A stretch of 64,000 bases of DNA from Planctomycetota bacterium (GTDB taxonomy: Bacteria > Planctomycetota > UBA1135 > UBA2386). Each line of letters opens with the position of its first letter. Within the stretch, counting starts at the first letter, position 1. A model generated the notes under the pieces. It made no database searches. It had not been told where the DNA came from and saw only the letters and a list, made by a program, of their open reading frames with translations. The position numbers and the translations under genes are program-made. The stretch covers positions 62,001 to 126,000 of the forward strand of contig JALORC010000001.1 in assembly GCA_025459175.1 (NCBI GenBank). The letters run 5' to 3'. This document shows, piece after piece, positions 1 through 64,000 of this stretch.

Positions 1-1
1 G

Positions 2-715
2 ACGTTCTTCGAGACCGACCCCGATCTGGCCGCGCGCAGCCGGATCCTCACGGCGCTGCTGCTGACCACGGATGTCGACACCCGGTGTGAGCTCGCGCTG
101 CTGCAGCCGATCGCCGCCAAGCTCAGCGAACTGACGACGCTCGCCGGCACGGCGCCGCGGACCGGCCTGCCGTGCGCACTGTTGCTGGACCCGCCCCCGG
201 TGCCGCGCCCCGCCGACTTCACCACCACCGCCACTCCGCTCGAACTCGACGGCCGCGGCCCTGACTTCGTGGTCCCTGACGAGGACGTCACCAAGGGCGT
301 GCGCGAGCGGCAGCTGGCATTCCTCACCACGAAGGAAGCCGAGCTGGCGAAGGCGCTGCCGCAGGCGATCGCGACGCACGGCATCGATCGCGGCGCGCTG
401 GCTCGCGCGGTCGAGAGCCGCCTGTCGGCGGACGACCACCGTGCGGTCGAGGGCTGGCTGGCAGGCGGTCGCGCGCCGGAACCGGCGCTGATCGTGCGCG
501 CAGCACCCTGGATCCTGCACACCGCCGAGGCGCGGCCCACCGCCGGCCGCACCGCGCTGCGCACCGCGGTGGCGACGGCGTTCTCGCAGTGGATCGCTGC
601 GGCCCCGCCCCACGGTGCGAAGTGGCCCGAACCGGCCTACGGTGCTGGCTGCAGCCTGCACCCGACGCTGCCGGCACTGCCTGACCGCCTGCTGCAGTTC
701 CACGCAGTGCTGTAG
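2..715 (+). CDS. Hypothetical protein, C-terminal part (5' end outside window)
   Basis: The reading frame is open from the first bases of the window to the stop at 713-715, so the visible 237 residues are the C-terminal part of a longer protein. The composition is soluble, alanine- and leucine-rich, with no membrane segment. A charged helical stretch near the middle (VRERQLAFLTTKEAELAKAL) is followed by a helical region and a tail with a single cysteine in AYGAGCSLHP. I do not recognise a family. It converges on the reverse-strand methyltransferase-like gene with 13 bases between the stops and no room for a strong terminator. A TTG at 182 could act as a start, but the open frame upstream codes for protein-like sequence, so truncation by the window edge is the simpler reading. 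Confidence 0.6.
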   Translation, partial: TFFETDPDLAARSRILTALLLTTDVDTRCELALLQPIAAKLSELTTLAGTAPRTGLPCALLLDPPPVPRPADFTTTATPLELDGRGPDFVVPDEDVTKGVRERQLAFLTTKEAELAKALPQAIATHGIDRGALARAVESRLSADDHRAVEGWLAGGRAPEPALIVRAAPWILHTAEARPTAGRTALRTAVATAFSQWIAAAPPHGAKWPEPAYGAGCSLHPTLPALPDRLLQFHAVL

Positions 716-728
716 CCAGCCCCGCGGC

Positions 729-1442
729 TCACCGCACGCTGAGGAAGCCGACCGGATCGCCGACCACCGCGGTCTCGACCAGATCCTCGCTGGCCTCGAT
801 CGACGCCTCGACCTCGGCGGCCTGCTCGAGGAACCACGCGACTTCCTCGGCCGACGTCGTCACCAGGCCCGGTCGCTGCAGCCGCGCGAACAGCCCCTTC
901 GCCAGCGCCCGCGCCTGCTCCCGCTCGACGACGAACTTCTCGACGTCGATCTGCACCGGCGCGATGCGGCCGTAGGCGACCTCGCTGAGCACCGGCCAGG
1001 TCTCCGGATCGGTGAACACGCTGATGCAACCGAGGTGATCGAAGACCTGCCCCGGCGCCAGTTCGCGTGCATCGCCGGCCTGGTAGCGCAACGGCAGCTC
1101 CGGCGCCACCGCCTGCAGCCCGGCGTTGAGCAGTTCGCATTCCCGCGCGCGCAGGTTGGCTGCGGTCACCGAGCGCCCGTGCAACATCACCTCGCCGAGC
1201 AGCACCGGCAGCTCGGCCACGCCGGCCCCGACCCACAACGACGAGCCGCCGCGCGGCAGCCGCGGCAGCAAGGCCTGACCGAGCGCCTTGCCGAGCGTGC
1301 TGACCTTCGGCACGCGTTCGCGCCAGAAGCCCTCGCCACCCCAGTGGAAGTAGATCTCGCCGAGTTCGCGCCAGTCGAGCGCGTCGAGCACGCGGCGGCA
1401 CGTCTGCATCGCCGCGAGCCAGTCGACACCCGCGCGGCTCAT
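729..1442 (-). CDS. SAM-dependent methyltransferase-like protein (237 aa)
   Basis: The fold looks like a class I methyltransferase. The stretch SSLWVGAGVAELPVLL is placed like motif I (the glycine-rich SAM loop). It is followed by ANLRARECELLN, which could be the acidic end of strand 2, and by YQAGDARELAP, a typical GDA-type motif II region. The C-terminal half is helical and charged. The substrate cannot be told. The start at 1442 is chosen because its ATG overlaps the stop of the DUF971 gene in an ATGA overlap, so the two are almost certainly translationally coupled and co-transcribed. A longer frame upstream exists, but it only reads through the DUF971 gene in another frame. The methyltransferase call rests on weak motifs; DNA, RNA or protein substrates are all possible. 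Confidence 0.6.
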   Translation of the reverse strand: MSRAGVDWLAAMQTCRRVLDALDWRELGEIYFHWGGEGFWRERVPKVSTLGKALGQALLPRLPRGGSSLWVGAGVAELPVLLGEVMLHGRSVTAANLRARECELLNAGLQAVAPELPLRYQAGDARELAPGQVFDHLGCISVFTDPETWPVLSEVAYGRIAPVQIDVEKFVVEREQARALAKGLFARLQRPGLVTTSAEEVAWFLEQAAEVEASIEASEDLVETAVVGDPVGFLSVR

Positions 1443-1759
1443 GCCGAACTCACCGGCTGACCGAGCGCGTAGAGCTTGGGCCACGCGAAGATGCCGGTCT
1501 TGTGGCCGTCGCTCCAGATGAAGGTCAGGCCGTAGCGGCCGACCAGCTCGGCGCCGAACAGCAGGATGTCGTCGCGCACCGTGCGCGGATCGAGCAGCGG
1601 TCGCCCGGTGCCTTCGTCGACGCAGCTGGCGCACGGACACGCGAGCCGCAGGTCGCGGGCCTTGAAATCGTGCACGACCCCGTCCTTCCACTCGATGCGG
1701 TAGACGAACGGGGTGATCAGGTCGGCCTTCTTCGGTGTCGGGGTCGGCTTCGGCTGCAT
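1439..1759 (-). CDS. DUF971 / gamma-butyrobetaine hydroxylase-like N-terminal domain protein (106 aa)
   Basis: The whole protein is one DUF971-type domain. It has the usual strand pattern (YRIEWKDGVVHDF), the cysteine cluster CPCASC at residues 41-46, and the closing IWSDGHKTGIFAWPKLYAL typical of the family. In gamma-butyrobetaine hydroxylase this domain binds zinc, and stand-alone versions are often linked to iron-sulfur or metal-handling proteins. That link is family knowledge, not shown here. The last base pairs overlap the methyltransferase-like gene (ATGA), so it is the first gene of a two-gene unit. It diverges from mobA with only 36 bases between starts, so the promoters must overlap. 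The start at 1759 gives a short proline- and lysine-rich lead before the domain. Confidence 0.8.
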   Translation of the reverse strand: MQPKPTPTPKKADLITPFVYRIEWKDGVVHDFKARDLRLACPCASCVDEGTGRPLLDPRTVRDDILLFGAELVGRYGLTFIWSDGHKTGIFAWPKLYALGQPVSSA

Positions 1760-1795
1760 GGGGTCGGACGCGGAGCGCTTGCGATCGGCCGGGGG

Positions 1796-2443
1796 ATGCC
1801 GGACAAAGTCGGCATGCGACTCGGCGCGCTCATTCTGGCAGGTGGACGCAGCGTGCGCATGGGTCGACCGAAGGAGTTCCTGCCGTTCGGCGACGAGACG
1901 ATGCTCGGGCGGGTCGCGCGCCAGCTCACCGCGGCCTGCCAGCCGGTGTTGGTCCTCGCGCGCGACGCCGAGCAGGTGCTGCCGCCGCTGCCAGCGAGCT
2001 GTTCGCGCCTCGCCGACGAACGCCCCGACGCCGGCCCGCTGGCGGGGCTGGCCATCGGGCTGCGCGAGCTGCAGGAACGGCACGGCTTCGGCGACGACGA
2101 CGCCTTGCTGCTGACCGGCTGCGACCTGCCGTGGCTGTCCACAGCAGCGGTCGGGTGGCTGCTGCAGCGGCTCGGTGCCGCCGACCTCGTGATGCCGCGG
2201 GCCGCCGGCACGCTGCACCCGCTGGCGGCGATCTACCGGCTGCGCACGGCGACCGCGGTCCAGAGCGCGCTCTCGACCGGCGCCGGCACGCCGCGGGCGC
2301 TGCTGGCAACCTGCCGGGCGGCCGTCGTCGACGAGCCGGAGCTGCGCACGTTCGACCACGAGCTGCGGTTCCTCGCCAACGTCAACACGCCCGCTGAACA
2401 CTCGGCGGCGCTCGCGGCGCTGGGGCCGCACGACCCGACCTGA
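1796..2443 (+). CDS. mobA: Molybdenum cofactor guanylyltransferase (MobA-like, 215 aa)
   Basis: MobA attaches GMP from GTP to molybdopterin to make the guanine dinucleotide form of the cofactor used by DMSO-reductase-type enzymes. The N-terminus carries the nucleotidyltransferase signature LILAGGRSVRMGRPKEF, with LAGG, the RMG loop and the lysine. Further on are DERPDAGPLAGLAIGL (GPLAG loop) and LLTGCDLPWL (the CDLP metal site), all in the expected order for a protein of about 200 residues. Two starts are possible, ATG at 1796 and ATG at 1814; the second begins only four residues before the core. Neither has a convincing ribosome binding site. No other cofactor biosynthesis gene is nearby, so a related role such as CTP-dependent MocA transfer cannot be excluded, though the CDLP and GPLAG motifs favour MobA. 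Confidence 0.82.
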   Translation: MPDKVGMRLGALILAGGRSVRMGRPKEFLPFGDETMLGRVARQLTAACQPVLVLARDAEQVLPPLPASCSRLADERPDAGPLAGLAIGLRELQERHGFGDDDALLLTGCDLPWLSTAAVGWLLQRLGAADLVMPRAAGTLHPLAAIYRLRTATAVQSALSTGAGTPRALLATCRAAVVDEPELRTFDHELRFLANVNTPAEHSAALAALGPHDPT

Positions 2444-2508
2444 CGGCGGGGTCGGCGCCGGCCCGCTTCCCGTTCAGACCGGTTCGCGGCGGCGCCGATG
2501 ACGATGGC

Positions 2509-4296
2509 ATGGCCAGTACCGATGCCGTGTTGCTGCTGCAGACTTGCGCCGTCGCCGCCTGGGGCACCGCCGGCGGTGCGATCCTGCACGAGCAACCCCG
2601 CAACCGCCCGTCGGTGACCTTGCTCGGAGTCGGGCTGCTGGTCGGCGCGATCGTGACCGCGATCGACAGCGAAGTGGTCGGCGGCGCCGGCCTGCCGCTG
2701 GCGAGCTGGTCGCTGCTGCTGTTCGGCCTGCTGGCCCTGGTCCCGAATGACGAAGGGCTGGCCCGCGCGCTGTGCGGCAACGGCCTGCGGCTCGCGGTGA
2801 CCGGCGCGCTGGCGCTGGGTCTGCTGCACTGGGCCCATCGGATCGCGCCGCTGCGCCCCGCGGCGATGGACCTCGTCAGTTGGCAGGGCATCCGCCTGAT
2901 CACGGCGACGCTGCTCGGCTGGCTGGCGTGGCGCAGCCCTCACGCGAACGGGCAGCTCCGCTGGCTGCTCGGCGCTACGGCCGCCGGGGTCGGCAGCAGC
3001 GCACTGCTCGGCGACCTCGGCACGACCGTGAAGGCGACGCTGCAGTGCCTCGCCGTGATGCCGATCCTGGCGATCGCGCTGCGGCAACAGCTGGCGGTGA
3101 CGACCATCGCGGCGGCGACCGCGGTCGCGTTCGGCTTCACCGGGGCGCTGCGCGCGAGCGCGGTGCAACAGGGACGTGGCCCGCAGCTCGCCGGCCTCGA
3201 CGACCCGCTGCTGGCGCTCGCGATCGTGTTCGGTGGCTTCGGCATCGCGCTGCATCGGGCCCATCAAGCGATGACGGCAGCGCAGCGCGGTGCGAGCGCG
3301 ATCGCGGCAGAACCGGCCGCCGCTCCGACCCCGGTGCTGCCACCGACCGCATCGGAGGTGGTGCCGCCGCTCACGCCAGTGCCCGCGAGCGCGCCGACCG
3401 CGGAGCCGGCTCCAGCCGCCCCGATCGCGCCCCCGAACCTGACCACGAGCCTCGCCGAGCTCGAGGACTTCGAACGGCTGCTGCAGGGCACCGTCGACCT
3501 GGCCAGTGCGCCGTTCGACCTGCACGCCCTGCTGGAGCGTTCGGTCGCCGCGGCCCAACCGACACTGACCCGCCCCGGTCCGCAACTGCAGCTCGAACGG
3601 CAGCCGTCGCTGCCGCGCTGGCTGCTCGGCGATGCCGCGCGCGTGCAACAGCTGTTCGATCGCCTGCTGCAACTCGCTACCGCGATGGAGACCGGGCAGC
3701 CGGTGCAGGTACGCGCCAGCGCGACCGACACCGTGCACATCGTGATCCGCAACCCGGACTGGACGATGCCGGGGCGAACGCGCTCGCTGTCGCTGCTGTT
3801 CAGCCAGCAGCTGGCGCTGACGCTCGGCGGCGAGCTGCAGCTGCGCACCGACGCCGGCGATGTCCTCGAGATCCATCTGCGCCTGCCGAACCGCGCGGCC
3901 ACCGCGCCCGGCGACCCCACCACGGCGCTGCGCGGTCGCCTGCTGCTGATCGACGACCGCAGCGATCTGCAACGCCTGCTCGGCCACCTGCTGGCGCAGG
4001 CCGGCGCCGAGGTCACCACCGCGGAGACGGCCGCCGAGGCACGGCAGCTGCTGGCACGGGCGCCGTTCGACCTGGTGCTGCTCGACCTGGAGCTGCCCGA
4101 TCGCGACGGCTCCGCGCTGGCGCAGGAACTGCGGCAGCAGGGCATCACGGTGCCGATCGTCGCGCTGACCGACGGTTCCGCGGCGGCCGGGGCGCGCAGC
4201 GAACAGGCCGGCTGCAATGCCCACGTCGACAAGCCGATCGACTTCGCGCAGCTGCAGCAGGAACTGTCCCGCCACCTGCCGCCGGCCACGAGCTGA
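2509..4296 (+). CDS. Membrane-bound degenerate histidine kinase-receiver hybrid (595 aa)
   Basis: Residues 1-250 form eight or nine hydrophobic helices. A proline- and alanine-rich linker (about 267-310) follows, then a region of about 320-465 laid out like a histidine kinase catalytic domain, and a receiver domain (475-595). The kinase part is eroded: I see no H-box histidine with the usual SHELRTP pattern. The N-box position GDAARVQQLFDRLLQLA lacks the asparagine, and no clear glycine-rich ATP lid is present. The receiver is intact, with LLLIDD at its start, the phospho-acceptor aspartate at residue 526 in LVLLDLELPD, and the conserved lysine in AHVDKPID near the end. It is therefore probably phosphorylated by another kinase and reports through its membrane part. 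No partner kinase is adjacent. The 64 bases before the ATG show nothing notable. Confidence 0.72.
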   Translation: MASTDAVLLLQTCAVAAWGTAGGAILHEQPRNRPSVTLLGVGLLVGAIVTAIDSEVVGGAGLPLASWSLLLFGLLALVPNDEGLARALCGNGLRLAVTGALALGLLHWAHRIAPLRPAAMDLVSWQGIRLITATLLGWLAWRSPHANGQLRWLLGATAAGVGSSALLGDLGTTVKATLQCLAVMPILAIALRQQLAVTTIAAATAVAFGFTGALRASAVQQGRGPQLAGLDDPLLALAIVFGGFGIALHRAHQAMTAAQRGASAIAAEPAAAPTPVLPPTASEVVPPLTPVPASAPTAEPAPAAPIAPPNLTTSLAELEDFERLLQGTVDLASAPFDLHALLERSVAAAQPTLTRPGPQLQLERQPSLPRWLLGDAARVQQLFDRLLQLATAMETGQPVQVRASATDTVHIVIRNPDWTMPGRTRSLSLLFSQQLALTLGGELQLRTDAGDVLEIHLRLPNRAATAPGDPTTALRGRLLLIDDRSDLQRLLGHLLAQAGAEVTTAETAAEARQLLARAPFDLVLLDLELPDRDGSALAQELRQQGITVPIVALTDGSAAAGARSEQAGCNAHVDKPIDFAQLQQELSRHLPPATS

Positions 4297-4378
4297 GCCA
4301 CGGCGCACAGCGCTCGCGTTCGCAATGCCGGACGCGGCGGTGCCAACTCTGGCCCGATGCAGCTAGAACGTCCGGCCC

Positions 4379-5539
4379 GTGCCGACCCCCGCCGCCCCCG
4401 AACCGAAGCAGCGCTGCTACCGCTGCCTGCGCCCGCTGCCGATGTGCTACTGCGCGCAGCTGCCATCGGTGCCGACACGAACCCGCATCGTGATCCTGCA
4501 GCACCCACACGAACGCACGCATCCGTTCGGCACCGCGCGCCTCGCCCGCCTGTGCCTGCCGAACGCGACCGTGCACGTGCCGTGGGCCGGCTTCACCGGC
4601 ACGCTCGAGCAGCGCGTCGAAGTGCCCGCCGACGCCGCGGTGCTGTATCCGCATCCCGACGCCCCGCTGCTGCAGGACCTGCCGCCGGAACGCCGACCGT
4701 CGACGCTGATCGCGATCGACGGCACCTGGGCGCACGCCAAGCGCCTCTACCGGGAGAACGTCTGGCTGCACGGCATGCAGCACGTGCGCCTCGATCCGAG
4801 CGCACCGAGCCGCTACCGGATCCGCAAGGAGCCGCGCCCGGACTACGTGTCGACGCTCGAGGCGATCCTGGAGGCGCTGCGCATGCTCGAGCCGGACACC
4901 CCGGACCTCGATGCACCGCTGCTCGCGTTCGATCGCATGATCGACCAGCAGATCGCGCACCGTGCGACGGTGCCGCCGCGCGGTCGCCACAAGAGCGAAC
5001 GGCAGCGGCCGTCGCGCGCGCTGTCGCGGTTGCTCGGCGATCCGCGGCTCGTCGTGGCCTACGCCGAATCGGCGCTGCTCGGCGGCGATCCGGCCGGCGA
5101 ACGCCGGCTGGTGCAGTGGACCGCAGCGAAGCTCGACGGCAGCATGTTCGAGGCGCTGCTGGCCCCGGGCCCCGGGCCGCAGCTCCCCTACCCTGTGGAG
5201 CACATGGGGCTGTCGGGCGCGGACTTCCTCGACGCCGAGCCGCTGGAGTTGGCGGTCGCGAGGTTCCGGGCCTGGCTGGAACCGGGTGCGCCGGTCAGTG
5301 CGTGGACGCCGACCACACTCGAGTGGGGCGAGGGCATGCTGCCCCCGAACACCGAACGCACCTCGCTGAAGACCAACTGGTGCAACCTGCGCAACCGGCG
5401 CGCCGGCTTCCTCGAGAACGTGATCCGGAACGAGCAGCTGGCGCCGGTGCCGAACGACTGCCGCGGCCGCGCGCGCTCGCGGCTCGGCAACGCGCTGGCG
5501 GTCGCACAGCTGCTCTGCCGCGAATACGCGGCGCGCTGA
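4379..5539 (+). CDS. tapT: DTW-domain tRNA-uridine aminocarboxypropyltransferase with long C-terminal extension (386 aa)
   Basis: DTW-domain enzymes transfer the aminocarboxypropyl group of S-adenosylmethionine to uridine 47 of tRNA (acp3U). The N-terminus holds the cysteine cluster C13, C16, C23, C25 (CYRCLRPLPMCYC), and residues 114-117 give the family motif DGTW in LIAIDGTWAHAKRLY, followed by YRIRKEPRPDYVSTLEA, also typical. The family is usually about 200-230 residues. Here a further 170-odd residues follow a basic linker (GRHKSERQRPSR). This tail has WCNLRNRRAGFLEN and a cluster of arginines near the end and matches no domain I know. The start is GTG at 4379; an in-frame stop at 4364-4366 rules out anything longer. 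The gene converges on the exported-protein gene with 20 bases between stops. Confidence 0.85.
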   Translation: MPTPAAPEPKQRCYRCLRPLPMCYCAQLPSVPTRTRIVILQHPHERTHPFGTARLARLCLPNATVHVPWAGFTGTLEQRVEVPADAAVLYPHPDAPLLQDLPPERRPSTLIAIDGTWAHAKRLYRENVWLHGMQHVRLDPSAPSRYRIRKEPRPDYVSTLEAILEALRMLEPDTPDLDAPLLAFDRMIDQQIAHRATVPPRGRHKSERQRPSRALSRLLGDPRLVVAYAESALLGGDPAGERRLVQWTAAKLDGSMFEALLAPGPGPQLPYPVEHMGLSGADFLDAEPLELAVARFRAWLEPGAPVSAWTPTTLEWGEGMLPPNTERTSLKTNWCNLRNRRAGFLENVIRNEQLAPVPNDCRGRARSRLGNALAVAQLLCREYAAR

Positions 5540-5559
5540 ACGGCGCCGCGGCGGCCGGA

Positions 5560-7182
5560 CTACTGCACGCCGACGGTCAGCAGCACACCGTTCGAGGCGA
5601 TGAAGCCGAGCGGCGTCAGCGGCGGACTGGCCGAGATCGACTGCGCGCCGAGCACGGTGCCGCTCAACGACGGATCGTTCGGCACGACCAGGGGCACCAG
5701 GGCCGTGCTCCCCGGGTTGAGCCAGAGCTCGTTGACGCCACCGAGCACGTGCGCGAAGCAGGTCGGCATGCCGATCACCGCCAGGTCGATCGGGGCCGGC
5801 GCCGGGGTCAGCGTCAGCACCGTGAGACCGAGCGGCGTGCCGGCCGGAATGCCCGACGTCGTCAGCTGCGCCGTGGCGCCGACCACCGGCCGCGTGGCGG
5901 CGAGCGCCAGCCCGAAGCAGCCGCTGCCGACCGTGGTGGCCACCGCCGACAGCCCGCCGTTCGGCACGTTGCTGTTGACGGTCACCGACAGCGCGCCGGC
6001 GCCGATGCGCGCCTGGTCGATCGAAACCGTGCCCGCCACCGGGGCGACCGTGGTGTCGAACCAGAAGTTGTAGATGCGGTTCCAGTCGAGCGAGTTGCCG
6101 CTCGCGGCCAGGAACGACAGCTCGCCGCCGCTGCGCGACCAGGTCCAGTTGTTGAGCGCGTTGTTGTCGATGTCGCGGAAGCCGACCGCGGTCAGCTCGG
6201 CCGACGGGTGCAGCGGCAGCTTCAGCGAGGCGCCACCGCGCGCGTTGTCGATGTTGTGCACCGCGTACTCGTAGTGGTAGACGCCGTTGACCGGCCCGGT
6301 GACCTTCGCGGCGACCAGGAAGCGGCCGTCGTCGCTGCCGTTGCCGCCGAGGTTGGTGGTGGCACCGCTCCAGCGGTTCAGCACCGAGCCCGCCACCGCA
6401 TTGCCGACGTTGCTCGTCGACCAGGACGCACCGTTCCACGTGAAGCTCAGCTGGTCCGACATCAGGTTGTTGCCGCGGTTGGCGACCGGCTCGCCTTCGC
6501 AGACCAGCTGCACCTGGCCGTAGAACGTGCCCGACTGCGCGAGCTCGCTCTCCGCCACCGTGACGCGGTTCTTGACCGGATCGAAGGCGTTGGTCTGCGT
6601 GCTGGTCAGCGACTGCACACCGTCGCTGGCCGCCGCCCCGACCACCGCGGGGTCGCCGCGATCGAAGTAGCTGCCGACCGGGTTCCAGCTGCCGGTCCAC
6701 GGATCGATCTCGTTCGTCGGGCCGAGGTTGAAGCGGTTGCCGTTGAAGCCCGTGCTGTAGGCGTCGAAGCAGCCGATGCGGAACGTGCTGGCGGGGCCCG
6801 ACTGGCAGGTGCCGCAGTTGCTCGAGCCGAGGTTGAAGGTGACCCGCGAGTGCTTGACGTAGCTCTCCGGCGTCGACACCTGCACGATGCGCCCGTTGCT
6901 CTCACGCGCGAGCAGGAACGCGATCTTGAAGTGCACGTCGGTCATCTGACCGGCGGTGGTCGGCGACGTCTGCCACGGCACATGCACGGTGCCGGCGTTG
7001 CAGAATGCGTGGCCGAAGCCGATGCCGACCTCGCCACCGGGATACGCCGGGCCCCGCCGCCCGTAGATCGTCGAGGCGCTGACGTCGTAGAGATTGACGT
7101 CGGTGCCGGGCACTGCGTTGGACTGCGCGGCCGCCATCTGGGCGGTGACGGCGAGAAGGAGCAACGAACGTGGAAGGCTCAT
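5560..7182 (-). CDS. Exported protein with planctomycete-type C-terminal module (540 aa)
   Basis: A signal peptide (MSLPRSLLLLAVTAQMAAAQ) is followed by an asparagine-, glycine- and serine-rich body that looks all-beta. Four cysteines in the first third (AFCNAG, SSNCGTCQ) could form disulfides. The stretch YHYEYAVHNIDNARGG resembles repeats seen in other exported planctomycete proteins. From about residue 415 the shared C-terminal module begins with VGSGCFG, runs through TPLGLTVLTL and IGMPTCF, and ends GFIASNGVLLTVGVQ. I do not recognise a catalytic domain, so the role is open: a surface or extracellular structural or binding protein is most likely. The start is fixed by the signal peptide. 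It diverges from the acetyltransferase gene across 126 bases that should hold both promoters; no clear motif stands out there. Confidence 0.75.
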   Translation of the reverse strand: MSLPRSLLLLAVTAQMAAAQSNAVPGTDVNLYDVSASTIYGRRGPAYPGGEVGIGFGHAFCNAGTVHVPWQTSPTTAGQMTDVHFKIAFLLARESNGRIVQVSTPESYVKHSRVTFNLGSSNCGTCQSGPASTFRIGCFDAYSTGFNGNRFNLGPTNEIDPWTGSWNPVGSYFDRGDPAVVGAAASDGVQSLTSTQTNAFDPVKNRVTVAESELAQSGTFYGQVQLVCEGEPVANRGNNLMSDQLSFTWNGASWSTSNVGNAVAGSVLNRWSGATTNLGGNGSDDGRFLVAAKVTGPVNGVYHYEYAVHNIDNARGGASLKLPLHPSAELTAVGFRDIDNNALNNWTWSRSGGELSFLAASGNSLDWNRIYNFWFDTTVAPVAGTVSIDQARIGAGALSVTVNSNVPNGGLSAVATTVGSGCFGLALAATRPVVGATAQLTTSGIPAGTPLGLTVLTLTPAPAPIDLAVIGMPTCFAHVLGGVNELWLNPGSTALVPLVVPNDPSLSGTVLGAQSISASPPLTPLGFIASNGVLLTVGVQ

Positions 7183-7308
7183 CGGCGCAGTAGTCCATGC
7201 GCGGCGGCCGGCGTCAAGCGGCGGCGAGGAGGCACAGACAGCTGTTGGTGCGCGCACACGCCAGCGCGGACTGGAGCCGGCTCGCCGTATTGCACTAAGC
7301 TCGCCCCC

Positions 7309-7839
7309 ATGCCCGAGGCGCAGACAGCACCGGACCACGGCGTGTCGGCAACAACGCCCGACTGGTCGCGCGAGCACAAGGCCATGTTCGAGTGGTCGCC
7401 CGCACGCTCGCTGCTGGCCGCCATCCGCAGCTACCAGCGCCATCGCCGCGGCAGCGGCCCCTGGCACGGCCTTTGCCGGCGGATCGCCGTGCTGCGACAC
7501 CGGTTCTGGCAGGTCGTGGCGGGTTCCGACATCCCGATCAACGCCCAGCTCGGCGGCGGGCTGATGCTGCCGCACCCCAACGGCATCGTGATCCACCCCG
7601 ATGCCGTGGTCGGCCCCAACTGCCTGCTGTTCCACCAGGTCACGCTCGGCACCAACGGCACCGGCAAGGCACCGACGCTCGGCGGGCACGTCGATGTCGG
7701 CGCCGGCGCCAGGATCCTCGGCGGCGTCGTCATCGGCGACCACGCGCGGATCGGCGCCAACGCGGTGGTGCTGTGCGACGTGCCCGCCGGAGCGACTGCC
7801 ATCGGCGTGCCGGCGAAGGTGCTGCCGCCGCAAGGCTGA
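7309..7839 (+). CDS. Serine acetyltransferase-like hexapeptide-repeat acyltransferase (176 aa)
   Basis: The second half is a left-handed beta-helix of the CysE/LbH type. GLMLPHPNGIVIHPDAVVG gives the hexapeptide rhythm, FHQVTLGTNG the conserved VTLG turn with a nearby histidine, and IGDHARIGANAVV with a closing GVPAKV is the classic end of these enzymes. They transfer an acetyl group from acetyl-CoA to serine or to a sugar. The N-terminal helical part is only about 70 residues, much shorter than that of canonical CysE (about 140), which matches the short CysE-like enzymes found in polysaccharide clusters as well as some true serine acetyltransferases. No cysteine synthase gene is adjacent, so the acceptor is uncertain. 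ATG at 7309 is the only good start before the core. Confidence 0.75.
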   Translation: MPEAQTAPDHGVSATTPDWSREHKAMFEWSPARSLLAAIRSYQRHRRGSGPWHGLCRRIAVLRHRFWQVVAGSDIPINAQLGGGLMLPHPNGIVIHPDAVVGPNCLLFHQVTLGTNGTGKAPTLGGHVDVGAGARILGGVVIGDHARIGANAVVLCDVPAGATAIGVPAKVLPPQG

Positions 7840-7951
7840 GTTGCACACTGCGCGAGCCAACCTGCCATTGTCCGAGGTTGACGTGTGCGGCCGAATCCGG
7901 GCTTCGCCAGGGATCTGAAACAGGTCGACTGGTGCCAGTCATTCCAGCGGC

Positions 7952-9298
7952 ATGTCCAACGCAATCCTGATCCGATCCATGACATGGCGCACCGCCATCT
8001 CGAGCAGCCTCATGGCTGTCTGCCTCCCCGCCCAGGTGCAGATCAACCCGGTCTTCACGTTTGCCGCGACCGCACATGTCGCAGGGCCGGTCGAAACCGT
8101 GCACGACTTCGGTCTGCGCCCCTGCCCGGCGGACCCATGGGCATTCCCGGACACGATCGCCACCGCATTCCGTAGTGCGGATGGCAAGGTCCACCTCCGC
8201 TTCGGTCACGGCGGCACGAGCTGCAATCAGCTCGCCATCGGCACCGCAGAGATGATCGGTGCCGACTTCAACACCCTGCGGCTGTCCTGCGCCTCGTCCT
8301 TCCCGATCAGCTACGACCCCAATCCCGCGAACTACAACGACGGCGAGTGGATCAGCAGCTACTGGACCGCGAACGGGACCACCGTCCACGCTCTCGTGCA
8401 CATGGAGTTCCACGGCGAGTGCATCGGCTGCGTCGGTCAGCCTCGCTCCATCACCTACGCCGTCTCGAACGACGGCGGACAGAGCTTTCTGCAGGCACCC
8501 GCCGGGGCCAAGATGGTCGCGACCAATCCCGGGAAGTTCCGTTGCACCGGCAACCCGGTAGGCATGGAGGGTGTCAGCAACATCGTGCAACACCCGACCG
8601 ACGGAAATTGGTATTCCATGTTCCGCTTCGGCACGTTCCTTCGTCCGCCGGCGTGGACGGCACCGAACCAGATCGGTTGGGGCAGGACCTCGGTCATGCG
8701 TACCGGCAATCTCGCCGACACGACGTCGTGGCGCGCATGGGGCGGCCACACGGTGTTCCCGGGTGCACCGGCTTCGCTGCCACTGCCTCCCGGGTCCGGT
8801 CAGTTCGACATCTCGTTCGTCGATCCCTATGCGTTCCCGGGCTCCGTTCCGAACGCCAACCAACACATCCCGTGGCCTCTCAGCTATGGGGCGCCGCCTT
8901 ACATCATCTCGCAGCTGGCCATCCCCTCGACACCGGCCTCCGAGCTCTACACCTATGACCCGTTCGCGTTCGTCTACAACACCGACCTCGGCGTGTTCGT
9001 CAGCATCGGCCGCGGCGTGAACAGCTCGGTCACCATGGGCGGCATCTACTACGCCTTCTCCAGCAACCTGGTCAGCTGGACGAAGCCCAGGTTGCTGGAC
9101 CCCTCGCTCGAGTGGCCGGCCACCAGCACGGGGCCCGACAGCCTGCAATATCCCAGCTTCATCGATCACGGCAGCTCCCGGAGGAGCTTCGACTGGTCCG
9201 ACAACACCTGCCATGTCTACTTCACGACCGTGGCGCCGGCAGGGAGCTTCCAGAATCGTGTGCTCAAGCGCGTGCCGATCGTCTTCACGACGCCTTGA
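7952..9298 (+). CDS. Exported protein with glycosidase/sialidase-like propeller features (448 aa)
   Basis: A signal peptide is present whether translation starts at 7952 or at the in-frame ATG at 7979 (MTWRTAISSSLMAVCLPAQ). The body is aromatic- and asparagine-rich with several SxDGGxSF-like turns: ITYAVSNDGGQSF, GIYYAFSSNLVSWTKPR and YSMFRFGTFLRPP. Such Asp-box-like or five-bladed propeller patterns occur in sialidases and GH43-type glycosidases. I cannot place catalytic residues, so enzymatic activity is only a possibility. Two cysteine pairs (GECIGC, RLSC) suggest an extracellular fold. Unlike most exported proteins in this window, it lacks the shared C-terminal tail and ends RVPIVFTTP. 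It stands between the acetyltransferase, 112 bases upstream on the same strand, and the convergent glycosyltransferase gene. Confidence 0.62.
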   Translation: MSNAILIRSMTWRTAISSSLMAVCLPAQVQINPVFTFAATAHVAGPVETVHDFGLRPCPADPWAFPDTIATAFRSADGKVHLRFGHGGTSCNQLAIGTAEMIGADFNTLRLSCASSFPISYDPNPANYNDGEWISSYWTANGTTVHALVHMEFHGECIGCVGQPRSITYAVSNDGGQSFLQAPAGAKMVATNPGKFRCTGNPVGMEGVSNIVQHPTDGNWYSMFRFGTFLRPPAWTAPNQIGWGRTSVMRTGNLADTTSWRAWGGHTVFPGAPASLPLPPGSGQFDISFVDPYAFPGSVPNANQHIPWPLSYGAPPYIISQLAIPSTPASELYTYDPFAFVYNTDLGVFVSIGRGVNSSVTMGGIYYAFSSNLVSWTKPRLLDPSLEWPATSTGPDSLQYPSFIDHGSSRRSFDWSDNTCHVYFTTVAPAGSFQNRVLKRVPIVFTTP

Positions 9299-9393
9299 GC
9301 ACGGCTCGGGCCATTCGACGGCTCCACCTCGCCCTGCTGACCGAAAGCATGGAGGAGAAGTACCAGACGAGTGGCCTGTTCCGCGACGCGTCG

Positions 9394-10395
9394 CTACCAG
9401 AACCCGACGCCCGAACCGCGCGCCATCCGCCACTGCGCGAGCACGTAGACCACCGCGTCGAAGCCGAACCCGACCACGGTGACGAGCAGGCGCTTGGGTC
9501 GCAGCGTCTCGCGCCACCGCCCCATCGCGCGGCTCAGCCGCTTGAACAGGAAGTGGAACGGCACGTAGCCGAACGGCAGGCGCGGCAACCGGGCGCGGAC
9601 CACGTTCGCCAACCAGCCGTCCTGCGCCGCGGCGCGCGCGAGCTCGGGCAGCCGCTCGGCGGCCGGCAGTTCGCGCAACGCCGCGAACGCCGCCGCATTG
9701 ATCGCCGAGCCGAGCACGATGCGGGTCTGGTGGCGGATCAACGCCCGGATGCCGCGTTCGCTCGCATACAGATGCGAGAGACCGTCGAGGCCGTCGATGC
9801 GCGTGAAGTCCTCGCCGTTGACCAGCGCATCGGTGAGCACCATCGCCCGCAGGAAGCCGTCCTCGACCGGCAGCCCGATCGGCAGGTGCAGCGTGCGCGC
9901 CCGCGCGGCGGGCATCGCGTAGAGCTGACCGCAGATCGCCGTCTTCCAGTCGTCGAGCCCACCGCTGGCCGCGGCGATCACCTTGTCCAGCGCCGACAGC
10001 CCCTCGGGGCGCGCGACGATGTCCTTGATCGGCTGGCTGTTCAGCACCCAGAGCTCGGGCCGCGCCAACAGCCCGCGGGCGAGCCGCTGCAGGGTGTCGG
10101 TGGCGGAGAACTCGAGATCCGCATCGACGAACAGCAGCGCGTCGGCATCGGGCCGCGACAGTTCGTGCACGAAGCGGTTCCACGTGCGCGACTTGCCGCC
10201 CTCGGGCAGCTCGGCGACCTCGACCCCGGCCGCGCGCGCCAGCGCCGCCGTCGCATCGCGGCAGCCGTTCGCGAGCACCAGGATCCGGGCGTCGAGGCCC
10301 GCGAGATCCTGCGCCAGCAGTCGCGCCGCCATCGCGCCGATGCCCGCGGCTTCGTCATGCGCGAACACGCCGATGTCGATCCGCACCGGCTTCAT
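9394..10395 (-). CDS. GT2-family glycosyltransferase (333 aa)
   Basis: The N-terminus reads as a GT-A fold: RIDIGVFAHDEAAGIG for the nucleotide-binding strand, ILVLANGCRDAT for the second strand, and LLFVDADLEF with the DAD metal-binding motif at residues 93-95. A later VEDGFLRAMV matches the ED acceptor/catalytic region of GT2 enzymes. The last 60 residues have one or two hydrophobic stretches that may sit on the membrane. GT2 enzymes move a sugar from a nucleotide donor to a lipid, glycan or protein acceptor. Its ATG overlaps the stop of the membrane protein upstream (ATGA), so the pair is coupled, and the two probably work on the same glycan or glycolipid. The acceptor and sugar cannot be told from the sequence. 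Confidence 0.85.
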   Translation of the reverse strand: MKPVRIDIGVFAHDEAAGIGAMAARLLAQDLAGLDARILVLANGCRDATAALARAAGVEVAELPEGGKSRTWNRFVHELSRPDADALLFVDADLEFSATDTLQRLARGLLARPELWVLNSQPIKDIVARPEGLSALDKVIAAASGGLDDWKTAICGQLYAMPAARARTLHLPIGLPVEDGFLRAMVLTDALVNGEDFTRIDGLDGLSHLYASERGIRALIRHQTRIVLGSAINAAAFAALRELPAAERLPELARAAAQDGWLANVVRARLPRLPFGYVPFHFLFKRLSRAMGRWRETLRPKRLLVTVVGFGFDAVVYVLAQWRMARGSGVGFW

Positions 10396-12008
10396 GCCGC
10401 CCCCTGCATCGAAGCTCCTGCACCTACCACACGCCGCTGCCGCCACGCCGAGACGTCGCGCAGGAACATCCCGACCAGCACCACGAACAGCGGCTCCACC
10501 TCGAAGCGCATCCGCTGCGCCTCGCCGAAGTTCGCGAGCAGCGTGACCGCGATCACATAGCCGAGGGTGACCGCCGCGAACGCGAACCACGGCCACTCCG
10601 CGCGCCGCCGGCGGAAGCACGCCTGCCAGAAGGCATAGCCGGTCATGCCGACCACCAGCGCGGCGAGCAGCAGGCAGGCCTCGCTGGCCTTCTTCCACAC
10701 CGCGGCGCCGAGGCTGAGGTGCTTCAACAGTTCGCCCTCGACCACCGGTGGTGCGCCGGAGAACGCGCGCGCGATGCCGCCGAACTGCCCGTAGGCGATC
10801 AGCGAGTGGATCGCCTCCCAGCGCCGCATCCGGTCCATGTTCGGATCGATGAGTCGGTAGTCGGACGCACTGCGGAACAAGAAGGTCGCCGCGTTGCGCA
10901 GCACGGCCTTCGCGTAGTGCCCCGGCCGAGCCCGCAGCACCGCGAACGCATCCATGCCGAACTGCCGCGACAGCGCGATGTAGTCGCGGTGGTTGAAGTT
11001 CGGCGAGCCGTCGAACCGGCTCACCTGATCGAGTGCCGCCACACCCGACGGCGACGGGGCGGCCGCCGGCTGCGGATAGAGCGACAGCGGCCGGAACGGG
11101 TCGTGCATCACCAGCGGGGACGCGCTGCCGCCATCGCGCAGATCATCACGCACCGACGCATCGAGATTGGTGTGCGTCATGGTCGCGAAGTTCATGCCCA
11201 TCCAGCTGCTCGAGCCGGCGAACCCGAACAGGACCAGGTTCTTCGCGTAGAGGCCGCCGACCAGCACGACCGCGACCAGCGCGGCCCGGAGCACGCTCGC
11301 ACGCAGCTCGCGCCGCGCCGCCCGCGCCCACCACAGCAGCACCGCGGCGACAGCCAGCAGCCAGACCAGGTGGAAGGCGGACCGCGACAGGCACAACGCG
11401 GTCATGGCGAGGAAGGTCCCCAACCCGCCGGCCCGACTGCCGCGGGTCGTGGCCGCCGCCAGCGAGCAGGCGGCCACGCTGATCAGCGCCGCATCGAGAT
11501 GCGTGTACGAGAGGAAGTTCTCGTAGGCGATCGCGGCCGGGCTGCAGCACAGCAGCGCCACCAGCACGGTGCCGGCCACGCGGCCGACCCGCAGCATGCG
11601 CATGGTGGCGTGCAGGCTCACCAGCATCACGACGCCGAGCCCCAGCTGGATGACCTGCCAGGCGAAGGTCTGCGCCGCGGCGCCAGAGCACAGCGACAGC
11701 ACCGCGCCGTGCAGCGCATTGAACAGCGGCGGCTGCGCGTGCAGATACAGCAACGACTCACCGAGGTTGCCGGTCAGCAACGACGGATCGAGCAGCTGCC
11801 ACTGGTAGTTCGCGGTGAGGTCGATGCGCACCCCTTGGCTCCACGCCAGCGCCCGCGAGGCGAAGAAAAGTGCGAGCAGCACCAGCAAGGGCAGCTTGTC
11901 GATGGCCGCGGTCTCGCGGGCAGGCGCAGCGGCCGGATCGGGCGTTGGTGCAGGCATCGAGGGATCGGGCCGGGAGAGCTGGCGGGTGCGTCGGTTGCGC
12001 GGTGGCAT
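10392..12008 (-). CDS. Polytopic membrane protein, GT-C/GT39-like glycosyltransferase candidate (538 aa)
   Basis: About ten hydrophobic helices start after a 35-residue proline- and alanine-rich cytoplasmic lead. The first loop after helix 1 has acidic residues and the sequence YLHAQPPLFNALHG, close to the QPPL signature after the first loop of PMT/ArnT-type GT39 enzymes. Those use polyprenyl-phosphate sugars as donors. A long extracytoplasmic loop (about residues 285-365) lies between helices. The C-terminal helix is followed by a basic tail. Translation is coupled to the GT2 gene by a 4-base overlap. A GT2 enzyme making polyprenyl-phosphate sugar next to a GT-C enzyme using it would be a common pairing, but that is inference. 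The start may be 12008 or the ATG 51 bases further in. Confidence 0.68.
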   Translation of the reverse strand: MPPRNRRTRQLSRPDPSMPAPTPDPAAAPARETAAIDKLPLLVLLALFFASRALAWSQGVRIDLTANYQWQLLDPSLLTGNLGESLLYLHAQPPLFNALHGAVLSLCSGAAAQTFAWQVIQLGLGVVMLVSLHATMRMLRVGRVAGTVLVALLCCSPAAIAYENFLSYTHLDAALISVAACSLAAATTRGSRAGGLGTFLAMTALCLSRSAFHLVWLLAVAAVLLWWARAARRELRASVLRAALVAVVLVGGLYAKNLVLFGFAGSSSWMGMNFATMTHTNLDASVRDDLRDGGSASPLVMHDPFRPLSLYPQPAAAPSPSGVAALDQVSRFDGSPNFNHRDYIALSRQFGMDAFAVLRARPGHYAKAVLRNAATFLFRSASDYRLIDPNMDRMRRWEAIHSLIAYGQFGGIARAFSGAPPVVEGELLKHLSLGAAVWKKASEACLLLAALVVGMTGYAFWQACFRRRRAEWPWFAFAAVTLGYVIAVTLLANFGEAQRMRFEVEPLFVVLVGMFLRDVSAWRQRRVVGAGASMQGAA

Positions 12009-12068
12009 CCTGCCGGTCGCTCGCGCTGGCGTCCAGGCTGGGGCCTCGGCAACCAGGAAACCTCGTCG

Positions 12069-12563
12069 CTACGACCCACTGCCATCGACACCATCGGTTG
12101 CCGACGCGGCCGCGTTCGTCGGTGGTGACGCGACGAAGAACCAGGTCAATGCGATCAGCGTCGGGCCGAACGCGAGGAAGGGGAACCAGAGGGCGTCGGG
12201 CTGCTCACCGATCACGATGCCGACACCGATCATCGCCACCAGCGGCGGCACGGTCGCATACCAGTAGCTGCGGCGCCGCCGCCGCGAACGGCCATGCGCC
12301 ACGATCCGCGGCAGCAGGAACCAGGCCGGAGCCAGCAGCAGCGCCGCGACCGGCAGCAACAGCTGCAGCGAGACGGTGAGGGCCAAGGCTTCCATGCCGC
12401 GCAGCGAGCCGAGGCAGACGACCATCAGGAACAGCTCGGCAATCAGGGAGGCGACGATGGTCAGGCGGCCGATGGCGACCGGGGACATCGCCGGGCAAGG
12501 GGCCGGGTTCGAAATCGGGGTCGGGATGCGGGCTGCAGTCGGGTCGTGATCGTTGGGTGTCAT
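12069..12563 (-). CDS. Small four-helix membrane protein (164 aa)
   Basis: After a 30-residue polar, proline-rich lead come four hydrophobic segments, roughly at residues 33-55, 62-87, 102-122 and 127-148. A basic stretch, GRSRRRRRS, lies between the second and third, which predicts a cytoplasmic loop there. No conserved polar residues point to transport or catalysis, and I do not recognise a family. It lies 60 bases upstream of the GT-C-like gene on the same strand, so it may be the first gene of a three-gene unit, but nothing shows a shared function. The ATG at 12563 was chosen because upstream codons are arginine-rich and unlike the rest. It diverges from an exported-protein gene over 157 bases. 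Confidence 0.6.
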   Translation of the reverse strand: MTPNDHDPTAARIPTPISNPAPCPAMSPVAIGRLTIVASLIAELFLMVVCLGSLRGMEALALTVSLQLLLPVAALLLAPAWFLLPRIVAHGRSRRRRRSYWYATVPPLVAMIGVGIVIGEQPDALWFPFLAFGPTLIALTWFFVASPPTNAAASATDGVDGSGS

Positions 12564-12720
12564 GTGGATTTCTCGCGAGCCACCACCATCGTCGAGCGCC
12601 GCCGCCACCGCGTTGCACTTGCGCGGAACGCATCGATACGCCGCGCGAATCGACGCGCCGGCCCGGTGGCCCCCGCGCCGGCCCCGCAGCCGAGGCTGCC
12701 ACACCGCGCGCCGGATCCGG

Positions 12721-15093
12721 ATGACCTCCGCCGAACAGCCAACCAACATGATGATCTCCCTGCTGTCCGTCTCGTTCCTGGCGAACGCACTCGCGCCCCA
12801 GGAACCCTCCCCCGTCCCGGTGTCCCCCGCCCGCCAGGGCGCCGAGGCCCGACATCGTGTGCCGGTGCACACCCGAGAGGTCGAGCCGGGGCAGCCGGCC
12901 TACGGACTGTGGGCGGCGGGCCATGACTACAAGGCGAGTTTCCACGACGGCATGACCTTCGTGCCGCGTCTGGGCCGCAGCTACCCACACAACCAGCCGT
13001 TCGGATGGCAGACCACCTCGGTGCGGATCGGTGCGCACGAGCTGCTCACCCCCGGCGAAGCACCCGGCTGCCGCTGGGACGACTGGCGCGTGGAATACGA
13101 ACACGGCGCGGTGGTCGAGGCCTACGACGTGCTCGCTGACGGCCTCGAGCAGACGTTCGTGTTCACGCAGCGACCGGCCGGCGAAGGCGACCTGTGCATC
13201 CGCGGCGCGGTCACCACGGCGCTGTGGAGTCCGGCCACCGAGGAACACGCCGGCGGGCTGGAGTTCCGCGATGCCGAAGGGCGCACGATCCTGACCTACG
13301 GGCGCGCAGTCGCGATCGATGCCGATGGCGATCGCTTCGTGATGACCACGTCGTGGCAGGACCACACGATCGCCCTGCGACTGGCCGCCGCCGACCTGGC
13401 GCGCGCCGACTTCCCGCTGGTCGTCGACCCGCTGCTGGGGGCGGGCACGCTCATCGCGCTCGGCCCCGTCGACCATGTCGGCGACGTCGACGTCGCCACC
13501 GACTCGAGCGACGGTCACACCGCCGACACCATGACGTCCTACGTCGCATGGAGCTCGGCCACCGATGCCGACCTGCATGTGCGCCTGGGTTCGATCAGCA
13601 GCCTGGTCGGCAACGAGCTGTTCAACGACATCAGCACGACGACCTCCTGTGACCACCCGCGGGCCGCGTACGTGACTGGCGCCGATCGCTGGGTGATCGC
13701 CTACCAGGAACTGGTGCTGGCGACGCAGCAGATGCGGGTGCGCGCACTGGTCGCGACCGGCAACACGCCGGCACCGGCGGTCCTGGTCCCGGCCGCGCTG
13801 CCGGGCGCGGGCTCGGGTGTGCACGACTGGCGCCCGGTCACCGGCGGCATCGATCCGCGCGGCCTCAACGGCGGCCCCAAATCCGCCCTGATCGTGTTCC
13901 AGCGCGAGACCGGCACCACGCCGTTCGCCAACACCGCCGACAGCGCGGTGCTCGGCGTGCTGTTCCAACCGCTGGCGGCGAACCCGTGGGGCGCGCCGTT
14001 CGTGATCCAGAACAGCGCCACGATCGACTACGAACGTCCGGCCGTGAACCGGAGCGCCGAGGGCGCGCTGACCTGGTCGTGGTTCGTGGTGATGCAGGCC
14101 TACGACAACGCGATCGCCGGCGACGACTGGGACCTGGTCGGGCGCCTCGTCACCAACACCGGCTCGGTGTCGGCCAACTCGTGGGTCTCGAGTCTCGGCA
14201 CCATGCACAAGCTCGGCCCGGTCGTCGACGGCCGCTACGGCCGCTACTGCGTGGCCTTCAGCAGCACGACGACATCGATCGGCAAGACCCAGAACATCGT
14301 CGGCACGCAGATCCACTGCGAACGCCTCGAGTGGTCGCACGGCGCTGCCACGCCGAGTGCGGCGGGCAACTACCCGGCCGAGTCGATCATCACCAATACC
14401 TTCAACATCCTCGAGCCGTGCTCGATCGCGCACGACGGCAACTCGCGCTCGCACTGGACGCTGGCCTACCGTTCGAGCTCGACATCGCCGGCGCTGTATG
14501 CGACCCGCGTCGGCTACCAGGGCAAGCCGGTCCAGCTCCCGGACCAGGTCTACTACAACCCGGCCTTCGTGCCCGGCGTCGGCAGCGTCGCACACAACGA
14601 CCGCCTGTCGCGCACGGTCGTCGCCTACGAGGTGCAGAGCAGCGGCAGCGGCGTCTACTGGCGCGAGTTCGTGCTGCCGGTCAACCCACCGCCGTCGACC
14701 TACGGCACCGCCTGCACGCCGGCACAGTTGAGCTGGGGCGGCACCAGCAGCAGCGGCCTGCAGCACCAGCGCTGGGTCGGCTCCGAGCTCGTCGGCCCGA
14801 AGGTCACGCAGGCGCCGGCCAACTCGCTGCACCTGCTGTTGCTCGGCGGCGACTCGCTGCAGCTGCCGATCAGCGACCCGATCCTCGGCGCCAACTGCTC
14901 GCTGCTGGTGCCGCTGAGCGGCCCCGATCACTTCGGCATCTTCCCGCTCGCGGTCGGCAGCACCGTGCAGTGGCAACTGCCGTTGCCAGAGACGCTGCCG
15001 GCGATGTCGATCTACCTGCAGGACTGGATCCTCGATCCGGCCGACAACCTGCTGCGCGGCACCAGCGGTCTGCTCGTTCCGCTGGCGAAGTGA
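12721..15093 (+). CDS. Large exported protein, paralog of the 19192 gene (790 aa)
   Basis: The N-terminus (MTSAEQPTNMMISLLSVSFLANALAPQ) reads as a signal peptide. An alternative ATG at 12748 would give a shorter one. Residues 60-245 form a domain shared with the gene at 19192: a DYKA-x-F motif (HDYKASFHDG), F-x-P-x-LGR-x2-P-x-N (FVPRLGRSYPHN), and a closing PLVVDPLL. The middle is beta-rich, with repeated short strands such as WVIAYQE and SALIVFQRET, and could be a propeller. The last 120 residues resemble the shared C-terminal module: it opens YGTACTP and ends RGTSGLLVPLAK, more diverged than in its neighbours. The function is unknown, and no active site is apparent. The sulfatase gene follows 32 bases later on the same strand, so co-transcription is likely. 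Confidence 0.72.
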   Translation: MTSAEQPTNMMISLLSVSFLANALAPQEPSPVPVSPARQGAEARHRVPVHTREVEPGQPAYGLWAAGHDYKASFHDGMTFVPRLGRSYPHNQPFGWQTTSVRIGAHELLTPGEAPGCRWDDWRVEYEHGAVVEAYDVLADGLEQTFVFTQRPAGEGDLCIRGAVTTALWSPATEEHAGGLEFRDAEGRTILTYGRAVAIDADGDRFVMTTSWQDHTIALRLAAADLARADFPLVVDPLLGAGTLIALGPVDHVGDVDVATDSSDGHTADTMTSYVAWSSATDADLHVRLGSISSLVGNELFNDISTTTSCDHPRAAYVTGADRWVIAYQELVLATQQMRVRALVATGNTPAPAVLVPAALPGAGSGVHDWRPVTGGIDPRGLNGGPKSALIVFQRETGTTPFANTADSAVLGVLFQPLAANPWGAPFVIQNSATIDYERPAVNRSAEGALTWSWFVVMQAYDNAIAGDDWDLVGRLVTNTGSVSANSWVSSLGTMHKLGPVVDGRYGRYCVAFSSTTTSIGKTQNIVGTQIHCERLEWSHGAATPSAAGNYPAESIITNTFNILEPCSIAHDGNSRSHWTLAYRSSSTSPALYATRVGYQGKPVQLPDQVYYNPAFVPGVGSVAHNDRLSRTVVAYEVQSSGSGVYWREFVLPVNPPPSTYGTACTPAQLSWGGTSSSGLQHQRWVGSELVGPKVTQAPANSLHLLLLGGDSLQLPISDPILGANCSLLVPLSGPDHFGIFPLAVGSTVQWQLPLPETLPAMSIYLQDWILDPADNLLRGTSGLLVPLAK

Positions 15094-15125
15094 ACGGCCG
15101 CGGCACCGTCGCTACGCTGCGTCGG

Positions 15126-16658
15126 ATGCCGCTTCGCCGAACACTCGCGCGCCTCGCCGTCGTCGCCGTCGTCGCCGCGGCCGCCTGCAGTGGGCCGCCG
15201 CCGGCACCGCAACGCCCCGCGCGGCCACCGAACGTGGTCGTGTTCCTGGTCGACGACATGGGCACGCAGGAGACCTCGGTGCCGTTCCAGACGGTCGCGA
15301 GCGAACTCAACCGCGTCTACCGGACGCCGGCGATGGAGCGGCTCGCGCGCGAAGGGACCAGGTTCACGCAGGCCTATGCCTCGGCGGTCTGCTCACCATC
15401 GCGGATCTCGCTGCTGACCGGCATGAACGTCGCGCGACACGGCGTCACCAACTGGACGCTGCGACAGGATCGATCGCCGGACCAGCCGCATCCGACGCTG
15501 CAGCCGCCGGACTGGCCCCGGAACGGCCTGACGACTCCCGATCGCCCCATTGCCGGAACGGTCGCGGCGACGCCGCTGCCGGCGCTGCTGCGCGCTGCCG
15601 GCTATCGCACGATCCACGTCGGCAAGGCCCACTTCGGCGCCATCGGCACGCCCGGTGCCGATCCGTGCACGCTCGGGTTCGACGTCAACGTCGCCGGCCA
15701 TGCGGCCGGCGGCCCGGGCAGCTACCACGGCGAACACAACTACAGCGCCGCGTGGCGCAACGGCGACCGGATCTGGGACGTGCCCGGCCTCGAGCGCTAC
15801 CACGGCACCGACGTCAACCTGACCGAGGCCCTGACGCGCGAGGCGATCGCCGAACTGGAGCGCGCGCACCGCGACCGCACGCCGTTCTTCCTGCACCTGT
15901 CGCACTACGCGATCCATGCGCCGTGGGAGGACGACGCCCGCTTCCGCGCCGCCTACGACCGGGCCGGGCTCGCCCCCAGGCAGGCGACGCTGGCCTCGAT
16001 GATCGAAGGCATGGATCGTTCGCTCGCCGATGTACTCGCCGCGCTCGATCGGCTCGGACTCACCGACGACACGGTGGTGCTGTTCCTGTCCGACAACGGC
16101 TCGCCGGCGCAGTGCCCGCCGAACCTGCCGCTGCGCGGCCACAAGCTGTCACCGTACGAAGGTGGCGTGCGCGTGCCGATGCTGGCGCGCTGGCCCGGTG
16201 TGACGCGGGCGGGAACCACGAGCGAGGCCTGCGTCGTCGTCGACGACCTGTTCCCGACCATCCTCGAGTGCGCTGGCATCGACTGGCGCGATCGTGTGGC
16301 GCAGACGGTCGACGGCGTCTCGTTCGTACCGACGCTGCGCGACCCCGGGACCGGCGCCGCCGACCGCGCGCTGGTCTGGCACTATCCGCATCAGTACTCG
16401 GGGCAGGCACCGTGGAGCGCGATCCGCCGCGGCGACCACAAGCTGGTGCACCATCACGCCGATGGCCGGCTCGAACTGTTCGACGTCGTCACCGATCCCG
16501 GCGAACACCACGACCTCGCGGCGCACCAACCAACCCTGGTCCAACAGCTCGCGGGCGAACTCGGTCGGCTGCTGCGCGAACGCGGTGCGCGCATGCCGAC
16601 CCGCCAGGCGGACGGCTCGCCGGTACCGTTCGCGGACGCGGTCGCGACGCCGCGTTGA
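15126..16658 (+). CDS. Type I sulfatase, predicted lipoprotein (510 aa)
   Basis: Formylglycine sulfatases cleave sulfate esters. The maturation signature C-x-P-x-R is present as CSPSR with the cysteine at residue 89, in AVCSPSRISLLTG. Other metal-site motifs follow in order: FLVDDMG near residue 42, the HVGKAHFG region with the conserved GK, FFLHLSHYAIHAPW, and FLSDNGS (the DN pair). The length is normal for the family. The N-terminus MPLRRTLARLAVVAVVAAAAC fits a lipoprotein signal with C21 as the lipidated residue, so the enzyme is probably membrane-anchored in the periplasm. Sulfatases of this kind are abundant in planctomycetes that degrade sulfated polysaccharides. No maturation enzyme (FGE or anSME) is in the window. 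It follows the exported protein by 32 bases and may be its functional partner. Confidence 0.9.
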   Translation: MPLRRTLARLAVVAVVAAAACSGPPPAPQRPARPPNVVVFLVDDMGTQETSVPFQTVASELNRVYRTPAMERLAREGTRFTQAYASAVCSPSRISLLTGMNVARHGVTNWTLRQDRSPDQPHPTLQPPDWPRNGLTTPDRPIAGTVAATPLPALLRAAGYRTIHVGKAHFGAIGTPGADPCTLGFDVNVAGHAAGGPGSYHGEHNYSAAWRNGDRIWDVPGLERYHGTDVNLTEALTREAIAELERAHRDRTPFFLHLSHYAIHAPWEDDARFRAAYDRAGLAPRQATLASMIEGMDRSLADVLAALDRLGLTDDTVVLFLSDNGSPAQCPPNLPLRGHKLSPYEGGVRVPMLARWPGVTRAGTTSEACVVVDDLFPTILECAGIDWRDRVAQTVDGVSFVPTLRDPGTGAADRALVWHYPHQYSGQAPWSAIRRGDHKLVHHHADGRLELFDVVTDPGEHHDLAAHQPTLVQQLAGELGRLLRERGARMPTRQADGSPVPFADAVATPR

Positions 16659-16680
16659 CGAGCCCGCGGTCGCGCGCCCT

Positions 16681-17727
16681 TCAGTCGGTGCGGCGCAGCC
16701 GAGCGAAGAACGCGTCGAAGTCGGCGAACCAGGTCGTGTCCGTGTCGGCGTGCGAGGTCCCGAAGTCGGCGAACCCGACCCGCGGCTCGCCACCGTGGCG
16801 ATAGTCGAGGAACAGCGTCTCGCCGTACCAGCGCGCCAGCACGATGCGTTCCTTGGCGCCGGGTGGGAACTGCTCGGCGGCGTCCGCGGCGTCCGGATCG
16901 GCATGCTCGCACACGCAGTCGTGCAGGGTCCGCAGCAGTTCGAGCGGCAACAGGTCCGCGTAACCGCCGAACGGCTGCAGCCAGTCGTCGTGCACCGGGC
17001 GCGGGGCGTCGACCTTGGCGATCGCGAGGGTGCCGACGCTGCCGCCGTTCTGCACGCGATACAGCGCGCGCAGGCCTTCGGGCAGGCGCACGCCGAGCCG
17101 CTGCTCGGCCGCCGCGATGCGATCGTCGCCGCCGCGGGATCGATCGTTGGGCGTGCCGTCGAACCCGCCGTCGCGATACTCGCCGTGGCTGTAGTGGATA
17201 CCGTGGAAGAAGTTGGCCGGGGTGACCGGTTCGGGCAACACCGTGAAGTCGGCGGCCGCGGTCACGGCGGTGTCGTCATCGTCCTCGGTGGCCGCCGCCG
17301 CCGCCCGCGCCGCGGCACGCATCCGCTCGAGATTATCGGCCTCGAGCCGCGCCAACAGCAGGCCGATGAAGATGCCGAACGTGGTCAGCACCGCCGCCAC
17401 CGTGTAGTCGCCGGTCGTCAAGGCACCCGCGTGACCACCGGCACCACCGAGCGACGAGGCGCCGAGCCCGGCCAGGTAGAGCACGGTCACCAGCAGCGCC
17501 TGGATCGGGGCGGTCAACGCCAGCGCACGCGCGATGCTCCGCCACGCGCCACTCGCCAGCAGCGGTCGCCAGGCGCGCCACTTGCCGGCGATGTAGCCGG
17601 CGACGAACGCCAGCGTCAACAGCGCGACGAACCAAGGCGACCGACGCAGCCATCCCACCACCGCGGCGGTGACGACGAACGCGAGGCCGGACAGGATGCG
17701 GATGCTGCCAGTGAGTCGGGTCACCAT
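16681..17727 (-). CDS. Membrane protein with C-terminal SMI1/KNR4 (SUKH) domain (348 aa)
   Basis: Four hydrophobic helices occupy about residues 8-125. A charged linker with a run of acidic residues (EDDDDT) follows, then a SUKH-type domain from about 195 to the end. The domain is recognised by AEQRLGVRLPEGLRALYRVQNGG, shortened here to its pattern of aExxLGvxLPxxlrxlYxxxNGG, and by FADFGTSHADTDTTWF later on. SUKH domains are best known as immunity proteins against polymorphic toxins and as regulators such as yeast Knr4. A membrane-anchored form without any toxin next to it is unusual. The start at 17727 is the first ATG ahead of helix 1. The neighbouring small unknown gene upstream is 61 bases away on the same strand. 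Confidence 0.75.
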   Translation of the reverse strand: MVTRLTGSIRILSGLAFVVTAAVVGWLRRSPWFVALLTLAFVAGYIAGKWRAWRPLLASGAWRSIARALALTAPIQALLVTVLYLAGLGASSLGGAGGHAGALTTGDYTVAAVLTTFGIFIGLLLARLEADNLERMRAAARAAAAATEDDDDTAVTAAADFTVLPEPVTPANFFHGIHYSHGEYRDGGFDGTPNDRSRGGDDRIAAAEQRLGVRLPEGLRALYRVQNGGSVGTLAIAKVDAPRPVHDDWLQPFGGYADLLPLELLRTLHDCVCEHADPDAADAAEQFPPGAKERIVLARWYGETLFLDYRHGGEPRVGFADFGTSHADTDTTWFADFDAFFARLRRTD

Positions 17728-17788
17728 GCTGGGCGGCAGCGGACCCGATGCCGCGGGGCGATTGCAATCGCGTTTTGCGGTGCGTGCC

Positions 17789-18646
17789 TCACCAACGGAC
17801 GAAGCTGCAGCGTCGCAGCGGTAGCTCGCGCCGGGCGACCAGGCCACCGTGATTCCACTCCTGCACCGGCGCGACCACCCGCCGCGGCGCGCCGTGCAGC
17901 GCATCGGCGACCGGAACCAGGAACGCCACCGGCCGCAGCGGGGGCGCCAGAACGTCGAGCTCGCGGAGCGTGGCATCGACGAACGCATCCTCGTCCGCGA
18001 CCGCGGCAGGACGAGAACGGCGTGTCGACACGAACCGGAAGTCGCCGGACGGGTCGGCGTCGCGACTGGTGAACTCCTCGACGACAACGCCGTCGTCGAG
18101 CCAGCGGTAGCTGCGCGGGCGCTCGTGATCGACGAGCTCGAACACCAACGCGTGCAGATCGGCACTGAGCTGCCGCGGCCATGCGCGGTTCGGGGTGGCG
18201 TCCAACGCGATCGTCCACGAGTGACCTCGGATGCCGATCAGCACGGCCCAGCCGCCGCCGGGCGACACTTCTCTGCCCAGCGCGTCGTCATACACGACAG
18301 CACCGCGGGCACGGAACCACTGCAACACCACGTCATGTGGGGCCCGCACGAGCACTAGATACCGATCCACACCTGGATCCAGCAGGCCACGCCGGTCCGG
18401 GTCGTATCCGGTCTGCCACGCAGCGAATGCGGCCGGATCGTCGACCGCCGCCTCGTTCGCCCCGGCAGCACGCGGACCGGGCGGACGCCACGACGCCCCG
18501 CGGACCACGAGCGCCAGCACGACCATGCCGACCCCGATCGCCAATCCCGGAAACCCGATCGCCCGCATAACGCCAACCCCCTGCCCACCGGCTCGCTGCG
18601 ATGCACCGAGTGCATTCGGGCCATTGCCAGGAGCCTTGGACCTCAT
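17789..18646 (-). CDS. Hypothetical protein with N-terminal membrane anchor (285 aa)
   Basis: A single hydrophobic helix (about residues 28-48, FPGLAIGVGMVVLALVVRG) suggests a membrane anchor or uncleaved signal. The rest is a soluble mixed alpha/beta domain rich in aspartate and arginine, with the stretches VVYDDALGREVSPGGGWAV, HSWTIALDATPNRAWP and WLDDGVVVEEF. I do not recognise it. The start at 18646 is supported by an ATGA overlap with the gene before it, so the two are coupled; the ATG 78 bases further in is possible. Together with the SUKH protein downstream it forms a run of three small reverse-strand genes, and a role in defence or envelope homeostasis is speculation based only on that context. 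Confidence 0.6.
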   Translation of the reverse strand: MRSKAPGNGPNALGASQRAGGQGVGVMRAIGFPGLAIGVGMVVLALVVRGASWRPPGPRAAGANEAAVDDPAAFAAWQTGYDPDRRGLLDPGVDRYLVLVRAPHDVVLQWFRARGAVVYDDALGREVSPGGGWAVLIGIRGHSWTIALDATPNRAWPRQLSADLHALVFELVDHERPRSYRWLDDGVVVEEFTSRDADPSGDFRFVSTRRSRPAAVADEDAFVDATLRELDVLAPPLRPVAFLVPVADALHGAPRRVVAPVQEWNHGGLVARRELPLRRCSFVRW

Positions 18647-19077
18647 GAGTCCCGACCATCGCCGCGATCGCAGGCCAGACGCAGCACCAGCGCCATCGCA
18701 CCGGCACCGAGGAAATGGGCGATCACCACCCAGACGTTGGTGAACATCAGCGAGAACTCGAGCGGATCGCCGCCATGGTGGCCCGTCGCCGCGAACGCGA
18801 TCGCGATCACCAACACGACGATCGCCAGCACACCGACGACCGTGGCGCGGAAGAAGCCGTTGCCGGGCGGCTGGTCGAGTTCACCGACGGCGAAGATCGT
18901 CGTGAACACGCCGGTCACGAACCACAGCGCGAGGATCGCCGCCGAGCTGCTGTCGAGCCGCGTCAGCACGTCGAGGAAGATCATCGCGATCTGGGCCAGG
19001 AAGTTGGCGACGCACAGGCACAGCATCGCCAGAGCGAACGACACCAGCACCCGCGCCACACGCGACAGCAGAGACAC
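18643..19077 (-). CDS. Small four-helix membrane protein (144 aa)
   Basis: The protein is nearly all membrane: four hydrophobic segments at about residues 8-30, 46-66, 76-100 and 110-135. The loops are short, the most polar being GELDQPPGNGF and TGHHGGDPLEF. The start is a GTG at 19077, chosen because upstream codons are in a polar, unlike stretch and helix 1 begins directly after it. The stop overlaps the ATG of the next gene, which argues that this is a real translated frame and the first gene of a coupled pair. No family recognised. It diverges from the exported-protein gene at 19192 across about 115 bases with no clear promoter motif. Confidence 0.6.
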   Translation of the reverse strand: MSLLSRVARVLVSFALAMLCLCVANFLAQIAMIFLDVLTRLDSSSAAILALWFVTGVFTTIFAVGELDQPPGNGFFRATVVGVLAIVVLVIAIAFAATGHHGGDPLEFSLMFTNVWVVIAHFLGAGAMALVLRLACDRGDGRDS

Positions 19078-19191
19078 GGCGACACGGTAGCCGGAGTGGG
19101 TCGGGACGGAGAACGAGCAACCGACGCAGCGGTCCGGCGCCCGCTGGTGCCAGCCACGTAATCCCGCAGCCGGCGGCGGCTCTTGCCCGCC

Positions 19192-21324
19192 GTGCCCTCC
19201 CTCCTCCGCCTGCTGCTTCTGCTGCTCGCCAGCCTCCCCGCCTTCGCCCAGACCATCGCGCTCGGCCACGGTTGTGCCCTCGATGTCATCGACGGCACGC
19301 TGACCGCGATCGGCGACGACTACAAAGCGACGTTCCGCGCCGGGGAACTCGAGTTCACCCCGCTGCTCGGGCGGCAGGCGCCGCGCAACCTGCCGCTCGC
19401 CCTGGAGGTGACCCACTGCTCGCGCGGCGAGCCGGTCGCCGTGGGTCCGGCCGCCCTGAGCCACGACGGCCTGGTCGCGACGTTCGGACGGCCGGAACTC
19501 GACGAACGGCTCGAAGTGCGCACCGATGGCATCAAGCAGAGCTTCGTGTTCGCCAGCCTGCCGCCGGGCAACGGCGATCTCGTGGTGCGCTGCCGCGTGC
19601 GTTCCGAACTGCGGCCGCAGGCCATCCGCAGCGCCGGTAGCCTGCGCTTCCTGCACGGGTCGGTGGGCGGCGTCGAGATCGGCGCCGTGCTGGGGCTCGA
19701 GGCCGACGGCAAAACCTGCGATGGCTCCCTGCACTGTGACGGCGAGCACGTCGATTTCGTGCTGCCGGCCTCGTTCGTGCAACAGGCGCGACTGCCGCTG
19801 GTCGTCGATCCGTTGCTCAGCACCATCGCGGTCACATCGTCGACGCTCGCCGACAGCGCCCCGGACGTGGCGCCGCTGCCGGCCCCGGTCGACGCCTATC
19901 TGGTCGTCTGGCAACGCGCGGTGTCGGCGACCGACCGCGACGTGCGCGCCCAGCGCGTCAGCAGCAACGGCACGCTGCTCGGCTCGCTGATCATGCTGGA
20001 GACTTCGAGCCAGGACACCGCCGATGTCAGCGTCGCGGCATCCCCGATCTCCGGTCGCTGGCTCGTCGCGTGGGAACAGCTCGGTGACATCAAGGGGCGC
20101 ATCCTGTCGTCGACCGGCGGCCCGCTGAGTTCCCTGGACTTCGCCAACGGCCCCAACCAGCAACGGTCGCCGACACTGGCCGGTGGCGGCTTCGCCTCGA
20201 GCGGCATCGCGATGTGCGTCTGGCACGACGCCACCGCGAACCAGATCCAGTGCAAGCAGGTCAACCTGTCGACGCTGTCCAGCTCGTTCCCCAACAGCGT
20301 GGTCGCCAGCGGCACGTCCGCGATCACCGTCTCCGACCCGACGATCTCTCGCGACAACCGACTCGACCGCGCCCTGGTGGTGTGGCGCACGACCAACCTG
20401 CTCGGCCAGCGCAGCCTGCGCGGCGTCGTGCTGACCCCGAACGGCACGCCACTGTCACCGGTGGTGCCCATCGCCGGCGGCGGCGGCATCGACGCATCCT
20501 TCCCGACCTGTGCCGGCGATGGCGTCGACTTCGTCGTGAGCTGGCTCAGTGCGTCGCCGGTGCTCGGGAACGGCGCCGCCTGCGCCGCCGTGCACCACGA
20601 CTTCGTGTTCCAAGGACTCGGCCCGCTCACTGTGGGCACGCCCCGCCCGTTCCAGGGCCCCGGCGGCTCGGTGCGCAGCACGGCGACGGCGATGTTCCAG
20701 GGCTCGGCGATGGTCGCGCTCTCGAGCCCCGGCACGACCGGCAACGACGTGTCCACGCTGTCGGTCGATCCGTTGCTGTGCAGCGACTGCGAGGGCTCGC
20801 TGCCGGTCGATCTCGCGGGCAACGACGTCGATGTCGCCATCTGTTCGCGCGCGACCGGACCCGCTGCCATCACGCCGAACGACGGCGCCGTGGTCTACGT
20901 GCCGATCGTCGGTGGCCAGGGCGATGTCGCGCTGCGCCTGCTGCGCGCCGACGACGGCGTGCGCAGCCTGCTCGAGATCAACTGCACACCGGGCCTGCCG
21001 TTCGCCCCGTGTGCGCGCGCCGGCAACCAGGGCTTCGGCGTCCTGCTGCGCGGGGCAGAGGCGAACGAGCTGACACTGGTGATCCACTCGACGGCGTTGC
21101 TGAACTTCAACTGCCAGCCGTGCATCATCGGCCCGGACCCGGCCGTCGGCGTGATCGAGTTCCTCGGCGCCACTTCGGCGAACGGCGACCTGCGCGCGGC
21201 GCTGCCGCTGCCCGGGGGGCCAGCGGTGGTCGGCACCACGGTGCACTCGCAGTTCGTGCTGTTCGGCGGCCAGTGCCTCGGCAACTTCCGCGGCACGCTC
21301 GGCATCTCGTGCACGCTGCAGTGA
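19192..21324 (+). CDS. Large exported protein, paralog of the 12721 gene (710 aa)
   Basis: A signal peptide (MPSLLRLLLLLLASLPAFAQ) starts at GTG 19192; a TTG nine bases upstream is possible. The first 200 residues repeat the domain of the gene at 12721: DDYKATFRAGELEFTPLLGR matches its DYKA-x-F and P-x-LGR motifs, and RLPLVVDPLLS matches its PLVVDPLL. The middle is beta-rich with recurrent short strands ending in a tryptophan: YLVVWQRAV, RWLVAWEQL and RALVVWRTT. That spacing fits a beta-propeller. The tail from about residue 595 (INCTPGLPFAPC) is cysteine-rich and ends GTLGISCTLQ; it looks like a diverged version of the C-terminal module. No enzymatic motif is seen. Placement and paralogy suggest an extracellular binding role. 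Confidence 0.7.
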   Translation: MPSLLRLLLLLLASLPAFAQTIALGHGCALDVIDGTLTAIGDDYKATFRAGELEFTPLLGRQAPRNLPLALEVTHCSRGEPVAVGPAALSHDGLVATFGRPELDERLEVRTDGIKQSFVFASLPPGNGDLVVRCRVRSELRPQAIRSAGSLRFLHGSVGGVEIGAVLGLEADGKTCDGSLHCDGEHVDFVLPASFVQQARLPLVVDPLLSTIAVTSSTLADSAPDVAPLPAPVDAYLVVWQRAVSATDRDVRAQRVSSNGTLLGSLIMLETSSQDTADVSVAASPISGRWLVAWEQLGDIKGRILSSTGGPLSSLDFANGPNQQRSPTLAGGGFASSGIAMCVWHDATANQIQCKQVNLSTLSSSFPNSVVASGTSAITVSDPTISRDNRLDRALVVWRTTNLLGQRSLRGVVLTPNGTPLSPVVPIAGGGGIDASFPTCAGDGVDFVVSWLSASPVLGNGAACAAVHHDFVFQGLGPLTVGTPRPFQGPGGSVRSTATAMFQGSAMVALSSPGTTGNDVSTLSVDPLLCSDCEGSLPVDLAGNDVDVAICSRATGPAAITPNDGAVVYVPIVGGQGDVALRLLRADDGVRSLLEINCTPGLPFAPCARAGNQGFGVLLRGAEANELTLVIHSTALLNFNCQPCIIGPDPAVGVIEFLGATSANGDLRAALPLPGGPAVVGTTVHSQFVLFGGQCLGNFRGTLGISCTLQ

Positions 21325-21345
21325 GCCGCCGCGCGCGTGCACCCC

Positions 21346-21367
21346 GGCGGCGGACCATGCCGCCGCC
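21346..21367. terminator. Hairpin between convergent genes
   Basis: GGCGGCGG pairs with CCGCCGCC over a six-base loop, all perfect. It lies between the stop at 21324 and the convergent stop at 21388. Neither side has a T-run, so it would be a GC-only, possibly bidirectional terminator. Confidence 0.4.
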
Positions 21368-21387
21368 CGGGTCCATCACGGCACCGC

Positions 21388-23079
21388 TTACCGATTGATC
21401 TCCAGCAACAGTCGGTTGCTGATCGTGCCGGTGCCGGCGGCCGACAGGGTCGCCCCCTGCAGGTAGAGCTCGAGCTCCAGGCCCAGGGTCGGCGGAATGG
21501 TCAGCGGCACGTCGAACGTCCCGGCCGCCCCCACCGAGCCCGAGCTGGCGCGCCGGACCGAGGCGTCACCCGGCATGCGCCAGCTGCCCAGCGGCGCCGC
21601 GAAGCGGTGGTAGGCAATCGGGTCCTGGTTGCTCGGGATCCACAGGAACAGCACGGCCAGGTCGCTGGGGTTGCCACTGAGTGCGACGTTGATCGGGGTC
21701 GGCACACCGTTCGTGTGCAGGTTGCCGAAGGCGTCGAGCTGCGGGCAAGAGAGGCGCACCGCAGCGCCGCCACCATCGGTGCGCTCGTCGGCGCCGATCT
21801 CGACGCTCGGCGCAGCGTCGCCGACGAAGTCGAGGATGCGCGAGTCACCGTCGAGGTCCATGCCGCAGTCGGCGCGCGCGCTCATCGCGCCGACGTTGAC
21901 CGTGACCGTCGGCAGCACGAACGAGTTCGTGCCCGCGTCCAGCAGCGGGGAAGAGGGCTGCAAGTGGAGATCCGACGGCGCCGCGACGAACTGCGGCGAG
22001 TTGCCGGCGCCGACGACGGACAGGATCCAGTTGGTGGCCTGAGTCAGCACCCCGGTGCCGCCGTTGCTGAGATCCGTGACCGCGCTGGCACCTGCGGCGT
22101 ACGACATGGGATTCCAGAGGATGTTGTTCGCCAGCGTGATATTGCCCGCTCCGGCGATCAACACTCCGAACACCGGCTGGTTCAACGAGAATGGCCGGCC
22201 GTAGCCCTGGGTATTGTTGACGACGTGTGCACTGCAGTTGAGCAGCGCGATGCCCCATTCCGCGTCGTGGACGACGTTGGAGACGATGCGGGGCAGCGTG
22301 GTCGTCGGGGCCCCGAACACCTGGATGCCGACCTCGTTGTCGTGGATGTCGTTGGCGCGGAACAGATTCGTCGAGGTGCCGTCGAGGTTCACCGCATTGA
22401 TACCCGTGCCGAAGCCGGACTCGTTGGCGTTGAACGCGATCTCGCACTCTTCGACGACGTGCTGCGAGTTGCGCCCGACGCGCGTCCAGATGGTGATACC
22501 GGTCGAGCGGTTCTGGACCAGGCGGCATCGATGCACGTGGACCTGGTCCGGCGTGTTCACCGGCAGGCCCGAGATCGAGGTGTCGATCTCGATCCCGGCT
22601 ATGCCGTCGCGCAAGGTGAGTCCGCGGAGGATCGTGCCCGGGGTGACGCCGCAGGCGCCGTTCTGGGCTCCGGCCCGATTGACCCGGAGCACCGGCTCGA
22701 ACTGGGTACCGCTGATGACGACCCCGGGTTCGAAGGCCTCGAGTTTGACACCGCGGGCCGGCAACTCGATCGGATAGGTCTCACTGACCCCATAGTTGCC
22801 AGCGCGAAGGTTGATCGTGATCGGATTGCCGCTCGGGGTCAGACTCAGGGCGGTCGCCACCGCGTGGGTCACCGTGCGCCACGGGGCCGTGATCGTGCCG
22901 GGGTTGGCGTTGTTACCGGTCGGGGCAACGTAGTAGATGTTGCCACAGCTCCACGGCGCGGGGTTGGTAGGGATCGGCGCAATCTGCTGCTGGAAGGTCT
23001 GTGCGACCAGGGCACCGACGAACGGGCTGCAGGCCATGGTGACGAGCAGATGGAGAGCGGACTTTCGGTTGCGTGTCAT
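21388..23079 (-). CDS. Exported right-handed beta-helix (DUF1565-like) protein (563 aa)
   Basis: After a signal peptide (MTRNRKSALHLLVTMACSPF and on, cut near LVAQ) the sequence enters a DUF1565-type start: YYVAPTGNNANPGTITAPW then TVTHAVATAL, the usual opening of surface beta-helix proteins. Repeated short coils follow (RGLTLRDGIAGIEI, ANDIHDNEVGIQVFG, VHDAEWGIALLNCS) as in pectate-lyase-like helices to about residue 380, ending in the SPLLDAGTNSF and VEIGADE pattern common in this family. The C-terminal 130 residues form the shared module, closing ISNRLLLEINR. The fold often binds or cleaves polysaccharide, but no catalytic set is visible. The start at 23079 is supported by a GAGGAA Shine-Dalgarno five bases upstream, one of the clearest in the window. 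Confidence 0.8.
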   Translation of the reverse strand: MTRNRKSALHLLVTMACSPFVGALVAQTFQQQIAPIPTNPAPWSCGNIYYVAPTGNNANPGTITAPWRTVTHAVATALSLTPSGNPITINLRAGNYGVSETYPIELPARGVKLEAFEPGVVISGTQFEPVLRVNRAGAQNGACGVTPGTILRGLTLRDGIAGIEIDTSISGLPVNTPDQVHVHRCRLVQNRSTGITIWTRVGRNSQHVVEECEIAFNANESGFGTGINAVNLDGTSTNLFRANDIHDNEVGIQVFGAPTTTLPRIVSNVVHDAEWGIALLNCSAHVVNNTQGYGRPFSLNQPVFGVLIAGAGNITLANNILWNPMSYAAGASAVTDLSNGGTGVLTQATNWILSVVGAGNSPQFVAAPSDLHLQPSSPLLDAGTNSFVLPTVTVNVGAMSARADCGMDLDGDSRILDFVGDAAPSVEIGADERTDGGGAAVRLSCPQLDAFGNLHTNGVPTPINVALSGNPSDLAVLFLWIPSNQDPIAYHRFAAPLGSWRMPGDASVRRASSGSVGAAGTFDVPLTIPPTLGLELELYLQGATLSAAGTGTISNRLLLEINR

Positions 23080-23551
23080 TGTCGTTCCTCGTTGAGAATT
23101 GGGACTTCGCAATGAGGACGCGACACGCGGCGTCGAGAGGACGACGAAGAATGGAATCCTCGAGCCGTCCGGGTGCTGCTCCGGCGATCGGTGATCACAC
23201 CGACGTCCCACACGTCATCGGCAGCCCCTCGTCGCACTCGATCTCGCCTGCCAAGGGAAGCAACCACTCAGGTTGCTCGGTGGCGACAGTCCGATGACGC
23301 TTACGCCGCGCGGCGTGATACGGAGCCGGCTCGCCTCGTGCGCCGGCACGACCTCGGTGTGATGGAGGCCGAGGATGCCACACCGCAAGGTGTGGACCGG
23401 TGCGACGCCGGCCGCGTGCGTGCATCGCGAGAACGCCGTGGCGAGTTCGCGGCGTGACGCGTCATGGTATTGTCCACCGCGGCGCGCGAGCTGCCTGCGC
23501 GGTGGACGGTCCGAACCATCCGTCCCGGCCGACCGGGACGACCGACTGTCA
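23080..23551. other. 472-base intergenic region without a convincing gene
   Basis: This stretch separates two reverse-strand genes. Next to the 23079 start it holds a GAGGAA ribosome binding site (23085-23090) and a less GC-rich stretch that probably contains the promoter. Next to the 23552 stop it holds the hairpin listed separately. Several short open frames occur on both strands, but they overlap each other and have arginine-rich, low-complexity translations, so I do not call a gene. Confidence 0.6.
23521..23540 (-). terminator. Hairpin downstream of the sigma/kinase operon
   Basis: CGTCCCGG and CCGGGACG form a perfect eight-pair stem with a four-base loop, 11 bases after the stop of the last gene of the ECF-kinase operon. 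No T-run follows on the reverse strand, so intrinsic termination would rest on the stem alone. Confidence 0.5.
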
Positions 23552-24964
23552 CTACGACTGCAGCTTCAGAGTCCAACCCCGCCGGATCGCCGAGCTCGTC
23601 ACGAACGTCGTGTCGATGACGATGGTGCCTGAGGTCGCCGTCGGCAAGCGCAGGAACGTCTGCATGCGATTGCCGGTCCGCGCCCGGGGGATCGTGATCG
23701 TCCTGCCGCCGACCGTCACCACCCAGATGACGTCACCGACCTCATTGGGGAGGTTGGTGGCCTGCAACAGCACTGCGTCCTCGGTCGCGCTGGCACGGAA
23801 GCGAGCAGCGCTCGAACCGATCACCGCCGGCTGCTGGCCCCACTCGGGCATGGCCATCCACTTGCAGAAATCGAATCCGGGCAGGGTTTCCGGGTCGTAG
23901 GTGCAGAGCGAGTCGACGTCGGTGTCGTTGCCGATACCGATTCTCTGCGTGATGCTCTGCCCCCCCTTGGCCTTGAGGGGCTTGTTGCCGCCGGCGACGT
24001 CGGGACCGCCGATCAGCACCTGCTCCGACGGGGCGGAGGTCGACTGGGCCAACGAGAACACGATACGGTCCTTGTGATTCACCACGTCGAAGTAGGCAAT
24101 CGCGTCGATCACGTCCTCGGCACCCAGGCCCAACTGAAGAGGCGTGAAGGCCACTTCGATCGGATTCCAGCCCGATGGGGTCCACTGCGCCCTGAAGACA
24201 TGGTTGGGGCGGATGGTGCTCGGGCTCGTACCGGGTGCGAAGGCGCCCGAGTAAGCGGACCAGTTCGCAGGGTTCCTGATGTGATCCGCCGATGCCGGCG
24301 TGAGGGTGAAGAACCACCTGCCCACCACCGGCACGAGGAAGGTCGGTGAGCCCTGGGCCTCGACCACGGCCGGCATGTAGGTGTCCACGCCGATCACCTG
24401 CGCACCCGCGGCGAGGGACATGTGCTCCTGACCGACGTCGAAGAAGGCCGCATCGACGAGGTCGACCGGGACACCCGCGTTGTCGGCGAACCAGTAGCTG
24501 TAGAGATCGTTGCCACGTCCCCCAGGCCCCAGCGCCAGGCGCTTGCCGAAAGCGGTCGAGACACCCAGATGGGTGTAGCTGGTCTTCTGCACCACCGAGA
24601 TCGAGATCGCTGCCCAGCCCGCCCCCGAAGCAGGCGTGACTTCCCAGTGTGTTTCCATTTCGGTGACAGGGATGTTGTCGTTCCCGGTGGAGATCGCGTT
24701 CATGTGGAACTGCTGCGCGCGGAAGCTCGCGTTGGCTCCGAGGTGATGCAGCAGTGCCGGGACGGTGAAGGTCGGGGCCAGGCCATTCGCCGGAAACTGC
24801 AGCAGGCTCCGATCACCTGCCGGCTTGCCCTGGATCGTGCAGCTGTTGGTGCTCGCGTTCTCGATGATGAGCCCCTGCGCCAAGCCCGACAGCGGCGATT
24901 GTGCAGCGAGCCCCCCGAGCGAGGCAGTGAGAAAGGAGATGAGGATCGTTGGCTTCATGGTCAT
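23552..24964 (-). CDS. Exported protein at the end of the ECF sigma-kinase operon (470 aa)
   Basis: A signal peptide (MTMKPTILISFLTASLGGLAAQ) leads a beta-rich, glycine- and threonine-rich protein with few cysteines. Stretches such as GWAAISISVVQKTSYTHLG, DRIVFSLAQST and GRTITIPRART suggest a lectin-like or jelly-roll body with an immunoglobulin-like tail. I do not recognise the family, and the tail does not clearly match the shared C-terminal module. The ATG at 24964 is only seven bases after the stop of the kinase gene, so it is almost surely co-transcribed with kinase and sigma factor. That makes it the best candidate for either the target output or the sensed partner of that signalling pair. 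A hairpin follows its stop. Confidence 0.75.
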   Translation of the reverse strand: MTMKPTILISFLTASLGGLAAQSPLSGLAQGLIIENASTNSCTIQGKPAGDRSLLQFPANGLAPTFTVPALLHHLGANASFRAQQFHMNAISTGNDNIPVTEMETHWEVTPASGAGWAAISISVVQKTSYTHLGVSTAFGKRLALGPGGRGNDLYSYWFADNAGVPVDLVDAAFFDVGQEHMSLAAGAQVIGVDTYMPAVVEAQGSPTFLVPVVGRWFFTLTPASADHIRNPANWSAYSGAFAPGTSPSTIRPNHVFRAQWTPSGWNPIEVAFTPLQLGLGAEDVIDAIAYFDVVNHKDRIVFSLAQSTSAPSEQVLIGGPDVAGGNKPLKAKGGQSITQRIGIGNDTDVDSLCTYDPETLPGFDFCKWMAMPEWGQQPAVIGSSAARFRASATEDAVLLQATNLPNEVGDVIWVVTVGGRTITIPRARTGNRMQTFLRLPTATSGTIVIDTTFVTSSAIRRGWTLKLQS

Positions 24965-24971
24965 TTGCAGA

Positions 24972-27434
24972 TCAGCGTCCGGAGGACGGTTTCGAGGATG
25001 TCCACTCGTCGATCTTGGCCGCGGGGGCCTTCTCGCGAATGAGTGAAAGGAACAGCGCCCTTGCTGCGCTTGCCTCTTCTTCGCCGAGCCGGTCGGGCAT
25101 CAAGGTGATGGCGAGCAGCGCGGAGTACCAGTTGGAAGGTTCGCTCGCGGCGAGGTTGGCGGCATCGGCAAACGGCGCGCGGCCCTCGCTGAGGCAGGTC
25201 GCCAGGGCGACCTTCACGGACTCGCCGTGGCCGGTCTGCTGCCACTTCCCGAGTGCAGCGTCGGCGGCGGCGCGAGCCCCCACCGGGTCGGCGGCGATCA
25301 GGTGGCCCAACGCACGCTGGAAGTCGATCTCGCCGCGCAGCCGATCACGCACCCGATCCGGGAACGGGCCACTCGACAGCAGGTCTTCCGCCTGTCTGAG
25401 CGCGGACCGGTCTCCGACACCACCGCGCACCAAATGCACCCAGAACAGCGTCTCGTACGACGACCTCGAGTGCGGGCGCAGGGCTATGGCCCTGGTGAGG
25501 TACTCGACGGCTCGGTCGAGATCGCCGAGTCGCCGCAGCGCGACCCCGGCATTCTCCAGCAGATTGGCCGAGAACGGCGCCAGCTCTAGCCCGGTGCGGA
25601 TCGCGTCCAGGGCTTCCGAATGACGTTGCTGCATCAGCAAGGCGAGGCCCTCGAGATGAGCCGTCATCGCGGTCGTCCTGCTGCGGCGCTCCTCCATGCG
25701 CAGCACGGCCTCGTGCACCCGCCGCGCTCCGGCCCTGCGTTCGTCGACCGGCCGCTTGTCGAGCGCGTCGAGATCGATCAGCAGCCGCTGCTCGAGCGCA
25801 GGTTCGCAATCGTCCAACCGCGGGTCGAACAACCGGTCGCGCGCAACCTTGAAGTTTCGACGCCGCAGTTCGTGGAAGGCGAGCAGATAGACCTCGTCGG
25901 CCGCGGCCGGTTCGGGAGCACCATCGAGGTTCGGCGTCGACAATGACGACGCGAGTGCGTCGAGGTGGGCCCGAACCAGGAAGTCGGCGACCGATCCTGG
26001 AACCTGTCGCGCGATCGACTCGAGGTCGGCGATCGCCGCGCGGTGATCGCCCTGGTCCCACAGGAAGGCGGCACGGGTGGCCAGGATCGGCAGTGCGTGC
26101 AGCGCGTTGGCGGCAGCGCGGTCGAGCAGTTCGCGCTCGCGCGCGCGAGCCGGATCGTCGGGCATCGCGCGATCGTCGGGATTCCACAGCGTCAGCAACG
26201 GCTGCAGCCTGGACTCGGCCTCCGCATAGGCTGACTGCATCCTGTCGCGGCGGTTGCGTTGGTACTCGCCGTGGCCCCAGTAACCGACCAGGCCGAGAAC
26301 GAAAGCCAGCGAGACGGCGAGCGCGGCCAACGCCGCCGGCGATCGGCGCACCCTGCGCGCGAGACGGGCGATCGCCCCCGGATAGCGGGCCGCGACAGGC
26401 TCGTGGGCGAGGAACGCCTCGAGGTCTTCGCGCAGGTGGCACATCGACCGGTAGCGCCGGTCCAGGTCGCGATTGAGCCCCACGTCGAGGATCGCGAGCA
26501 GGTCCTTCGGCAGGTCGGGACGCAGGCTGGCCGGCAGGGCGGGATCGCGGACCGGGATCGCCGCGAGCACTTCGGCCGGGGTGCCTTCGTAAGGCGCGTT
26601 GCCGGTCAAAGCCCGGTAGAGCGATGCGGTCAGACCATAGATGTCGACGCTCGGGCCCAGGGGTCGATCGGCCCGCAGCTGCTCCGGCGCCATGTAAGCC
26701 GGCGTGCCGACGCCGCGCGCCCCGTCGGCAAGGGTCGCCTGCGCGCCCAGTGTGGCGATGCCGAAGTCGATCAGCACGGGCCCCCGGCTCGACAACATGA
26801 TGTTCGAGGGTTTGACGTCGCGATGCACGATGCCCTTCTCGTGCGCCAGTTCGAGCGCCCGCGAGAGCTGCGCGGCGTGTGCGACCGCCTCACGCACGGG
26901 CATGCGCCCCGCCTTGCCCAGCGCGGCGCGGTCCTCGAGCGCGTGCTGCATGGAGATACCCTCGAGGTATTCCATGACGATGTAGGCCTGCCCCTCGTCG
27001 GTGCGCTTGCGATCGTGGATCGTCGCGATCGCCGGGTGGTTCAGCTGCGCCAGCACCTCGCCCTCGCGCTGGAAGCGGCGCTCGTTCTCGTCGCGATTGG
27101 ACATCTCGGTCCGCAGGACCTTCACGGCAACGGTGCGCCCGAGCTCGAGATCATCCGCTTTGTAGACGGCGCCCATGGCGCCATAGCCGAGACACTCGGA
27201 GAGCACGTAGCGGCCGCCGAACACACTCCCGGTCAGCGAGCCAGGTGCTCTGGCCGCCGGACGGAACGCCGTGGCCTTGACGAGCGAGACCGCGTCCGCC
27301 ACCGCAGAACGAAGCTCCGGACTGCCCGCGCAAAGGGCGTCGAGGTCCACGGCTTCGCCACGCTCGAGCTGGTGCAGGGCATCCGCCACCAACTCTTCGA
27401 GACGATCCTGGTCCTGGGGCGAGTGCTCCGTCAC
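24972..27434 (-). CDS. Ser/Thr protein kinase with membrane helix and helical, TPR-like sensor region (820 aa)
   Basis: The kinase domain (about residues 75-343) is complete: glycine loop GYGAMGAVY, catalytic lysine K105 in VAVKVL, HRDVKPSN with D206, DFG with D223, and APE as APEQL. One membrane helix follows (about 366-387). The remaining 430 residues are helical, with TPR-like pairs such as AAFLWDQGDHRAAIADLESI and NLLENAGVALRRLGDLDRAV. This is a common planctomycete layout with the kinase in the cytoplasm and the repeats outside. The GTG start at 27434 overlaps the sigma factor stop (GTGA), so the two are translationally coupled, and the exported protein follows after seven bases. Such kinases are thought to phosphorylate or otherwise control the linked ECF sigma factor; here that is inferred from context only. 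Confidence 0.92.
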   Translation of the reverse strand: MTEHSPQDQDRLEELVADALHQLERGEAVDLDALCAGSPELRSAVADAVSLVKATAFRPAARAPGSLTGSVFGGRYVLSECLGYGAMGAVYKADDLELGRTVAVKVLRTEMSNRDENERRFQREGEVLAQLNHPAIATIHDRKRTDEGQAYIVMEYLEGISMQHALEDRAALGKAGRMPVREAVAHAAQLSRALELAHEKGIVHRDVKPSNIMLSSRGPVLIDFGIATLGAQATLADGARGVGTPAYMAPEQLRADRPLGPSVDIYGLTASLYRALTGNAPYEGTPAEVLAAIPVRDPALPASLRPDLPKDLLAILDVGLNRDLDRRYRSMCHLREDLEAFLAHEPVAARYPGAIARLARRVRRSPAALAALAVSLAFVLGLVGYWGHGEYQRNRRDRMQSAYAEAESRLQPLLTLWNPDDRAMPDDPARARERELLDRAAANALHALPILATRAAFLWDQGDHRAAIADLESIARQVPGSVADFLVRAHLDALASSLSTPNLDGAPEPAAADEVYLLAFHELRRRNFKVARDRLFDPRLDDCEPALEQRLLIDLDALDKRPVDERRAGARRVHEAVLRMEERRSRTTAMTAHLEGLALLMQQRHSEALDAIRTGLELAPFSANLLENAGVALRRLGDLDRAVEYLTRAIALRPHSRSSYETLFWVHLVRGGVGDRSALRQAEDLLSSGPFPDRVRDRLRGEIDFQRALGHLIAADPVGARAAADAALGKWQQTGHGESVKVALATCLSEGRAPFADAANLAASEPSNWYSALLAITLMPDRLGEEEASAARALFLSLIREKAPAAKIDEWTSSKPSSGR

Positions 27435-28066
27435 AGGACCTCGTCGTTGTCGGCGGTCACCCCACTCTGCTGCAGACGCACGAGCAAACGGGCGTGCAGC
27501 CGGTGGAACGCCTTGCGGGCAGCGTCCGCCGACGGGAAGCCGAGCTCTTCGGCCAGGGTCTCGAACGGAGCTTCGCCGTCCAGCCGGCGCACCAGCAGCA
27601 CTCGGTCCCGCCCTTCGAAGCCATCCAAGGTGGCGAAGTAGATCCGGATCTGCTCTTCGGCACAGAGCTTCCTGACCGGGTGGTCGCTGGCCTGCGTGTG
27701 ATCCAGCGCGCCGTCCTCGTGCTTGGTGCGCCGGCGATCCCTGCGCACGGCATGATGGAAGCGCACCAGGTCGAGCAGACGGCTGCGGACCGCCGACGCG
27801 ATGAAGTTGACGAACTCTCCCTCCGTGGCCCCGAGAAAGCCCTCCAGACTCGACAGCACTCGCCGGAAGACATCCTGGACCACGTCGCCGGTGCTGAACA
27901 GAGCCACTAGGTTGCCGGCATGGGCGCCGAGTTCGGCCCGGAGCTGTCGATGGGCGATGCGCTCGACGGTCGGGTAGTGCAGGGAACACAACGAGTCCAA
28001 CGCCATTCGGTCGCCCCGGCGGGCAGCGGCGAGCAGGATCGGGAAGTCGGAGGGAGCCGCGTTCAT
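27431..28066 (-). CDS. ECF RNA polymerase sigma factor (211 aa)
   Basis: Region 2 is recognisable in STGDVVQDVFRRVLSSLEGF and the following FVNFIASAVRSRLLDLVRF, where the DVVQDVF core binds polymerase. Region 4 is a helix-turn-helix at FETLAEELGFPSADAARKAF. The spacing and length are those of the ECF class, and the region 2 sequence resembles the groups that planctomycetes pair with Ser/Thr kinases. The ATG at 28066 (MNAAPSDFP) was preferred over one 69 bases upstream because the extra residues are unlike the family. The stop overlaps the kinase start. The promoter should lie in the 126 bases up to the phosphatase stop; I see no clear autoregulated motif there. No anti-sigma factor is encoded beside it. 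Confidence 0.85.
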   Translation of the reverse strand: MNAAPSDFPILLAAARRGDRMALDSLCSLHYPTVERIAHRQLRAELGAHAGNLVALFSTGDVVQDVFRRVLSSLEGFLGATEGEFVNFIASAVRSRLLDLVRFHHAVRRDRRRTKHEDGALDHTQASDHPVRKLCAEEQIRIYFATLDGFEGRDRVLLVRRLDGEAPFETLAEELGFPSADAARKAFHRLHARLLVRLQQSGVTADNDEVL

Positions 28067-28192
28067 TGGCTTGACGAAGTGAGGACGTGGAGCCGCTGCA
28101 CCAGCGGACAGGAGTCTAGGAAGAATCTGTGTCACCAGCCCGAGGCAATTCTCGACGCAGTACGGCGCCGCTCCGACGTCATCCAGCGCAGC

Positions 28193-30418
28193 TCACCGCG
28201 CGCCAGCGACGGCCCGCAGCTCTTCCCAGGTCGCGACGCTCCGGTCGTACAGCTCCGTGGTCGGCGGCAGCACCAGGCCGACCAGCAAGGTCGCCGTGTC
28301 GGCGGCGTCGGTCGGCTGCGCCGGATCCGTCGGTGTGCGCTTCTTCAGCCGCGCCCAGACTTCGTCGAAGCGCTGGCGGAGCTCTTCCTGCATTCGGTTC
28401 AGCTCGTCCCGAACCGCCGGATCGGGCCGGTCGGCGAGCCGCGCGAGCGGCGCCAGCTGCGCGGCGATGGCGTCGATGCAGAACCGTCGGGAATCGACCC
28501 CGTGACGGCGGAACAGTTCGCCGCGCACACCAGGTTCCTGGTCCGTCCCCCGCAGCATGATGTCGAGCAGCCGCATGGCTTGCTGCTCCGCCGGCACCAC
28601 GAACGCGCCGACGGCCGGCCGCACCGCGAGGTGCTGCTGCAGCGAGCCTCGCAGCGCCTCGGCGGTGGCCGGCCACTCCGCCGACGCGACCGTGGTCAGG
28701 TGCGCGGCGCACGACTCGATTTCGAAGGCCATCAGCCAGGCGATGCAAGTCGGTTCGTCGCACAGCTGCCGCGCCAGCACCAGCAGACCGGAGCAGGTCG
28801 CGAGCAGCTTCGTTTCGTCGCGATCGGTGATCGCCTGGTAGCCGCGCGCCATCGCGAGCGTCTGCAGACTCCGGATCCCCACCAGTCGATCGAAGAACTC
28901 CGGTGCACCTTCTTTCTCGCCGCGCGGCCCGAAGCGACAGTTCGGAATGGCCGTGGCCCGGCCCCACTCGGCGAGCGCAGGCGCCGCGGCCGCGACCGCC
29001 GCTCGCCAGGTCGGGCCGACCGCCGCGTCGCGGTCGACCCGACCACGGGCCTGGTGGTCATCTTCCGGCAACCCGTCTAAGTCCGCCCCGAACGCACCGC
29101 GCAGCAGCGTCTCCATGCGCCGGTAGACGGCGGCGGCATCGCCGCGGCGGAGGTCATGGGCCGCGAAGGCCCGCCGATGGAACTCGCGGCCGTCGCCGGC
29201 GACGAACGTCGCCACCAGCGCGTCGCGGTCGACGCCGTGGTCCGCCGTCAGCACCATGCAGCTCTCCGGCTCGCCGGCATCGAACTCGAGACCCGGCACC
29301 GCCACCTTGTTGCTCTCGATGACGTTCTGTGCCAACGGCGACGTCACCAGCTCCGGGATGTCGTAGCCGACGAGCGCAGCGGTCGGATGCAGGATCACGC
29401 GGCTCCGGTGCACGTCGCCACTGACCAGCACGACGCCCTCGATGCGCTGCGCACCGAGCCAGCGGAACAGCGCATCCCGTTCGGCGGCCCAGTTGCCCCA
29501 GCAGTCGCGCTTCTTGGGCCGCACCCCGTCGTTCCAGACCATGCCGCAGGCGAGCACCTTCCAGGTCGCCTTCGACGCGGCGAGCCACTGCTGCAACCAC
29601 TGCAGCTGGCCGCTGCCGAGCAACGACCGTTCGCCGGGGGCCAGCGGCGAGGTCTCGGTGTCGGCGAACGTGCGCGCGTCGAGCACGAACACCTCGACCG
29701 GTCCGCGTCGAAACCGTGTGTAGATGCCGCGCGCGCCGTCGCCGTAGCCGGCGTGCGCGTGGTAGGCGACGAACACCTCCCGCGCCGTGTCGCTGCCCTT
29801 CGCGGCGCCGAACGCGTCGTTGGTCGCGTAGTCGTGATCGTCCCAGACGGTCCAGGTCGGGATCACCGCGAGCGTGCGCGCAACCGGCGCGAAGGCGAGG
29901 AACTCACGGTGCCGCCGCCGACGGGCCGCGATGCTGCCATCGTCGATGTACGGCGTGTCGCCGAGCAGCACGAGCGCATCGGGGCGGCGCGCGGTGATCT
30001 GGCCCCAGATCGGCTGCTCGGGCTTGCCGCGTTCGTCGGCGCACGAGCCGAACGCGATCGTGGCGCGTGGGGCGTCGTCGCCGATCGAGGTCGTCCAACC
30101 GGCCCCGATCGCTTCGTGCACCACGGCATCGGGCGCGGTCGCGCGGATCCGCAGGCCGAAGCTCGCGCCGGGCGCCAGCCCGTCGATCGCGAAGTGCAGC
30201 GTCAGGTCATCGGCGAGCGAGGCCGTGGCCGTCGCCTGCTTCGCGGGGCGTCCGTCGCGATCGAGCAGCTCGAGCACGAAGGTGCCCGGCGCGCTGGCGC
30301 GGGCCCAGGCATGGATCGACGTCGTGTCGACGTGGCCTTGCAACGGACCATGCGTCAGCGTCACGTCCTGCGCGGCGACCACACCGAGGACCCAACCGGC
30401 GACGAGACTGCGCTTCAT
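28193..30418 (-). CDS. PhoD-type alkaline phosphatase/phosphodiesterase with helical C-terminal extension (741 aa)
   Basis: PhoD enzymes release phosphate from mono- or diesters outside the cytoplasm. A signal peptide (MKRSLVAGWVLGVVAAQ) is followed by a beta-sandwich N-domain (about 20-110) and a metallophosphatase core: FGSCADE at 123, LLGDTPYID with D154 and Y157, WDDHDY with D193-D196, and SGDVH with H337. These are the metal ligands expected for PhoD. Residues 410-741 form an extra alpha-helical, arginine- and alanine-rich domain with no relation I recognise; typical PhoD proteins stop near 500-550. The extension may bind substrate, the cell wall or another protein. It lies just downstream of the sigma factor gene on the same strand but with a 126-base gap, so it is probably a separate transcript. 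It diverges from the DUF4253 gene. Confidence 0.85.
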   Translation of the reverse strand: MKRSLVAGWVLGVVAAQDVTLTHGPLQGHVDTTSIHAWARASAPGTFVLELLDRDGRPAKQATATASLADDLTLHFAIDGLAPGASFGLRIRATAPDAVVHEAIGAGWTTSIGDDAPRATIAFGSCADERGKPEQPIWGQITARRPDALVLLGDTPYIDDGSIAARRRRHREFLAFAPVARTLAVIPTWTVWDDHDYATNDAFGAAKGSDTAREVFVAYHAHAGYGDGARGIYTRFRRGPVEVFVLDARTFADTETSPLAPGERSLLGSGQLQWLQQWLAASKATWKVLACGMVWNDGVRPKKRDCWGNWAAERDALFRWLGAQRIEGVVLVSGDVHRSRVILHPTAALVGYDIPELVTSPLAQNVIESNKVAVPGLEFDAGEPESCMVLTADHGVDRDALVATFVAGDGREFHRRAFAAHDLRRGDAAAVYRRMETLLRGAFGADLDGLPEDDHQARGRVDRDAAVGPTWRAAVAAAAPALAEWGRATAIPNCRFGPRGEKEGAPEFFDRLVGIRSLQTLAMARGYQAITDRDETKLLATCSGLLVLARQLCDEPTCIAWLMAFEIESCAAHLTTVASAEWPATAEALRGSLQQHLAVRPAVGAFVVPAEQQAMRLLDIMLRGTDQEPGVRGELFRRHGVDSRRFCIDAIAAQLAPLARLADRPDPAVRDELNRMQEELRQRFDEVWARLKKRTPTDPAQPTDAADTATLLVGLVLPPTTELYDRSVATWEELRAVAGAR

Positions 30419-30589
30419 CGCGTCATCTGACTCGCCGCGGACGGCTCACGCCATGGGCGATGCCCGCCGCGATGGAAGGGATCCCCTATGCCAACGAGCC
30501 GGCGCTGGTCTCGCTGGGCCTCGGGCGCCACCCGGATTCCGCAGCGACCGGTCGCAGCATCGGCGAGCGATTGCCGGCATCATGCCACC

Positions 30590-31405
30590 ATGACGCAGCC
30601 CCGCTCCTCGGTTCGTGGCGCTCTGCCAGCACCCACCGCCGGCACCGCGGCCGGCCAGCCGCTGCCCCCCGGCCAGCTGGTGCTGCCGGATCCGGAGTTC
30701 GCGCCCGACGCCGATGGAACGCCGGTGGCCTGGGTGTCGCGCGCGCCGCATCGCGAGGTGGCGGCAACCTGCGACGCGATCGCCCGCAGCTACGCCGAAC
30801 ACGGGCTGTGGCCGTTCGTCGCCGACACGCTCGACGCCAGCGGCCGGCCGTGGACCAGCGGCGAGTTCGCGGGTGCCCAGCCGCTGGCGACGGCAGGCAG
30901 CAACGAGTTGCTGGCGGCGCTGTGGTCGCAGGCGGTGCCGGAGGACGAAGCGGACGAAGCCGATGCGCTGGCGGAGATCGCGCCGTTCGCGGCCGCCTGG
31001 CCGGGGCTCGCGGCCGCCGGCAGCGGTCGCGACGACGACGCGGCGCTGGCCGCGGTGCGCGGTGAGCTGACCGGTCACCTCGGCCTGTGCGCCGTCAGCC
31101 GCCCGGCCCTGGTGCCCGCTGCGATCGGCTGGCAGGGCGCGGTGAACTTCGATCTCGAGCCGGGCGCCATCGCCGCCGTGCTCTGCGACTGGGAGGATCG
31201 CTTCGGCGCGGTGCTGGTCGGCATCGGCTTCGACACCCTGACGCTCGCCGTGCAGCGGCCGCCGCGCACGATCGAACACGCGACCGCGGTGGCGGCCGAG
31301 CTGTTCGCGTTCTGCCCCGACATCGTGCAGCAAGGGGTCGGCAGCATCGAGGAACTGGCCGCGGAGCTGGTCGACACCCGCCGCTGGTCGTTCTGGTGGG
31401 ACTGA
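30590..31405 (+). CDS. DUF4253-containing protein (271 aa)
   Basis: The C-terminal 110 residues match the DUF4253 pattern closely: AAIGWQGAVNFD, LCDWEDRFGAVLVGIGFDTL, then ELFAFCPDIVQQGVGSIEEL and the ending WSFWWD. The N-terminal part begins with a disordered, proline-rich lead, then PVAWVSRAPHREVAATCDAI and HGLWPFVADTLD, also typical of the family. The biochemical role of DUF4253 proteins is not known to me; some sit near toxin-immunity or antibiotic-related loci. The start at 30590 is the first ATG ahead of the family-like region. It diverges from the PhoD gene across 171 bases and converges on the beta-helix gene with a strong hairpin between the stops. Confidence 0.82.
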   Translation: MTQPRSSVRGALPAPTAGTAAGQPLPPGQLVLPDPEFAPDADGTPVAWVSRAPHREVAATCDAIARSYAEHGLWPFVADTLDASGRPWTSGEFAGAQPLATAGSNELLAALWSQAVPEDEADEADALAEIAPFAAAWPGLAAAGSGRDDDAALAAVRGELTGHLGLCAVSRPALVPAAIGWQGAVNFDLEPGAIAAVLCDWEDRFGAVLVGIGFDTLTLAVQRPPRTIEHATAVAAELFAFCPDIVQQGVGSIEELAAELVDTRRWSFWWD

Positions 31406-31408
31406 CGC

Positions 31409-31437
31409 GCGACGCCGACGCCACGTGTCGGCGTCGC
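31409..31437. terminator. Strong hairpin between convergent genes
   Basis: GCGACGCCGAC and GTCGGCGTCGC form a perfect eleven-pair stem with a seven-base loop. It begins three bases after the DUF4253 stop and ends 15 bases before the beta-helix gene stop. It could serve both directions. No T-run follows on either strand. Confidence 0.6.
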
Positions 31438-31451
31438 TGTCGGCCCGTTCC

Positions 31452-34124
31452 TCAGTAGCCCAGACGCAGCTTCAGGCCGTTGGTCAGGGCGAAGCCCGGC
31501 AGGAACGTGTCATTGCCGTTCAGGTCGAACACACCGGCCTGGCAGTAGACCGGCATGCCGGCCAGCGCGGCGGTGGCCGGGATCGGCAGCGGCACGGCCG
31601 AGGTCCCGAAGAAGTTGGTGACGACGGCCCAGGTCGCACCGATGTTCGCGACCAGGATGCTGTTGGGCAGCAGCGGGGCCGGATCGAGCGCAGCCGCGAT
31701 CACCGCGATCGAGAAGCCGCGCGCGTTGCGCAGCCCGAGCCCGAACGTCGCGTTGCCGATCACCGGCACGGCCGGGATGCCGACCGGGTAGAGGTTGGGC
31801 ACCAGCGCGCTGGTGCCGGCCGAACCGGCGCCGTACGAGTCGGCCCGCGCCTGCGGCACACCGGGCAGCACGACCACGGTGCCCGCCGCGGCGTCGCAGT
31901 AGACGAGGTCGGCGAAGCCGTCACCACCGATGTCGGCGAGGCCGATGCCCGTCGCCAGCGTGCCGGCCCGGACGATGCCGCCGGTGCCCGCGCCCTGCCG
32001 CGACCAGTTGCCGAGCACGGTGATCGAGCCGCCGACGAAGTTCACCAGCGCGACGTCGCGACGCACGGTGTCCGGATCGGCGTCCGCGTCGAGGTCGCCG
32101 GCCACCATCTCGGTCGGCCCACGATCGACGACGAACAGCGAGCGCCTGAACACGCCGGCGTCGTTGCGCAGCACGTCGACCCCGCCCGGGCCGAAGCCGA
32201 ACGCATCGCGCGAGCTGGAGACCAGCAGGTCGATGTCACCATCGCCCTCGACGTCGGTCGCCAACACGCGGTTCGAGTTGGCCGACAGCGCGATCGGACT
32301 CGCGCCGAACGCGGTGAAGCCCCCGCTGCCGTTGCCCTGGAAGAAGTGCACGCGGCCGCTGCCGGCGTCGCCCTCGGCGACGGCGATGTCGGCGAAGGTG
32401 TCGCCGTTCAGGTCCCCGACCGACGCGTCGCGGCAGGCCACCGTGAAGCTGGCGGCGAGGGTCACGGGCGCGAAGCCGGTGCCGGCCCCGTTGTTCAGCA
32501 GCGCCGCGGCCTTGCCCGGCAGCAGGCCGGCCGAACCGGCATCGGTGACGACGAGATCGTCGATCGCGTCGGCGTCCAGCTTGCCGGCGGCGAGGCCGCT
32601 CGGCGAGACCGCGCCGGCGATCGAGTGCGTGTGCAGCAGGCTGAACGAGCCGGCCCCGTTGTTGGCGAACACGTAGACCTTGTGCTCGACCAGCGACGGC
32701 GGAACGCTGACGGTCAGCACGGCCAGATCGCGGCCGGCCGCACCGTTGAACTCACCGGCGACGACCGCGACCGGAGCGCCGGCGGCGACGCCGAACGGCA
32801 CGTTCGTGACCGCGAAGGTGCCGCCGCTGTTGAGACCGAGCGCCAGCGCCGGGGTCGGGCCCTGGCTCAGCGCCGCGAAGTCGCTGTCGGTGTCGGCGTC
32901 GAGGTTGCTGACGACCAGATCGATCGGCGCGTAGCCCGACGGCAGATTGGTGACGATGCCGGGGCCGAAGCCCTTCGCCAGCGGCTTGGCCAGCGGATCG
33001 CTCGCCGCCGCCGTGCCCGCCAACGTGTGCGGGCCCGCGACCGCGAGGCTCGAGTAGTGGTTGCCGCTGTAGGTGTTGCCGCCGGCATCGTCCGCGGCGT
33101 CGTTGTCGTCACCGGCGACGGTGACCGAGAACGAGTTGTCGCTGACGATCAGGCCCGAGATGTTCTGGGTGTAGAGGCCGAACTCGGCGGTGTGCACGCG
33201 GTTGCGCCGGATGCTGCCGCTGATGGTGCTGGCGGTGCTGCCGAAGAAGTAGAGGCCGACCTGGCAGTTGCCGAAGTTGCAGTCCTCGACCACGATCGGC
33301 GAGCCCGGCTCGAAGAACAGGATGCCGGTCGCGACGGTGCCGGGCGGGTCGTACCAGCTGTCCGTGATCGTGCAGCGCCGGATGTCACACGTGGCGCCGC
33401 GGCTGATCTGCATGGCGTTCTGGGCGGCGAGGCCCAGGAACGCGTGGTTGAAGCCGTCGATGCGGCACTCGTCCAACACCACGTGCGCGTTGAAGTTGGC
33501 GACCACACCGCCCTTGCCGTACTCGTGCACCAGGCAGTTGCGCATCGTCACCGTGGTCAGGTCGGCGGGGGCGTCGCCGCGGATGTTGACGGCGAGCGGG
33601 CCCTGGATGCCGTTGATCGGGTTGGCACGCGCGTTCGTGCACTCGACGTTGTCGAGCACGGCGTCGGCGCCCGTCCCGACCCACAGCGAATAGCCGCGAC
33701 CGTTCGGCGGCAGGTTGAAGCCGTTGTCGAGCGTGAGGTCGCGCACGCGGACCGTGGCGCTGCCCTGGATGGCCAACGCGCAGCGGTGCGCTTCCGCCGT
33801 CGGCGTCGCCAGCAGGCCCGCCGGCAGCGTGAGGTTCAGGCTCGTGTGCGCGCGGATCACCGTCGCGCCCTGGCCGGCGCCGACCAGGGTCAGCGTCTTC
33901 GTGCCGAGGACGACATTGCCCTGTTCGTCACCGTACGTGGCGGCGATCAGGCGAATCACGTCGCCGGCGGCGGCGACGGCGGCGGCGTGATTGATGGTCT
34001 GGAACGGCGATGCCGAGGTGCCGGGATTGGCGTTGCTGCCGGTGGGGCTGACCCACCATTGCGTCTGCGCCGTGGCGCTGGCCATGGCGAACAGGGAGGT
34101 GACGACGAAACAGAGGCGCTGCAT
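31452..34124 (-). CDS. Exported beta-helix plus seven-repeat FG-GAP/VCBS propeller protein (890 aa)
   Basis: A signal peptide (MQRLCFVVTSLFAMASATAQ) leads into a DUF1565-type beta-helix, opening WWVSPTGSNANPGTSASPF, to about residue 395. From about 400 to 750 come seven FG-GAP/VCBS-type repeats with calcium-loop cores: LDADTDSDF, FNGAAGRDL, LDADAIDDL, LNGDTFADI, VEGDGDIDL, LDADADPD and IGGDGFADL. Seven repeats fit a closed seven-bladed propeller as in integrin alpha chains. The shared C-terminal module opens at about 768 with YGAGSAG and ends TNGLKLRLGY. The AAGGAG ribosome binding site six bases ahead of 34124 fixes the start. It is the second gene of a tandem pair, 40 bases after its paralog, so both are likely on one transcript. 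The ligand is unknown. Confidence 0.85.
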   Translation of the reverse strand: MQRLCFVVTSLFAMASATAQTQWWVSPTGSNANPGTSASPFQTINHAAAVAAAGDVIRLIAATYGDEQGNVVLGTKTLTLVGAGQGATVIRAHTSLNLTLPAGLLATPTAEAHRCALAIQGSATVRVRDLTLDNGFNLPPNGRGYSLWVGTGADAVLDNVECTNARANPINGIQGPLAVNIRGDAPADLTTVTMRNCLVHEYGKGGVVANFNAHVVLDECRIDGFNHAFLGLAAQNAMQISRGATCDIRRCTITDSWYDPPGTVATGILFFEPGSPIVVEDCNFGNCQVGLYFFGSTASTISGSIRRNRVHTAEFGLYTQNISGLIVSDNSFSVTVAGDDNDAADDAGGNTYSGNHYSSLAVAGPHTLAGTAAASDPLAKPLAKGFGPGIVTNLPSGYAPIDLVVSNLDADTDSDFAALSQGPTPALALGLNSGGTFAVTNVPFGVAAGAPVAVVAGEFNGAAGRDLAVLTVSVPPSLVEHKVYVFANNGAGSFSLLHTHSIAGAVSPSGLAAGKLDADAIDDLVVTDAGSAGLLPGKAAALLNNGAGTGFAPVTLAASFTVACRDASVGDLNGDTFADIAVAEGDAGSGRVHFFQGNGSGGFTAFGASPIALSANSNRVLATDVEGDGDIDLLVSSSRDAFGFGPGGVDVLRNDAGVFRRSLFVVDRGPTEMVAGDLDADADPDTVRRDVALVNFVGGSITVLGNWSRQGAGTGGIVRAGTLATGIGLADIGGDGFADLVYCDAAAGTVVVLPGVPQARADSYGAGSAGTSALVPNLYPVGIPAVPVIGNATFGLGLRNARGFSIAVIAAALDPAPLLPNSILVANIGATWAVVTNFFGTSAVPLPIPATAALAGMPVYCQAGVFDLNGNDTFLPGFALTNGLKLRLGY

Positions 34125-34164
34125 GAAAATCTCCTTCTTGGCGAACTTGGCGAGGGACGGACTC

Positions 34165-36816
34165 TCAGTCCCCGACGCGCAGGCACAGCCCGGCGGTGAG
34201 ACTGATTTCGGGTAGGAACGACGACGCGGCCAGGTCGTAGACGCCGGCCTGCAGGCAGAACGAGAAGCCGCGCGCGTCGGGCAGCGCGGGCAATGGCAGG
34301 CCGAAGGCGCCACGGCCGTTGCTGTCGGTGAGCGTGCCGAGGATGAACAGCGGCACATCCAGCAGATAGCCACACGGCACGGCAACCGGCCCCGGCCCGA
34401 GCGCCACCGCGCACGCCGCGATCGACAGCGGGAAGGCGTCGACGACGACGATCTCGAAACCCGGATTCGGTTGCGTCGGCAGCCCCGGCAGGCCGCGCGT
34501 CTCGAGCCGCGGCTCGCGGCCCGCGGTGCCGGGACAACCGGGTCCGAACGTGGTGACCTGCGCCGTCGGCGAGCCGTGCAGCAGCGCGATACCACCGCGG
34601 TCCGGCTCGGCCACGATCAGGTCGTGGTACGGATCGCCGTCGAAGTCACCGGCGACCAGATCGACGGGTCCGGCGACGAGACTCATCGCGCCACCGCCGG
34701 CGAAGCCGGTCGCCGGCTCCCAGGCGCCGAACAGGGTGACCCGACCGGCCGAAGGATGCGCGACGAGCAGTTCGGGGCGCACCTGGCCCGACACGGCATC
34801 GCCATCGAGATCGGCCACACACAGCCGCGCCGGACCGCCCTCGAGCGGCTGGGCCGGCGCCGAGAACAACAGGCTCGGCCGGTTCTCGAACACCTTCAGG
34901 GCGCCGCGCTGGAACGGCAGCGCGCCGCCGGCGGCGGCGACCAGGAAGTCGCGGTCGCCATCGGCATCGAAGTCCGCGATCAGCACCTGGGCCGGGTTGG
35001 TCGGCACCGCGAACGGACTGCCGAGACTGGCCACGAACGAGCCGAACCCGTCGCCGCGCAGCCAGTGCAAGCGCCCGCTGCCGGGGCTGCCTTCGAGCAC
35101 CGCGAGATCGTTGTTGCCGTCGTCGTCGACGTCGCCGGCGGCGACCGACACGACCGCCTCGGTGAACGTCACCGGCAGCGCCGCGGTAGCCCACGCACCA
35201 CCCTTGCCGACGTTGCGGAACACCTCCGCGCGCCCCGCCACGAACGGCCACGCGCCCTGGTCCACGACGGTGATGTCGTCCAGGAAGTCGCTGTCCAGCC
35301 GCGCCGCCGCCACACCGGCCGGAGCGATGTGGTTCGGCAGCGACTGCTGGTGCAGCAGGCTCATGCCGCCCGCCCCGTCGTTGCCGAACACCCAGAATGC
35401 AGCACCGGCGGCCGCGGGCGGCAGCGGCGCCGTCACGGCGACCAGATCGAGGCCCGGCATCGCGTCGAACTCGCCGGTGGCGAGCGCGACCGGGCGCAGC
35501 CCCGCACCACCGAACGACACCAAGCCGATGAGGTAGCCGGTCGGCCGCCACCGCCCCACCGTGAGGCCGGCCCCATTGCCGACCAGATCGAGCGTCGCGA
35601 AGTCGGAGCGACCATCGGCATCGAAGTCGGCGCTGACGACCGCCACCGGCGCGCCGCCGCACACGATGCGCTCGAGGCCGCCGAGTTCGGACAGGCTGCT
35701 GACCGGCGCGAGGTCGACGTTGCCACCACCCGGGATCGCGACGCTGGTCGCGGTCGGCAGCACGCCGTAGCGATTCTGCGCCCATACGTTGAGCCCGGCG
35801 CTGTCGTCCCAGTATGGCATCGGATCGAACCGGCTGACCGGGAACAGCGCGTTGCCGGTGACCAGCAACCCGGTCACACCGCGCACGGCGACGGTGGTGT
35901 CGACGGCGGCGATGCGATTGTTGCGGATGCTGCCCGGTACGATCTGCGGCGGCGTGTGCCGCACGTCGATGCCGATCGCGGCGCGGGCGATGCGGTTGCC
36001 CTCGACGAGGCAGCCCGAGCCGTGCTGCTCGAGCCGCACGGCGGTGCCACCGGCACCACCGCAGTCGGTGATGCGCGACAGCCGGATCGAGCCTTGCGCG
36101 ACGTTCTGCAGCCACACGCCGACCTGGTCGCCGCTGCCGAGATACGGGGTCGGCCCCGCGATGTCGCACTCCTGCACGTCGATCTCGGCGCGCAGCGTGG
36201 CCCGGATCGCGGCGGAACCGAAGTTCACCAGCGCGCCATCGCGAACCACCAGCGAGGTCGGGTTGGCCGGCACGTCGCCGCGGACGGCGATGGCGTTCGC
36301 CGGCGTCGCACCGGGTACCGCCGGACGACAGTTGCGAACGACGACGTGGTCACAGACGACATCGACGCCACCGCGCAGATAGATGCCGGCGAGCTCACCG
36401 GCCGCCGGGGCCACGCTCTGTGCATCGATCGCCAGCGAGCGCACGTGGATGCGCGCGGTGCCACTGAGCAGCAGCCCGACGCGATGCGGCACGGCGACCG
36501 CGGCTCCGGCCCCGACCGGAACCAGCGGGATCGTCGACGAGCTGTGCGGCCGCAAGATCGTCGTCGCGGCGCCATCACCCTGCAGCACCAGGTCCTTGGT
36601 GCCGAGCTGCACGATGCCCTGTTCGTTGCCGTAGACACCGGCGTGCAGGAACAGCGTGCTGCCCGGCGCCGCGACCGCCGCCGCGTGGTTGATGGTCCGG
36701 AACGGACTCGCGATCGTGCCGGCGCCGGTATCGCTACCGCCCGGGGCAATGTGAATCTGGGCCCCCGCGCATGCAGCGATGCTGAGCGTCCAAACTGCCG
36801 TGGCGAGCGGATTCAT
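34165..36816 (-). CDS. Exported beta-helix plus seven-repeat FG-GAP/VCBS propeller protein, paralog of the 31452 gene (883 aa)
   Basis: The architecture equals that of the gene downstream: signal peptide (MNPLATAVWTLSIAACAGAQ), a DUF1565-type opening (IHIAPGGSDTGAGTIASPF), and a beta-helix with coils such as VRDGALVNFGSAAIRA. Seven propeller repeats start near residue 400: FDADGRSDF, FDAMPGLDL, LDSDFLDDI, VDDDGNNDL, FDADGDRDF, a longer LDGDAVSGQ copy, and FDGDPYHDL. The C-terminal module opens FGPGCPG near 757 and ends TAGLCLRVGD. The two proteins share domain order and many aligned motifs but little long identity, so the duplication is old. It is the first gene of the pair. The 267 bases upstream, before the next reverse-strand stop, should hold the promoter; I see no distinct motif. 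Confidence 0.85.
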   Translation of the reverse strand: MNPLATAVWTLSIAACAGAQIHIAPGGSDTGAGTIASPFRTINHAAAVAAPGSTLFLHAGVYGNEQGIVQLGTKDLVLQGDGAATTILRPHSSSTIPLVPVGAGAAVAVPHRVGLLLSGTARIHVRSLAIDAQSVAPAAGELAGIYLRGGVDVVCDHVVVRNCRPAVPGATPANAIAVRGDVPANPTSLVVRDGALVNFGSAAIRATLRAEIDVQECDIAGPTPYLGSGDQVGVWLQNVAQGSIRLSRITDCGGAGGTAVRLEQHGSGCLVEGNRIARAAIGIDVRHTPPQIVPGSIRNNRIAAVDTTVAVRGVTGLLVTGNALFPVSRFDPMPYWDDSAGLNVWAQNRYGVLPTATSVAIPGGGNVDLAPVSSLSELGGLERIVCGGAPVAVVSADFDADGRSDFATLDLVGNGAGLTVGRWRPTGYLIGLVSFGGAGLRPVALATGEFDAMPGLDLVAVTAPLPPAAAGAAFWVFGNDGAGGMSLLHQQSLPNHIAPAGVAAARLDSDFLDDITVVDQGAWPFVAGRAEVFRNVGKGGAWATAALPVTFTEAVVSVAAGDVDDDGNNDLAVLEGSPGSGRLHWLRGDGFGSFVASLGSPFAVPTNPAQVLIADFDADGDRDFLVAAAGGALPFQRGALKVFENRPSLLFSAPAQPLEGGPARLCVADLDGDAVSGQVRPELLVAHPSAGRVTLFGAWEPATGFAGGGAMSLVAGPVDLVAGDFDGDPYHDLIVAEPDRGGIALLHGSPTAQVTTFGPGCPGTAGREPRLETRGLPGLPTQPNPGFEIVVVDAFPLSIAACAVALGPGPVAVPCGYLLDVPLFILGTLTDSNGRGAFGLPLPALPDARGFSFCLQAGVYDLAASSFLPEISLTAGLCLRVGD

Positions 36817-37083
36817 GGCGATGCAGTCCTTCGGTGTCTTCTTCGATGCACGGCCCACACGGTGTCGCGAGGGTGTTCCCGTAGCGGCGGGCCAGGCGAG
36901 GCCGCACCGCTTCTCAACGCGCGCTGTGATAGCCGTAGCGAGCGCGATGTCCAGCTTCTGCTGACTGCGGTCGACAATTCCCCACGCCATGGCCGAGGAC
37001 GGGCTGACCAGGACGGAGTGGCGGCGCGCATCGGCTCGACGGTCGAGCGGATGCCGCGCGAACGGAACCTGCGGCGCGAGCGA

Positions 37084-37605
37084 TCAGCGCTTGCCGGCGC
37101 GCAGCAGCGCACCGACCGCGACCAGCACGAACGACGCGAGCCACAGGAAGTAGCCGGCGCGGTAGATCTCGAACGGGTTCTGGTCAGCGAGGTAGATCCA
37201 GCTCGCGTCGGCGACCGCGGCCGCCAGCAACACGAGCCCGATCGCGAGCGGCAATCGCCGCGCGGCCACGAGCAGCAGCCCCGCCAACATCAGCACGTTG
37301 GTGAGGCAGGTCGCACCGAGCAGATACTGCTTCCAGCGGTCGTCCTCGGGCAACGGCGAATCGGTCGCGGTCAGCAGATGCCACGCGAACTTGCAGGCGC
37401 TCCAGCCGGGCAACCAGTCCGGCCCCGACATCGCGCCGAGCATGCCCTCCGCCTGCGCGCCGAGCCGTTGGCCCCAGCCGGGCAGCGCGCCGAACAGCTC
37501 TTGCCCCTTGTAGGCAGGCACCAGCCACGACACCGCGAACAGCACCGCGCCGACCAGCAGCAGCCGACCGCCGAGGTCGCCGCTGCCCTTCTTGCTCTTG
37601 CCCAT
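37084..37605 (-). CDS. Small four-helix membrane protein (173 aa)
   Basis: After a lysine-rich start (MGKSKKGSGD) come four hydrophobic helices at about residues 14-30, 98-114, 117-138 and 147-168. The first two are joined by a large extracytoplasmic loop rich in glycine and tryptophan (LPGWGQRLGA, GPDWLPGWSACKF). The tail is basic. I recognise no family. The positive-inside pattern predicts both ends in the cytoplasm. It lies 141 bases after the LplT-Aas gene on the same strand, behind a hairpin, so it is probably transcribed separately. Confidence 0.62.
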   Translation of the reverse strand: MGKSKKGSGDLGGRLLLVGAVLFAVSWLVPAYKGQELFGALPGWGQRLGAQAEGMLGAMSGPDWLPGWSACKFAWHLLTATDSPLPEDDRWKQYLLGATCLTNVLMLAGLLLVAARRLPLAIGLVLLAAAVADASWIYLADQNPFEIYRAGYFLWLASFVLVAVGALLRAGKR

Positions 37606-37706
37606 GGGTTGATTGCCGCTCGCTGCACGCGAAGCGGCGCCGGCATGCTGCCGTTCGTGCTCGCCGTCGTCCAGCGTGCGTCGGAACGGCCGTCAGATAC
37701 GCCGAC

Positions 37707-37737
37707 GCCGCTGCGGCTCCACCATGGAGCGAGCGGC
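37707..37737 (-). terminator. Two-tier hairpin after the LplT-Aas gene
   Basis: An outer stem GCCGCT/AGCGGC and an inner stem GCTCCA/TGGAGC are separated by a small internal loop, with a three-base apical loop. It begins nine bases after the stop of the large reverse-strand gene. There is no T-run. Confidence 0.45.
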
Positions 37738-37746
37738 AAGAGCCCC

Positions 37747-40700
37747 TCACCCCTCGCCCACCGCCTGCAGACACAGCTCCTTCACCTTGCGCAGATCCAG
37801 CTTGCCGGTCCCCAGCACCGGCAACGCGGCCACCGGCACGAACTGATCGACGCGCGGCACGAACAGCGGCGGCAGCCCGCGCCCGCCCATCTTCTTCACC
37901 ACCTCGACCAGCGTCGGCGGATCGAGCACCGTCAACACCATCAGCCGCTCGCCCTTCTTCGCGTCGGGCACACCACACACCGCGAACGCGCGCTCCGGCC
38001 GCCCGCTGCACGCCTGCAGGTGTTCCTCGACCACGCCGTGCGGCACCATCTCACCGCCGATCTTGCTGAACCGCGACAGGCGATCGGTCAGGAACAAGAA
38101 CCCGTCGTCGTCGAGCCGGCCGATGTCGCCGGTGATGTAGCAGCCCTCGTGCAGCGCCGCCGTGGTCAGGTCCGGGCGACCGAGATAGCCCTGCATCACG
38201 TTGGCACCGCGCACCAGCACCAGCCCGCTCTCGCCGATCGGCTTGTCGACCTTGGTCTCCGGATCGACGATGCGCACCACGACACCCGGCAGCGGCCGGC
38301 CGACCGAACCGCGCCGCACGCCGGCCTGATAGAAGCCCGCCGCGCGGTAACCCGGCGCGCTGATCGCGACCGCCGGCGACGTCTCGGTCGCGCCGTAGCC
38401 CTGGATCGGCGTGATGCCGAAGCGATCGGCGAACGCGGCGGCGAGCTCTTCGGTCAGCTTCTCGGCGCCGGTCAGCACGATGCGCAGCGACCCGAACTGG
38501 CCCGGCTCGCAGCGCCGCTGGTAGAGCTGCAGGAACGTCGGCGTCGCCAACAGGATCGTCGCGCGCTGCTTCGCGACCAGTTCGCCGATCGCCGCGGCAT
38601 CGAGCGGGTTGGGGTGGAACACGATGCCCGCGCCCTGCTGGATCGCGTACCACAGCGCCATGTTGCCGAACGAGTGGAACAGCGGCAGCACGCCGACCAG
38701 CCGATCGCGGTGATCGAGCGGGATCAGCTGCGCGATGCCGTCGCAGTTGGACTGCACGTTGCCGTGCGACAGCATCACGCCCTTCGGCTCGCCGGTGCTG
38801 CCGCTGCTGAACAGGATCGTCGCGATGTCGCCCCGCTGCACGCGCTTGCTCGCACCACACGCGCGCTCGAGGGCGCCGATCGGCAGCAGCAGACCGCGCA
38901 ACAGTGCGCCGAGCCGTTCGAACCGACCGATGCCGGCCAGCACGTCCTCGAGGCACAGCAGCGTGACGCCGGCCGGGATCGTCACCTTGATGCGCTCGAG
39001 GAACGCGCGCGAGCTGACGATCGTGCGCAGTCCCGCCTGGGCGACCGCCGAGTCGAACGCGTTCTGGCCGACGGTGAAGTTCAGCGACACCGCGGTGCGC
39101 CCCGACAGGCTCGCCGCGATCGCCGCCAACGCTCCGCCGATCGACGGCGGCAACATCAGCCCCACGTTCTGCTGGCCGGCCCACGGCTGCCGCAGCCGCC
39201 GCGCCAGCACGATCGCCGCCGCCAGCACCGCACCGCGCGAGAGACGCTTGCCCTGGCTGTCGAGCAGGCACGGCTGCAGCGGCCGGCGCCGCACCGCGCG
39301 CACGAAGCCCACGTGCAGCGGCCGCAGTTCCTCGGCGCGCAGCCGGAACGCCGCTTCGCCGAGGTGATCGACCGCGCGCCGCACTTCGACCGGCGGCGTC
39401 GCCGACGGCATCGGCACGCCGAACGACACCGTGACCGGGCACGGCACCTTGGTCGGCCACAGCTGCACGCGACCCTGGCGCGCGCTGCCGAACGAGCCGT
39501 AGACGCGGTCGAGGTGCACCGGCACCACCGGATTGCTGCGCCCCTTCAGGATCCGCTGCATGCCGCGCCGGAACGGCAGCGTGCTGCCCATGCGGCTGAT
39601 CTCGCCCTCGGCGAACAGGCACACCAGTTCGCCCTGGTCGAGCGCCTGGCCGGCCTCGCGCAGCGCCTTCAGCAGCACGCGCGGGCCGCCGCTCTGCGCG
39701 ATCGGGATCGCGCGCAGCGCCGCCAGGAACGGCTTCAGGTACGGGCGTTCGTACCAGTACTGCTCGACGACGAACCGGATCGGCCGATCGGTCGCCGCGA
39801 TCACGAACAGCGCGTCGAGGAACGACACGTGGTTGGGCACCAGCAGCGCGCCGCCCTGCTGCGGCACGTGGCTCTGGCCCACCAACCGCAGCCGATACAG
39901 CGTGCGCGTCAGCAGCACCACGCACAGCCGCAGCAGCGCCTCCGGCAGCAGCCAGATCGCCCAGACCGTCGCCAGCAGCGTGATCGCCGCGGCGATCAAC
40001 AGGATCTGGCCGCAATCACACCCGAGCCGCGCCAACAGCAGGCAACCGAGGTTGCCGGCCAAGATGCCGGCGAACGACACGCAGTTGACCAGCGCGATGA
40101 TGGCGCCGCGGCGCGCCGGCGGCGCCTTCCACTGCACCAGCGCGTTCAACGGCACCACGACCAGACCGCTGGCGACACCGAGCAGCGTCATCCAGCCGAA
40201 CGTGCCGAACCAGCCCGGCATGAACAGGCCGAGCATCGCGGTGCCGAACGCGAGGCCGAGCGCCCCGAGCGGGATCAGGCCGACCTCGACGACGCCGCGC
40301 GACAACCGGCCGGCGAGCCACGCGCCGAAGCCGACGCCGACCGCGAACAGCGCGTACGGCACGCCCGCGTACTGGTCCGAGAAGCCCAGCACCTGCTTGC
40401 CGTAGACCAGCACGTCCTGGCCGAGCAGCGAGGCGAGGCCCCAGAACGCCACCGAACCCAGCGTCGCCAGCCACAGCGTGCGATCGCCTCGCAGCGCGCG
40501 CCACGCACCGCCGAGCACCTGGCCGAACGGTTCGGCCGCAGCTCCGGACGGCGCGGTGCGCGGCACCGCCAGCGCGCCGACGAAGCCGACCGCGGCGAGC
40601 ACCGTCAGCACCACGCCGACCCACCAGATGCCGACGCCGTGGCCCTGGATCTTCTCGAGCAGCACGCCGCCGGCGGCGGTGCCGAGCACGATGGCGACGA

Positions 40701-41166
40701 AGCTGGCGCCCTCGAGCCGCCCGTTCGCGGCCGCCAGGCGGTCGTGCGGCAGCAGTTCGGGCAGGATGCCGTACTTGCCCGGCGCGAACAGCGCGCTCTG
40801 CAGCCCCATGCCGGCGAGCACCGCGAGTGGCACCCAGCCGACCGGTGCCACCGCCAGCGCCCAGGTGCCGAGCGCCATCAGCAGCACCTCGAGCGCCTTG
40901 GTCCAGACGATCAGGTCGCGTTTGCCGACCCGGTCGCCGAGCGCCATCGCCGGCAGCGAGCCGAGCATCAGCGGCAGCGTGAAGACGACGAACGCCAGCG
41001 TGGTCTCGTACTGGGACGCGGCCTCGTCGCCCTTGTCCACCGTCGCCAATGCCAACAGCAGCACCACCATCTTGAAGGCGTTGTCGTTGAAGGCGCCGAG
41101 GAACTGCGCCAGCAGCAGGCCGCCGAGCGGGTGACGCGGCGCGGTGGACGAGGAGGTCATGGTCAT
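37747..41166 (-). CDS. aas: Three-domain LplT-Aas: lysophospholipid flippase, 2-acyl-GPE acyltransferase and acyl-ACP ligase (1139 aa)
   Basis: The product combines three activities that recycle lysophospholipids. Residues 1-410 are a twelve-helix MFS transporter of the LplT type (FLGAFNDNAFKM, KYGILPELLP). Residues 430-620 are a PlsC-type acyltransferase with the catalytic HX4D at H446-D451 (NHVSFLD) and the FAEGEISR substrate loop near 520. Residues 635-1139 are an adenylate-forming ligase with the P-loop FSSGSTGEPKG at 786-796, then GYGATETSP and TGDIGRLDDDG. In E. coli these are two genes, lplT and aas; the fused form is known in other bacteria. The start may be ATG 41166 or 41160. A LysR-type gene diverges 88 bases away with a T-N11-A box between, so lipid or fatty-acid level probably controls it. 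Confidence 0.9.
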   Translation of the reverse strand: MTMTSSSTAPRHPLGGLLLAQFLGAFNDNAFKMVVLLLALATVDKGDEAASQYETTLAFVVFTLPLMLGSLPAMALGDRVGKRDLIVWTKALEVLLMALGTWALAVAPVGWVPLAVLAGMGLQSALFAPGKYGILPELLPHDRLAAANGRLEGASFVAIVLGTAAGGVLLEKIQGHGVGIWWVGVVLTVLAAVGFVGALAVPRTAPSGAAAEPFGQVLGGAWRALRGDRTLWLATLGSVAFWGLASLLGQDVLVYGKQVLGFSDQYAGVPYALFAVGVGFGAWLAGRLSRGVVEVGLIPLGALGLAFGTAMLGLFMPGWFGTFGWMTLLGVASGLVVVPLNALVQWKAPPARRGAIIALVNCVSFAGILAGNLGCLLLARLGCDCGQILLIAAAITLLATVWAIWLLPEALLRLCVVLLTRTLYRLRLVGQSHVPQQGGALLVPNHVSFLDALFVIAATDRPIRFVVEQYWYERPYLKPFLAALRAIPIAQSGGPRVLLKALREAGQALDQGELVCLFAEGEISRMGSTLPFRRGMQRILKGRSNPVVPVHLDRVYGSFGSARQGRVQLWPTKVPCPVTVSFGVPMPSATPPVEVRRAVDHLGEAAFRLRAEELRPLHVGFVRAVRRRPLQPCLLDSQGKRLSRGAVLAAAIVLARRLRQPWAGQQNVGLMLPPSIGGALAAIAASLSGRTAVSLNFTVGQNAFDSAVAQAGLRTIVSSRAFLERIKVTIPAGVTLLCLEDVLAGIGRFERLGALLRGLLLPIGALERACGASKRVQRGDIATILFSSGSTGEPKGVMLSHGNVQSNCDGIAQLIPLDHRDRLVGVLPLFHSFGNMALWYAIQQGAGIVFHPNPLDAAAIGELVAKQRATILLATPTFLQLYQRRCEPGQFGSLRIVLTGAEKLTEELAAAFADRFGITPIQGYGATETSPAVAISAPGYRAAGFYQAGVRRGSVGRPLPGVVVRIVDPETKVDKPIGESGLVLVRGANVMQGYLGRPDLTTAALHEGCYITGDIGRLDDDGFLFLTDRLSRFSKIGGEMVPHGVVEEHLQACSGRPERAFAVCGVPDAKKGERLMVLTVLDPPTLVEVVKKMGGRGLPPLFVPRVDQFVPVAALPVLGTGKLDLRKVKELCLQAVGEG

Positions 41167-41227
41167 GGATCGGGCTCCGGGACAGCCGAACTATCGCCCG
41201 GACCACCGTGCAGCCGCAGGAACTCGT

Positions 41228-41246
41228 GCTTGTGGCACTGATAAGC
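41228..41246. promoter_or_regulatory. Candidate LysR-type operator (T-N11-A)
   Basis: GCTTGT and ATAAGC form an imperfect inverted repeat with one mismatch around a seven-base centre, giving the T-N11-A pattern (T41231, A41243) typical of LysR regulators. It lies eight bases before the lysR start and 61 bases before the divergent aas start, so binding would repress lysR and could activate aas. Confidence 0.45.
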
Positions 41247-41254
41247 TGCGCTTC

Positions 41255-42178
41255 ATGATCGATCTGCACCGCCTGGTGGGCTTCCACCTGGTCGCCACCC
41301 AGGGTGGCTACGCCCGCGCCGCCCGCGCCGCCGACTACCCGATCACCCAACCAGCCCTGCACCAGCAGGTGAAGAAGCTCGAGGCCGAGGTCGGCCTGCA
41401 GCTGCTCGAACGCATCGGCAAGGACCAGATGCGCCCGACCCCGGCCGGCGCCCACCTGCTCGCGTTCGTCGCCCCGTTCCTGCGCGACCTGCCCGCCGTG
41501 GTGAATCGGCTGCGCACCGGCGAGTTCGACGGCACACTGTCGATCCGCGCCGAGTCCCTGCTGATCCGGCAACTGCTGCCGCCGTGGCTGCTGGCGCTGC
41601 GCAAACAGCGGCCGCACTGCCAGCTGAACCTGCAGGAACTGGTGGTGACCGACCTCGCCGCACTGCGCACCGGCGCCTGCGACGCGATGCTGACGTGGCT
41701 GCCCGAGGTGCCCGACGACATCGCCAGCCAGCAGGTGGCGACCCTGCACGCGTGCCTCGTGGTGCCGCGCGACCGCGCGCGCTCGGCGACCAGGCCACCG
41801 GCGTTCGCCCAGCTCGCCGACCTGCCGTTCCTCGCCTATCCCGAGGGCACCCGGCCGCAGGCGCTGCAGATGCAGGCGCTGGCGGGCGTCGGCGTGGCGC
41901 CGGCCCAGATGATCCGGCTCGACACTGCCGATGCGATACTGGGTTACGTCGAGTCGGGGCTCGGCTGGTCGCTGGTGCCGAGCCTGGACCCGAACGGACC
42001 GCCCGGGCGCCGGCTGTGGGCGTTTCCGTGGGGGCGCCCGCGTGCGACGTTCCCGGTCTGGCTGCTGTGGCGGAAGGACGCTCCGGAGAGCCCGATGCTC
42101 GATGCGCTGATCGGCACGGCGCCGCGAGTGGAGAATCGGGCCGGCGGTGGCTCGGCGGCCCGCCCCGGGAGCCGGTGA
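41255..42178 (+). CDS. LysR-family transcriptional regulator (307 aa)
   Basis: The N-terminal winged helix-turn-helix spans about residues 1-62: LHRLVGFHLVATQGGYARAA then ITQPALHQQVKKLEAEVGL and LLER, with the usual TPAG near residue 73. The rest is a periplasmic-binding-like effector domain (about 90-290). A slightly shifted recognition helix, with YPITQPALHQQ where most have fSQPAlSrq, is unusual but keeps the core. It is transcribed divergently from the LplT-Aas gene with only 88 bases between starts, the normal arrangement for a LysR protein and its target. The effector could be a fatty acid or lysophospholipid, which is inference from that gene. A pair of complementary octamers follows the stop. 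Confidence 0.9.
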   Translation: MIDLHRLVGFHLVATQGGYARAARAADYPITQPALHQQVKKLEAEVGLQLLERIGKDQMRPTPAGAHLLAFVAPFLRDLPAVVNRLRTGEFDGTLSIRAESLLIRQLLPPWLLALRKQRPHCQLNLQELVVTDLAALRTGACDAMLTWLPEVPDDIASQQVATLHACLVVPRDRARSATRPPAFAQLADLPFLAYPEGTRPQALQMQALAGVGVAPAQMIRLDTADAILGYVESGLGWSLVPSLDPNGPPGRRLWAFPWGRPRATFPVWLLWRKDAPESPMLDALIGTAPRVENRAGGGSAARPGSR

Positions 42179-42188
42179 CCTGCCCCCG

Positions 42189-42224
42189 GGTCGCGGACTA
42201 TCGCCCTGCTGTCCACCCGCGACC
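42189..42224 (+). terminator. Long-loop inverted repeat after lysR
   Basis: GGTCGCGG and CCGCGACC are perfect complements separated by 20 bases, 10 bases after the lysR stop. The long loop weakens the terminator case, and it could instead be part of the leader of the exported-protein gene that starts at 42260. Confidence 0.3.
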
Positions 42225-42259
42225 GGACTCGGACTCGGCACCCCACCCAGGGATCCACG

Positions 42260-43981
42260 ATGCGACACAGCCTGCCCTTGCTCTCCCTCGCCCTGTTGCT
42301 GTCCGGGCTGCCGGCCCAGGTGGTCGGCATCGACAGCCTGGCCCCGGTCGGGCTGCAGAATTCGATCCCGTTCGGCCCGACCAACTACGGCTGGACCACG
42401 GTGCACTTCTACCCCGCGTCGCGCCTGCACGCGTCGGGCATCTGCGCCGGCTCCACGCTGGCCGACTTCGCGATCGCGATCGGCGACGGCATCCCGTCCG
42501 GCACCAGCGGGGTGTTCCAGACCTCGCAGGCGCTGGTGCAGATCGGGCATGTCGCGGTGCAACCGCCGGTCGCCGGCAACTGGGCCAACAACCTGGCCCA
42601 GCCGGTCACCGTGCACGCGCTGAACCAGGGACCGTTCGCGCTGCCATGGACCAGCAACCAATGGGCCTCGCTGCCGGGCGTGCAGGCGGCCGGGTTCGTC
42701 TGGGACGGCGTGCGCGACGTCGGCATCCGGATCTCGACCGCGGGCAGCCCGACCGGCACCTTCCATGCGCGCACCTCCGGCCACCAGCAGTTCGCTACGC
42801 AGGCGTTCACGCCGCCGGGCCAGTTCCCGCTCACCGGCGGGCTCGGCGCGCTGCAGGTGCGCTTGACGTTCGCGCCGAGCGCCACGTGCGCTGCCGTCGA
42901 CCGCTTCGGCAGCGGCTGCATCGACACCAATGCCGCCTACTACAAGATCTTCCTGTCGCCGGGCACGTTCGACCTCGGCGGCGCGCCGGGCCAGGAACGT
43001 CGCCTGATCCACACCGCGACGCCGACCGGCTACACGGTGAGCAGGAGCCTCGGCGGCTGGCAGCCGGTCGCCGGCACCCCGTGGCAGGCGAACGGCGGCG
43101 GGCCGATCGGCAACGAGTCGATCAGCGCCGCGATGCCGCTGCCGTTCGCGTTCCCGTTCGCGAACACCAGCACTTCGGTCGTGCACGCATCGGCGAACGG
43201 TTACCTGATCCTCGGCCCGACCACCGCGGCCACGGAACTCTTCTCCGGCAACGGCGACGGTCTCGTCGCCGGGCCGGCCAAGATGGCGCCGCTGTGGAGC
43301 AACCTGTTCCCCAGCTTCAACACCCTCGGCTCGAGCATCTACTTCGAGACCGCCGCCGACAATCAGTCCGTCTGCATCACCTGGCTCGATTGCGCGTTCA
43401 CGTTCCTCGGCACGCCCGTGCCGCAGTCGAGCGTCACCTTCCAGATCGTGCTGCGCAGCAACGGCGACTTCGAATACCGATACGGCACCATCAACCTGGC
43501 CGGGGCCAACTCCGGCCCGATCCTCGTCGGCTGGTCGCCAGGTGACCAGCCCAGCTCGAACCGCCGCCTGCCGGTGCCGTTCGACATGTCGCAGCCGCAG
43601 GCGCAGCTCTCGATCGACCGGCTGAGCGTGCTGCCGCTCACCCTCGAAGCCACCGTTCCGGATCTCGGCGCGACGATGCTCTTCACCTGCCGGAACGTGC
43701 CGGCATTCGCGCCATTCCTGATCCTGATGATGTCGACCGGTGCGACCCCGGGCGTGGATCTCGGCTTCGCCGGTGCTCCTTCGTGCTCCATCTATCTGAG
43801 CGGCTTCCTCGGCTCGGCGACGTTGCTCATCACCAACGGCCTCGCGACGTTCCCGCTGACGATCCCGACCAGTGCCAGCCTGATCGGCACCACGTTCGCG
43901 TCGCAGGCGGTGGCGTTCTCGCCCCACAATGCAATGGGCCTTCACACCTCGAACGGCCTGCGGGCGCAGGTCGGACGGTAG
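42260..43981 (+). CDS. Exported protein with shared C-terminal module, first of a tandem pair (573 aa)
   Basis: A signal peptide (MRHSLPLLSLALLLSGLPAQ) is followed by three parts. Residues 20-215 form a beta domain with VHFYPASRLHASG, VWDGVRDVGIRIST and a tail VRLTFAPSATC. Residues 215-460 open with FGSGCID and YYKIFLSPGTFDLGGAPGQE and include FPFANTSTSVVHASANGYL and FEYRYGTINLAG; this resembles the nidogen-like layout of some extracellular proteins, a weak likeness. From 460 on comes the C-terminal module, ending LHTSNGLRAQVGR. No enzyme motif is seen. Its sister gene begins 42 bases later and aligns along the full length. They may be two forms of one surface component. Confidence 0.75.
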   Translation: MRHSLPLLSLALLLSGLPAQVVGIDSLAPVGLQNSIPFGPTNYGWTTVHFYPASRLHASGICAGSTLADFAIAIGDGIPSGTSGVFQTSQALVQIGHVAVQPPVAGNWANNLAQPVTVHALNQGPFALPWTSNQWASLPGVQAAGFVWDGVRDVGIRISTAGSPTGTFHARTSGHQQFATQAFTPPGQFPLTGGLGALQVRLTFAPSATCAAVDRFGSGCIDTNAAYYKIFLSPGTFDLGGAPGQERRLIHTATPTGYTVSRSLGGWQPVAGTPWQANGGGPIGNESISAAMPLPFAFPFANTSTSVVHASANGYLILGPTTAATELFSGNGDGLVAGPAKMAPLWSNLFPSFNTLGSSIYFETAADNQSVCITWLDCAFTFLGTPVPQSSVTFQIVLRSNGDFEYRYGTINLAGANSGPILVGWSPGDQPSSNRRLPVPFDMSQPQAQLSIDRLSVLPLTLEATVPDLGATMLFTCRNVPAFAPFLILMMSTGATPGVDLGFAGAPSCSIYLSGFLGSATLLITNGLATFPLTIPTSASLIGTTFASQAVAFSPHNAMGLHTSNGLRAQVGR

Positions 43982-44023
43982 TCTGCGAGGACCGCGTCGC
44001 CGCCCTGACACCCGGAGTCCCGC

Positions 44024-45754
44024 ATGCGCTGCCATCTGCACTCGTCGGTCTTGCCGCTGTTGCTCGCCCCGCTGTCCGCGCAGGTGATCGGCATCGACAG
44101 CATCTTCACCACCGGCTGGCCACGCTCGGATGTGTTCGGCCCCGTCGCCAACGGCTTCACGTCCGTTCACTTCTACCCGGCCTCGCGCCTGAAGGTCTCG
44201 GGGGTCTGCGCCAACTCCCAGCTGCTCGACTTCGCGATCGCTCCCGACCTCGGCATCCCGAGTGCCCTGAGCGGCGTGTTCCGGTGCAACTCGGCGTTGA
44301 TCCAGATCGGTCACGTGACGGTGTCGCCGCCGATTCCAGGCAGCTGGAACACCAACCTCGACCAGCCGGTGACCGCGTTCGACCCGAGCCAAGGACAGTT
44401 CTCGCTGCCCTGGGTGAACAACCAGTGGGCCTCGTTGCCCGGCGTGCAGGCCGCCGGCTTCGTCTGGGACGGCGTGCGCGACATCGGCATCCGCATCTCG
44501 ACGGCGGGCAATCCGTCCGGCACCTTCCAGGTGCGCACGTCCGGCCACCAGTGGATCGGCACCGCGACATCGACCCCTTCGAGCCAGGTGCCGATCACCG
44601 GGAGTTCCCTCTCTGCACTGCAGGTGCGGCTCACGTTCGCGCCGTCCGCCACCTGCGCCGCCGTGACTCCGGTCGGCAATGGCTGCGTGGACCGCAACGC
44701 CGCCTACTACAAGATCTTCTTGTCCCCGGGCACGTTCGACCTCGGCAGTGCCCCGGGCCAGGAGCGGCTGCTGATCCACAGCCGCAACGCCGACGGCTAC
44801 AGCGTGAGCAGCGGCATCGGTGGCTGGTTCCAACCCACCGGCGCTCCACTCGTCACCAACTTGACTGGCCTGCCGCTCGGCCAGAACTCCCTGAGCCAAC
44901 CGATCAACCTGCCGTTCGCGTTCCCGATCGGTACCGGCAGCACGTCGGTCGTGCACGCGTCGGCGAACGGGCTGCTGCTGCTGGGCCCGTCCCCCGCGGC
45001 GTTCGAGAACCTGCCGGCGAACGGCAATGGCCTCGTCAACGGCTTGCCGAAGATGGCGCCGATGTGGGCCAAGCTGTGGCCCGACCTCAACGGTGGCGCG
45101 GCCGGCGTCTACTTCGATGTCGCCCCGGACAACCAGACCGCCTACGTGACCTGGCGCGAGTGCAGCTTCGTCGGCACCGGCGCAGCGCTGCCCAATCAGT
45201 CGCTGCTCACGTTCCAGATCGCGTTGCGCAGCAACGGCGACTTCGAGTACCGCTATCGCGTCGCCTCCATGGCGCCGACGGCGACCGGCACGATCCTGGT
45301 CGGCTGGTCGCCGGGCACCCAACCGGGCTCGCCCCAGCGCCTGCCGCTGCCGATCGACGTGTCGCAGCCGGCGGTGCAGTTCGATCTCGACACCGCGAAC
45401 GTGCTGCCGCTGACGCTGACCGGCAGCCTGCCCGAGCTCGGCACCACGATGCTGTTCACCGCCACCAACGTGCCGGCGTTCGCCCCGTTCGCCTTGCTGC
45501 TGATGGCGAACGGCACCGGCCCGGGCGTCGACCTCGGCACCGCCGGCGCACCGTCCTGCTCGATCCACCTGAGCGGGTTCCTGGGCTCGGCAGCCCTGCC
45601 GGTCAACAGCGGGCTCGCGACGTTCCCACTGACCCTGCCGAGCAGCGCCAGCATCATCGGCAGTTCGTTCGGTGCCCAGTCGGTGGCGTTCTCGCCGCAC
45701 AACGCCATGGGGCTGCAGACGTCGAACGGCCTGCTCTGGACCATCGGCAACTGA
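44024..45754 (+). CDS. Exported protein with shared C-terminal module, second of a tandem pair (576 aa)
   Basis: It matches the previous gene from end to end: signal peptide (MRCHLHSSVLPLLLAPLSAQ), VHFYPASRLKVSG, VWDGVRDIGIRIST, VGNGCVDRNAAYYKIFLSPG, SVVHASANGLLLLG, and a C-terminal module ending LQTSNGLLWTIGN. Some blocks are almost identical (SPHNAMGL, YYKIFLSPGTFDLG), while loops differ, so the duplication is moderately recent compared with the beta-helix pair. The signal peptide is histidine-containing and less basic than its sister's. A hairpin follows the stop immediately, so the tandem pair probably forms a two-gene transcript from a promoter before 42260. The function is unknown; a structural or adhesive surface role is likely. 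Confidence 0.75.
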   Translation: MRCHLHSSVLPLLLAPLSAQVIGIDSIFTTGWPRSDVFGPVANGFTSVHFYPASRLKVSGVCANSQLLDFAIAPDLGIPSALSGVFRCNSALIQIGHVTVSPPIPGSWNTNLDQPVTAFDPSQGQFSLPWVNNQWASLPGVQAAGFVWDGVRDIGIRISTAGNPSGTFQVRTSGHQWIGTATSTPSSQVPITGSSLSALQVRLTFAPSATCAAVTPVGNGCVDRNAAYYKIFLSPGTFDLGSAPGQERLLIHSRNADGYSVSSGIGGWFQPTGAPLVTNLTGLPLGQNSLSQPINLPFAFPIGTGSTSVVHASANGLLLLGPSPAAFENLPANGNGLVNGLPKMAPMWAKLWPDLNGGAAGVYFDVAPDNQTAYVTWRECSFVGTGAALPNQSLLTFQIALRSNGDFEYRYRVASMAPTATGTILVGWSPGTQPGSPQRLPLPIDVSQPAVQFDLDTANVLPLTLTGSLPELGTTMLFTATNVPAFAPFALLLMANGTGPGVDLGTAGAPSCSIHLSGFLGSAALPVNSGLATFPLTLPSSASIIGSSFGAQSVAFSPHNAMGLQTSNGLLWTIGN

Positions 45755-45755
45755 C

Positions 45756-45777
45756 CGCCGGCGGCGAGCCGCCGGTG
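45756..45777 (+). terminator. Hairpin after the tandem exported pair
   Basis: CGCCGGCGG and CCGCCGGTG form nine pairs, one of them G-T, with a four-base CGAG loop. It starts one base after the stop codon of the second gene. There is no T-run. Confidence 0.5.
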
Positions 45778-45839
45778 CGATCGACATTCGGCATGGCGCT
45801 GCCGCCCGGGTATCTTGCGTGGCTTGTGCGAAGGTGCAA

Positions 45840-48536
45840 ATGAGTCAGAAGGCAGCGCTGTCAATCGCAGGCTCGGTCTTGTTGGTGGCCATCGGTGCAT
45901 TCGTCTGGATGACGCTGCAGCCCGAGGTCGGCCTGCTCGATCGACGCCCCGACTCGGCCGGCGATACCGCACCGTACGCCGCGGCCGGCAACGGCCAGCT
46001 CGGCAGCAACGACAGCGACACCACGGCACTCGACGCGACGGTGGTGCGAGCCGAGGTCGGCACCACCGCCATCGTCCGGCGGCCGCTGCCCGACGATGCC
46101 GAATGGGTGCGGATCACCGTGGTCGATCGCGACACCGACGCGCCGATCCCCGGCGCCAGGGTGCTGTGGTCGGACGAGACGGTGTGGAAGCACCTCGGCG
46201 GCGGCCGCAACGAGTTCTTCACGAGCGACGAGGGGCAACGCCTGCTGCAGGCACCCGAACGCCTCGCGGAACGCGGGGGCTGGGAGACGATCGCCGACGA
46301 ACGCGGCGAGGCCCGCGTCACGCTGCGCGAGAACACCGAGGTGATCGGCATGCACGACGGCCGCTACGGACTGCTGTCGCTGGCGACCAACAGCGTGCCG
46401 CCGCCGCAGGGCCACCGGCTGCGCCTGCAGCCCGATCTCGCCATCACCGTGCGCGTCGTCGACGACCGCGAACAACCGTGCGCCGACGTGCCGCTGCACG
46501 TGGCGCCCCACGACGACCAGGGCGTCCAGCTCACCTGGGACCGATTGGCCCACGCGATCACCGACGCCGACGGCAACGCGACGATCCGGCATCTGCAGCA
46601 GCTCCACGACAAGATGCGCCGATCGCTGCTGGCACGCGAAGCCGAACTGCCGCGGACCACGGCCACGCCGGTGTGGCGAGTCCGGACCAGGTTGGCGGTC
46701 GACCGCGACCGCGGCGTCGCGTTCGCGATCGACGCGCCGCCGACCGAGCCGGTCGTGCTGCGACTGGGCCCGACCGGGAGCATCCGCGCCCGCAGCATCG
46801 ACGGGCCGTCCGCGACCGCGTTCCGCAATGCCACGCTGATACACGACCAACGGGAAGAGGGACCTACGCGACTCGGCCTGCCGCGGTTCCAGCGCAGCGC
46901 CCGCCCGGACCCCGACGGCTTCGTGCGCTGGCGCCACCTGCCACTGGGCCAGCGGTTCTTCATCCACACCAATACCGGCATCGGCACCGAAGTCACCGGG
47001 CCCCGGCTCGCGGATCAGGAGATCGAGGTGATCCTGCAACCCGAGACCGGCGCGGTGGTCCTGCGCGGTCGAGCGCTGGGGCCGGACCGCCAACCGCTGG
47101 TCGACACGAACCTGCTGCTGCGGGGGCGTGGTCCCAGGACCATGATCCATGTCGAACCGAGGACCGACGCCGAGGGGCGATTCCTGGTCCAGGCGACCAC
47201 CACCGATCAACCGCTCGAGCTCGAGGCGCTGTGCTTGATGCGCGAGTACGCGGACGAGGAGCCATGGCGGCTCGACCTGCCGCCGCGCACGATCCGACCG
47301 GGCACCGAGGACCTCGGCGATCTCGTGCTCGCACCGGGGCCGATCCTGGCCAGCGGCCACCTGTTCGCCGGGGACGAGCCGTTCGTCGGCAATGTGTGGG
47401 TACGCCTCGAACGCGAGGAGACTCGCGAGGACAAGATCGTGCGACCGCGCTGGCGGACGCAAGAAGACGTGCAACAGCGACTGCACGGCAATCAGTTCAT
47501 CCTGCGCGGCGCGGCCCCGGCGGGCCGCTACCGGCTCTCGGTGCACGGCGATCACAACCTGCCGATCACGCCGGTCGAGATCCGGCTCGGGCAGACCGAT
47601 GTCGTGATCCGCCTCGATCGCGGCGCCAGGCTGGCTGCCAGTGCGCTGCTGCCCGAGAACGCGCCGACCGAGGCGCTGCTCGCCGAACTGATCGCGGCCG
47701 AGCGCGACCCGAAGACCGGGGCGCCGCGGCGCCACCCCGCCGACCTCGAAGCCGAACGAGGCGAACGCCACCAGCTGCGCTGGGGCGCCGTGCCACCCGG
47801 CACCTACACTCTCGAGCTGCGACTCGACACCGGCACGGCGCCACTCGCATCGATCGCAGCAGTCGTCGTACCGCCGCCACCGGGCGGCGATCCGCGGCTC
47901 GTCGACATCGACCTGCGCGCCATGGTCCGCATCGTGCAGGCGGAGGTGGTCACTGCCGACGGCAAGCCGGCCGAAGACGCCGACGGCATGGTGTTCCCGA
48001 TCGGCCTGCAGCCGGACAGCGTCTGGCCAGGCCATCGCTTCTGGCAACCGCGCTGGCGCATGCTGCTGCCGGCGGCAGCGATCACGGTGCTGGTGGGCGT
48101 GCTCGACCACCGCCCGCAACAGCTGACCGTGTCCGGGGATCGCCTGACGATCCCGGCCGAACCATGGCCGGAGGTCCAGATCTCGATCGCCGACCTGCCC
48201 GCCGCCCTCGCGGATGCGCGGTTCGAAGCACATCTGCAGCCGATCGAGACGCCGCGTGGCACCGTTCGCCATCGTTGGGGCGAGGGCAAACTCCAGGAGT
48301 GGATGGTCCCGCAGCGCCATCGACAGCTACGGGGCGGCAGCGGCGCGCTGCCGATCGCCGACGGCCCACACCGGCTGCAGCTGTGGCTCGGACTGAAGAC
48401 CGGCACGGTCTCGATCCCGGTCGCCAGCCCGACCAGCGTGCGGCCGAACGCCGGCAAGGTCACGGTCGCGGTGGCACCGGCGGAATGGGCCAAGGTGCTC
48501 GAGAAGCTGTCGGCCGGGACCGACGACAGGAAGTGA
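45840..48536 (+). CDS. Membrane-anchored protein with carboxypeptidase-regulatory-like beta domains (898 aa)
   Basis: A short lead and one membrane helix (about residues 7-27, LSIAGSVLLVAIGAFVWMTL) anchor a large extracytoplasmic part. This part is built of beta-sandwich repeats with the pattern of CarboxypepD_reg/Cna-B-like domains: VRITVVDRDTDAPIPGARVLW, ITVRVVDDREQPCADVPLHV, VVLRGRALGPDRQPLVDTNLL and AEVVTADGKPAEDADG. Each begins with a strand and a proline-containing turn where a value is defined as added to a base. I count at least four. Such proteins often act as spacers, sensors or scaffolds on the cell surface; no catalytic site is seen. The ATG at 45840 is just ahead of the helix. 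It follows the hairpin of the previous pair and ends 79 bases before the ferredoxin gene. Confidence 0.68.
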   Translation: MSQKAALSIAGSVLLVAIGAFVWMTLQPEVGLLDRRPDSAGDTAPYAAAGNGQLGSNDSDTTALDATVVRAEVGTTAIVRRPLPDDAEWVRITVVDRDTDAPIPGARVLWSDETVWKHLGGGRNEFFTSDEGQRLLQAPERLAERGGWETIADERGEARVTLRENTEVIGMHDGRYGLLSLATNSVPPPQGHRLRLQPDLAITVRVVDDREQPCADVPLHVAPHDDQGVQLTWDRLAHAITDADGNATIRHLQQLHDKMRRSLLAREAELPRTTATPVWRVRTRLAVDRDRGVAFAIDAPPTEPVVLRLGPTGSIRARSIDGPSATAFRNATLIHDQREEGPTRLGLPRFQRSARPDPDGFVRWRHLPLGQRFFIHTNTGIGTEVTGPRLADQEIEVILQPETGAVVLRGRALGPDRQPLVDTNLLLRGRGPRTMIHVEPRTDAEGRFLVQATTTDQPLELEALCLMREYADEEPWRLDLPPRTIRPGTEDLGDLVLAPGPILASGHLFAGDEPFVGNVWVRLEREETREDKIVRPRWRTQEDVQQRLHGNQFILRGAAPAGRYRLSVHGDHNLPITPVEIRLGQTDVVIRLDRGARLAASALLPENAPTEALLAELIAAERDPKTGAPRRHPADLEAERGERHQLRWGAVPPGTYTLELRLDTGTAPLASIAAVVVPPPPGGDPRLVDIDLRAMVRIVQAEVVTADGKPAEDADGMVFPIGLQPDSVWPGHRFWQPRWRMLLPAAAITVLVGVLDHRPQQLTVSGDRLTIPAEPWPEVQISIADLPAALADARFEAHLQPIETPRGTVRHRWGEGKLQEWMVPQRHRQLRGGSGALPIADGPHRLQLWLGLKTGTVSIPVASPTSVRPNAGKVTVAVAPAEWAKVLEKLSAGTDDRK

Positions 48537-48615
48537 GTCCACGCCGGCCCAGCCGGCGAAGGTGCTTGCGGCGCCAGCCATCGCCTCTCACGATGCGCCG
48601 CCCCTGCCTCCGCCC

Positions 48616-48834
48616 GTGAACGACGCCCCCATAAAGAAGGTCTGGATCGAAGCCGGCTGCATCTGCTGCAAGCTGTGCCAGGACATCGCTCCCGACGTGT
48701 TCCTGGTCGCGGACGACCAGGACTGCATCGTCAAGCCGGACGCCGGCGTGCACTTCGGCAAGCTGCGCGACGACATCGAACAGGCGGCGCGCGACTGCCC
48801 GGTCGAGGTCATCAAGCTCGACCACGGCGGCTGA
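48616..48834 (+). CDS. Ferredoxin, single [4Fe-4S] type (72 aa)
   Basis: The cluster ligands are C-x2-C-x2-C in GCICCKLC and a distant cysteine in DCPVEVI, the set for one [4Fe-4S] cluster. Where two-cluster ferredoxins have a fourth nearby cysteine (CP) this one has AP in DIAPDVF, as in the monocluster Desulfovibrio/Thermotoga-type proteins. The negative surface (DDQD, DDIE) is normal for an electron carrier. The GTG at 48616 gives the usual length; another GTG at 48562 would add 18 alanine- and proline-rich residues that do not look like the family. A 60-residue membrane protein starts two bases after its stop, so the two are co-translated. The redox partner is unknown; metH converges from the other side. 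Confidence 0.88.
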   Translation: MNDAPIKKVWIEAGCICCKLCQDIAPDVFLVADDQDCIVKPDAGVHFGKLRDDIEQAARDCPVEVIKLDHGG

Positions 48835-48836
48835 GC

Positions 48837-49019
48837 ATGGCCGAGGCCTCACCCCGAAAACCACGCCTCGATGCCGCGAGGCGCCGCATCCGCGCCATCG
48901 AGGACTCGCTGGAGACCAGCGTGACGCCGTGGGTGATCCTGACCGCGGTGACGTTCGCGGTGACCGCGCTGTGGATGATCGGGGCGTGGCTGCTGACCGG
49001 CGACCCGGAAGGTCGCTGA
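48837..49019 (+). CDS. Single-pass membrane microprotein (60 aa)
   Basis: A basic, helical N-terminus (MAEASPRKPRLDAARRRIRA) is followed by one hydrophobic helix (about residues 30-53, PWVILTAVTFAVTALWMIGAW) and a short acidic tail. The charge pattern predicts the N-terminus in the cytoplasm. It begins two bases after the ferredoxin stop, so it is probably translated by the same ribosomes. It may tether the ferredoxin or another partner to the membrane, which is inference from position only. No family recognised. Confidence 0.65.
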   Translation: MAEASPRKPRLDAARRRIRAIEDSLETSVTPWVILTAVTFAVTALWMIGAWLLTGDPEGR

Positions 49020-49043
49020 TCAACAGCGTTCACCTACAGCGCG

Positions 49044-52000
49044 TCAGCTGCCCGGCGCCATCACCGACACGTTGAAGTACTTCGCGTCCGGGTGGTGGCA
49101 GATGATCGCCGAAGTGCTCTGCTCCGGATCGAGCTGGAACTCCTCGCTGAGCGTCACGCCGATGCGCTGTGCCTCGAGCAGCTGCAGCAGCTGCGTCTGG
49201 TCCTCGATGTTCGGGCACGCCGGGTAGCCGAACGAATAGCGGCTGCCCTGGTACTTCTGCTTGAACAGGTCGTCGATCGCGTCGGCGTCCTGCGCCGCGA
49301 TCGAGATCTGCTGCCGCATGCGCTTGTGCCAGTACTCGGCCAGCGCCTCCGCACCCTCGACCGAGATGCCGTGGAAGTGCAGGTACTCGTCGAAGCGGTT
49401 CTCGCGGAACAGCCGCTCGCTCTCGTGGGTCGCGACCGCGCCCATCGTCACCAGCGAGAAGCCGACCACGTCGAGCTCGCCGCTGTCCTTGCGCCGGAAG
49501 AAGTCCGACAGGCACAGCCGGCGACCCGACGGCTGGCGCGGGAAGTCGAACCGGCACAGCTCGGTCTTGCGGTCGCGATGGTCGAGCACGACCAGCGAGT
49601 TGCGCTCGCTGTAGCACGGCCACCAGCCGTAGACGATGCGCGGCTCGAGCGTCTTCTCGGCGCGGACCTTCTTGACCAGCTCCTTGAAGCGCGGCTCGAC
49701 GGTCTCGGCGACGAAGCGCGTGTAGTCCTCTTCGCTGCGCTTGCCCTGCTTGTACTGCCACTGCAGGCGGAACAGCGCCTTCTTGTTGACGTACTGCAGC
49801 ACCGTGCCGAGGTCGAGTTCGGCCGGCGTCACCACCGCCGAGCCCCAGAACGGCGGCACCGGCACCGTCGGCGCCGGGCGCACGCCGCTGTCGGCGTACT
49901 CGGTGAACGCGTGCGCCAGCAGCTCCTCCTTCTCGGCGCGCGTCATGCGGCGGTGGCTGGTGACCCGCTTCTGCGGCTCGGCCGTCTGCGTCAGCGTCTT
50001 CGCCTTCGAGCGGCCGGTCAGCTCGTCCATGATGTGCAGGCCCGAGAACGCGTCGGCACCGTAGTAGACGGGGCCGCTGGTGTAGGCCGCGCGCAGGTCG
50101 TTCTCGACGTAGTGGCGATTGAGCGCAGCACCGCCGCAGATCACCGGCGTGGTCAGGCTGCGCTGGCTCATCAGCTCGAGGTTCTCCTTCATCACCACGG
50201 TCGACTTGACCAGCAACCCGCTCATGCCGATCGCGTCGGCCTTGTGCTGCTTGGCGGCCTCGAGGATCTGCTCGACCGGCACCTTGATGCCGAGGTTGAC
50301 GACCCGGTAGCCGTTGTTGCTGACGACGATGTCGACCAGGTTCTTGCCGATGTCGTGCACGTCGCCGCGCACGGTCGCCAGCACCATGGTGCCCTTCGCC
50401 TCGCCCTCGACCTTCGGCATGTGCGGCTGCAGGTAGGCGACCGCCGCCTTCATGCACTCCGCGCTCTGCAGCACGAACGGCAGCTGCATCTCGCCGCTGC
50501 CGAACAGGTCGCCGACGACCTTCATGCCGTCGAGCAGGACGTCGTTGATGATCGCGAGCGGCGGGTACTTCAGCATCGCCTCGTCGAGGTGCTTGCCGAT
50601 GCCGTTCTTGTTGCCGTCGATGATGCGCTTCTTCAGCCGCTCCTCGACCGGCATCGTCATCTCGTCGTTGCCGCTGCCGGTCTCGATGCGCTTCTTGCCG
50701 GCGAACCGGGCCAGGAACGCGAACAGCGGGTCGTAGCCCTCGCGGCGGCGGTCGTGGATCAGGTCCAGCGTGACCTGCTTGTCCTCGTCGTCGAGCTTGT
50801 GGGTCGGGATGATCTTGCTCGCGTGCACGATCGCCGAGTCGAGGCCGTACTTGATCGCCTCGGCGAGGTAGACGCTGTTGAGGATCTGCCGCGGGTACGG
50901 GTCCAGGCCGAAGCTGATGTTCGACAGGCCGAGGATCGTGCGCACACCGGGGATGTGCTGCTTGATCAGGCGGATGCCCTCGAGCGTCTGCACGCCGGCG
51001 TCGCGCGAGGCCTCGTCGCCCGAGCCGATCGTGAACGTCAGCGGGTCGAAGATCAGGTCGCCCGGGTTCATGCCGTGGCGGTGCACGACGATGTCGTGGA
51101 TGCGCTTGGCGACCTCCAGCTTGCGCTGGGCGGTCTTCGCCATGCCTTCCTCGTCGATGGTCAGCGCGACGAACATCGCGCCGTAGCGCTTCGCCAGCCG
51201 GCACAGCGCGTCGGCCTTCTCCTCGCCGTCCTCGAGATTGATCGAGTTGATGATCGGCCGGCCGGGGATCACCTGCAGCGCCTTCTCGACCACGTCGATC
51301 TGCGTGCTGTCGATCATCAGCGGCGCGGTGACCTGCTGCACCATCGGCTGCAGCAGCTTGTACATGTCGCCGAACTCGTCGCGGCCGACGTAGGCGGTGC
51401 AGATGTCGAGCACGTGCGAGCCCTCGTGCACCTGCTCCTTCGCCATCTGCAGCATGCCCTCGACGTCGCCCTGGACCATCAGCTCCTTGAACTTCCTGGA
51501 GCCGTTCGCATTGGTGCGCTCGCCGATGATCAGCGGCCCGTTGTCCTGCGTCAGCGGCACCGAGTGGAACAACGACGCCAGCTGCGGCTGGTAGTCGACC
51601 GGCCGCTCGCGCGGCACCAGGCCGGTCATCGCCGCCTGCATCGCCTGCACGTGCTCGGGGGTGGTGCCGCAGCAGCCGCCGACGACGCCGACGCCGAACT
51701 CCTGCACGAACTTGGCCTGGAAGCGCGCCAGCTCGGCCGGCGTCAGGTCGTAGACCGCCTTGCCGCCGACGTTGCGCGGCAGACCGGCGTTGGGCATCAC
51801 CATGATGCTGCGGGTCGTGGTCTTGCCGAGGTGGCGCACCGACTCCTGCATCAGGTCGGGGCCGGTCGCGCAGTTGAGGCCGATCACGTCGACCGGCAGC
51901 GCCTCGAGCGTCGTCACCGCGGCGGCGATGTCGCTGCCGACCAGCATCGTGCCGGTGGTCTCGATCGTCACCGTGCAGAAGATCGGCACCTCGCGGCCGA

Positions 52001-52568
52001 GTTCGGCCATCGCGTCGCGCGCGGCGGTGACGGCGATCTTCACCTGCAGGATGTCCTGGCAGGTCTCGATGTTCAGGCAGTCGACGCCGCCCGCGATCAG
52101 GCCCTTGGCGTAGACCTTGTACGCGTCGAACATCTCGTGCGGGCTGATGTGGCCGAGCGTGACCAGCTTGGTGCCCGGGCCCATCGAGCCGCTGACGAAG
52201 CGCGGCCGCTCCTTGGTCGAGAACTTGTCGGCCGCCTTGCGCGCGACCCGCGCCGCCTGCTGGTTGAGCTCGAAGGCGCGGTGCCCGATGTCGAACTCGG
52301 CCAGCACGTAGGGCTGGCCACCGAACGAGTCGGTCTCGACCACGTCGGCGCCGGCCGCGAAGTAGCGTTCGTGGATCGCGCCGATCACGTCCGGCCGGGT
52401 CTCGACCAGCAACTCGTTGCAGCCTTCGAGGTTGCGGAAGTCCTCGAGGGTCAGGTTGGCGTTCTGGATCTGGGTGCCCATGCCGCCGTCGAACACGAGC
52501 ACGCGGTCGCGGAGGACCTTGAGGATGGGGAACTGATCGAGGCGGGCGCGGGGGTCGAAGCGGGTCAT
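49044..52568 (-). CDS. metH: Cobalamin-dependent methionine synthase (1174 aa)
   Basis: MetH moves a methyl group from 5-methyltetrahydrofolate to homocysteine by way of cobalamin. All four modules are present in order. The homocysteine domain (1-320) has zinc cysteines C233 in GLNCATG and C299-C300 in GGCCGTTP. The pterin domain (about 345-620) has GERTNANGS and NSINLEDG. The cobalamin domain has the cap at 640-720 and DVHDIG with H738, the lower ligand. The reactivation domain at the C-terminus has a long AdoMet-binding region ending IICHHPDAKYFNVSVM. The length is normal. The ATG at 52568 (MTRFDPRARL) suits the family best; ATGs at 52595 and 52622 are possible. No cobalamin or SAM riboswitch is visible in the short upstream gap. 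It converges on the ferredoxin/microprotein genes. Confidence 0.95.
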   Translation of the reverse strand: MTRFDPRARLDQFPILKVLRDRVLVFDGGMGTQIQNANLTLEDFRNLEGCNELLVETRPDVIGAIHERYFAAGADVVETDSFGGQPYVLAEFDIGHRAFELNQQAARVARKAADKFSTKERPRFVSGSMGPGTKLVTLGHISPHEMFDAYKVYAKGLIAGGVDCLNIETCQDILQVKIAVTAARDAMAELGREVPIFCTVTIETTGTMLVGSDIAAAVTTLEALPVDVIGLNCATGPDLMQESVRHLGKTTTRSIMVMPNAGLPRNVGGKAVYDLTPAELARFQAKFVQEFGVGVVGGCCGTTPEHVQAMQAAMTGLVPRERPVDYQPQLASLFHSVPLTQDNGPLIIGERTNANGSRKFKELMVQGDVEGMLQMAKEQVHEGSHVLDICTAYVGRDEFGDMYKLLQPMVQQVTAPLMIDSTQIDVVEKALQVIPGRPIINSINLEDGEEKADALCRLAKRYGAMFVALTIDEEGMAKTAQRKLEVAKRIHDIVVHRHGMNPGDLIFDPLTFTIGSGDEASRDAGVQTLEGIRLIKQHIPGVRTILGLSNISFGLDPYPRQILNSVYLAEAIKYGLDSAIVHASKIIPTHKLDDEDKQVTLDLIHDRRREGYDPLFAFLARFAGKKRIETGSGNDEMTMPVEERLKKRIIDGNKNGIGKHLDEAMLKYPPLAIINDVLLDGMKVVGDLFGSGEMQLPFVLQSAECMKAAVAYLQPHMPKVEGEAKGTMVLATVRGDVHDIGKNLVDIVVSNNGYRVVNLGIKVPVEQILEAAKQHKADAIGMSGLLVKSTVVMKENLELMSQRSLTTPVICGGAALNRHYVENDLRAAYTSGPVYYGADAFSGLHIMDELTGRSKAKTLTQTAEPQKRVTSHRRMTRAEKEELLAHAFTEYADSGVRPAPTVPVPPFWGSAVVTPAELDLGTVLQYVNKKALFRLQWQYKQGKRSEEDYTRFVAETVEPRFKELVKKVRAEKTLEPRIVYGWWPCYSERNSLVVLDHRDRKTELCRFDFPRQPSGRRLCLSDFFRRKDSGELDVVGFSLVTMGAVATHESERLFRENRFDEYLHFHGISVEGAEALAEYWHKRMRQQISIAAQDADAIDDLFKQKYQGSRYSFGYPACPNIEDQTQLLQLLEAQRIGVTLSEEFQLDPEQSTSAIICHHPDAKYFNVSVMAPGS

Positions 52569-52674
52569 CGGGGCGAGGTTCGGGCTGCGCAGCATAGCCA
52601 CGTTCGCCGGTGCTCTGCCCATGGTTTCCCCGAGCCTGTCGGGCGCTGCCGGAGTCGCCCATGCCGCCGAGGAC

Positions 52675-53910
52675 TCACTGCCGCATCACCCGCCGCAGCC
52701 GCGAGTCGGGCTCGACATCGAGCGGCGGCGGCAACAGCACGCCGGCCATCAACAGCCCGGCGACGATCGCCCCGCCCACCAGCAGCATGTGGAACAGGAA
52801 CGGCACGCTGGCGGTGAAGTCGCCGGCCACCGCGGTGGTGAGCCCACGGAAACCCAGACTGCCCGGCACCAGCAGCAACAGCCCGGGCGTGCGCACCACC
52901 GCCGCCGGCTGCCGCCGCCACCGCGCATAAAGATTGCCGGTCGCCGCCACCATCAGGGCGCCGACGAAAGCGCCGAGTTCCGAGGTCAACAGCGCCCCGC
53001 CGATGCGGGCACCGCCGTAGCCGATCGCGACCGCGAGCAGGATCCAGACGATCTGGTGCCGCGCCGCGCGCAGCAGGATCACGTAGGCGATCCAGGTCAG
53101 CAGCAGCGCCGGCAGATTCGCCCACCACGGCAGTTCCGGCCCGGGCACGACCACGGCGCGACCGAACGCCAGCGTCGCGCACCGGTCGCCGATCCCGACG
53201 CCGACCACCATCGTCAGCAGCACCGCCAACGTTCCCATCAGCCGCGCGCTGCCGGACGCCAGGTGACGGATCGCCAGTTCGGCCAGCGCGGTCGTGAACG
53301 ACAGCCCCGGCAGCAACACGACGATCGCGGCGACGGTGGTGACGGTGGCGTCGAGCTGCAGCCCGAACGACGCCCCGGCGTGAACCAGGAACGCGACCAG
53401 CGCGCACGCGATCGGCGCCTGCACGTCGCCGAGCCCCGGCCGCAGCCGCGCCACGATCGAGATCAGCCCGACCAGCAGCCCCGCCACCGCCGCGAACCCG
53501 ACCTCGACCAGGCTGCCGCGGAACAGCACCGCCGCGCCGGCCCCGGCCAGCGCATGCGCCAACGGATCCGCGAACGGCCGCGAGCGGTCCGGCGTCGCGA
53601 ACACCGAGCGCACCCGTTCGAGCCCGGCCTCCGGGGTGATGCGCGCGGTCACCACGTCGTCGCGGATCGTGTAGAGGGCCGACAGCCGGTCGAGGTCGTG
53701 GTCGCCGGGTGCCACGCGCAGCAGCGTCGTCACCGGTTCGCTGCCGCGCGGCGCGAGCGCGGCGAAGATCGCGGTCGGCGTCGAGAAGAAGCTGCCCTCG
53801 AGCCCGAGCGCGCGACTGCAGGCATCCATGGTGTCCTCGACGCGGTAGGACGGACTGCCGAGCGCGTGCATCGCGCGGCCGAGCTCGAGCACGAAGTGTT
53901 GGGCGGTCAA
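52675..53910 (-). CDS. ThrE-type threonine/serine exporter family protein (411 aa)
   Basis: The N-terminal part matches the DUF1212 half of ThrE: LGRAMHALGSPSYRVEDTM, with the conserved serine/arginine-glutamate pattern, and SFFSTPTAIFAAL. After it come about ten hydrophobic helices, including GFAAVAGLLVGLISIVARL and VPGSLGFRGLTTAVAGDFT. The last resembles the PGS-x-G signature of the second (DUF3815) half. Both halves in one chain give the full exporter architecture. Such proteins export threonine and serine or act on other small molecules. The TTG at 53910 is taken as start because an in-frame stop lies 12 bases upstream and the family N-terminus needs it; the next ATG is 39 bases in. It is upstream of metH on the same strand, 106 bases away. 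Confidence 0.85.
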   Translation of the reverse strand: MTAQHFVLELGRAMHALGSPSYRVEDTMDACSRALGLEGSFFSTPTAIFAALAPRGSEPVTTLLRVAPGDHDLDRLSALYTIRDDVVTARITPEAGLERVRSVFATPDRSRPFADPLAHALAGAGAAVLFRGSLVEVGFAAVAGLLVGLISIVARLRPGLGDVQAPIACALVAFLVHAGASFGLQLDATVTTVAAIVVLLPGLSFTTALAELAIRHLASGSARLMGTLAVLLTMVVGVGIGDRCATLAFGRAVVVPGPELPWWANLPALLLTWIAYVILLRAARHQIVWILLAVAIGYGGARIGGALLTSELGAFVGALMVAATGNLYARWRRQPAAVVRTPGLLLLVPGSLGFRGLTTAVAGDFTASVPFLFHMLLVGGAIVAGLLMAGVLLPPPLDVEPDSRLRRVMRQ

Positions 53911-54092
53911 GGGGCCGGCAGCCTACGGCGGCGGCGTTGCGGGCACGAGCCAGCGGCAACGTCGACGGCACGGGCCCGCGGCGACGCTTCATCCCGAAGC
54001 CGTCGAATCCACACATCGGGGGACCAGAAGGGCGCCCACGCGCCGCGGTGTCGCGGTGCGACCCACGGCAGTTCTCCCGACCGGAGCAATCC

Positions 54093-56261
54093 ATGCAGAT
54101 TCCTGTCCGCCGACTCGCACTGCTCGCGATCGGCATCACCACCGCCTTCACCACCCAGCTGCGCGCGCAGTCGACCGCCGACTTCCGCGTGCTGCCCTAC
54201 CAGCTCAACCCGGCCACCGACGGCATCCAGCTCACCTGGTTCACGACCGCGAACACGCCGGGCCTGCTGACCGTGACCGGACCGGGGCTCGCCGCGCCGC
54301 TGACGCTGCCGAGCACGCCGGTGCTCGAGCCGGTGCTCGACTACCAGATCGCCGCCGAGCTCACCGCCGGCGGCGAGTTCCCGTTCGCGACCACGGCCGT
54401 GTTCGAGGCGCCGGGGGTTCCCGCGCGCAACTGGCGGCACCGCGTCACCGTGACCGGGCTGCAGGCCGACACCGACTACTCCTACGTGGTGGCCCAGGGC
54501 GCGTCGTCGTACGGCAACACGTTCCGCACCGCGCCGCTGCCGAGCACCACCCGCGCACTGCGCTTCATCGCCATCTCCGACAGCGAGACGCTGGTGCGCG
54601 GCCGCACCCGGTTCCGCGAATGGGCGCGAACGACCCCGCAGACGGCCACCAGCACCGGGCGCCCCGCCGGCACCGGCCGCGGCCGTGATCAGTACTTCCT
54701 GACCGAGACGGTCGGCTACCAGGAGAACATCAAGAACATCAAGGCCCGCAACGCCGACCTGCTGATCTTCGCCGGCGACCTGATCGAAGGCACCGCCAAC
54801 GAGTGCCAGCGGCGCTGGGACGAGTTCTGGCGGCACAACGCCGGTGAGTACGACGACCTGTTCAGCGGCATGCCGTTCGTCGCGGCGATCGGCAACAACT
54901 GCATCTACAACGGCGGCGGGATCGGCACCGCCAACCCGCTGGTGCAGTACGCGCGGCGGCAGTGGTCGGCCTACTTCGACTACCCGGCCAACAACGATCC
55001 CGCGGCGAAGGACCTCTACTTCCGCACCGACTACGGCCCGGTCACGATCCTGACCCTGTGCTCGGTCGGCTCGCTCGGCGCCAACGACGACGTGGCGCCA
55101 CCGACGGGGCAGTTCGTGAACGTGAACTTCCCCGAGAACCGCGACACCAACCGCGCCTGGCTGCAGGGCTATCCGTTCGGCGACCTGCCCGACTTCAACG
55201 TCGGCTCGGCGCAGTGGAACTGGACCGTGCAGCAACTCGCCGCGGCGCGCGCGGCCGGGCAGATCATCTTCGTGCAGTGGCACCACACGCCCTTCAGCCG
55301 CGGCATCCACGGCACCAGCGTGACCAGCAACCAGTCCGGCGAGGCGATGCGGATCTATGCGCCGCTGCTGGAATTCTACCGGGTCGCGGGGGCGTTCTGC
55401 GGCCACAGCGAAGTGTCCGAGATGAGCTACTTCGACCTGAACAACGACGGCTACGGCGTGCACCTGTGGGATGTCGGCGCCGCCGGCGACGGCCTGCGCG
55501 GCGTCGAGGATGCGCCGGGCGCGACCGCCGCGGCGATCACGGCCTGGCGGTCGAACCCGCTCAACCCGGAGGGCCAGGCCTGGGTGTCCAATCCCCACCA
55601 CCGCTGGAGCGCCGACCAGAGCGAGCCGGAGACCTGGAACGGCAACCAGCTGCTGAGCGGCGGCAAGCACTACGGCTTCCTCGAGTTCGACATCGAGCGG
55701 CAGGGCAATGGCGAGTACCGGATCGCGTTCCAGTACTGGCACACGTTCCCGCTCAACGCCGGCGACCCCGCGTTCACGGTGACCGGCTACGAGCTGCGGC
55801 AGTACAGCAACCGCGTCGTGCTCGAAGGGCCGGCCAACGACCTGCGGCCGGTGGTGGCGCAGTACACCAGCTTCGGGACCGGGTGCGCCGGCGCTCTCGG
55901 CGTGCCGACGCTCGCTGCCGCAGCGGCGCCGACCATCGGCAGCACGTTGCAGGTGACCCTGGACCGCATGCCGATCGACCTCGGTGTGATGCTGAGCGGC
56001 TTCTCCGACACCACCACCTCGGGTGGTGCGCAGCTGCCGATCGATCTGTCGGCGCAAGGCTTCCCGGGTTGCCAGCTGCTGGTCGACCCGCTGGTGAGCG
56101 AAGCGCTGCTCGGCAGCAACGGTGCGGCGACCTGGTCGCTGACCATCCCGCAGTCGACCGCGCTGGTCGGCACCAGGCTCTACAACCAGGGCGTGGTGGT
56201 CGACACCGGCGCGCTGCCGCTGGCCTTCAGCCACGGTGGCCGCGCTCGCATCGGACTCTGA
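54093..56261 (+). CDS. Exported metallophosphoesterase (purple acid phosphatase-like) with altered site and shared C-terminal module (722 aa)
   Basis: After a signal peptide (MQIPVRRLALLAIGITTAFT and on) comes an Fn3-like domain (about 30-148), then a calcineurin-like core. The metal motifs are recognisable but changed: D163 in ISDSE, D229 in AGDLIEG (lacking the purple acid phosphatase tyrosine), GNN at 267-269 where GNH is usual, the histidine pair H397-H398 in WHHTP, and GHSE at 437-440 where GHxH is usual. So one metal ligand histidine is replaced by glutamate and the conserved histidine beside the GN asparagine is lost. The enzyme may have a different metal or no phosphatase activity. 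The last 130 residues, from FGTGCAG, are the shared C-terminal module, ending SHGGRARIGL. It diverges from the ThrE-like gene over 182 bases. Confidence 0.8.
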   Translation: MQIPVRRLALLAIGITTAFTTQLRAQSTADFRVLPYQLNPATDGIQLTWFTTANTPGLLTVTGPGLAAPLTLPSTPVLEPVLDYQIAAELTAGGEFPFATTAVFEAPGVPARNWRHRVTVTGLQADTDYSYVVAQGASSYGNTFRTAPLPSTTRALRFIAISDSETLVRGRTRFREWARTTPQTATSTGRPAGTGRGRDQYFLTETVGYQENIKNIKARNADLLIFAGDLIEGTANECQRRWDEFWRHNAGEYDDLFSGMPFVAAIGNNCIYNGGGIGTANPLVQYARRQWSAYFDYPANNDPAAKDLYFRTDYGPVTILTLCSVGSLGANDDVAPPTGQFVNVNFPENRDTNRAWLQGYPFGDLPDFNVGSAQWNWTVQQLAAARAAGQIIFVQWHHTPFSRGIHGTSVTSNQSGEAMRIYAPLLEFYRVAGAFCGHSEVSEMSYFDLNNDGYGVHLWDVGAAGDGLRGVEDAPGATAAAITAWRSNPLNPEGQAWVSNPHHRWSADQSEPETWNGNQLLSGGKHYGFLEFDIERQGNGEYRIAFQYWHTFPLNAGDPAFTVTGYELRQYSNRVVLEGPANDLRPVVAQYTSFGTGCAGALGVPTLAAAAAPTIGSTLQVTLDRMPIDLGVMLSGFSDTTTSGGAQLPIDLSAQGFPGCQLLVDPLVSEALLGSNGAATWSLTIPQSTALVGTRLYNQGVVVDTGALPLAFSHGGRARIGL

Positions 56262-56268
56262 CGCCCGG

Positions 56269-56284
56269 GGCGCCGCGCGGCGCC
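56269..56284 (+). terminator. Hairpin after the phosphoesterase gene
   Basis: GGCGCC pairs with a second GGCGCC over a GCGC loop, seven bases after the stop. It is a short, GC-only hairpin ahead of the tetR operon. Confidence 0.4.
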
Positions 56285-56344
56285 AGCGGCCGGGCACGAT
56301 TCCAGGCCACCCGCCCCTTGCTGGCCGACCGCTCGCCGGCTACA

Positions 56345-56371
56345 TGAACGCCGTTCACTGAACGCTGTTCA
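56345..56371. promoter_or_regulatory. Tandem palindromic operators for the TetR-family regulator
   Basis: Two perfect palindromes TGAAC-N3-GTTCA lie head to tail, TGAACGCCGTTCA at 56345-56357 and TGAACGCTGTTCA at 56359-56371, with one base between, so their centres are 14 bases apart. A further TGAAC half-site is at 56377. The last palindrome ends 20 bases before the tetR start. A dimeric TetR-type repressor binding here would block its own operon. Confidence 0.75.
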
Positions 56372-56390
56372 TCCTCTGAACGACGGCCTC

Positions 56391-57029
56391 ATGACGCCAT
56401 CCGACCGCCGCGCCCGCGAGCGCACCGAGACCCAGCACGCCATCCTCGACGCCGCCCGCGAGCTGTTCGCCCGCGAGGGCTACGAGGCGGTCACCATGCG
56501 CCGGGTCGCCGAGGCGATCGATTACGCCCCGGGTGCGCTCTACAACCACTTCCCGGACAAGGAGTCGCTGATCCGCACCCTGTGCCGGCAGGACTTCCTG
56601 GCGCTCGCCGAACGCTTCGGCAAGCAGGCGGCGATCCCGGATCCGCTCGACCGCCTGGTCGCGATCGGCCTCGAATACATCCGCTTCGCCGTCGAGCACC
56701 CGAACCACTACCGGCTGATGTTCCTGCAGCCGCCGCCGGTGACCCGCAAGGCAACCGACTACGAGGAACACGGCGACCCGCACCGCGACGGCTACGCGTT
56801 CTTGCGCCACGTCTGCGCCGCGGCGATCGCCGCGGGCCAGGTGCGCGCCGAGCTGCACGATGCCGAACTGCTCGCGCAGACGATGTGGGCCGGGGTGCAC
56901 GGCGCCGCGGCGCTGCAACTGACCATGCACGGCGACGACTGGGTGCAGTGGCGCGCACTCGAGGCCCGCGCCCGCGCGATCACCGAGGTGCTGGTGCGCG
57001 GCATCGCCGCTCCGGGAGCGCGGCCGTGA
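56391..57029 (+). CDS. TetR-family transcriptional repressor (212 aa)
   Basis: The N-terminal DNA-binding domain is typical: ILDAARELFAREGYEAVTMR then VAEAIDYAPGALYNHFPDKE with the YNHF signature of the recognition helix, then LIRTLC. The C-terminal ligand domain (about 75-212) is helical and includes FAVEHPNHYRLMFLQPPP, seen in several TetR regulators of efflux operons. The stop overlaps the GTG of the permease gene (GTGA), so regulator and exporter are coupled. The two palindromes just upstream are its likely operators, making it an autorepressor of the whole efflux operon. The ligand is unknown, probably a substrate of the exporter. The ATG at 56391 is the only start that leaves the operator untranslated. 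Confidence 0.9.
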   Translation: MTPSDRRARERTETQHAILDAARELFAREGYEAVTMRRVAEAIDYAPGALYNHFPDKESLIRTLCRQDFLALAERFGKQAAIPDPLDRLVAIGLEYIRFAVEHPNHYRLMFLQPPPVTRKATDYEEHGDPHRDGYAFLRHVCAAAIAAGQVRAELHDAELLAQTMWAGVHGAAALQLTMHGDDWVQWRALEARARAITEVLVRGIAAPGARP

Positions 57030-58183
57030 ACGTGTTCGCGATCAAGATGCTGGTCGGCGACCGGCTCAAGTACCTCGGGCTCGTGATCGGCATCGCGTTC
57101 GCGTCGCTGCTGATCACCCAGCAGGCGTCGATCTTCTACGGCTATGCGCACCGCATCGGCGCCTGGATCCGCGACACCGGCCAGGCCGACCTGTGGGTGA
57201 TGGACGAACAGGCCGAGTACACCGAGGACCGCAAGCCGCTGACCGACACCACGCTGCAGCGCGTGCGCAGCATCGACGGCGTGGCCTGGGCGGTGCCGAT
57301 GTGGAAGGGCTACCTGCGCATGCGCCTCGCCGACGGCACGCGCGTGCAGGCGCGGCTGATCGGCATCGACGACGCGACGCTGCTCGGCGGCCCGCCCGAG
57401 ATGGTCGAAGGCGAACTGAAGGACCTGCATCGCGATCGCGCGGTGATCATCGACGAGGCCAGCCTCGGCGACCTACGACTGCGCTACGGCCTGCCCGGCG
57501 AAGGGCCGCGCGCCGTGCGCATCGGCGACCGCATCGACGTCAACGACCACGAGGCGATCGTCGTCGGCAGCTACCGCCGCAGCCCCGAGTTCTTCTGGGA
57601 CCCGGTGCTCTACACCACCTACAGCCGCGCGCTGGCGATGGCACCGAGCGAACGGCGGCAGCTGACGTTCGTGCTGGTCAAGGTCAAGGACGGCCATGAT
57701 CACGGCGCGGTGGCGCGTGCGATCGCCGCGGCCACCGGCTGCGCCGCGCGCACCGGCCCCGAGTTCGAGGCGATCTCGACCGACTACGTGCTGGCCAAGA
57801 CCGGCATCCTGGTCAACTTCGGCATCACCATCGCGCTCGGCTTCGTCATCGGCGTGCTGGTCGCCGGCCAGCTGCTCTACAACTTCGTGGTCGAGAACCT
57901 GCGCTACCACGCGGCGATGAAGGCGATGGGCGCCACCAACGGCACGTTGATCCGCATGGTGATGGTGCAGGTGCTGGTCGCCGCCGGGCTCGGCTTCGGC
58001 ATCGGCGTCGGCGGCGCCGCGTTGTCCGGCGTGCTGCTGGCGCGCGGCGGCCTCGCGTTCGAGATGGACTGGCGCATCCCGCTGTTCGGCGCCGCCGCGA
58101 TCCTCGTGGTCTGCTGCATCGCCGCACTGATCAGCATCAGCCGTGTGCTGCGGCTCGAACCCGCGGTCGTGTTCAAGAGCTGA
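57026..58183 (+). CDS. DevC-like ABC exporter permease (FtsX type, 385 aa)
   Basis: The layout is that of MacB/DevC-type permeases: a first membrane helix (about 16-36, LGLVIGIAFASLLITQQ), a large periplasmic domain (about 40-265) and three C-terminal helices (about 270-300, 315-345, 355-378). The FtsX region shows NLRYHAAMKAMGATN, the AMGA turn typical of these proteins, and the C-terminus LRLEPAVVFKS. Such permeases work with a periplasmic adaptor and an outer membrane channel to push substrates out by a mechanism driven from the ATPase. GTG 57026 overlaps the tetR stop. The length and the neighbours (ATPase, adaptor, outer membrane factor) match the DevBCA group best, which exports glycolipids in cyanobacteria; the substrate here is unknown. 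Confidence 0.88.
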   Translation: MNVFAIKMLVGDRLKYLGLVIGIAFASLLITQQASIFYGYAHRIGAWIRDTGQADLWVMDEQAEYTEDRKPLTDTTLQRVRSIDGVAWAVPMWKGYLRMRLADGTRVQARLIGIDDATLLGGPPEMVEGELKDLHRDRAVIIDEASLGDLRLRYGLPGEGPRAVRIGDRIDVNDHEAIVVGSYRRSPEFFWDPVLYTTYSRALAMAPSERRQLTFVLVKVKDGHDHGAVARAIAAATGCAARTGPEFEAISTDYVLAKTGILVNFGITIALGFVIGVLVAGQLLYNFVVENLRYHAAMKAMGATNGTLIRMVMVQVLVAAGLGFGIGVGGAALSGVLLARGGLAFEMDWRIPLFGAAAILVVCCIAALISISRVLRLEPAVVFKS

Positions 58184-58185
58184 GC

Positions 58186-58914
58186 ATGCACCCACCCGCC
58201 ACCACTTCGTCCGCGCCCGCACTCGCCATCCACTGCCGCGGGCTCTGCAAGTCGTACGGCACCGGCGACGGCCGCGTGCAGGCGCTGCGCGGCGTCGACC
58301 TCGACGTCGCCACCGGCGAACTGATGATGCTGGTCGGCCCGTCCGGCTGCGGCAAGACCACGCTGATCTCGGTGCTCGCCGGCACGCTGCAGGCCGACGA
58401 GGGCACCTTCACGGTGTTCGGCGACGACGTGCAAAGCATGACCGACACCGCCCGCACGCGCTGGCGCGGGCGCACCGTCGGCTTCGTGTTCCAGGCCTAC
58501 AACCTGATCCCGACGCTGACCGCCGCCGAGAACGTCGCGGTGCCGTGCATGCTGCTCGGCATGCCGCGCCGCGCCGCGGTAGCACGTGCCCGCGAGGCGC
58601 TGGCGACGGTCGGACTCGGCGAACGCACCGAGGCCCGCCCCGCCCAGCTGTCGGGCGGTCAGCAGCAGCGGGTCGCGATCGCGCGCGCGCTGGTGCACGA
58701 GCCGCGGCTGATCGTCTGCGACGAGCCGACCGCCGCGCTCGATCACGACACCGGCCATCGCGTGATGGAACTGCTGCGCGCCACCGCGCAGCGCCAGGAC
58801 CGCGCGCTGCTCGTCGTCACGCACGACTCCCGCATCTTCCCGTTCGCCGACCGCATCGCCCGCATGGACGACGGCCGCATCGAACGCATCGACACCGCTT
58901 CCGACCGCCACTGA
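58186..58914 (+). CDS. ABC exporter ATP-binding protein (DevA/LolD-like, 242 aa)
   Basis: All nucleotide-binding motifs are present: Walker [10 protein letters not shown], the Q-loop in [20 protein letters not shown], the signature LSGGQQQR, Walker [13 protein letters not shown] and the switch histidine in [15 protein letters not shown]. The [15 protein letters not shown] segment is characteristic of the MacB/LolD/DevA group. It starts two bases after the permease stop and powers that permease. The first fifteen residues ([15 protein letters not shown]) are a disordered lead. Function as half of the ATPase dimer is certain in outline, substrate not. Confidence 0.93.
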
Positions 58915-58925
58915 GCCGACTCCCC

Positions 58926-59984
58926 ATGCCCCGCATTCCGTTCCTGCCCGTGCTGGCCGTCGCCGGCGTCGTCACCGCCGGCTTCGTCGTCGCCGACAAC
59001 GATCGCCGCATGACCCCCGCAGCGCCACTGATCGATCCGGCGCAGGCGCCGTTCGCGCAAACCGTCGCCGGTGCGGGGCTGGTCGAACCGAGCACGCGGC
59101 CGATCGCGATCGGCACTCCGATCGCCGGCACCGTGGCGCAGGTGCACGTCGTGGTCGGCGACCGGGTCACCGCCGGCCAGCCGCTGCTGCGGATCGATGC
59201 GCGCAGCACGACCGCCGAACTCGCGGTGCGCCGCGCCGAGCTCGAACAACAGCAGCGCCGGCTCGAACGCCTGCAGGCGTTGCCGCGCCCCGAACAACTG
59301 CCGCCGGCGGCGGCGGCCGTGGCGGCGGCACGGGCGCGCCAACAGGACGCCCTGGCGCTGGTCGGCAACCTCGAAGCCGTCACCGATCCGCGCGCGGTGC
59401 GGCGCGAGGAACTGCAGCAGCGCCGCTTCGCCGCCGAGGCCGCGACCGCGAACCTCGCCGCCGCCGAAGCCGAACTGGCGCTGCTGCGCGCCGGGGCCTG
59501 GGACCGCGAGCTCGCCGAAGCGAGCGCCGCGGTCGCCGCCGCCGAGGCCCAGCTGGCCCGCGTCGAGGTCGAGCTCGAACGGCACCTCGTGCGCGCGCCG
59601 CGCGACGCCACGGTGCTGCAGGTCGACGTGCGCGTCGGCGAGTTCGCCAGCGCCAGCAACGGCGCCGCCGGCGATCGCCTGCTGCTGCTCGGCGACATCG
59701 ACGTGCTGCACGTGCGAACCGACATCGACGAGAACGACGCGTTCCGCATCCGGCCCGATGCGCGCGCGTTCGCCAGCCTGCGTGGCGACCCGCGGCAGCG
59801 CACGGAACTGCGCTTCGTGCACATCGAGCCGTTCGTGATCCCGAAGCGCTCGCTGACCGGCTCGACGTTCGAGCGCGTCGACACGCGCGTGCTGCAGGTG
59901 GTCTACGCATTCGACCCCAAGGCGCTGCCGGCGTTCGTCGGTCAGCAGCTCGACGTGTTCGTCGAGGCCGGAGGGCAGCGATGA
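58926..59984 (+). CDS. DevB-like membrane fusion (HlyD-type) adaptor (352 aa)
   Basis: One N-terminal helix (about 6-24, FLPVLAVAGVVTAGFVVAD) anchors the protein in the inner membrane. The lipoyl half-motifs lie on both sides of a long alpha-helical hairpin (about 95-215, very rich in Ala, Glu and Arg): IAGTVAQVHVVVGDRV before and VRAPRDATVLQVDVRVGEF after. A beta-barrel and membrane-proximal domain follow (VRTDIDENDAFRIRPD). These are the parts of an HlyD/AcrA-type adaptor that bridges the permease and the outer membrane channel. The hairpin length suits a TolC-like partner, which is the next gene. The gene begins 11 bases after the ATPase stop, and its own stop overlaps the next start (ATGA). 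Confidence 0.9.
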   Translation: MPRIPFLPVLAVAGVVTAGFVVADNDRRMTPAAPLIDPAQAPFAQTVAGAGLVEPSTRPIAIGTPIAGTVAQVHVVVGDRVTAGQPLLRIDARSTTAELAVRRAELEQQQRRLERLQALPRPEQLPPAAAAVAAARARQQDALALVGNLEAVTDPRAVRREELQQRRFAAEAATANLAAAEAELALLRAGAWDRELAEASAAVAAAEAQLARVEVELERHLVRAPRDATVLQVDVRVGEFASASNGAAGDRLLLLGDIDVLHVRTDIDENDAFRIRPDARAFASLRGDPRQRTELRFVHIEPFVIPKRSLTGSTFERVDTRVLQVVYAFDPKALPAFVGQQLDVFVEAGGQR

Positions 59985-61438
59985 AGCGCACGAGCCGCGG
60001 GCGATCGCCGACCCGACTCGCAGCGCTCACGCTCGTGCTCGCGGGCTGTGCGGTGGGCCCGGACCACACCACTCCCGAACCCGCGCTGCCGGCGCAATTC
60101 GCCGCCGCGCCGCCGGCCAACGCCGTCGACGAGACGCAGTTGGCGCAATGGTGGCGCACGTTCGACGACCCGCTGCTGTGCAGCCTGATCGACCGGGCGC
60201 TGGGCACCAACCTCGAGCTGCGGGAAGCTCTGGCGCGCATCGACGCGGCGCGAGCGCTGCGTGGCCAGGCGGCGGCGGCGCGGCTGCCGCGAGCCGACGC
60301 CGCGGGGAGCGCCCGCCGGCAGCGCCTCAGCGAGAACGCGCTGTTCGCTCCACCCGTCGTGCAGACACGGCCGGTGTACGAGCTGGGTTTCGACAGCAGT
60401 TGGGAACTGGACCTGTTCGGTCGGGTGCAGCGCGGCATCGACGCCGCCGACGCCGAACTCGCCCGCCAGCAGGCGCTCGGCCACGACGTGCGGGTCCGGC
60501 TCGCAGCCGAGGTGGCCCGCACCTACGTCGAACATCGCACCGCCGCCGCCCGCGCCCGGCTCGCCGCCACCGCCACCGAGCTGGCCGCCACCGAGGCCGA
60601 ACTCAGCCGCAGCCGCGCCACCGCCGGCGTCACCGCCGCGTTCGATGCCGATCGCGCCGAGGCCCGGCATGCCAGCGCCGCGGCGGTCGGCCCCGAGTTC
60701 GAGTCGGCGATGCAGGATGCCGCACACCGGCTGGCGGTGTTGCTCGGCCTGCCGCCGGCCGCCCTGCACGACGAACTGCGCGCCGCACCGTCGCCACACG
60801 GCGATCCGGGACCGATCGCGGTCGGCGTGCCGGCCGAACTGCTGCGCCGACGACCGGACGTGGCCGCCGCCGAACGCGACCTGGCCGCGCACACCGCCCG
60901 CATCGGGGTCGCCACCGCCGAGCTCTACCCGAGCCTGTCGCTGACCGGGCAGTTCGCGTTCAGCTCGACCTCGACCGGCAACCTGCTCGACGCCAGCAGC
61001 CGCACGTTCGCGTTCGGGCCGGCCATGCAACTGCCGCTGTTCCGCGGCGGTGCCCTGCGCGCGCGGCTCGCCGCCGCCGAGGCCGAGTGCCGCGCGGCGC
61101 TCGCGCGCTACGAACACACCGTGCTGCAGGCCTGCGCCGAGGTCGAGTCCGGCGCGGTCGCGGTGGCGAGCACGCACGAGCAGCAGCGGCGGCGCGCCAC
61201 GGCGGTGGCAGCACAACGGCGCTGCGTCGAACAGGCACGAGCGCTGCACGCCCAGGGCGTCGTCGACTTCGGCGATGTGCTCGACGCCGAGCGCCTGCTC
61301 ACGCAGGAACTCGACGCGGCGGCCCTCGCCGAGGCCGCGCGGTGGCAAGCGCGCATCGCGCTGTTCAAGGCGTTGGGCGGTGGCTGGCAGTCGGTGCACG
61401 AGGCGAGCGCGGGAGACGCCGCACTCGCGGGGCGCTGA
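59981..61438 (+). CDS. Outer membrane factor lipoprotein (NodT/OprM type, 485 aa)
   Basis: A lipoprotein signal peptide ends in LAGC with the cysteine at residue 23, followed by AVGPDHTTPEPALP, a hallmark of NodT/OprM-type channels. Two OEP repeats follow: WWRTFDDPLLCSLIDRAL and LREALARIDAARALRG in the first, and LLRRRPDVAAAERDLAAHTA and VATAELYPSLSLTGQFAF in the second. The family forms a trimeric tunnel through the outer membrane; its presence shows the cell has a Gram-negative-type envelope. The ATG overlaps the adaptor stop. It is the last gene of the TetR-controlled operon and ends four bases before the convergent gene, so there is no room for a terminator between. Confidence 0.92.
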   Translation: MKRTSRGRSPTRLAALTLVLAGCAVGPDHTTPEPALPAQFAAAPPANAVDETQLAQWWRTFDDPLLCSLIDRALGTNLELREALARIDAARALRGQAAAARLPRADAAGSARRQRLSENALFAPPVVQTRPVYELGFDSSWELDLFGRVQRGIDAADAELARQQALGHDVRVRLAAEVARTYVEHRTAAARARLAATATELAATEAELSRSRATAGVTAAFDADRAEARHASAAAVGPEFESAMQDAAHRLAVLLGLPPAALHDELRAAPSPHGDPGPIAVGVPAELLRRRPDVAAAERDLAAHTARIGVATAELYPSLSLTGQFAFSSTSTGNLLDASSRTFAFGPAMQLPLFRGGALRARLAAAEAECRAALARYEHTVLQACAEVESGAVAVASTHEQQRRRATAVAAQRRCVEQARALHAQGVVDFGDVLDAERLLTQELDAAALAEAARWQARIALFKALGGGWQSVHEASAGDAALAGR

Positions 61439-61442
61439 ACGA

Positions 61443-63344
61443 TCAGAACCGCACCGTCCACTCGAGGTCGTCGATCGCCTCGCCCCGCCACGTCACCTCG
61501 AATTTGTCGAAGAGCGACCTCGCGTCGCGCTCGCCCTGGAACAACAGCAGCCGAGGGACGGCCACCGGTGGCAGCGGCAGCGCGAAGCAGCCGTTCGCGT
61601 CGGTCGGCACCGGGATACCGATCAGGCTCGTCAGGATCCGCTGCGACGACTCGTCCTCGGGCAACAGCACGCGCAGCGTGTTGCCGCTGCCACGAGCCAA
61701 CTTCGACTCGGGTTCGTCGAGCCAGTTCCAGAGGGCCGGATGGTTGGAGGTGCCCAACGATGCGTACACCATGCGATCGGCCATCGGTTGGCCGTCCTTG
61801 CCGAGCAAGCGGCCGCGGATGCCGGTCGGTGCCGGCAGGGCGAACGTCGCGGTCGCTGGCCCGGCGGTTGGATCGCCCGGCGTCGTCACGAACGCACGGA
61901 TCAACAGGCTCATGCCGTGGGTGGCTGCGATTCCGATGGGTTGGCCGGCCGGCACCAGGATGCGCACACGCCCACGTTCGTCGCTGCGGGCGCGGTCGTG
62001 GCCAGCTGGCCAGTAGCTGGCCAAGGTGGTTCCGAGCGTGCAGAGGATGACGTCGACGCTCGCCACCGGCGTGGCGCCGGGACCGGTGAACGTGAGCTCG
62101 ATCGGGCACATCCGCTTCAGGTCGACGACCATCGGATCCTCCGGGGTGCCGGTTCCGGTCGCGACCGAGAGCGGCGCGAACACGACCGGGCACAGCCCCG
62201 GCCGCCAGGGTGCCGGTAGTGCCGGCAGATCGCGTTCGCGCAGCAGCAGGTTGGCACCGACATGGTCCGTGCGCCCGGGCAGTGCGATCGTCCCGGTTGC
62301 GTCGGTGCGGCGGGTGCGATGCCAACCGTGATACGAACGGCTGGCCGGGGTCGGGCTGTTGGTGGCCATGCCGGACTGCACGATGTCCGCACCCGCGAGC
62401 GGGGTGCCATCGGCGGTGACGAAACGCGCATGCAGCATTCGGCCGGGATCGACCCGGCACCAGAGGTCCCGCGGCTCCACACCGGCCGGCAGCTCGACCT
62501 GCCCCATGCGTCGGACGTCGGCAATGGACAGGAAGACGCCCATGCGGCCGTCCGAGCCCTCGACCAGCGTCTGGATGCCAATACCCTCGTCGTTGCCGGT
62601 GTCGAGCGTCAGCGTTCCTGCCGCATCGGTGATGCCGACGAAGTGCATCGTCTGGCCCAGGTGCCGGTGGATGCGGGCGCCGACCAGCGGCGTCTCGTCG
62701 GTCGAACGCGCGAAGCAGGTGACGCGCACGCGCTCGGGGACCACCAACCGCGGGCCGAGCTGCGAGCTCGCGACCATCGTGCGCTGCAGCGGGTGCAGGT
62801 TGGTCCCGTCGACGACGAACAGCTCGACGGTGGCCTGGGGACCGACCAGCCATGGCAAGCGCACGCGACCGTCCTGCACTTCCAGCGTGTGCACGTCCAG
62901 GTTGTCGAGTTCGTCGATGACTCGCAGCTGGAACTTCGCCTCCGGCCAGCGATCGAGGTGGTCGAGCACGAGATCGCGCGCCGGCAGGTCGCGTTCGTGC
63001 CGCAGCACGATCGGTTGCTGCACGAACACCTGTTCGCACACCGCCGAAGCCGGACGACCGGTCGCGGTCGCGGGGCCCCAGGCCCACGCCGAGTAGGGCC
63101 GGCCACGCAGGATCGGCGCCCGGAAGCGACCGCGTTCGTCGACGGTGGCGACCACACGATCGGCGTCGACTTCCGTGGCGCGGCCGAGCGGGCGCGCGAG
63201 CAGCACCACTTCGGCCCCGACCCATGGGCGGCCATCGGCGAGCCGCACTTCGCCGACGGCCAGGCCCCGCCCCGTTGCGGACGATTCCTGAGCTTGGAGC
63301 AGCGACAGGCAGGCGGCCAGCGCCGACGCGATCCCGGTTCTCAT
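61443..63344 (-). CDS. Exported protein with carboxypeptidase-regulatory-like repeats (633 aa)
   Basis: A signal peptide (MRTGIASALAACLSLLQAQ) is followed by a chain of beta-sandwich units that start with a turn such as GEVRLADGRPWVGAEVVLL, VRVTCFARSTDETPLVGARI, ARFVTADGTPLAGADIV and RGRLLGKDGQPMADRMVYA, and contain TDAAGTLTLDTGN and TDATGTIAL. These are the CarboxypepD_reg/Cna-B-like pattern also seen in the gene at 45840, which is longer and membrane-anchored. The C-terminus (EAIDDLEWTVRF) does not carry the shared module. No active site is visible. A structural or binding role outside the inner membrane is likely. It converges on the outer membrane factor gene with four bases between stops. 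Confidence 0.68.
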   Translation of the reverse strand: MRTGIASALAACLSLLQAQESSATGRGLAVGEVRLADGRPWVGAEVVLLARPLGRATEVDADRVVATVDERGRFRAPILRGRPYSAWAWGPATATGRPASAVCEQVFVQQPIVLRHERDLPARDLVLDHLDRWPEAKFQLRVIDELDNLDVHTLEVQDGRVRLPWLVGPQATVELFVVDGTNLHPLQRTMVASSQLGPRLVVPERVRVTCFARSTDETPLVGARIHRHLGQTMHFVGITDAAGTLTLDTGNDEGIGIQTLVEGSDGRMGVFLSIADVRRMGQVELPAGVEPRDLWCRVDPGRMLHARFVTADGTPLAGADIVQSGMATNSPTPASRSYHGWHRTRRTDATGTIALPGRTDHVGANLLLRERDLPALPAPWRPGLCPVVFAPLSVATGTGTPEDPMVVDLKRMCPIELTFTGPGATPVASVDVILCTLGTTLASYWPAGHDRARSDERGRVRILVPAGQPIGIAATHGMSLLIRAFVTTPGDPTAGPATATFALPAPTGIRGRLLGKDGQPMADRMVYASLGTSNHPALWNWLDEPESKLARGSGNTLRVLLPEDESSQRILTSLIGIPVPTDANGCFALPLPPVAVPRLLLFQGERDARSLFDKFEVTWRGEAIDDLEWTVRF

Positions 63345-63524
63345 TACCCGCAGTCTACGCGGCGCCAGGCGCACCAGCGCGATTGGTCCGTCGCGGGGCG
63401 GGCGCCGGCGACCATGCGGGCCTGTTGCCGAGCGCGTCCACACGGCCGATTTTCAGTGGCACCTGAACGCAGACGGTCCGTCGCCGCGGCCGCGCGTGCC
63501 CGGTTCGCGCGCCGCGTGCTCACC

Positions 63525-64000
63525 TCACGAGAAGATGAAGTTGCCGATGCGCCAGGCGCCGTCGACCCACTCGAAGACGACCTTCACGTCGCAGACATCG
63601 GTCGTGTAGGTCACCGTCCGGCGCGCCCCCGTTTCCCCACCGAGTCGACGGTCGCGCAACGCCGGATACGGCGTCGTGAAGCCGCGGCGCGCGAGGGTCG
63701 CACCGATGCGCGACGCCTTGTGCTGGAGCCTCGGCACGAACAGCGGTTCGATGGCCTTGGGATCACTGTTGCCCCACGCCTGCTCGAAGCGGGCCAGGGC
63801 CGCATCGATCGGTTGGTCCGGTCGCACCTCCGCCGCCGCGGCTGACGCACCGCGGACGCTGCGCAGGATTGCGCCGCCTCCGTACCACACGCCGCAGAGC
63901 ACGACGACGAACCCCACGAACAGCAACGTCGCGGTGCGGAAGTCGCCACCGACTGCGCGCAGCTTGCTGCGGGCGCGCGCCTGCTGGCGAGCATCGGGGG
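63525..64000 (-). CDS. Membrane-anchored hypothetical protein, N-terminus outside window
   Basis: The visible 158 codons have no stop up to the window end, so the N-terminus lies beyond it; the first visible residues (PDARQQARARSKLRAVGGDF) are basic and cytoplasmic in type. One hydrophobic helix (LLFVGFVVVLCGVWYGGGAI) is followed by a small domain with IDAALARFEQAWGNSDPKAI, LFVPRLQHKASRIGATLARR and KVVFEWVDGAWRIGNFIFS. That pattern of a helical start and a final pair of strands with an aromatic WRI-x-NF looks like an NTF2-like/SnoaL-type or DUF4440-like fold, a weak guess. A TTG at 63926 could be read as a start but would cut away the helix's basic lead. Confidence 0.6.
   Translation of the reverse strand, partial: PDARQQARARSKLRAVGGDFRTATLLFVGFVVVLCGVWYGGGAILRSVRGASAAAAEVRPDQPIDAALARFEQAWGNSDPKAIEPLFVPRLQHKASRIGATLARRGFTTPYPALRDRRLGGETGARRTVTYTTDVCDVKVVFEWVDGAWRIGNFIFS

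Follow-up and report, generated by a model that had tools for sequence, protein, structure and literature searches.

A tandem pair of planctomycete proteins combining a beta-helix, a predicted seven-bladed propeller and an uncatalogued C-terminal module

We analyzed a window of 64,000 nucleotides from a Planctomycetota bacterium (assembly GCA_025459175.1, contig JALORC010000001.1), within which the stretch 31452-36816 comprises two minus-strand coding sequences and coincides exactly with both. Gene A, the upstream member of the pair, spans 34165..36816 (883 aa, ATG at 36816); gene B spans 31452..34124 (890 aa, ATG at 34124, stop ending at 31452), starts 40 bases past the stop of A, and has AAGGAG as its ribosome-binding sequence. 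The two proteins align end to end with 33% identity (BLASTP E = 1e-115), which bears out the paired full-length paralogs proposed in an earlier, sequence-only reading of this DNA. Both also follow the domain order proposed there, i.e., signal peptide, beta-helix, FG-GAP/VCBS repeats, and C-terminal module (hereafter CTD). In A, these parts correspond to ~residues 1-19 (36760..36816), ~20-375 (35692..36759), ~378-748 (34573..35685), and 751-883 (34168..34566); in B, to ~residues 1-19 (34068..34124), ~20-385 (32970..34067), ~388-755 (31860..32963), and 758-890 (31455..31853), all on the minus strand. Signal peptide cleavage was placed by eye before Q20 in both proteins, and the structure models described below have a helix over residues 3-13 in A and 2-15 in B. 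Beta-helix boundaries were taken from Pfam matches and model strands. Overall, the tandem paralogy and the domain order of A and B are supported. On the opposite strand, a 2256-aa open frame (34471-41241, +) runs antisense to gene A and to the genes upstream of it; its G + C content by codon position (0.91/0.52/0.73) suggests a G + C artefact and no gene.

Next, we examined the propeller part, for which exactly seven repeats in aligned order had been claimed. A repeat profile placed the loop starts at residues 397, 449, 506, 562, 615, 669, and 724 in A and at 407, 458, 515, 571, 624, 677, and 731 in B, with a loop-to-loop spacing of 51-57 residues, and each of the 14 proteins whose propeller could be read, A and B included, had seven repeats. 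In Pfam, FG-GAP_3 matched the two proteins at 77.8 and 67.3 bits (cut-off 26.9), and FG-GAP barely exceeded its own cut-off (22.2 and 22.5 bits vs 22.1). AlphaFold2 models built from a 15-row alignment (mean pLDDT 83.2 and pTM 0.80 for A; 85.4 and 0.82 for B) displayed strand orders compatible with seven sheets in both proteins, so that the blade number predicted by the sequence-only reading also holds at the level of modeled structure. The last sheet of the B model has only three strands ahead of the CTD. In propellers, a strand that precedes blade 1 usually completes blade 7, and the models include such a strand at residues 378-385 in A and 390-393 in B; a sequence test for this closing strand gave mixed results, being weak in B and its orthologs. 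Closure of the predicted ring is a possible reading of the strand order and the fold matches, as distinct from coordinate contacts.

A profile search with the propeller part retrieved CRTAC1 and integrin alpha-V, alpha-4, and alpha-IIb, and integrin alpha chains made up nearly all top Foldseek matches for B and most of those for A (E 2e-11 and 5e-10, respectively). Foldseek also matched BBSome subunits as well as ADAM22-LGI1 entries, and it was an ADAM22-LGI1 entry that headed the matches of A. For propeller-scale alignments of A, target-normalized TM-scores were 0.55-0.62 with integrins and 0.67 with a KICSTOR-GATOR1 chain, while whole-chain scores were low (query-normalized ~0.3) because the remaining domains align badly. 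Taken together, the models and profile matches support a predicted integrin-like, seven-bladed propeller in A and B.

The calcium loops expected with such a propeller were recovered in part. A DxDxDG-like loop between strands A and B occurs in all blades, at least in degenerate form, and complete loops, as read from the amino acid sequence, number five of seven in A and four of seven in B, so that the loops stood as claimed for these blades and were not intact in the rest. In blade 5, each of the four ligand positions is D, N, or E in every one of the 14 proteins; for the other blades, this holds in 3-10 of the 14. Animal integrins have three or four calcium sites, and the bacterial seven-bladed integrin-type propellers of Chouhan et al. 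2011 have one in every repeat (PMC3192720); by predicted loop count, A and B would sit between the two. They resemble these bacterial propellers in their seven FG-GAP repeats with DxDxD loops and differ from them by the N-terminal beta-helix, the predicted C-terminal beta-sandwich, and the four or five complete loops. The VCBS superfamily likewise has a DxDxDG-like AB-loop motif and integrin-like blades in common with A and B (Pereira and Lupas 2021, PMC8023676). Among solved chains, the best profile match was cartilage acidic protein 1 (PDB 9etn, E = 1.5e-6), aligned over part of the propeller (profile positions 563-759), with the beta-helix unmatched. The propeller is of an already known bacterial kind, and the fusion is a variation on it; none of the papers searched names both DUF1565 and FG-GAP.

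Since enzymes too can contain VCBS-type propellers and beta-helices, A and B might be polysaccharide-active, i.e., lyase- or dehydratase-like proteins in which either the beta-helix or the propeller acts and the other domain binds the polysaccharide. The right-handed beta-helix itself is recognized in both proteins: DUF1565 matched above the Pfam cut-off in A (7e-7) and B (9e-6), and Beta_helix did so in B (62.8 bits, 4e-17) and fell below the cut-off in A (19.3 bits vs 25.9, 9.5e-4). Its N-terminal cap resembles the pectate lyases PelN and Pel9A and a rhamnogalacturonan lyase chain, and the fold search with A also brought up a VCBS-type aldos-2-ulose dehydratase (4a7k, 4a7z). However, while right-handed beta-helices of the Pel9A/PelN type have both this cap and helical coils in common with A and B, the enzyme-family matches span only the first 40-75 residues, those to lyases only the first 45-75. 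For PelN, the matches covered the first 65-75 residues, with 25.9 and 18 bits, i.e., at most 26 of the 740 bits of the curated cut-off for a full-length match. In addition, the invariant or nearly invariant beta-helix positions of 15 homologs were mostly Gly, the others conserved being T43, A47, L78, T88, R128, D133, N308, N330, N355, and D376 (B numbering), and no lyase site or cluster was evident among them, although R128 and D133 are each nearly or fully invariant. We thus set aside an enzyme identity, the similarity being limited to the cap, and regard catalysis by A or B as unlikely. A further DUF1565/Beta_helix frame lies ~8 kb off in the window (21391-23211, -), with no FG-GAP repeats and no CTD match.

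The same three-part order had been proposed as something to look for elsewhere, and we found it in 10 or more genomes from the order as well as in other Planctomycetota families. Homologs within the family came from G014, G019, G021 (three), G024 (two), G027, and G029, and others within the order from G038, G046, G055, and G058, those of G029, G038, and G055 being cut by contig ends. In other families of the phylum, G125 has the order over the whole length, and G119, G270, and G282 have it with weaker beta-helix matches. No full-length copy was found in the seven genomes searched of the same genus, several of them incomplete; the distribution is therefore patchy, and the function appears dispensable. 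In a maximum-likelihood tree, an A group (window, G024, and G029) was separated with full support from a B group with the same three members. This split precedes genera g1 and g18, and the pair is therefore older than those genera. G021 displayed a tandem duplication of its own.

Gene neighborhoods bear on whether A and B act jointly. In a narrower form of the recognition role discussed below, the two would form a two-part complex, with the recurrent neighbor as obligate partner. Consistent with this, A and B adjoin each other in both G000 and G024, and a second beta-helix/FG-GAP/CTD gene, tandem or divergent, was adjacent at seven of the nine loci with context. At L061 (7617-13078), L063 (8346-13912), L065 (4634-10604), and L067 (1404-6292), this neighbor is divergently transcribed, head to head, and belongs to another subfamily, and L062 (4591-13205) combines a divergent partner with a tandem copy at one locus. 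All three divergent neighbors scanned had a beta-helix, one of them with Beta_helix under and DUF1565 over the cut-off. Conversely, L064 and L066 have no adjacent second gene of the A/B type, and tandem duplication would by itself account for the neighboring genes of the window, L058, and L062; adjacency in general may reflect tandem duplication alone. We therefore consider an obligate complex doubtful. No convincing conserved neighbors beyond the paralog pair were identified among the loci compared. Similar proteins (33% over 382 aa) are encoded a few kb from the homologous genes in the window (24975-27989, -) and in L063 (3346-5799, +), a likeness that probably reflects a common large family and is not specific.

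The uncatalogued and unusual part of A and B is the CTD, rather than the propeller. This module of ~130 aa was modeled with strands only in both proteins, and is therefore likely a beta-sandwich. Pfam and NCBIfam matched nothing in the final 130 residues of A and B and yielded no convincing match for 24 members, and a CTD profile had no sequence match in the PDB. Copies in the window (31455-31853 and 34168-34566) and in loci L068-L117 are located at the C-terminal end, or close to it, of proteins that look exported: the CTD was followed by at most one residue in 79 of 107 matches (some loci overlap, so that not all are independent), and most of the 22 CTD open frames examined begin with a signal-peptide-like hydrophobic stretch. 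Domains found by Pfam in these proteins include FG-GAP, kelch or lactonase propellers, di-haem peroxidase, LamG/PKD, LVIVD repeats, and metallophosphatase, and for many of them Pfam recognizes no domain in the remainder. Among 65 near-complete distinct copies, a cysteine pair was complete in 53, absent in nine, and reduced to one cysteine in three, two without the first column and one with a shifted second column (Fisher p = 1.7e-8, uncorrected for relatedness). This joint retention or loss of the two cysteines points to a disulfide and, with it, to an exported location. The pair is present in A and replaced at both positions in B, as in the whole B ortholog group (window 31455-31853, L058:10021-12690, and L059:2-2524).

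At E ≤ 1e-8, 56 genomes out of a Planctomycetota sample of 294 had a CTD match, with about as many copies in the HKST-UBA81 genome as in the present one. Outside this phylum, where sampling comprised Actinomycetota and three clostridial genomes, it was found neither in 199 Actinomycetota genomes (the phylum of Humibacillus) nor in the three clostridial ones, and a plasmid search with one CTD as query gave no match. Within the present genome, at least 65 copies were detected at E ≤ 1e-10 and at least 145 at E ≤ 1e-3, alongside at least 150 FG-GAP_3 matches. Such numbers, together with the patchy distribution of A and B homologs, would be expected of surface proteins present in many copies, none with a conserved role of its own, that arose as propeller, beta-helix, and tail modules were shuffled repeatedly. 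The constant repeat number and spacing in 14 of 14 proteins and the persistence of distinct A and B ortholog groups across genera argue against this scenario, which we hold to be quite improbable.

Instead, we favor a reading of A and B as non-enzymatic proteins that are secreted and act in recognition at the cell surface or in the extracellular matrix (estimated probability ~0.58), because the beta-helix has no evident lyase site and the enzyme matches are limited to its N-terminal cap. Specifically, a Sec-type signal peptide, as read from the N-termini, would export both proteins; the beta-helix would serve as a stiff stalk or offer an extended surface that faces carbohydrates; and the propeller, with four or five calcium loops as braces, would present a ligand-binding face according to the predicted structure. 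The C-terminal beta-sandwich would be a general add-on of many exported proteins, most likely for envelope retention, sorting, or assembly. Since A and B are old paralogs that have stayed side by side in a second genus of the family, they probably work as a pair or bind two related ligands. An adhesin or scaffold function, as suggested by the sequence-only reading, is plausible and agrees with the signal peptides, with the absence of any obvious catalytic cluster, and with the CTD. With a blade number that does not vary and paralog pairs of old origin, the fusion represents a well-defined candidate surface-receptor family.

To our knowledge, how Planctomycetota sort or hold their surface proteins is poorly understood, and the occurrence of the CTD on many otherwise unrelated exported proteins makes this question directly testable. 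The position of the CTD at the extreme C-terminus of such proteins is reminiscent of the type IX secretion system (T9SS) C-terminal domain and of PEP-CTERM, yet neither system could be linked to A and B. For T9SS export, none of the NCBIfam matches of 24 CTDs was a sorting model, and the search for SprA, silent in this genome and equally in every control genome (i.e., with no positive control), shows little. For PEP-CTERM, the genome does encode two exosortases, but the CTD terminates in LRxG(D/Y/N) and lacks a hydrophobic helix, and thus differs from PEP-CTERM by the absence of the hydrophobic/basic tail and of the PEP motif, so that we rejected A and B as exosortase substrates. Among titles and abstracts of the literature, no described Planctomycetota C-terminal sorting domain was recognizable as the CTD. 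We tentatively raise the possibility that the CTD serves as an address tag for a Planctomycetota sorting or surface-retention system that is as yet undescribed, with the beta-helix/propeller pair as one cargo family. The tag would then be, equally tentatively, a disulfide-stabilized beta-sandwich carried by tens to >100 exported proteins per genome. In any case, the uncatalogued CTD is the part of A and B most worth following. Weaker CTD ends were also detected elsewhere in the window, in the plus-strand frames 19162-21321 (29 bits), 42179-43978 (25 bits), and 53640-56258 (39 bits), the last of which contains a metallophosphatase domain besides its CTD match.
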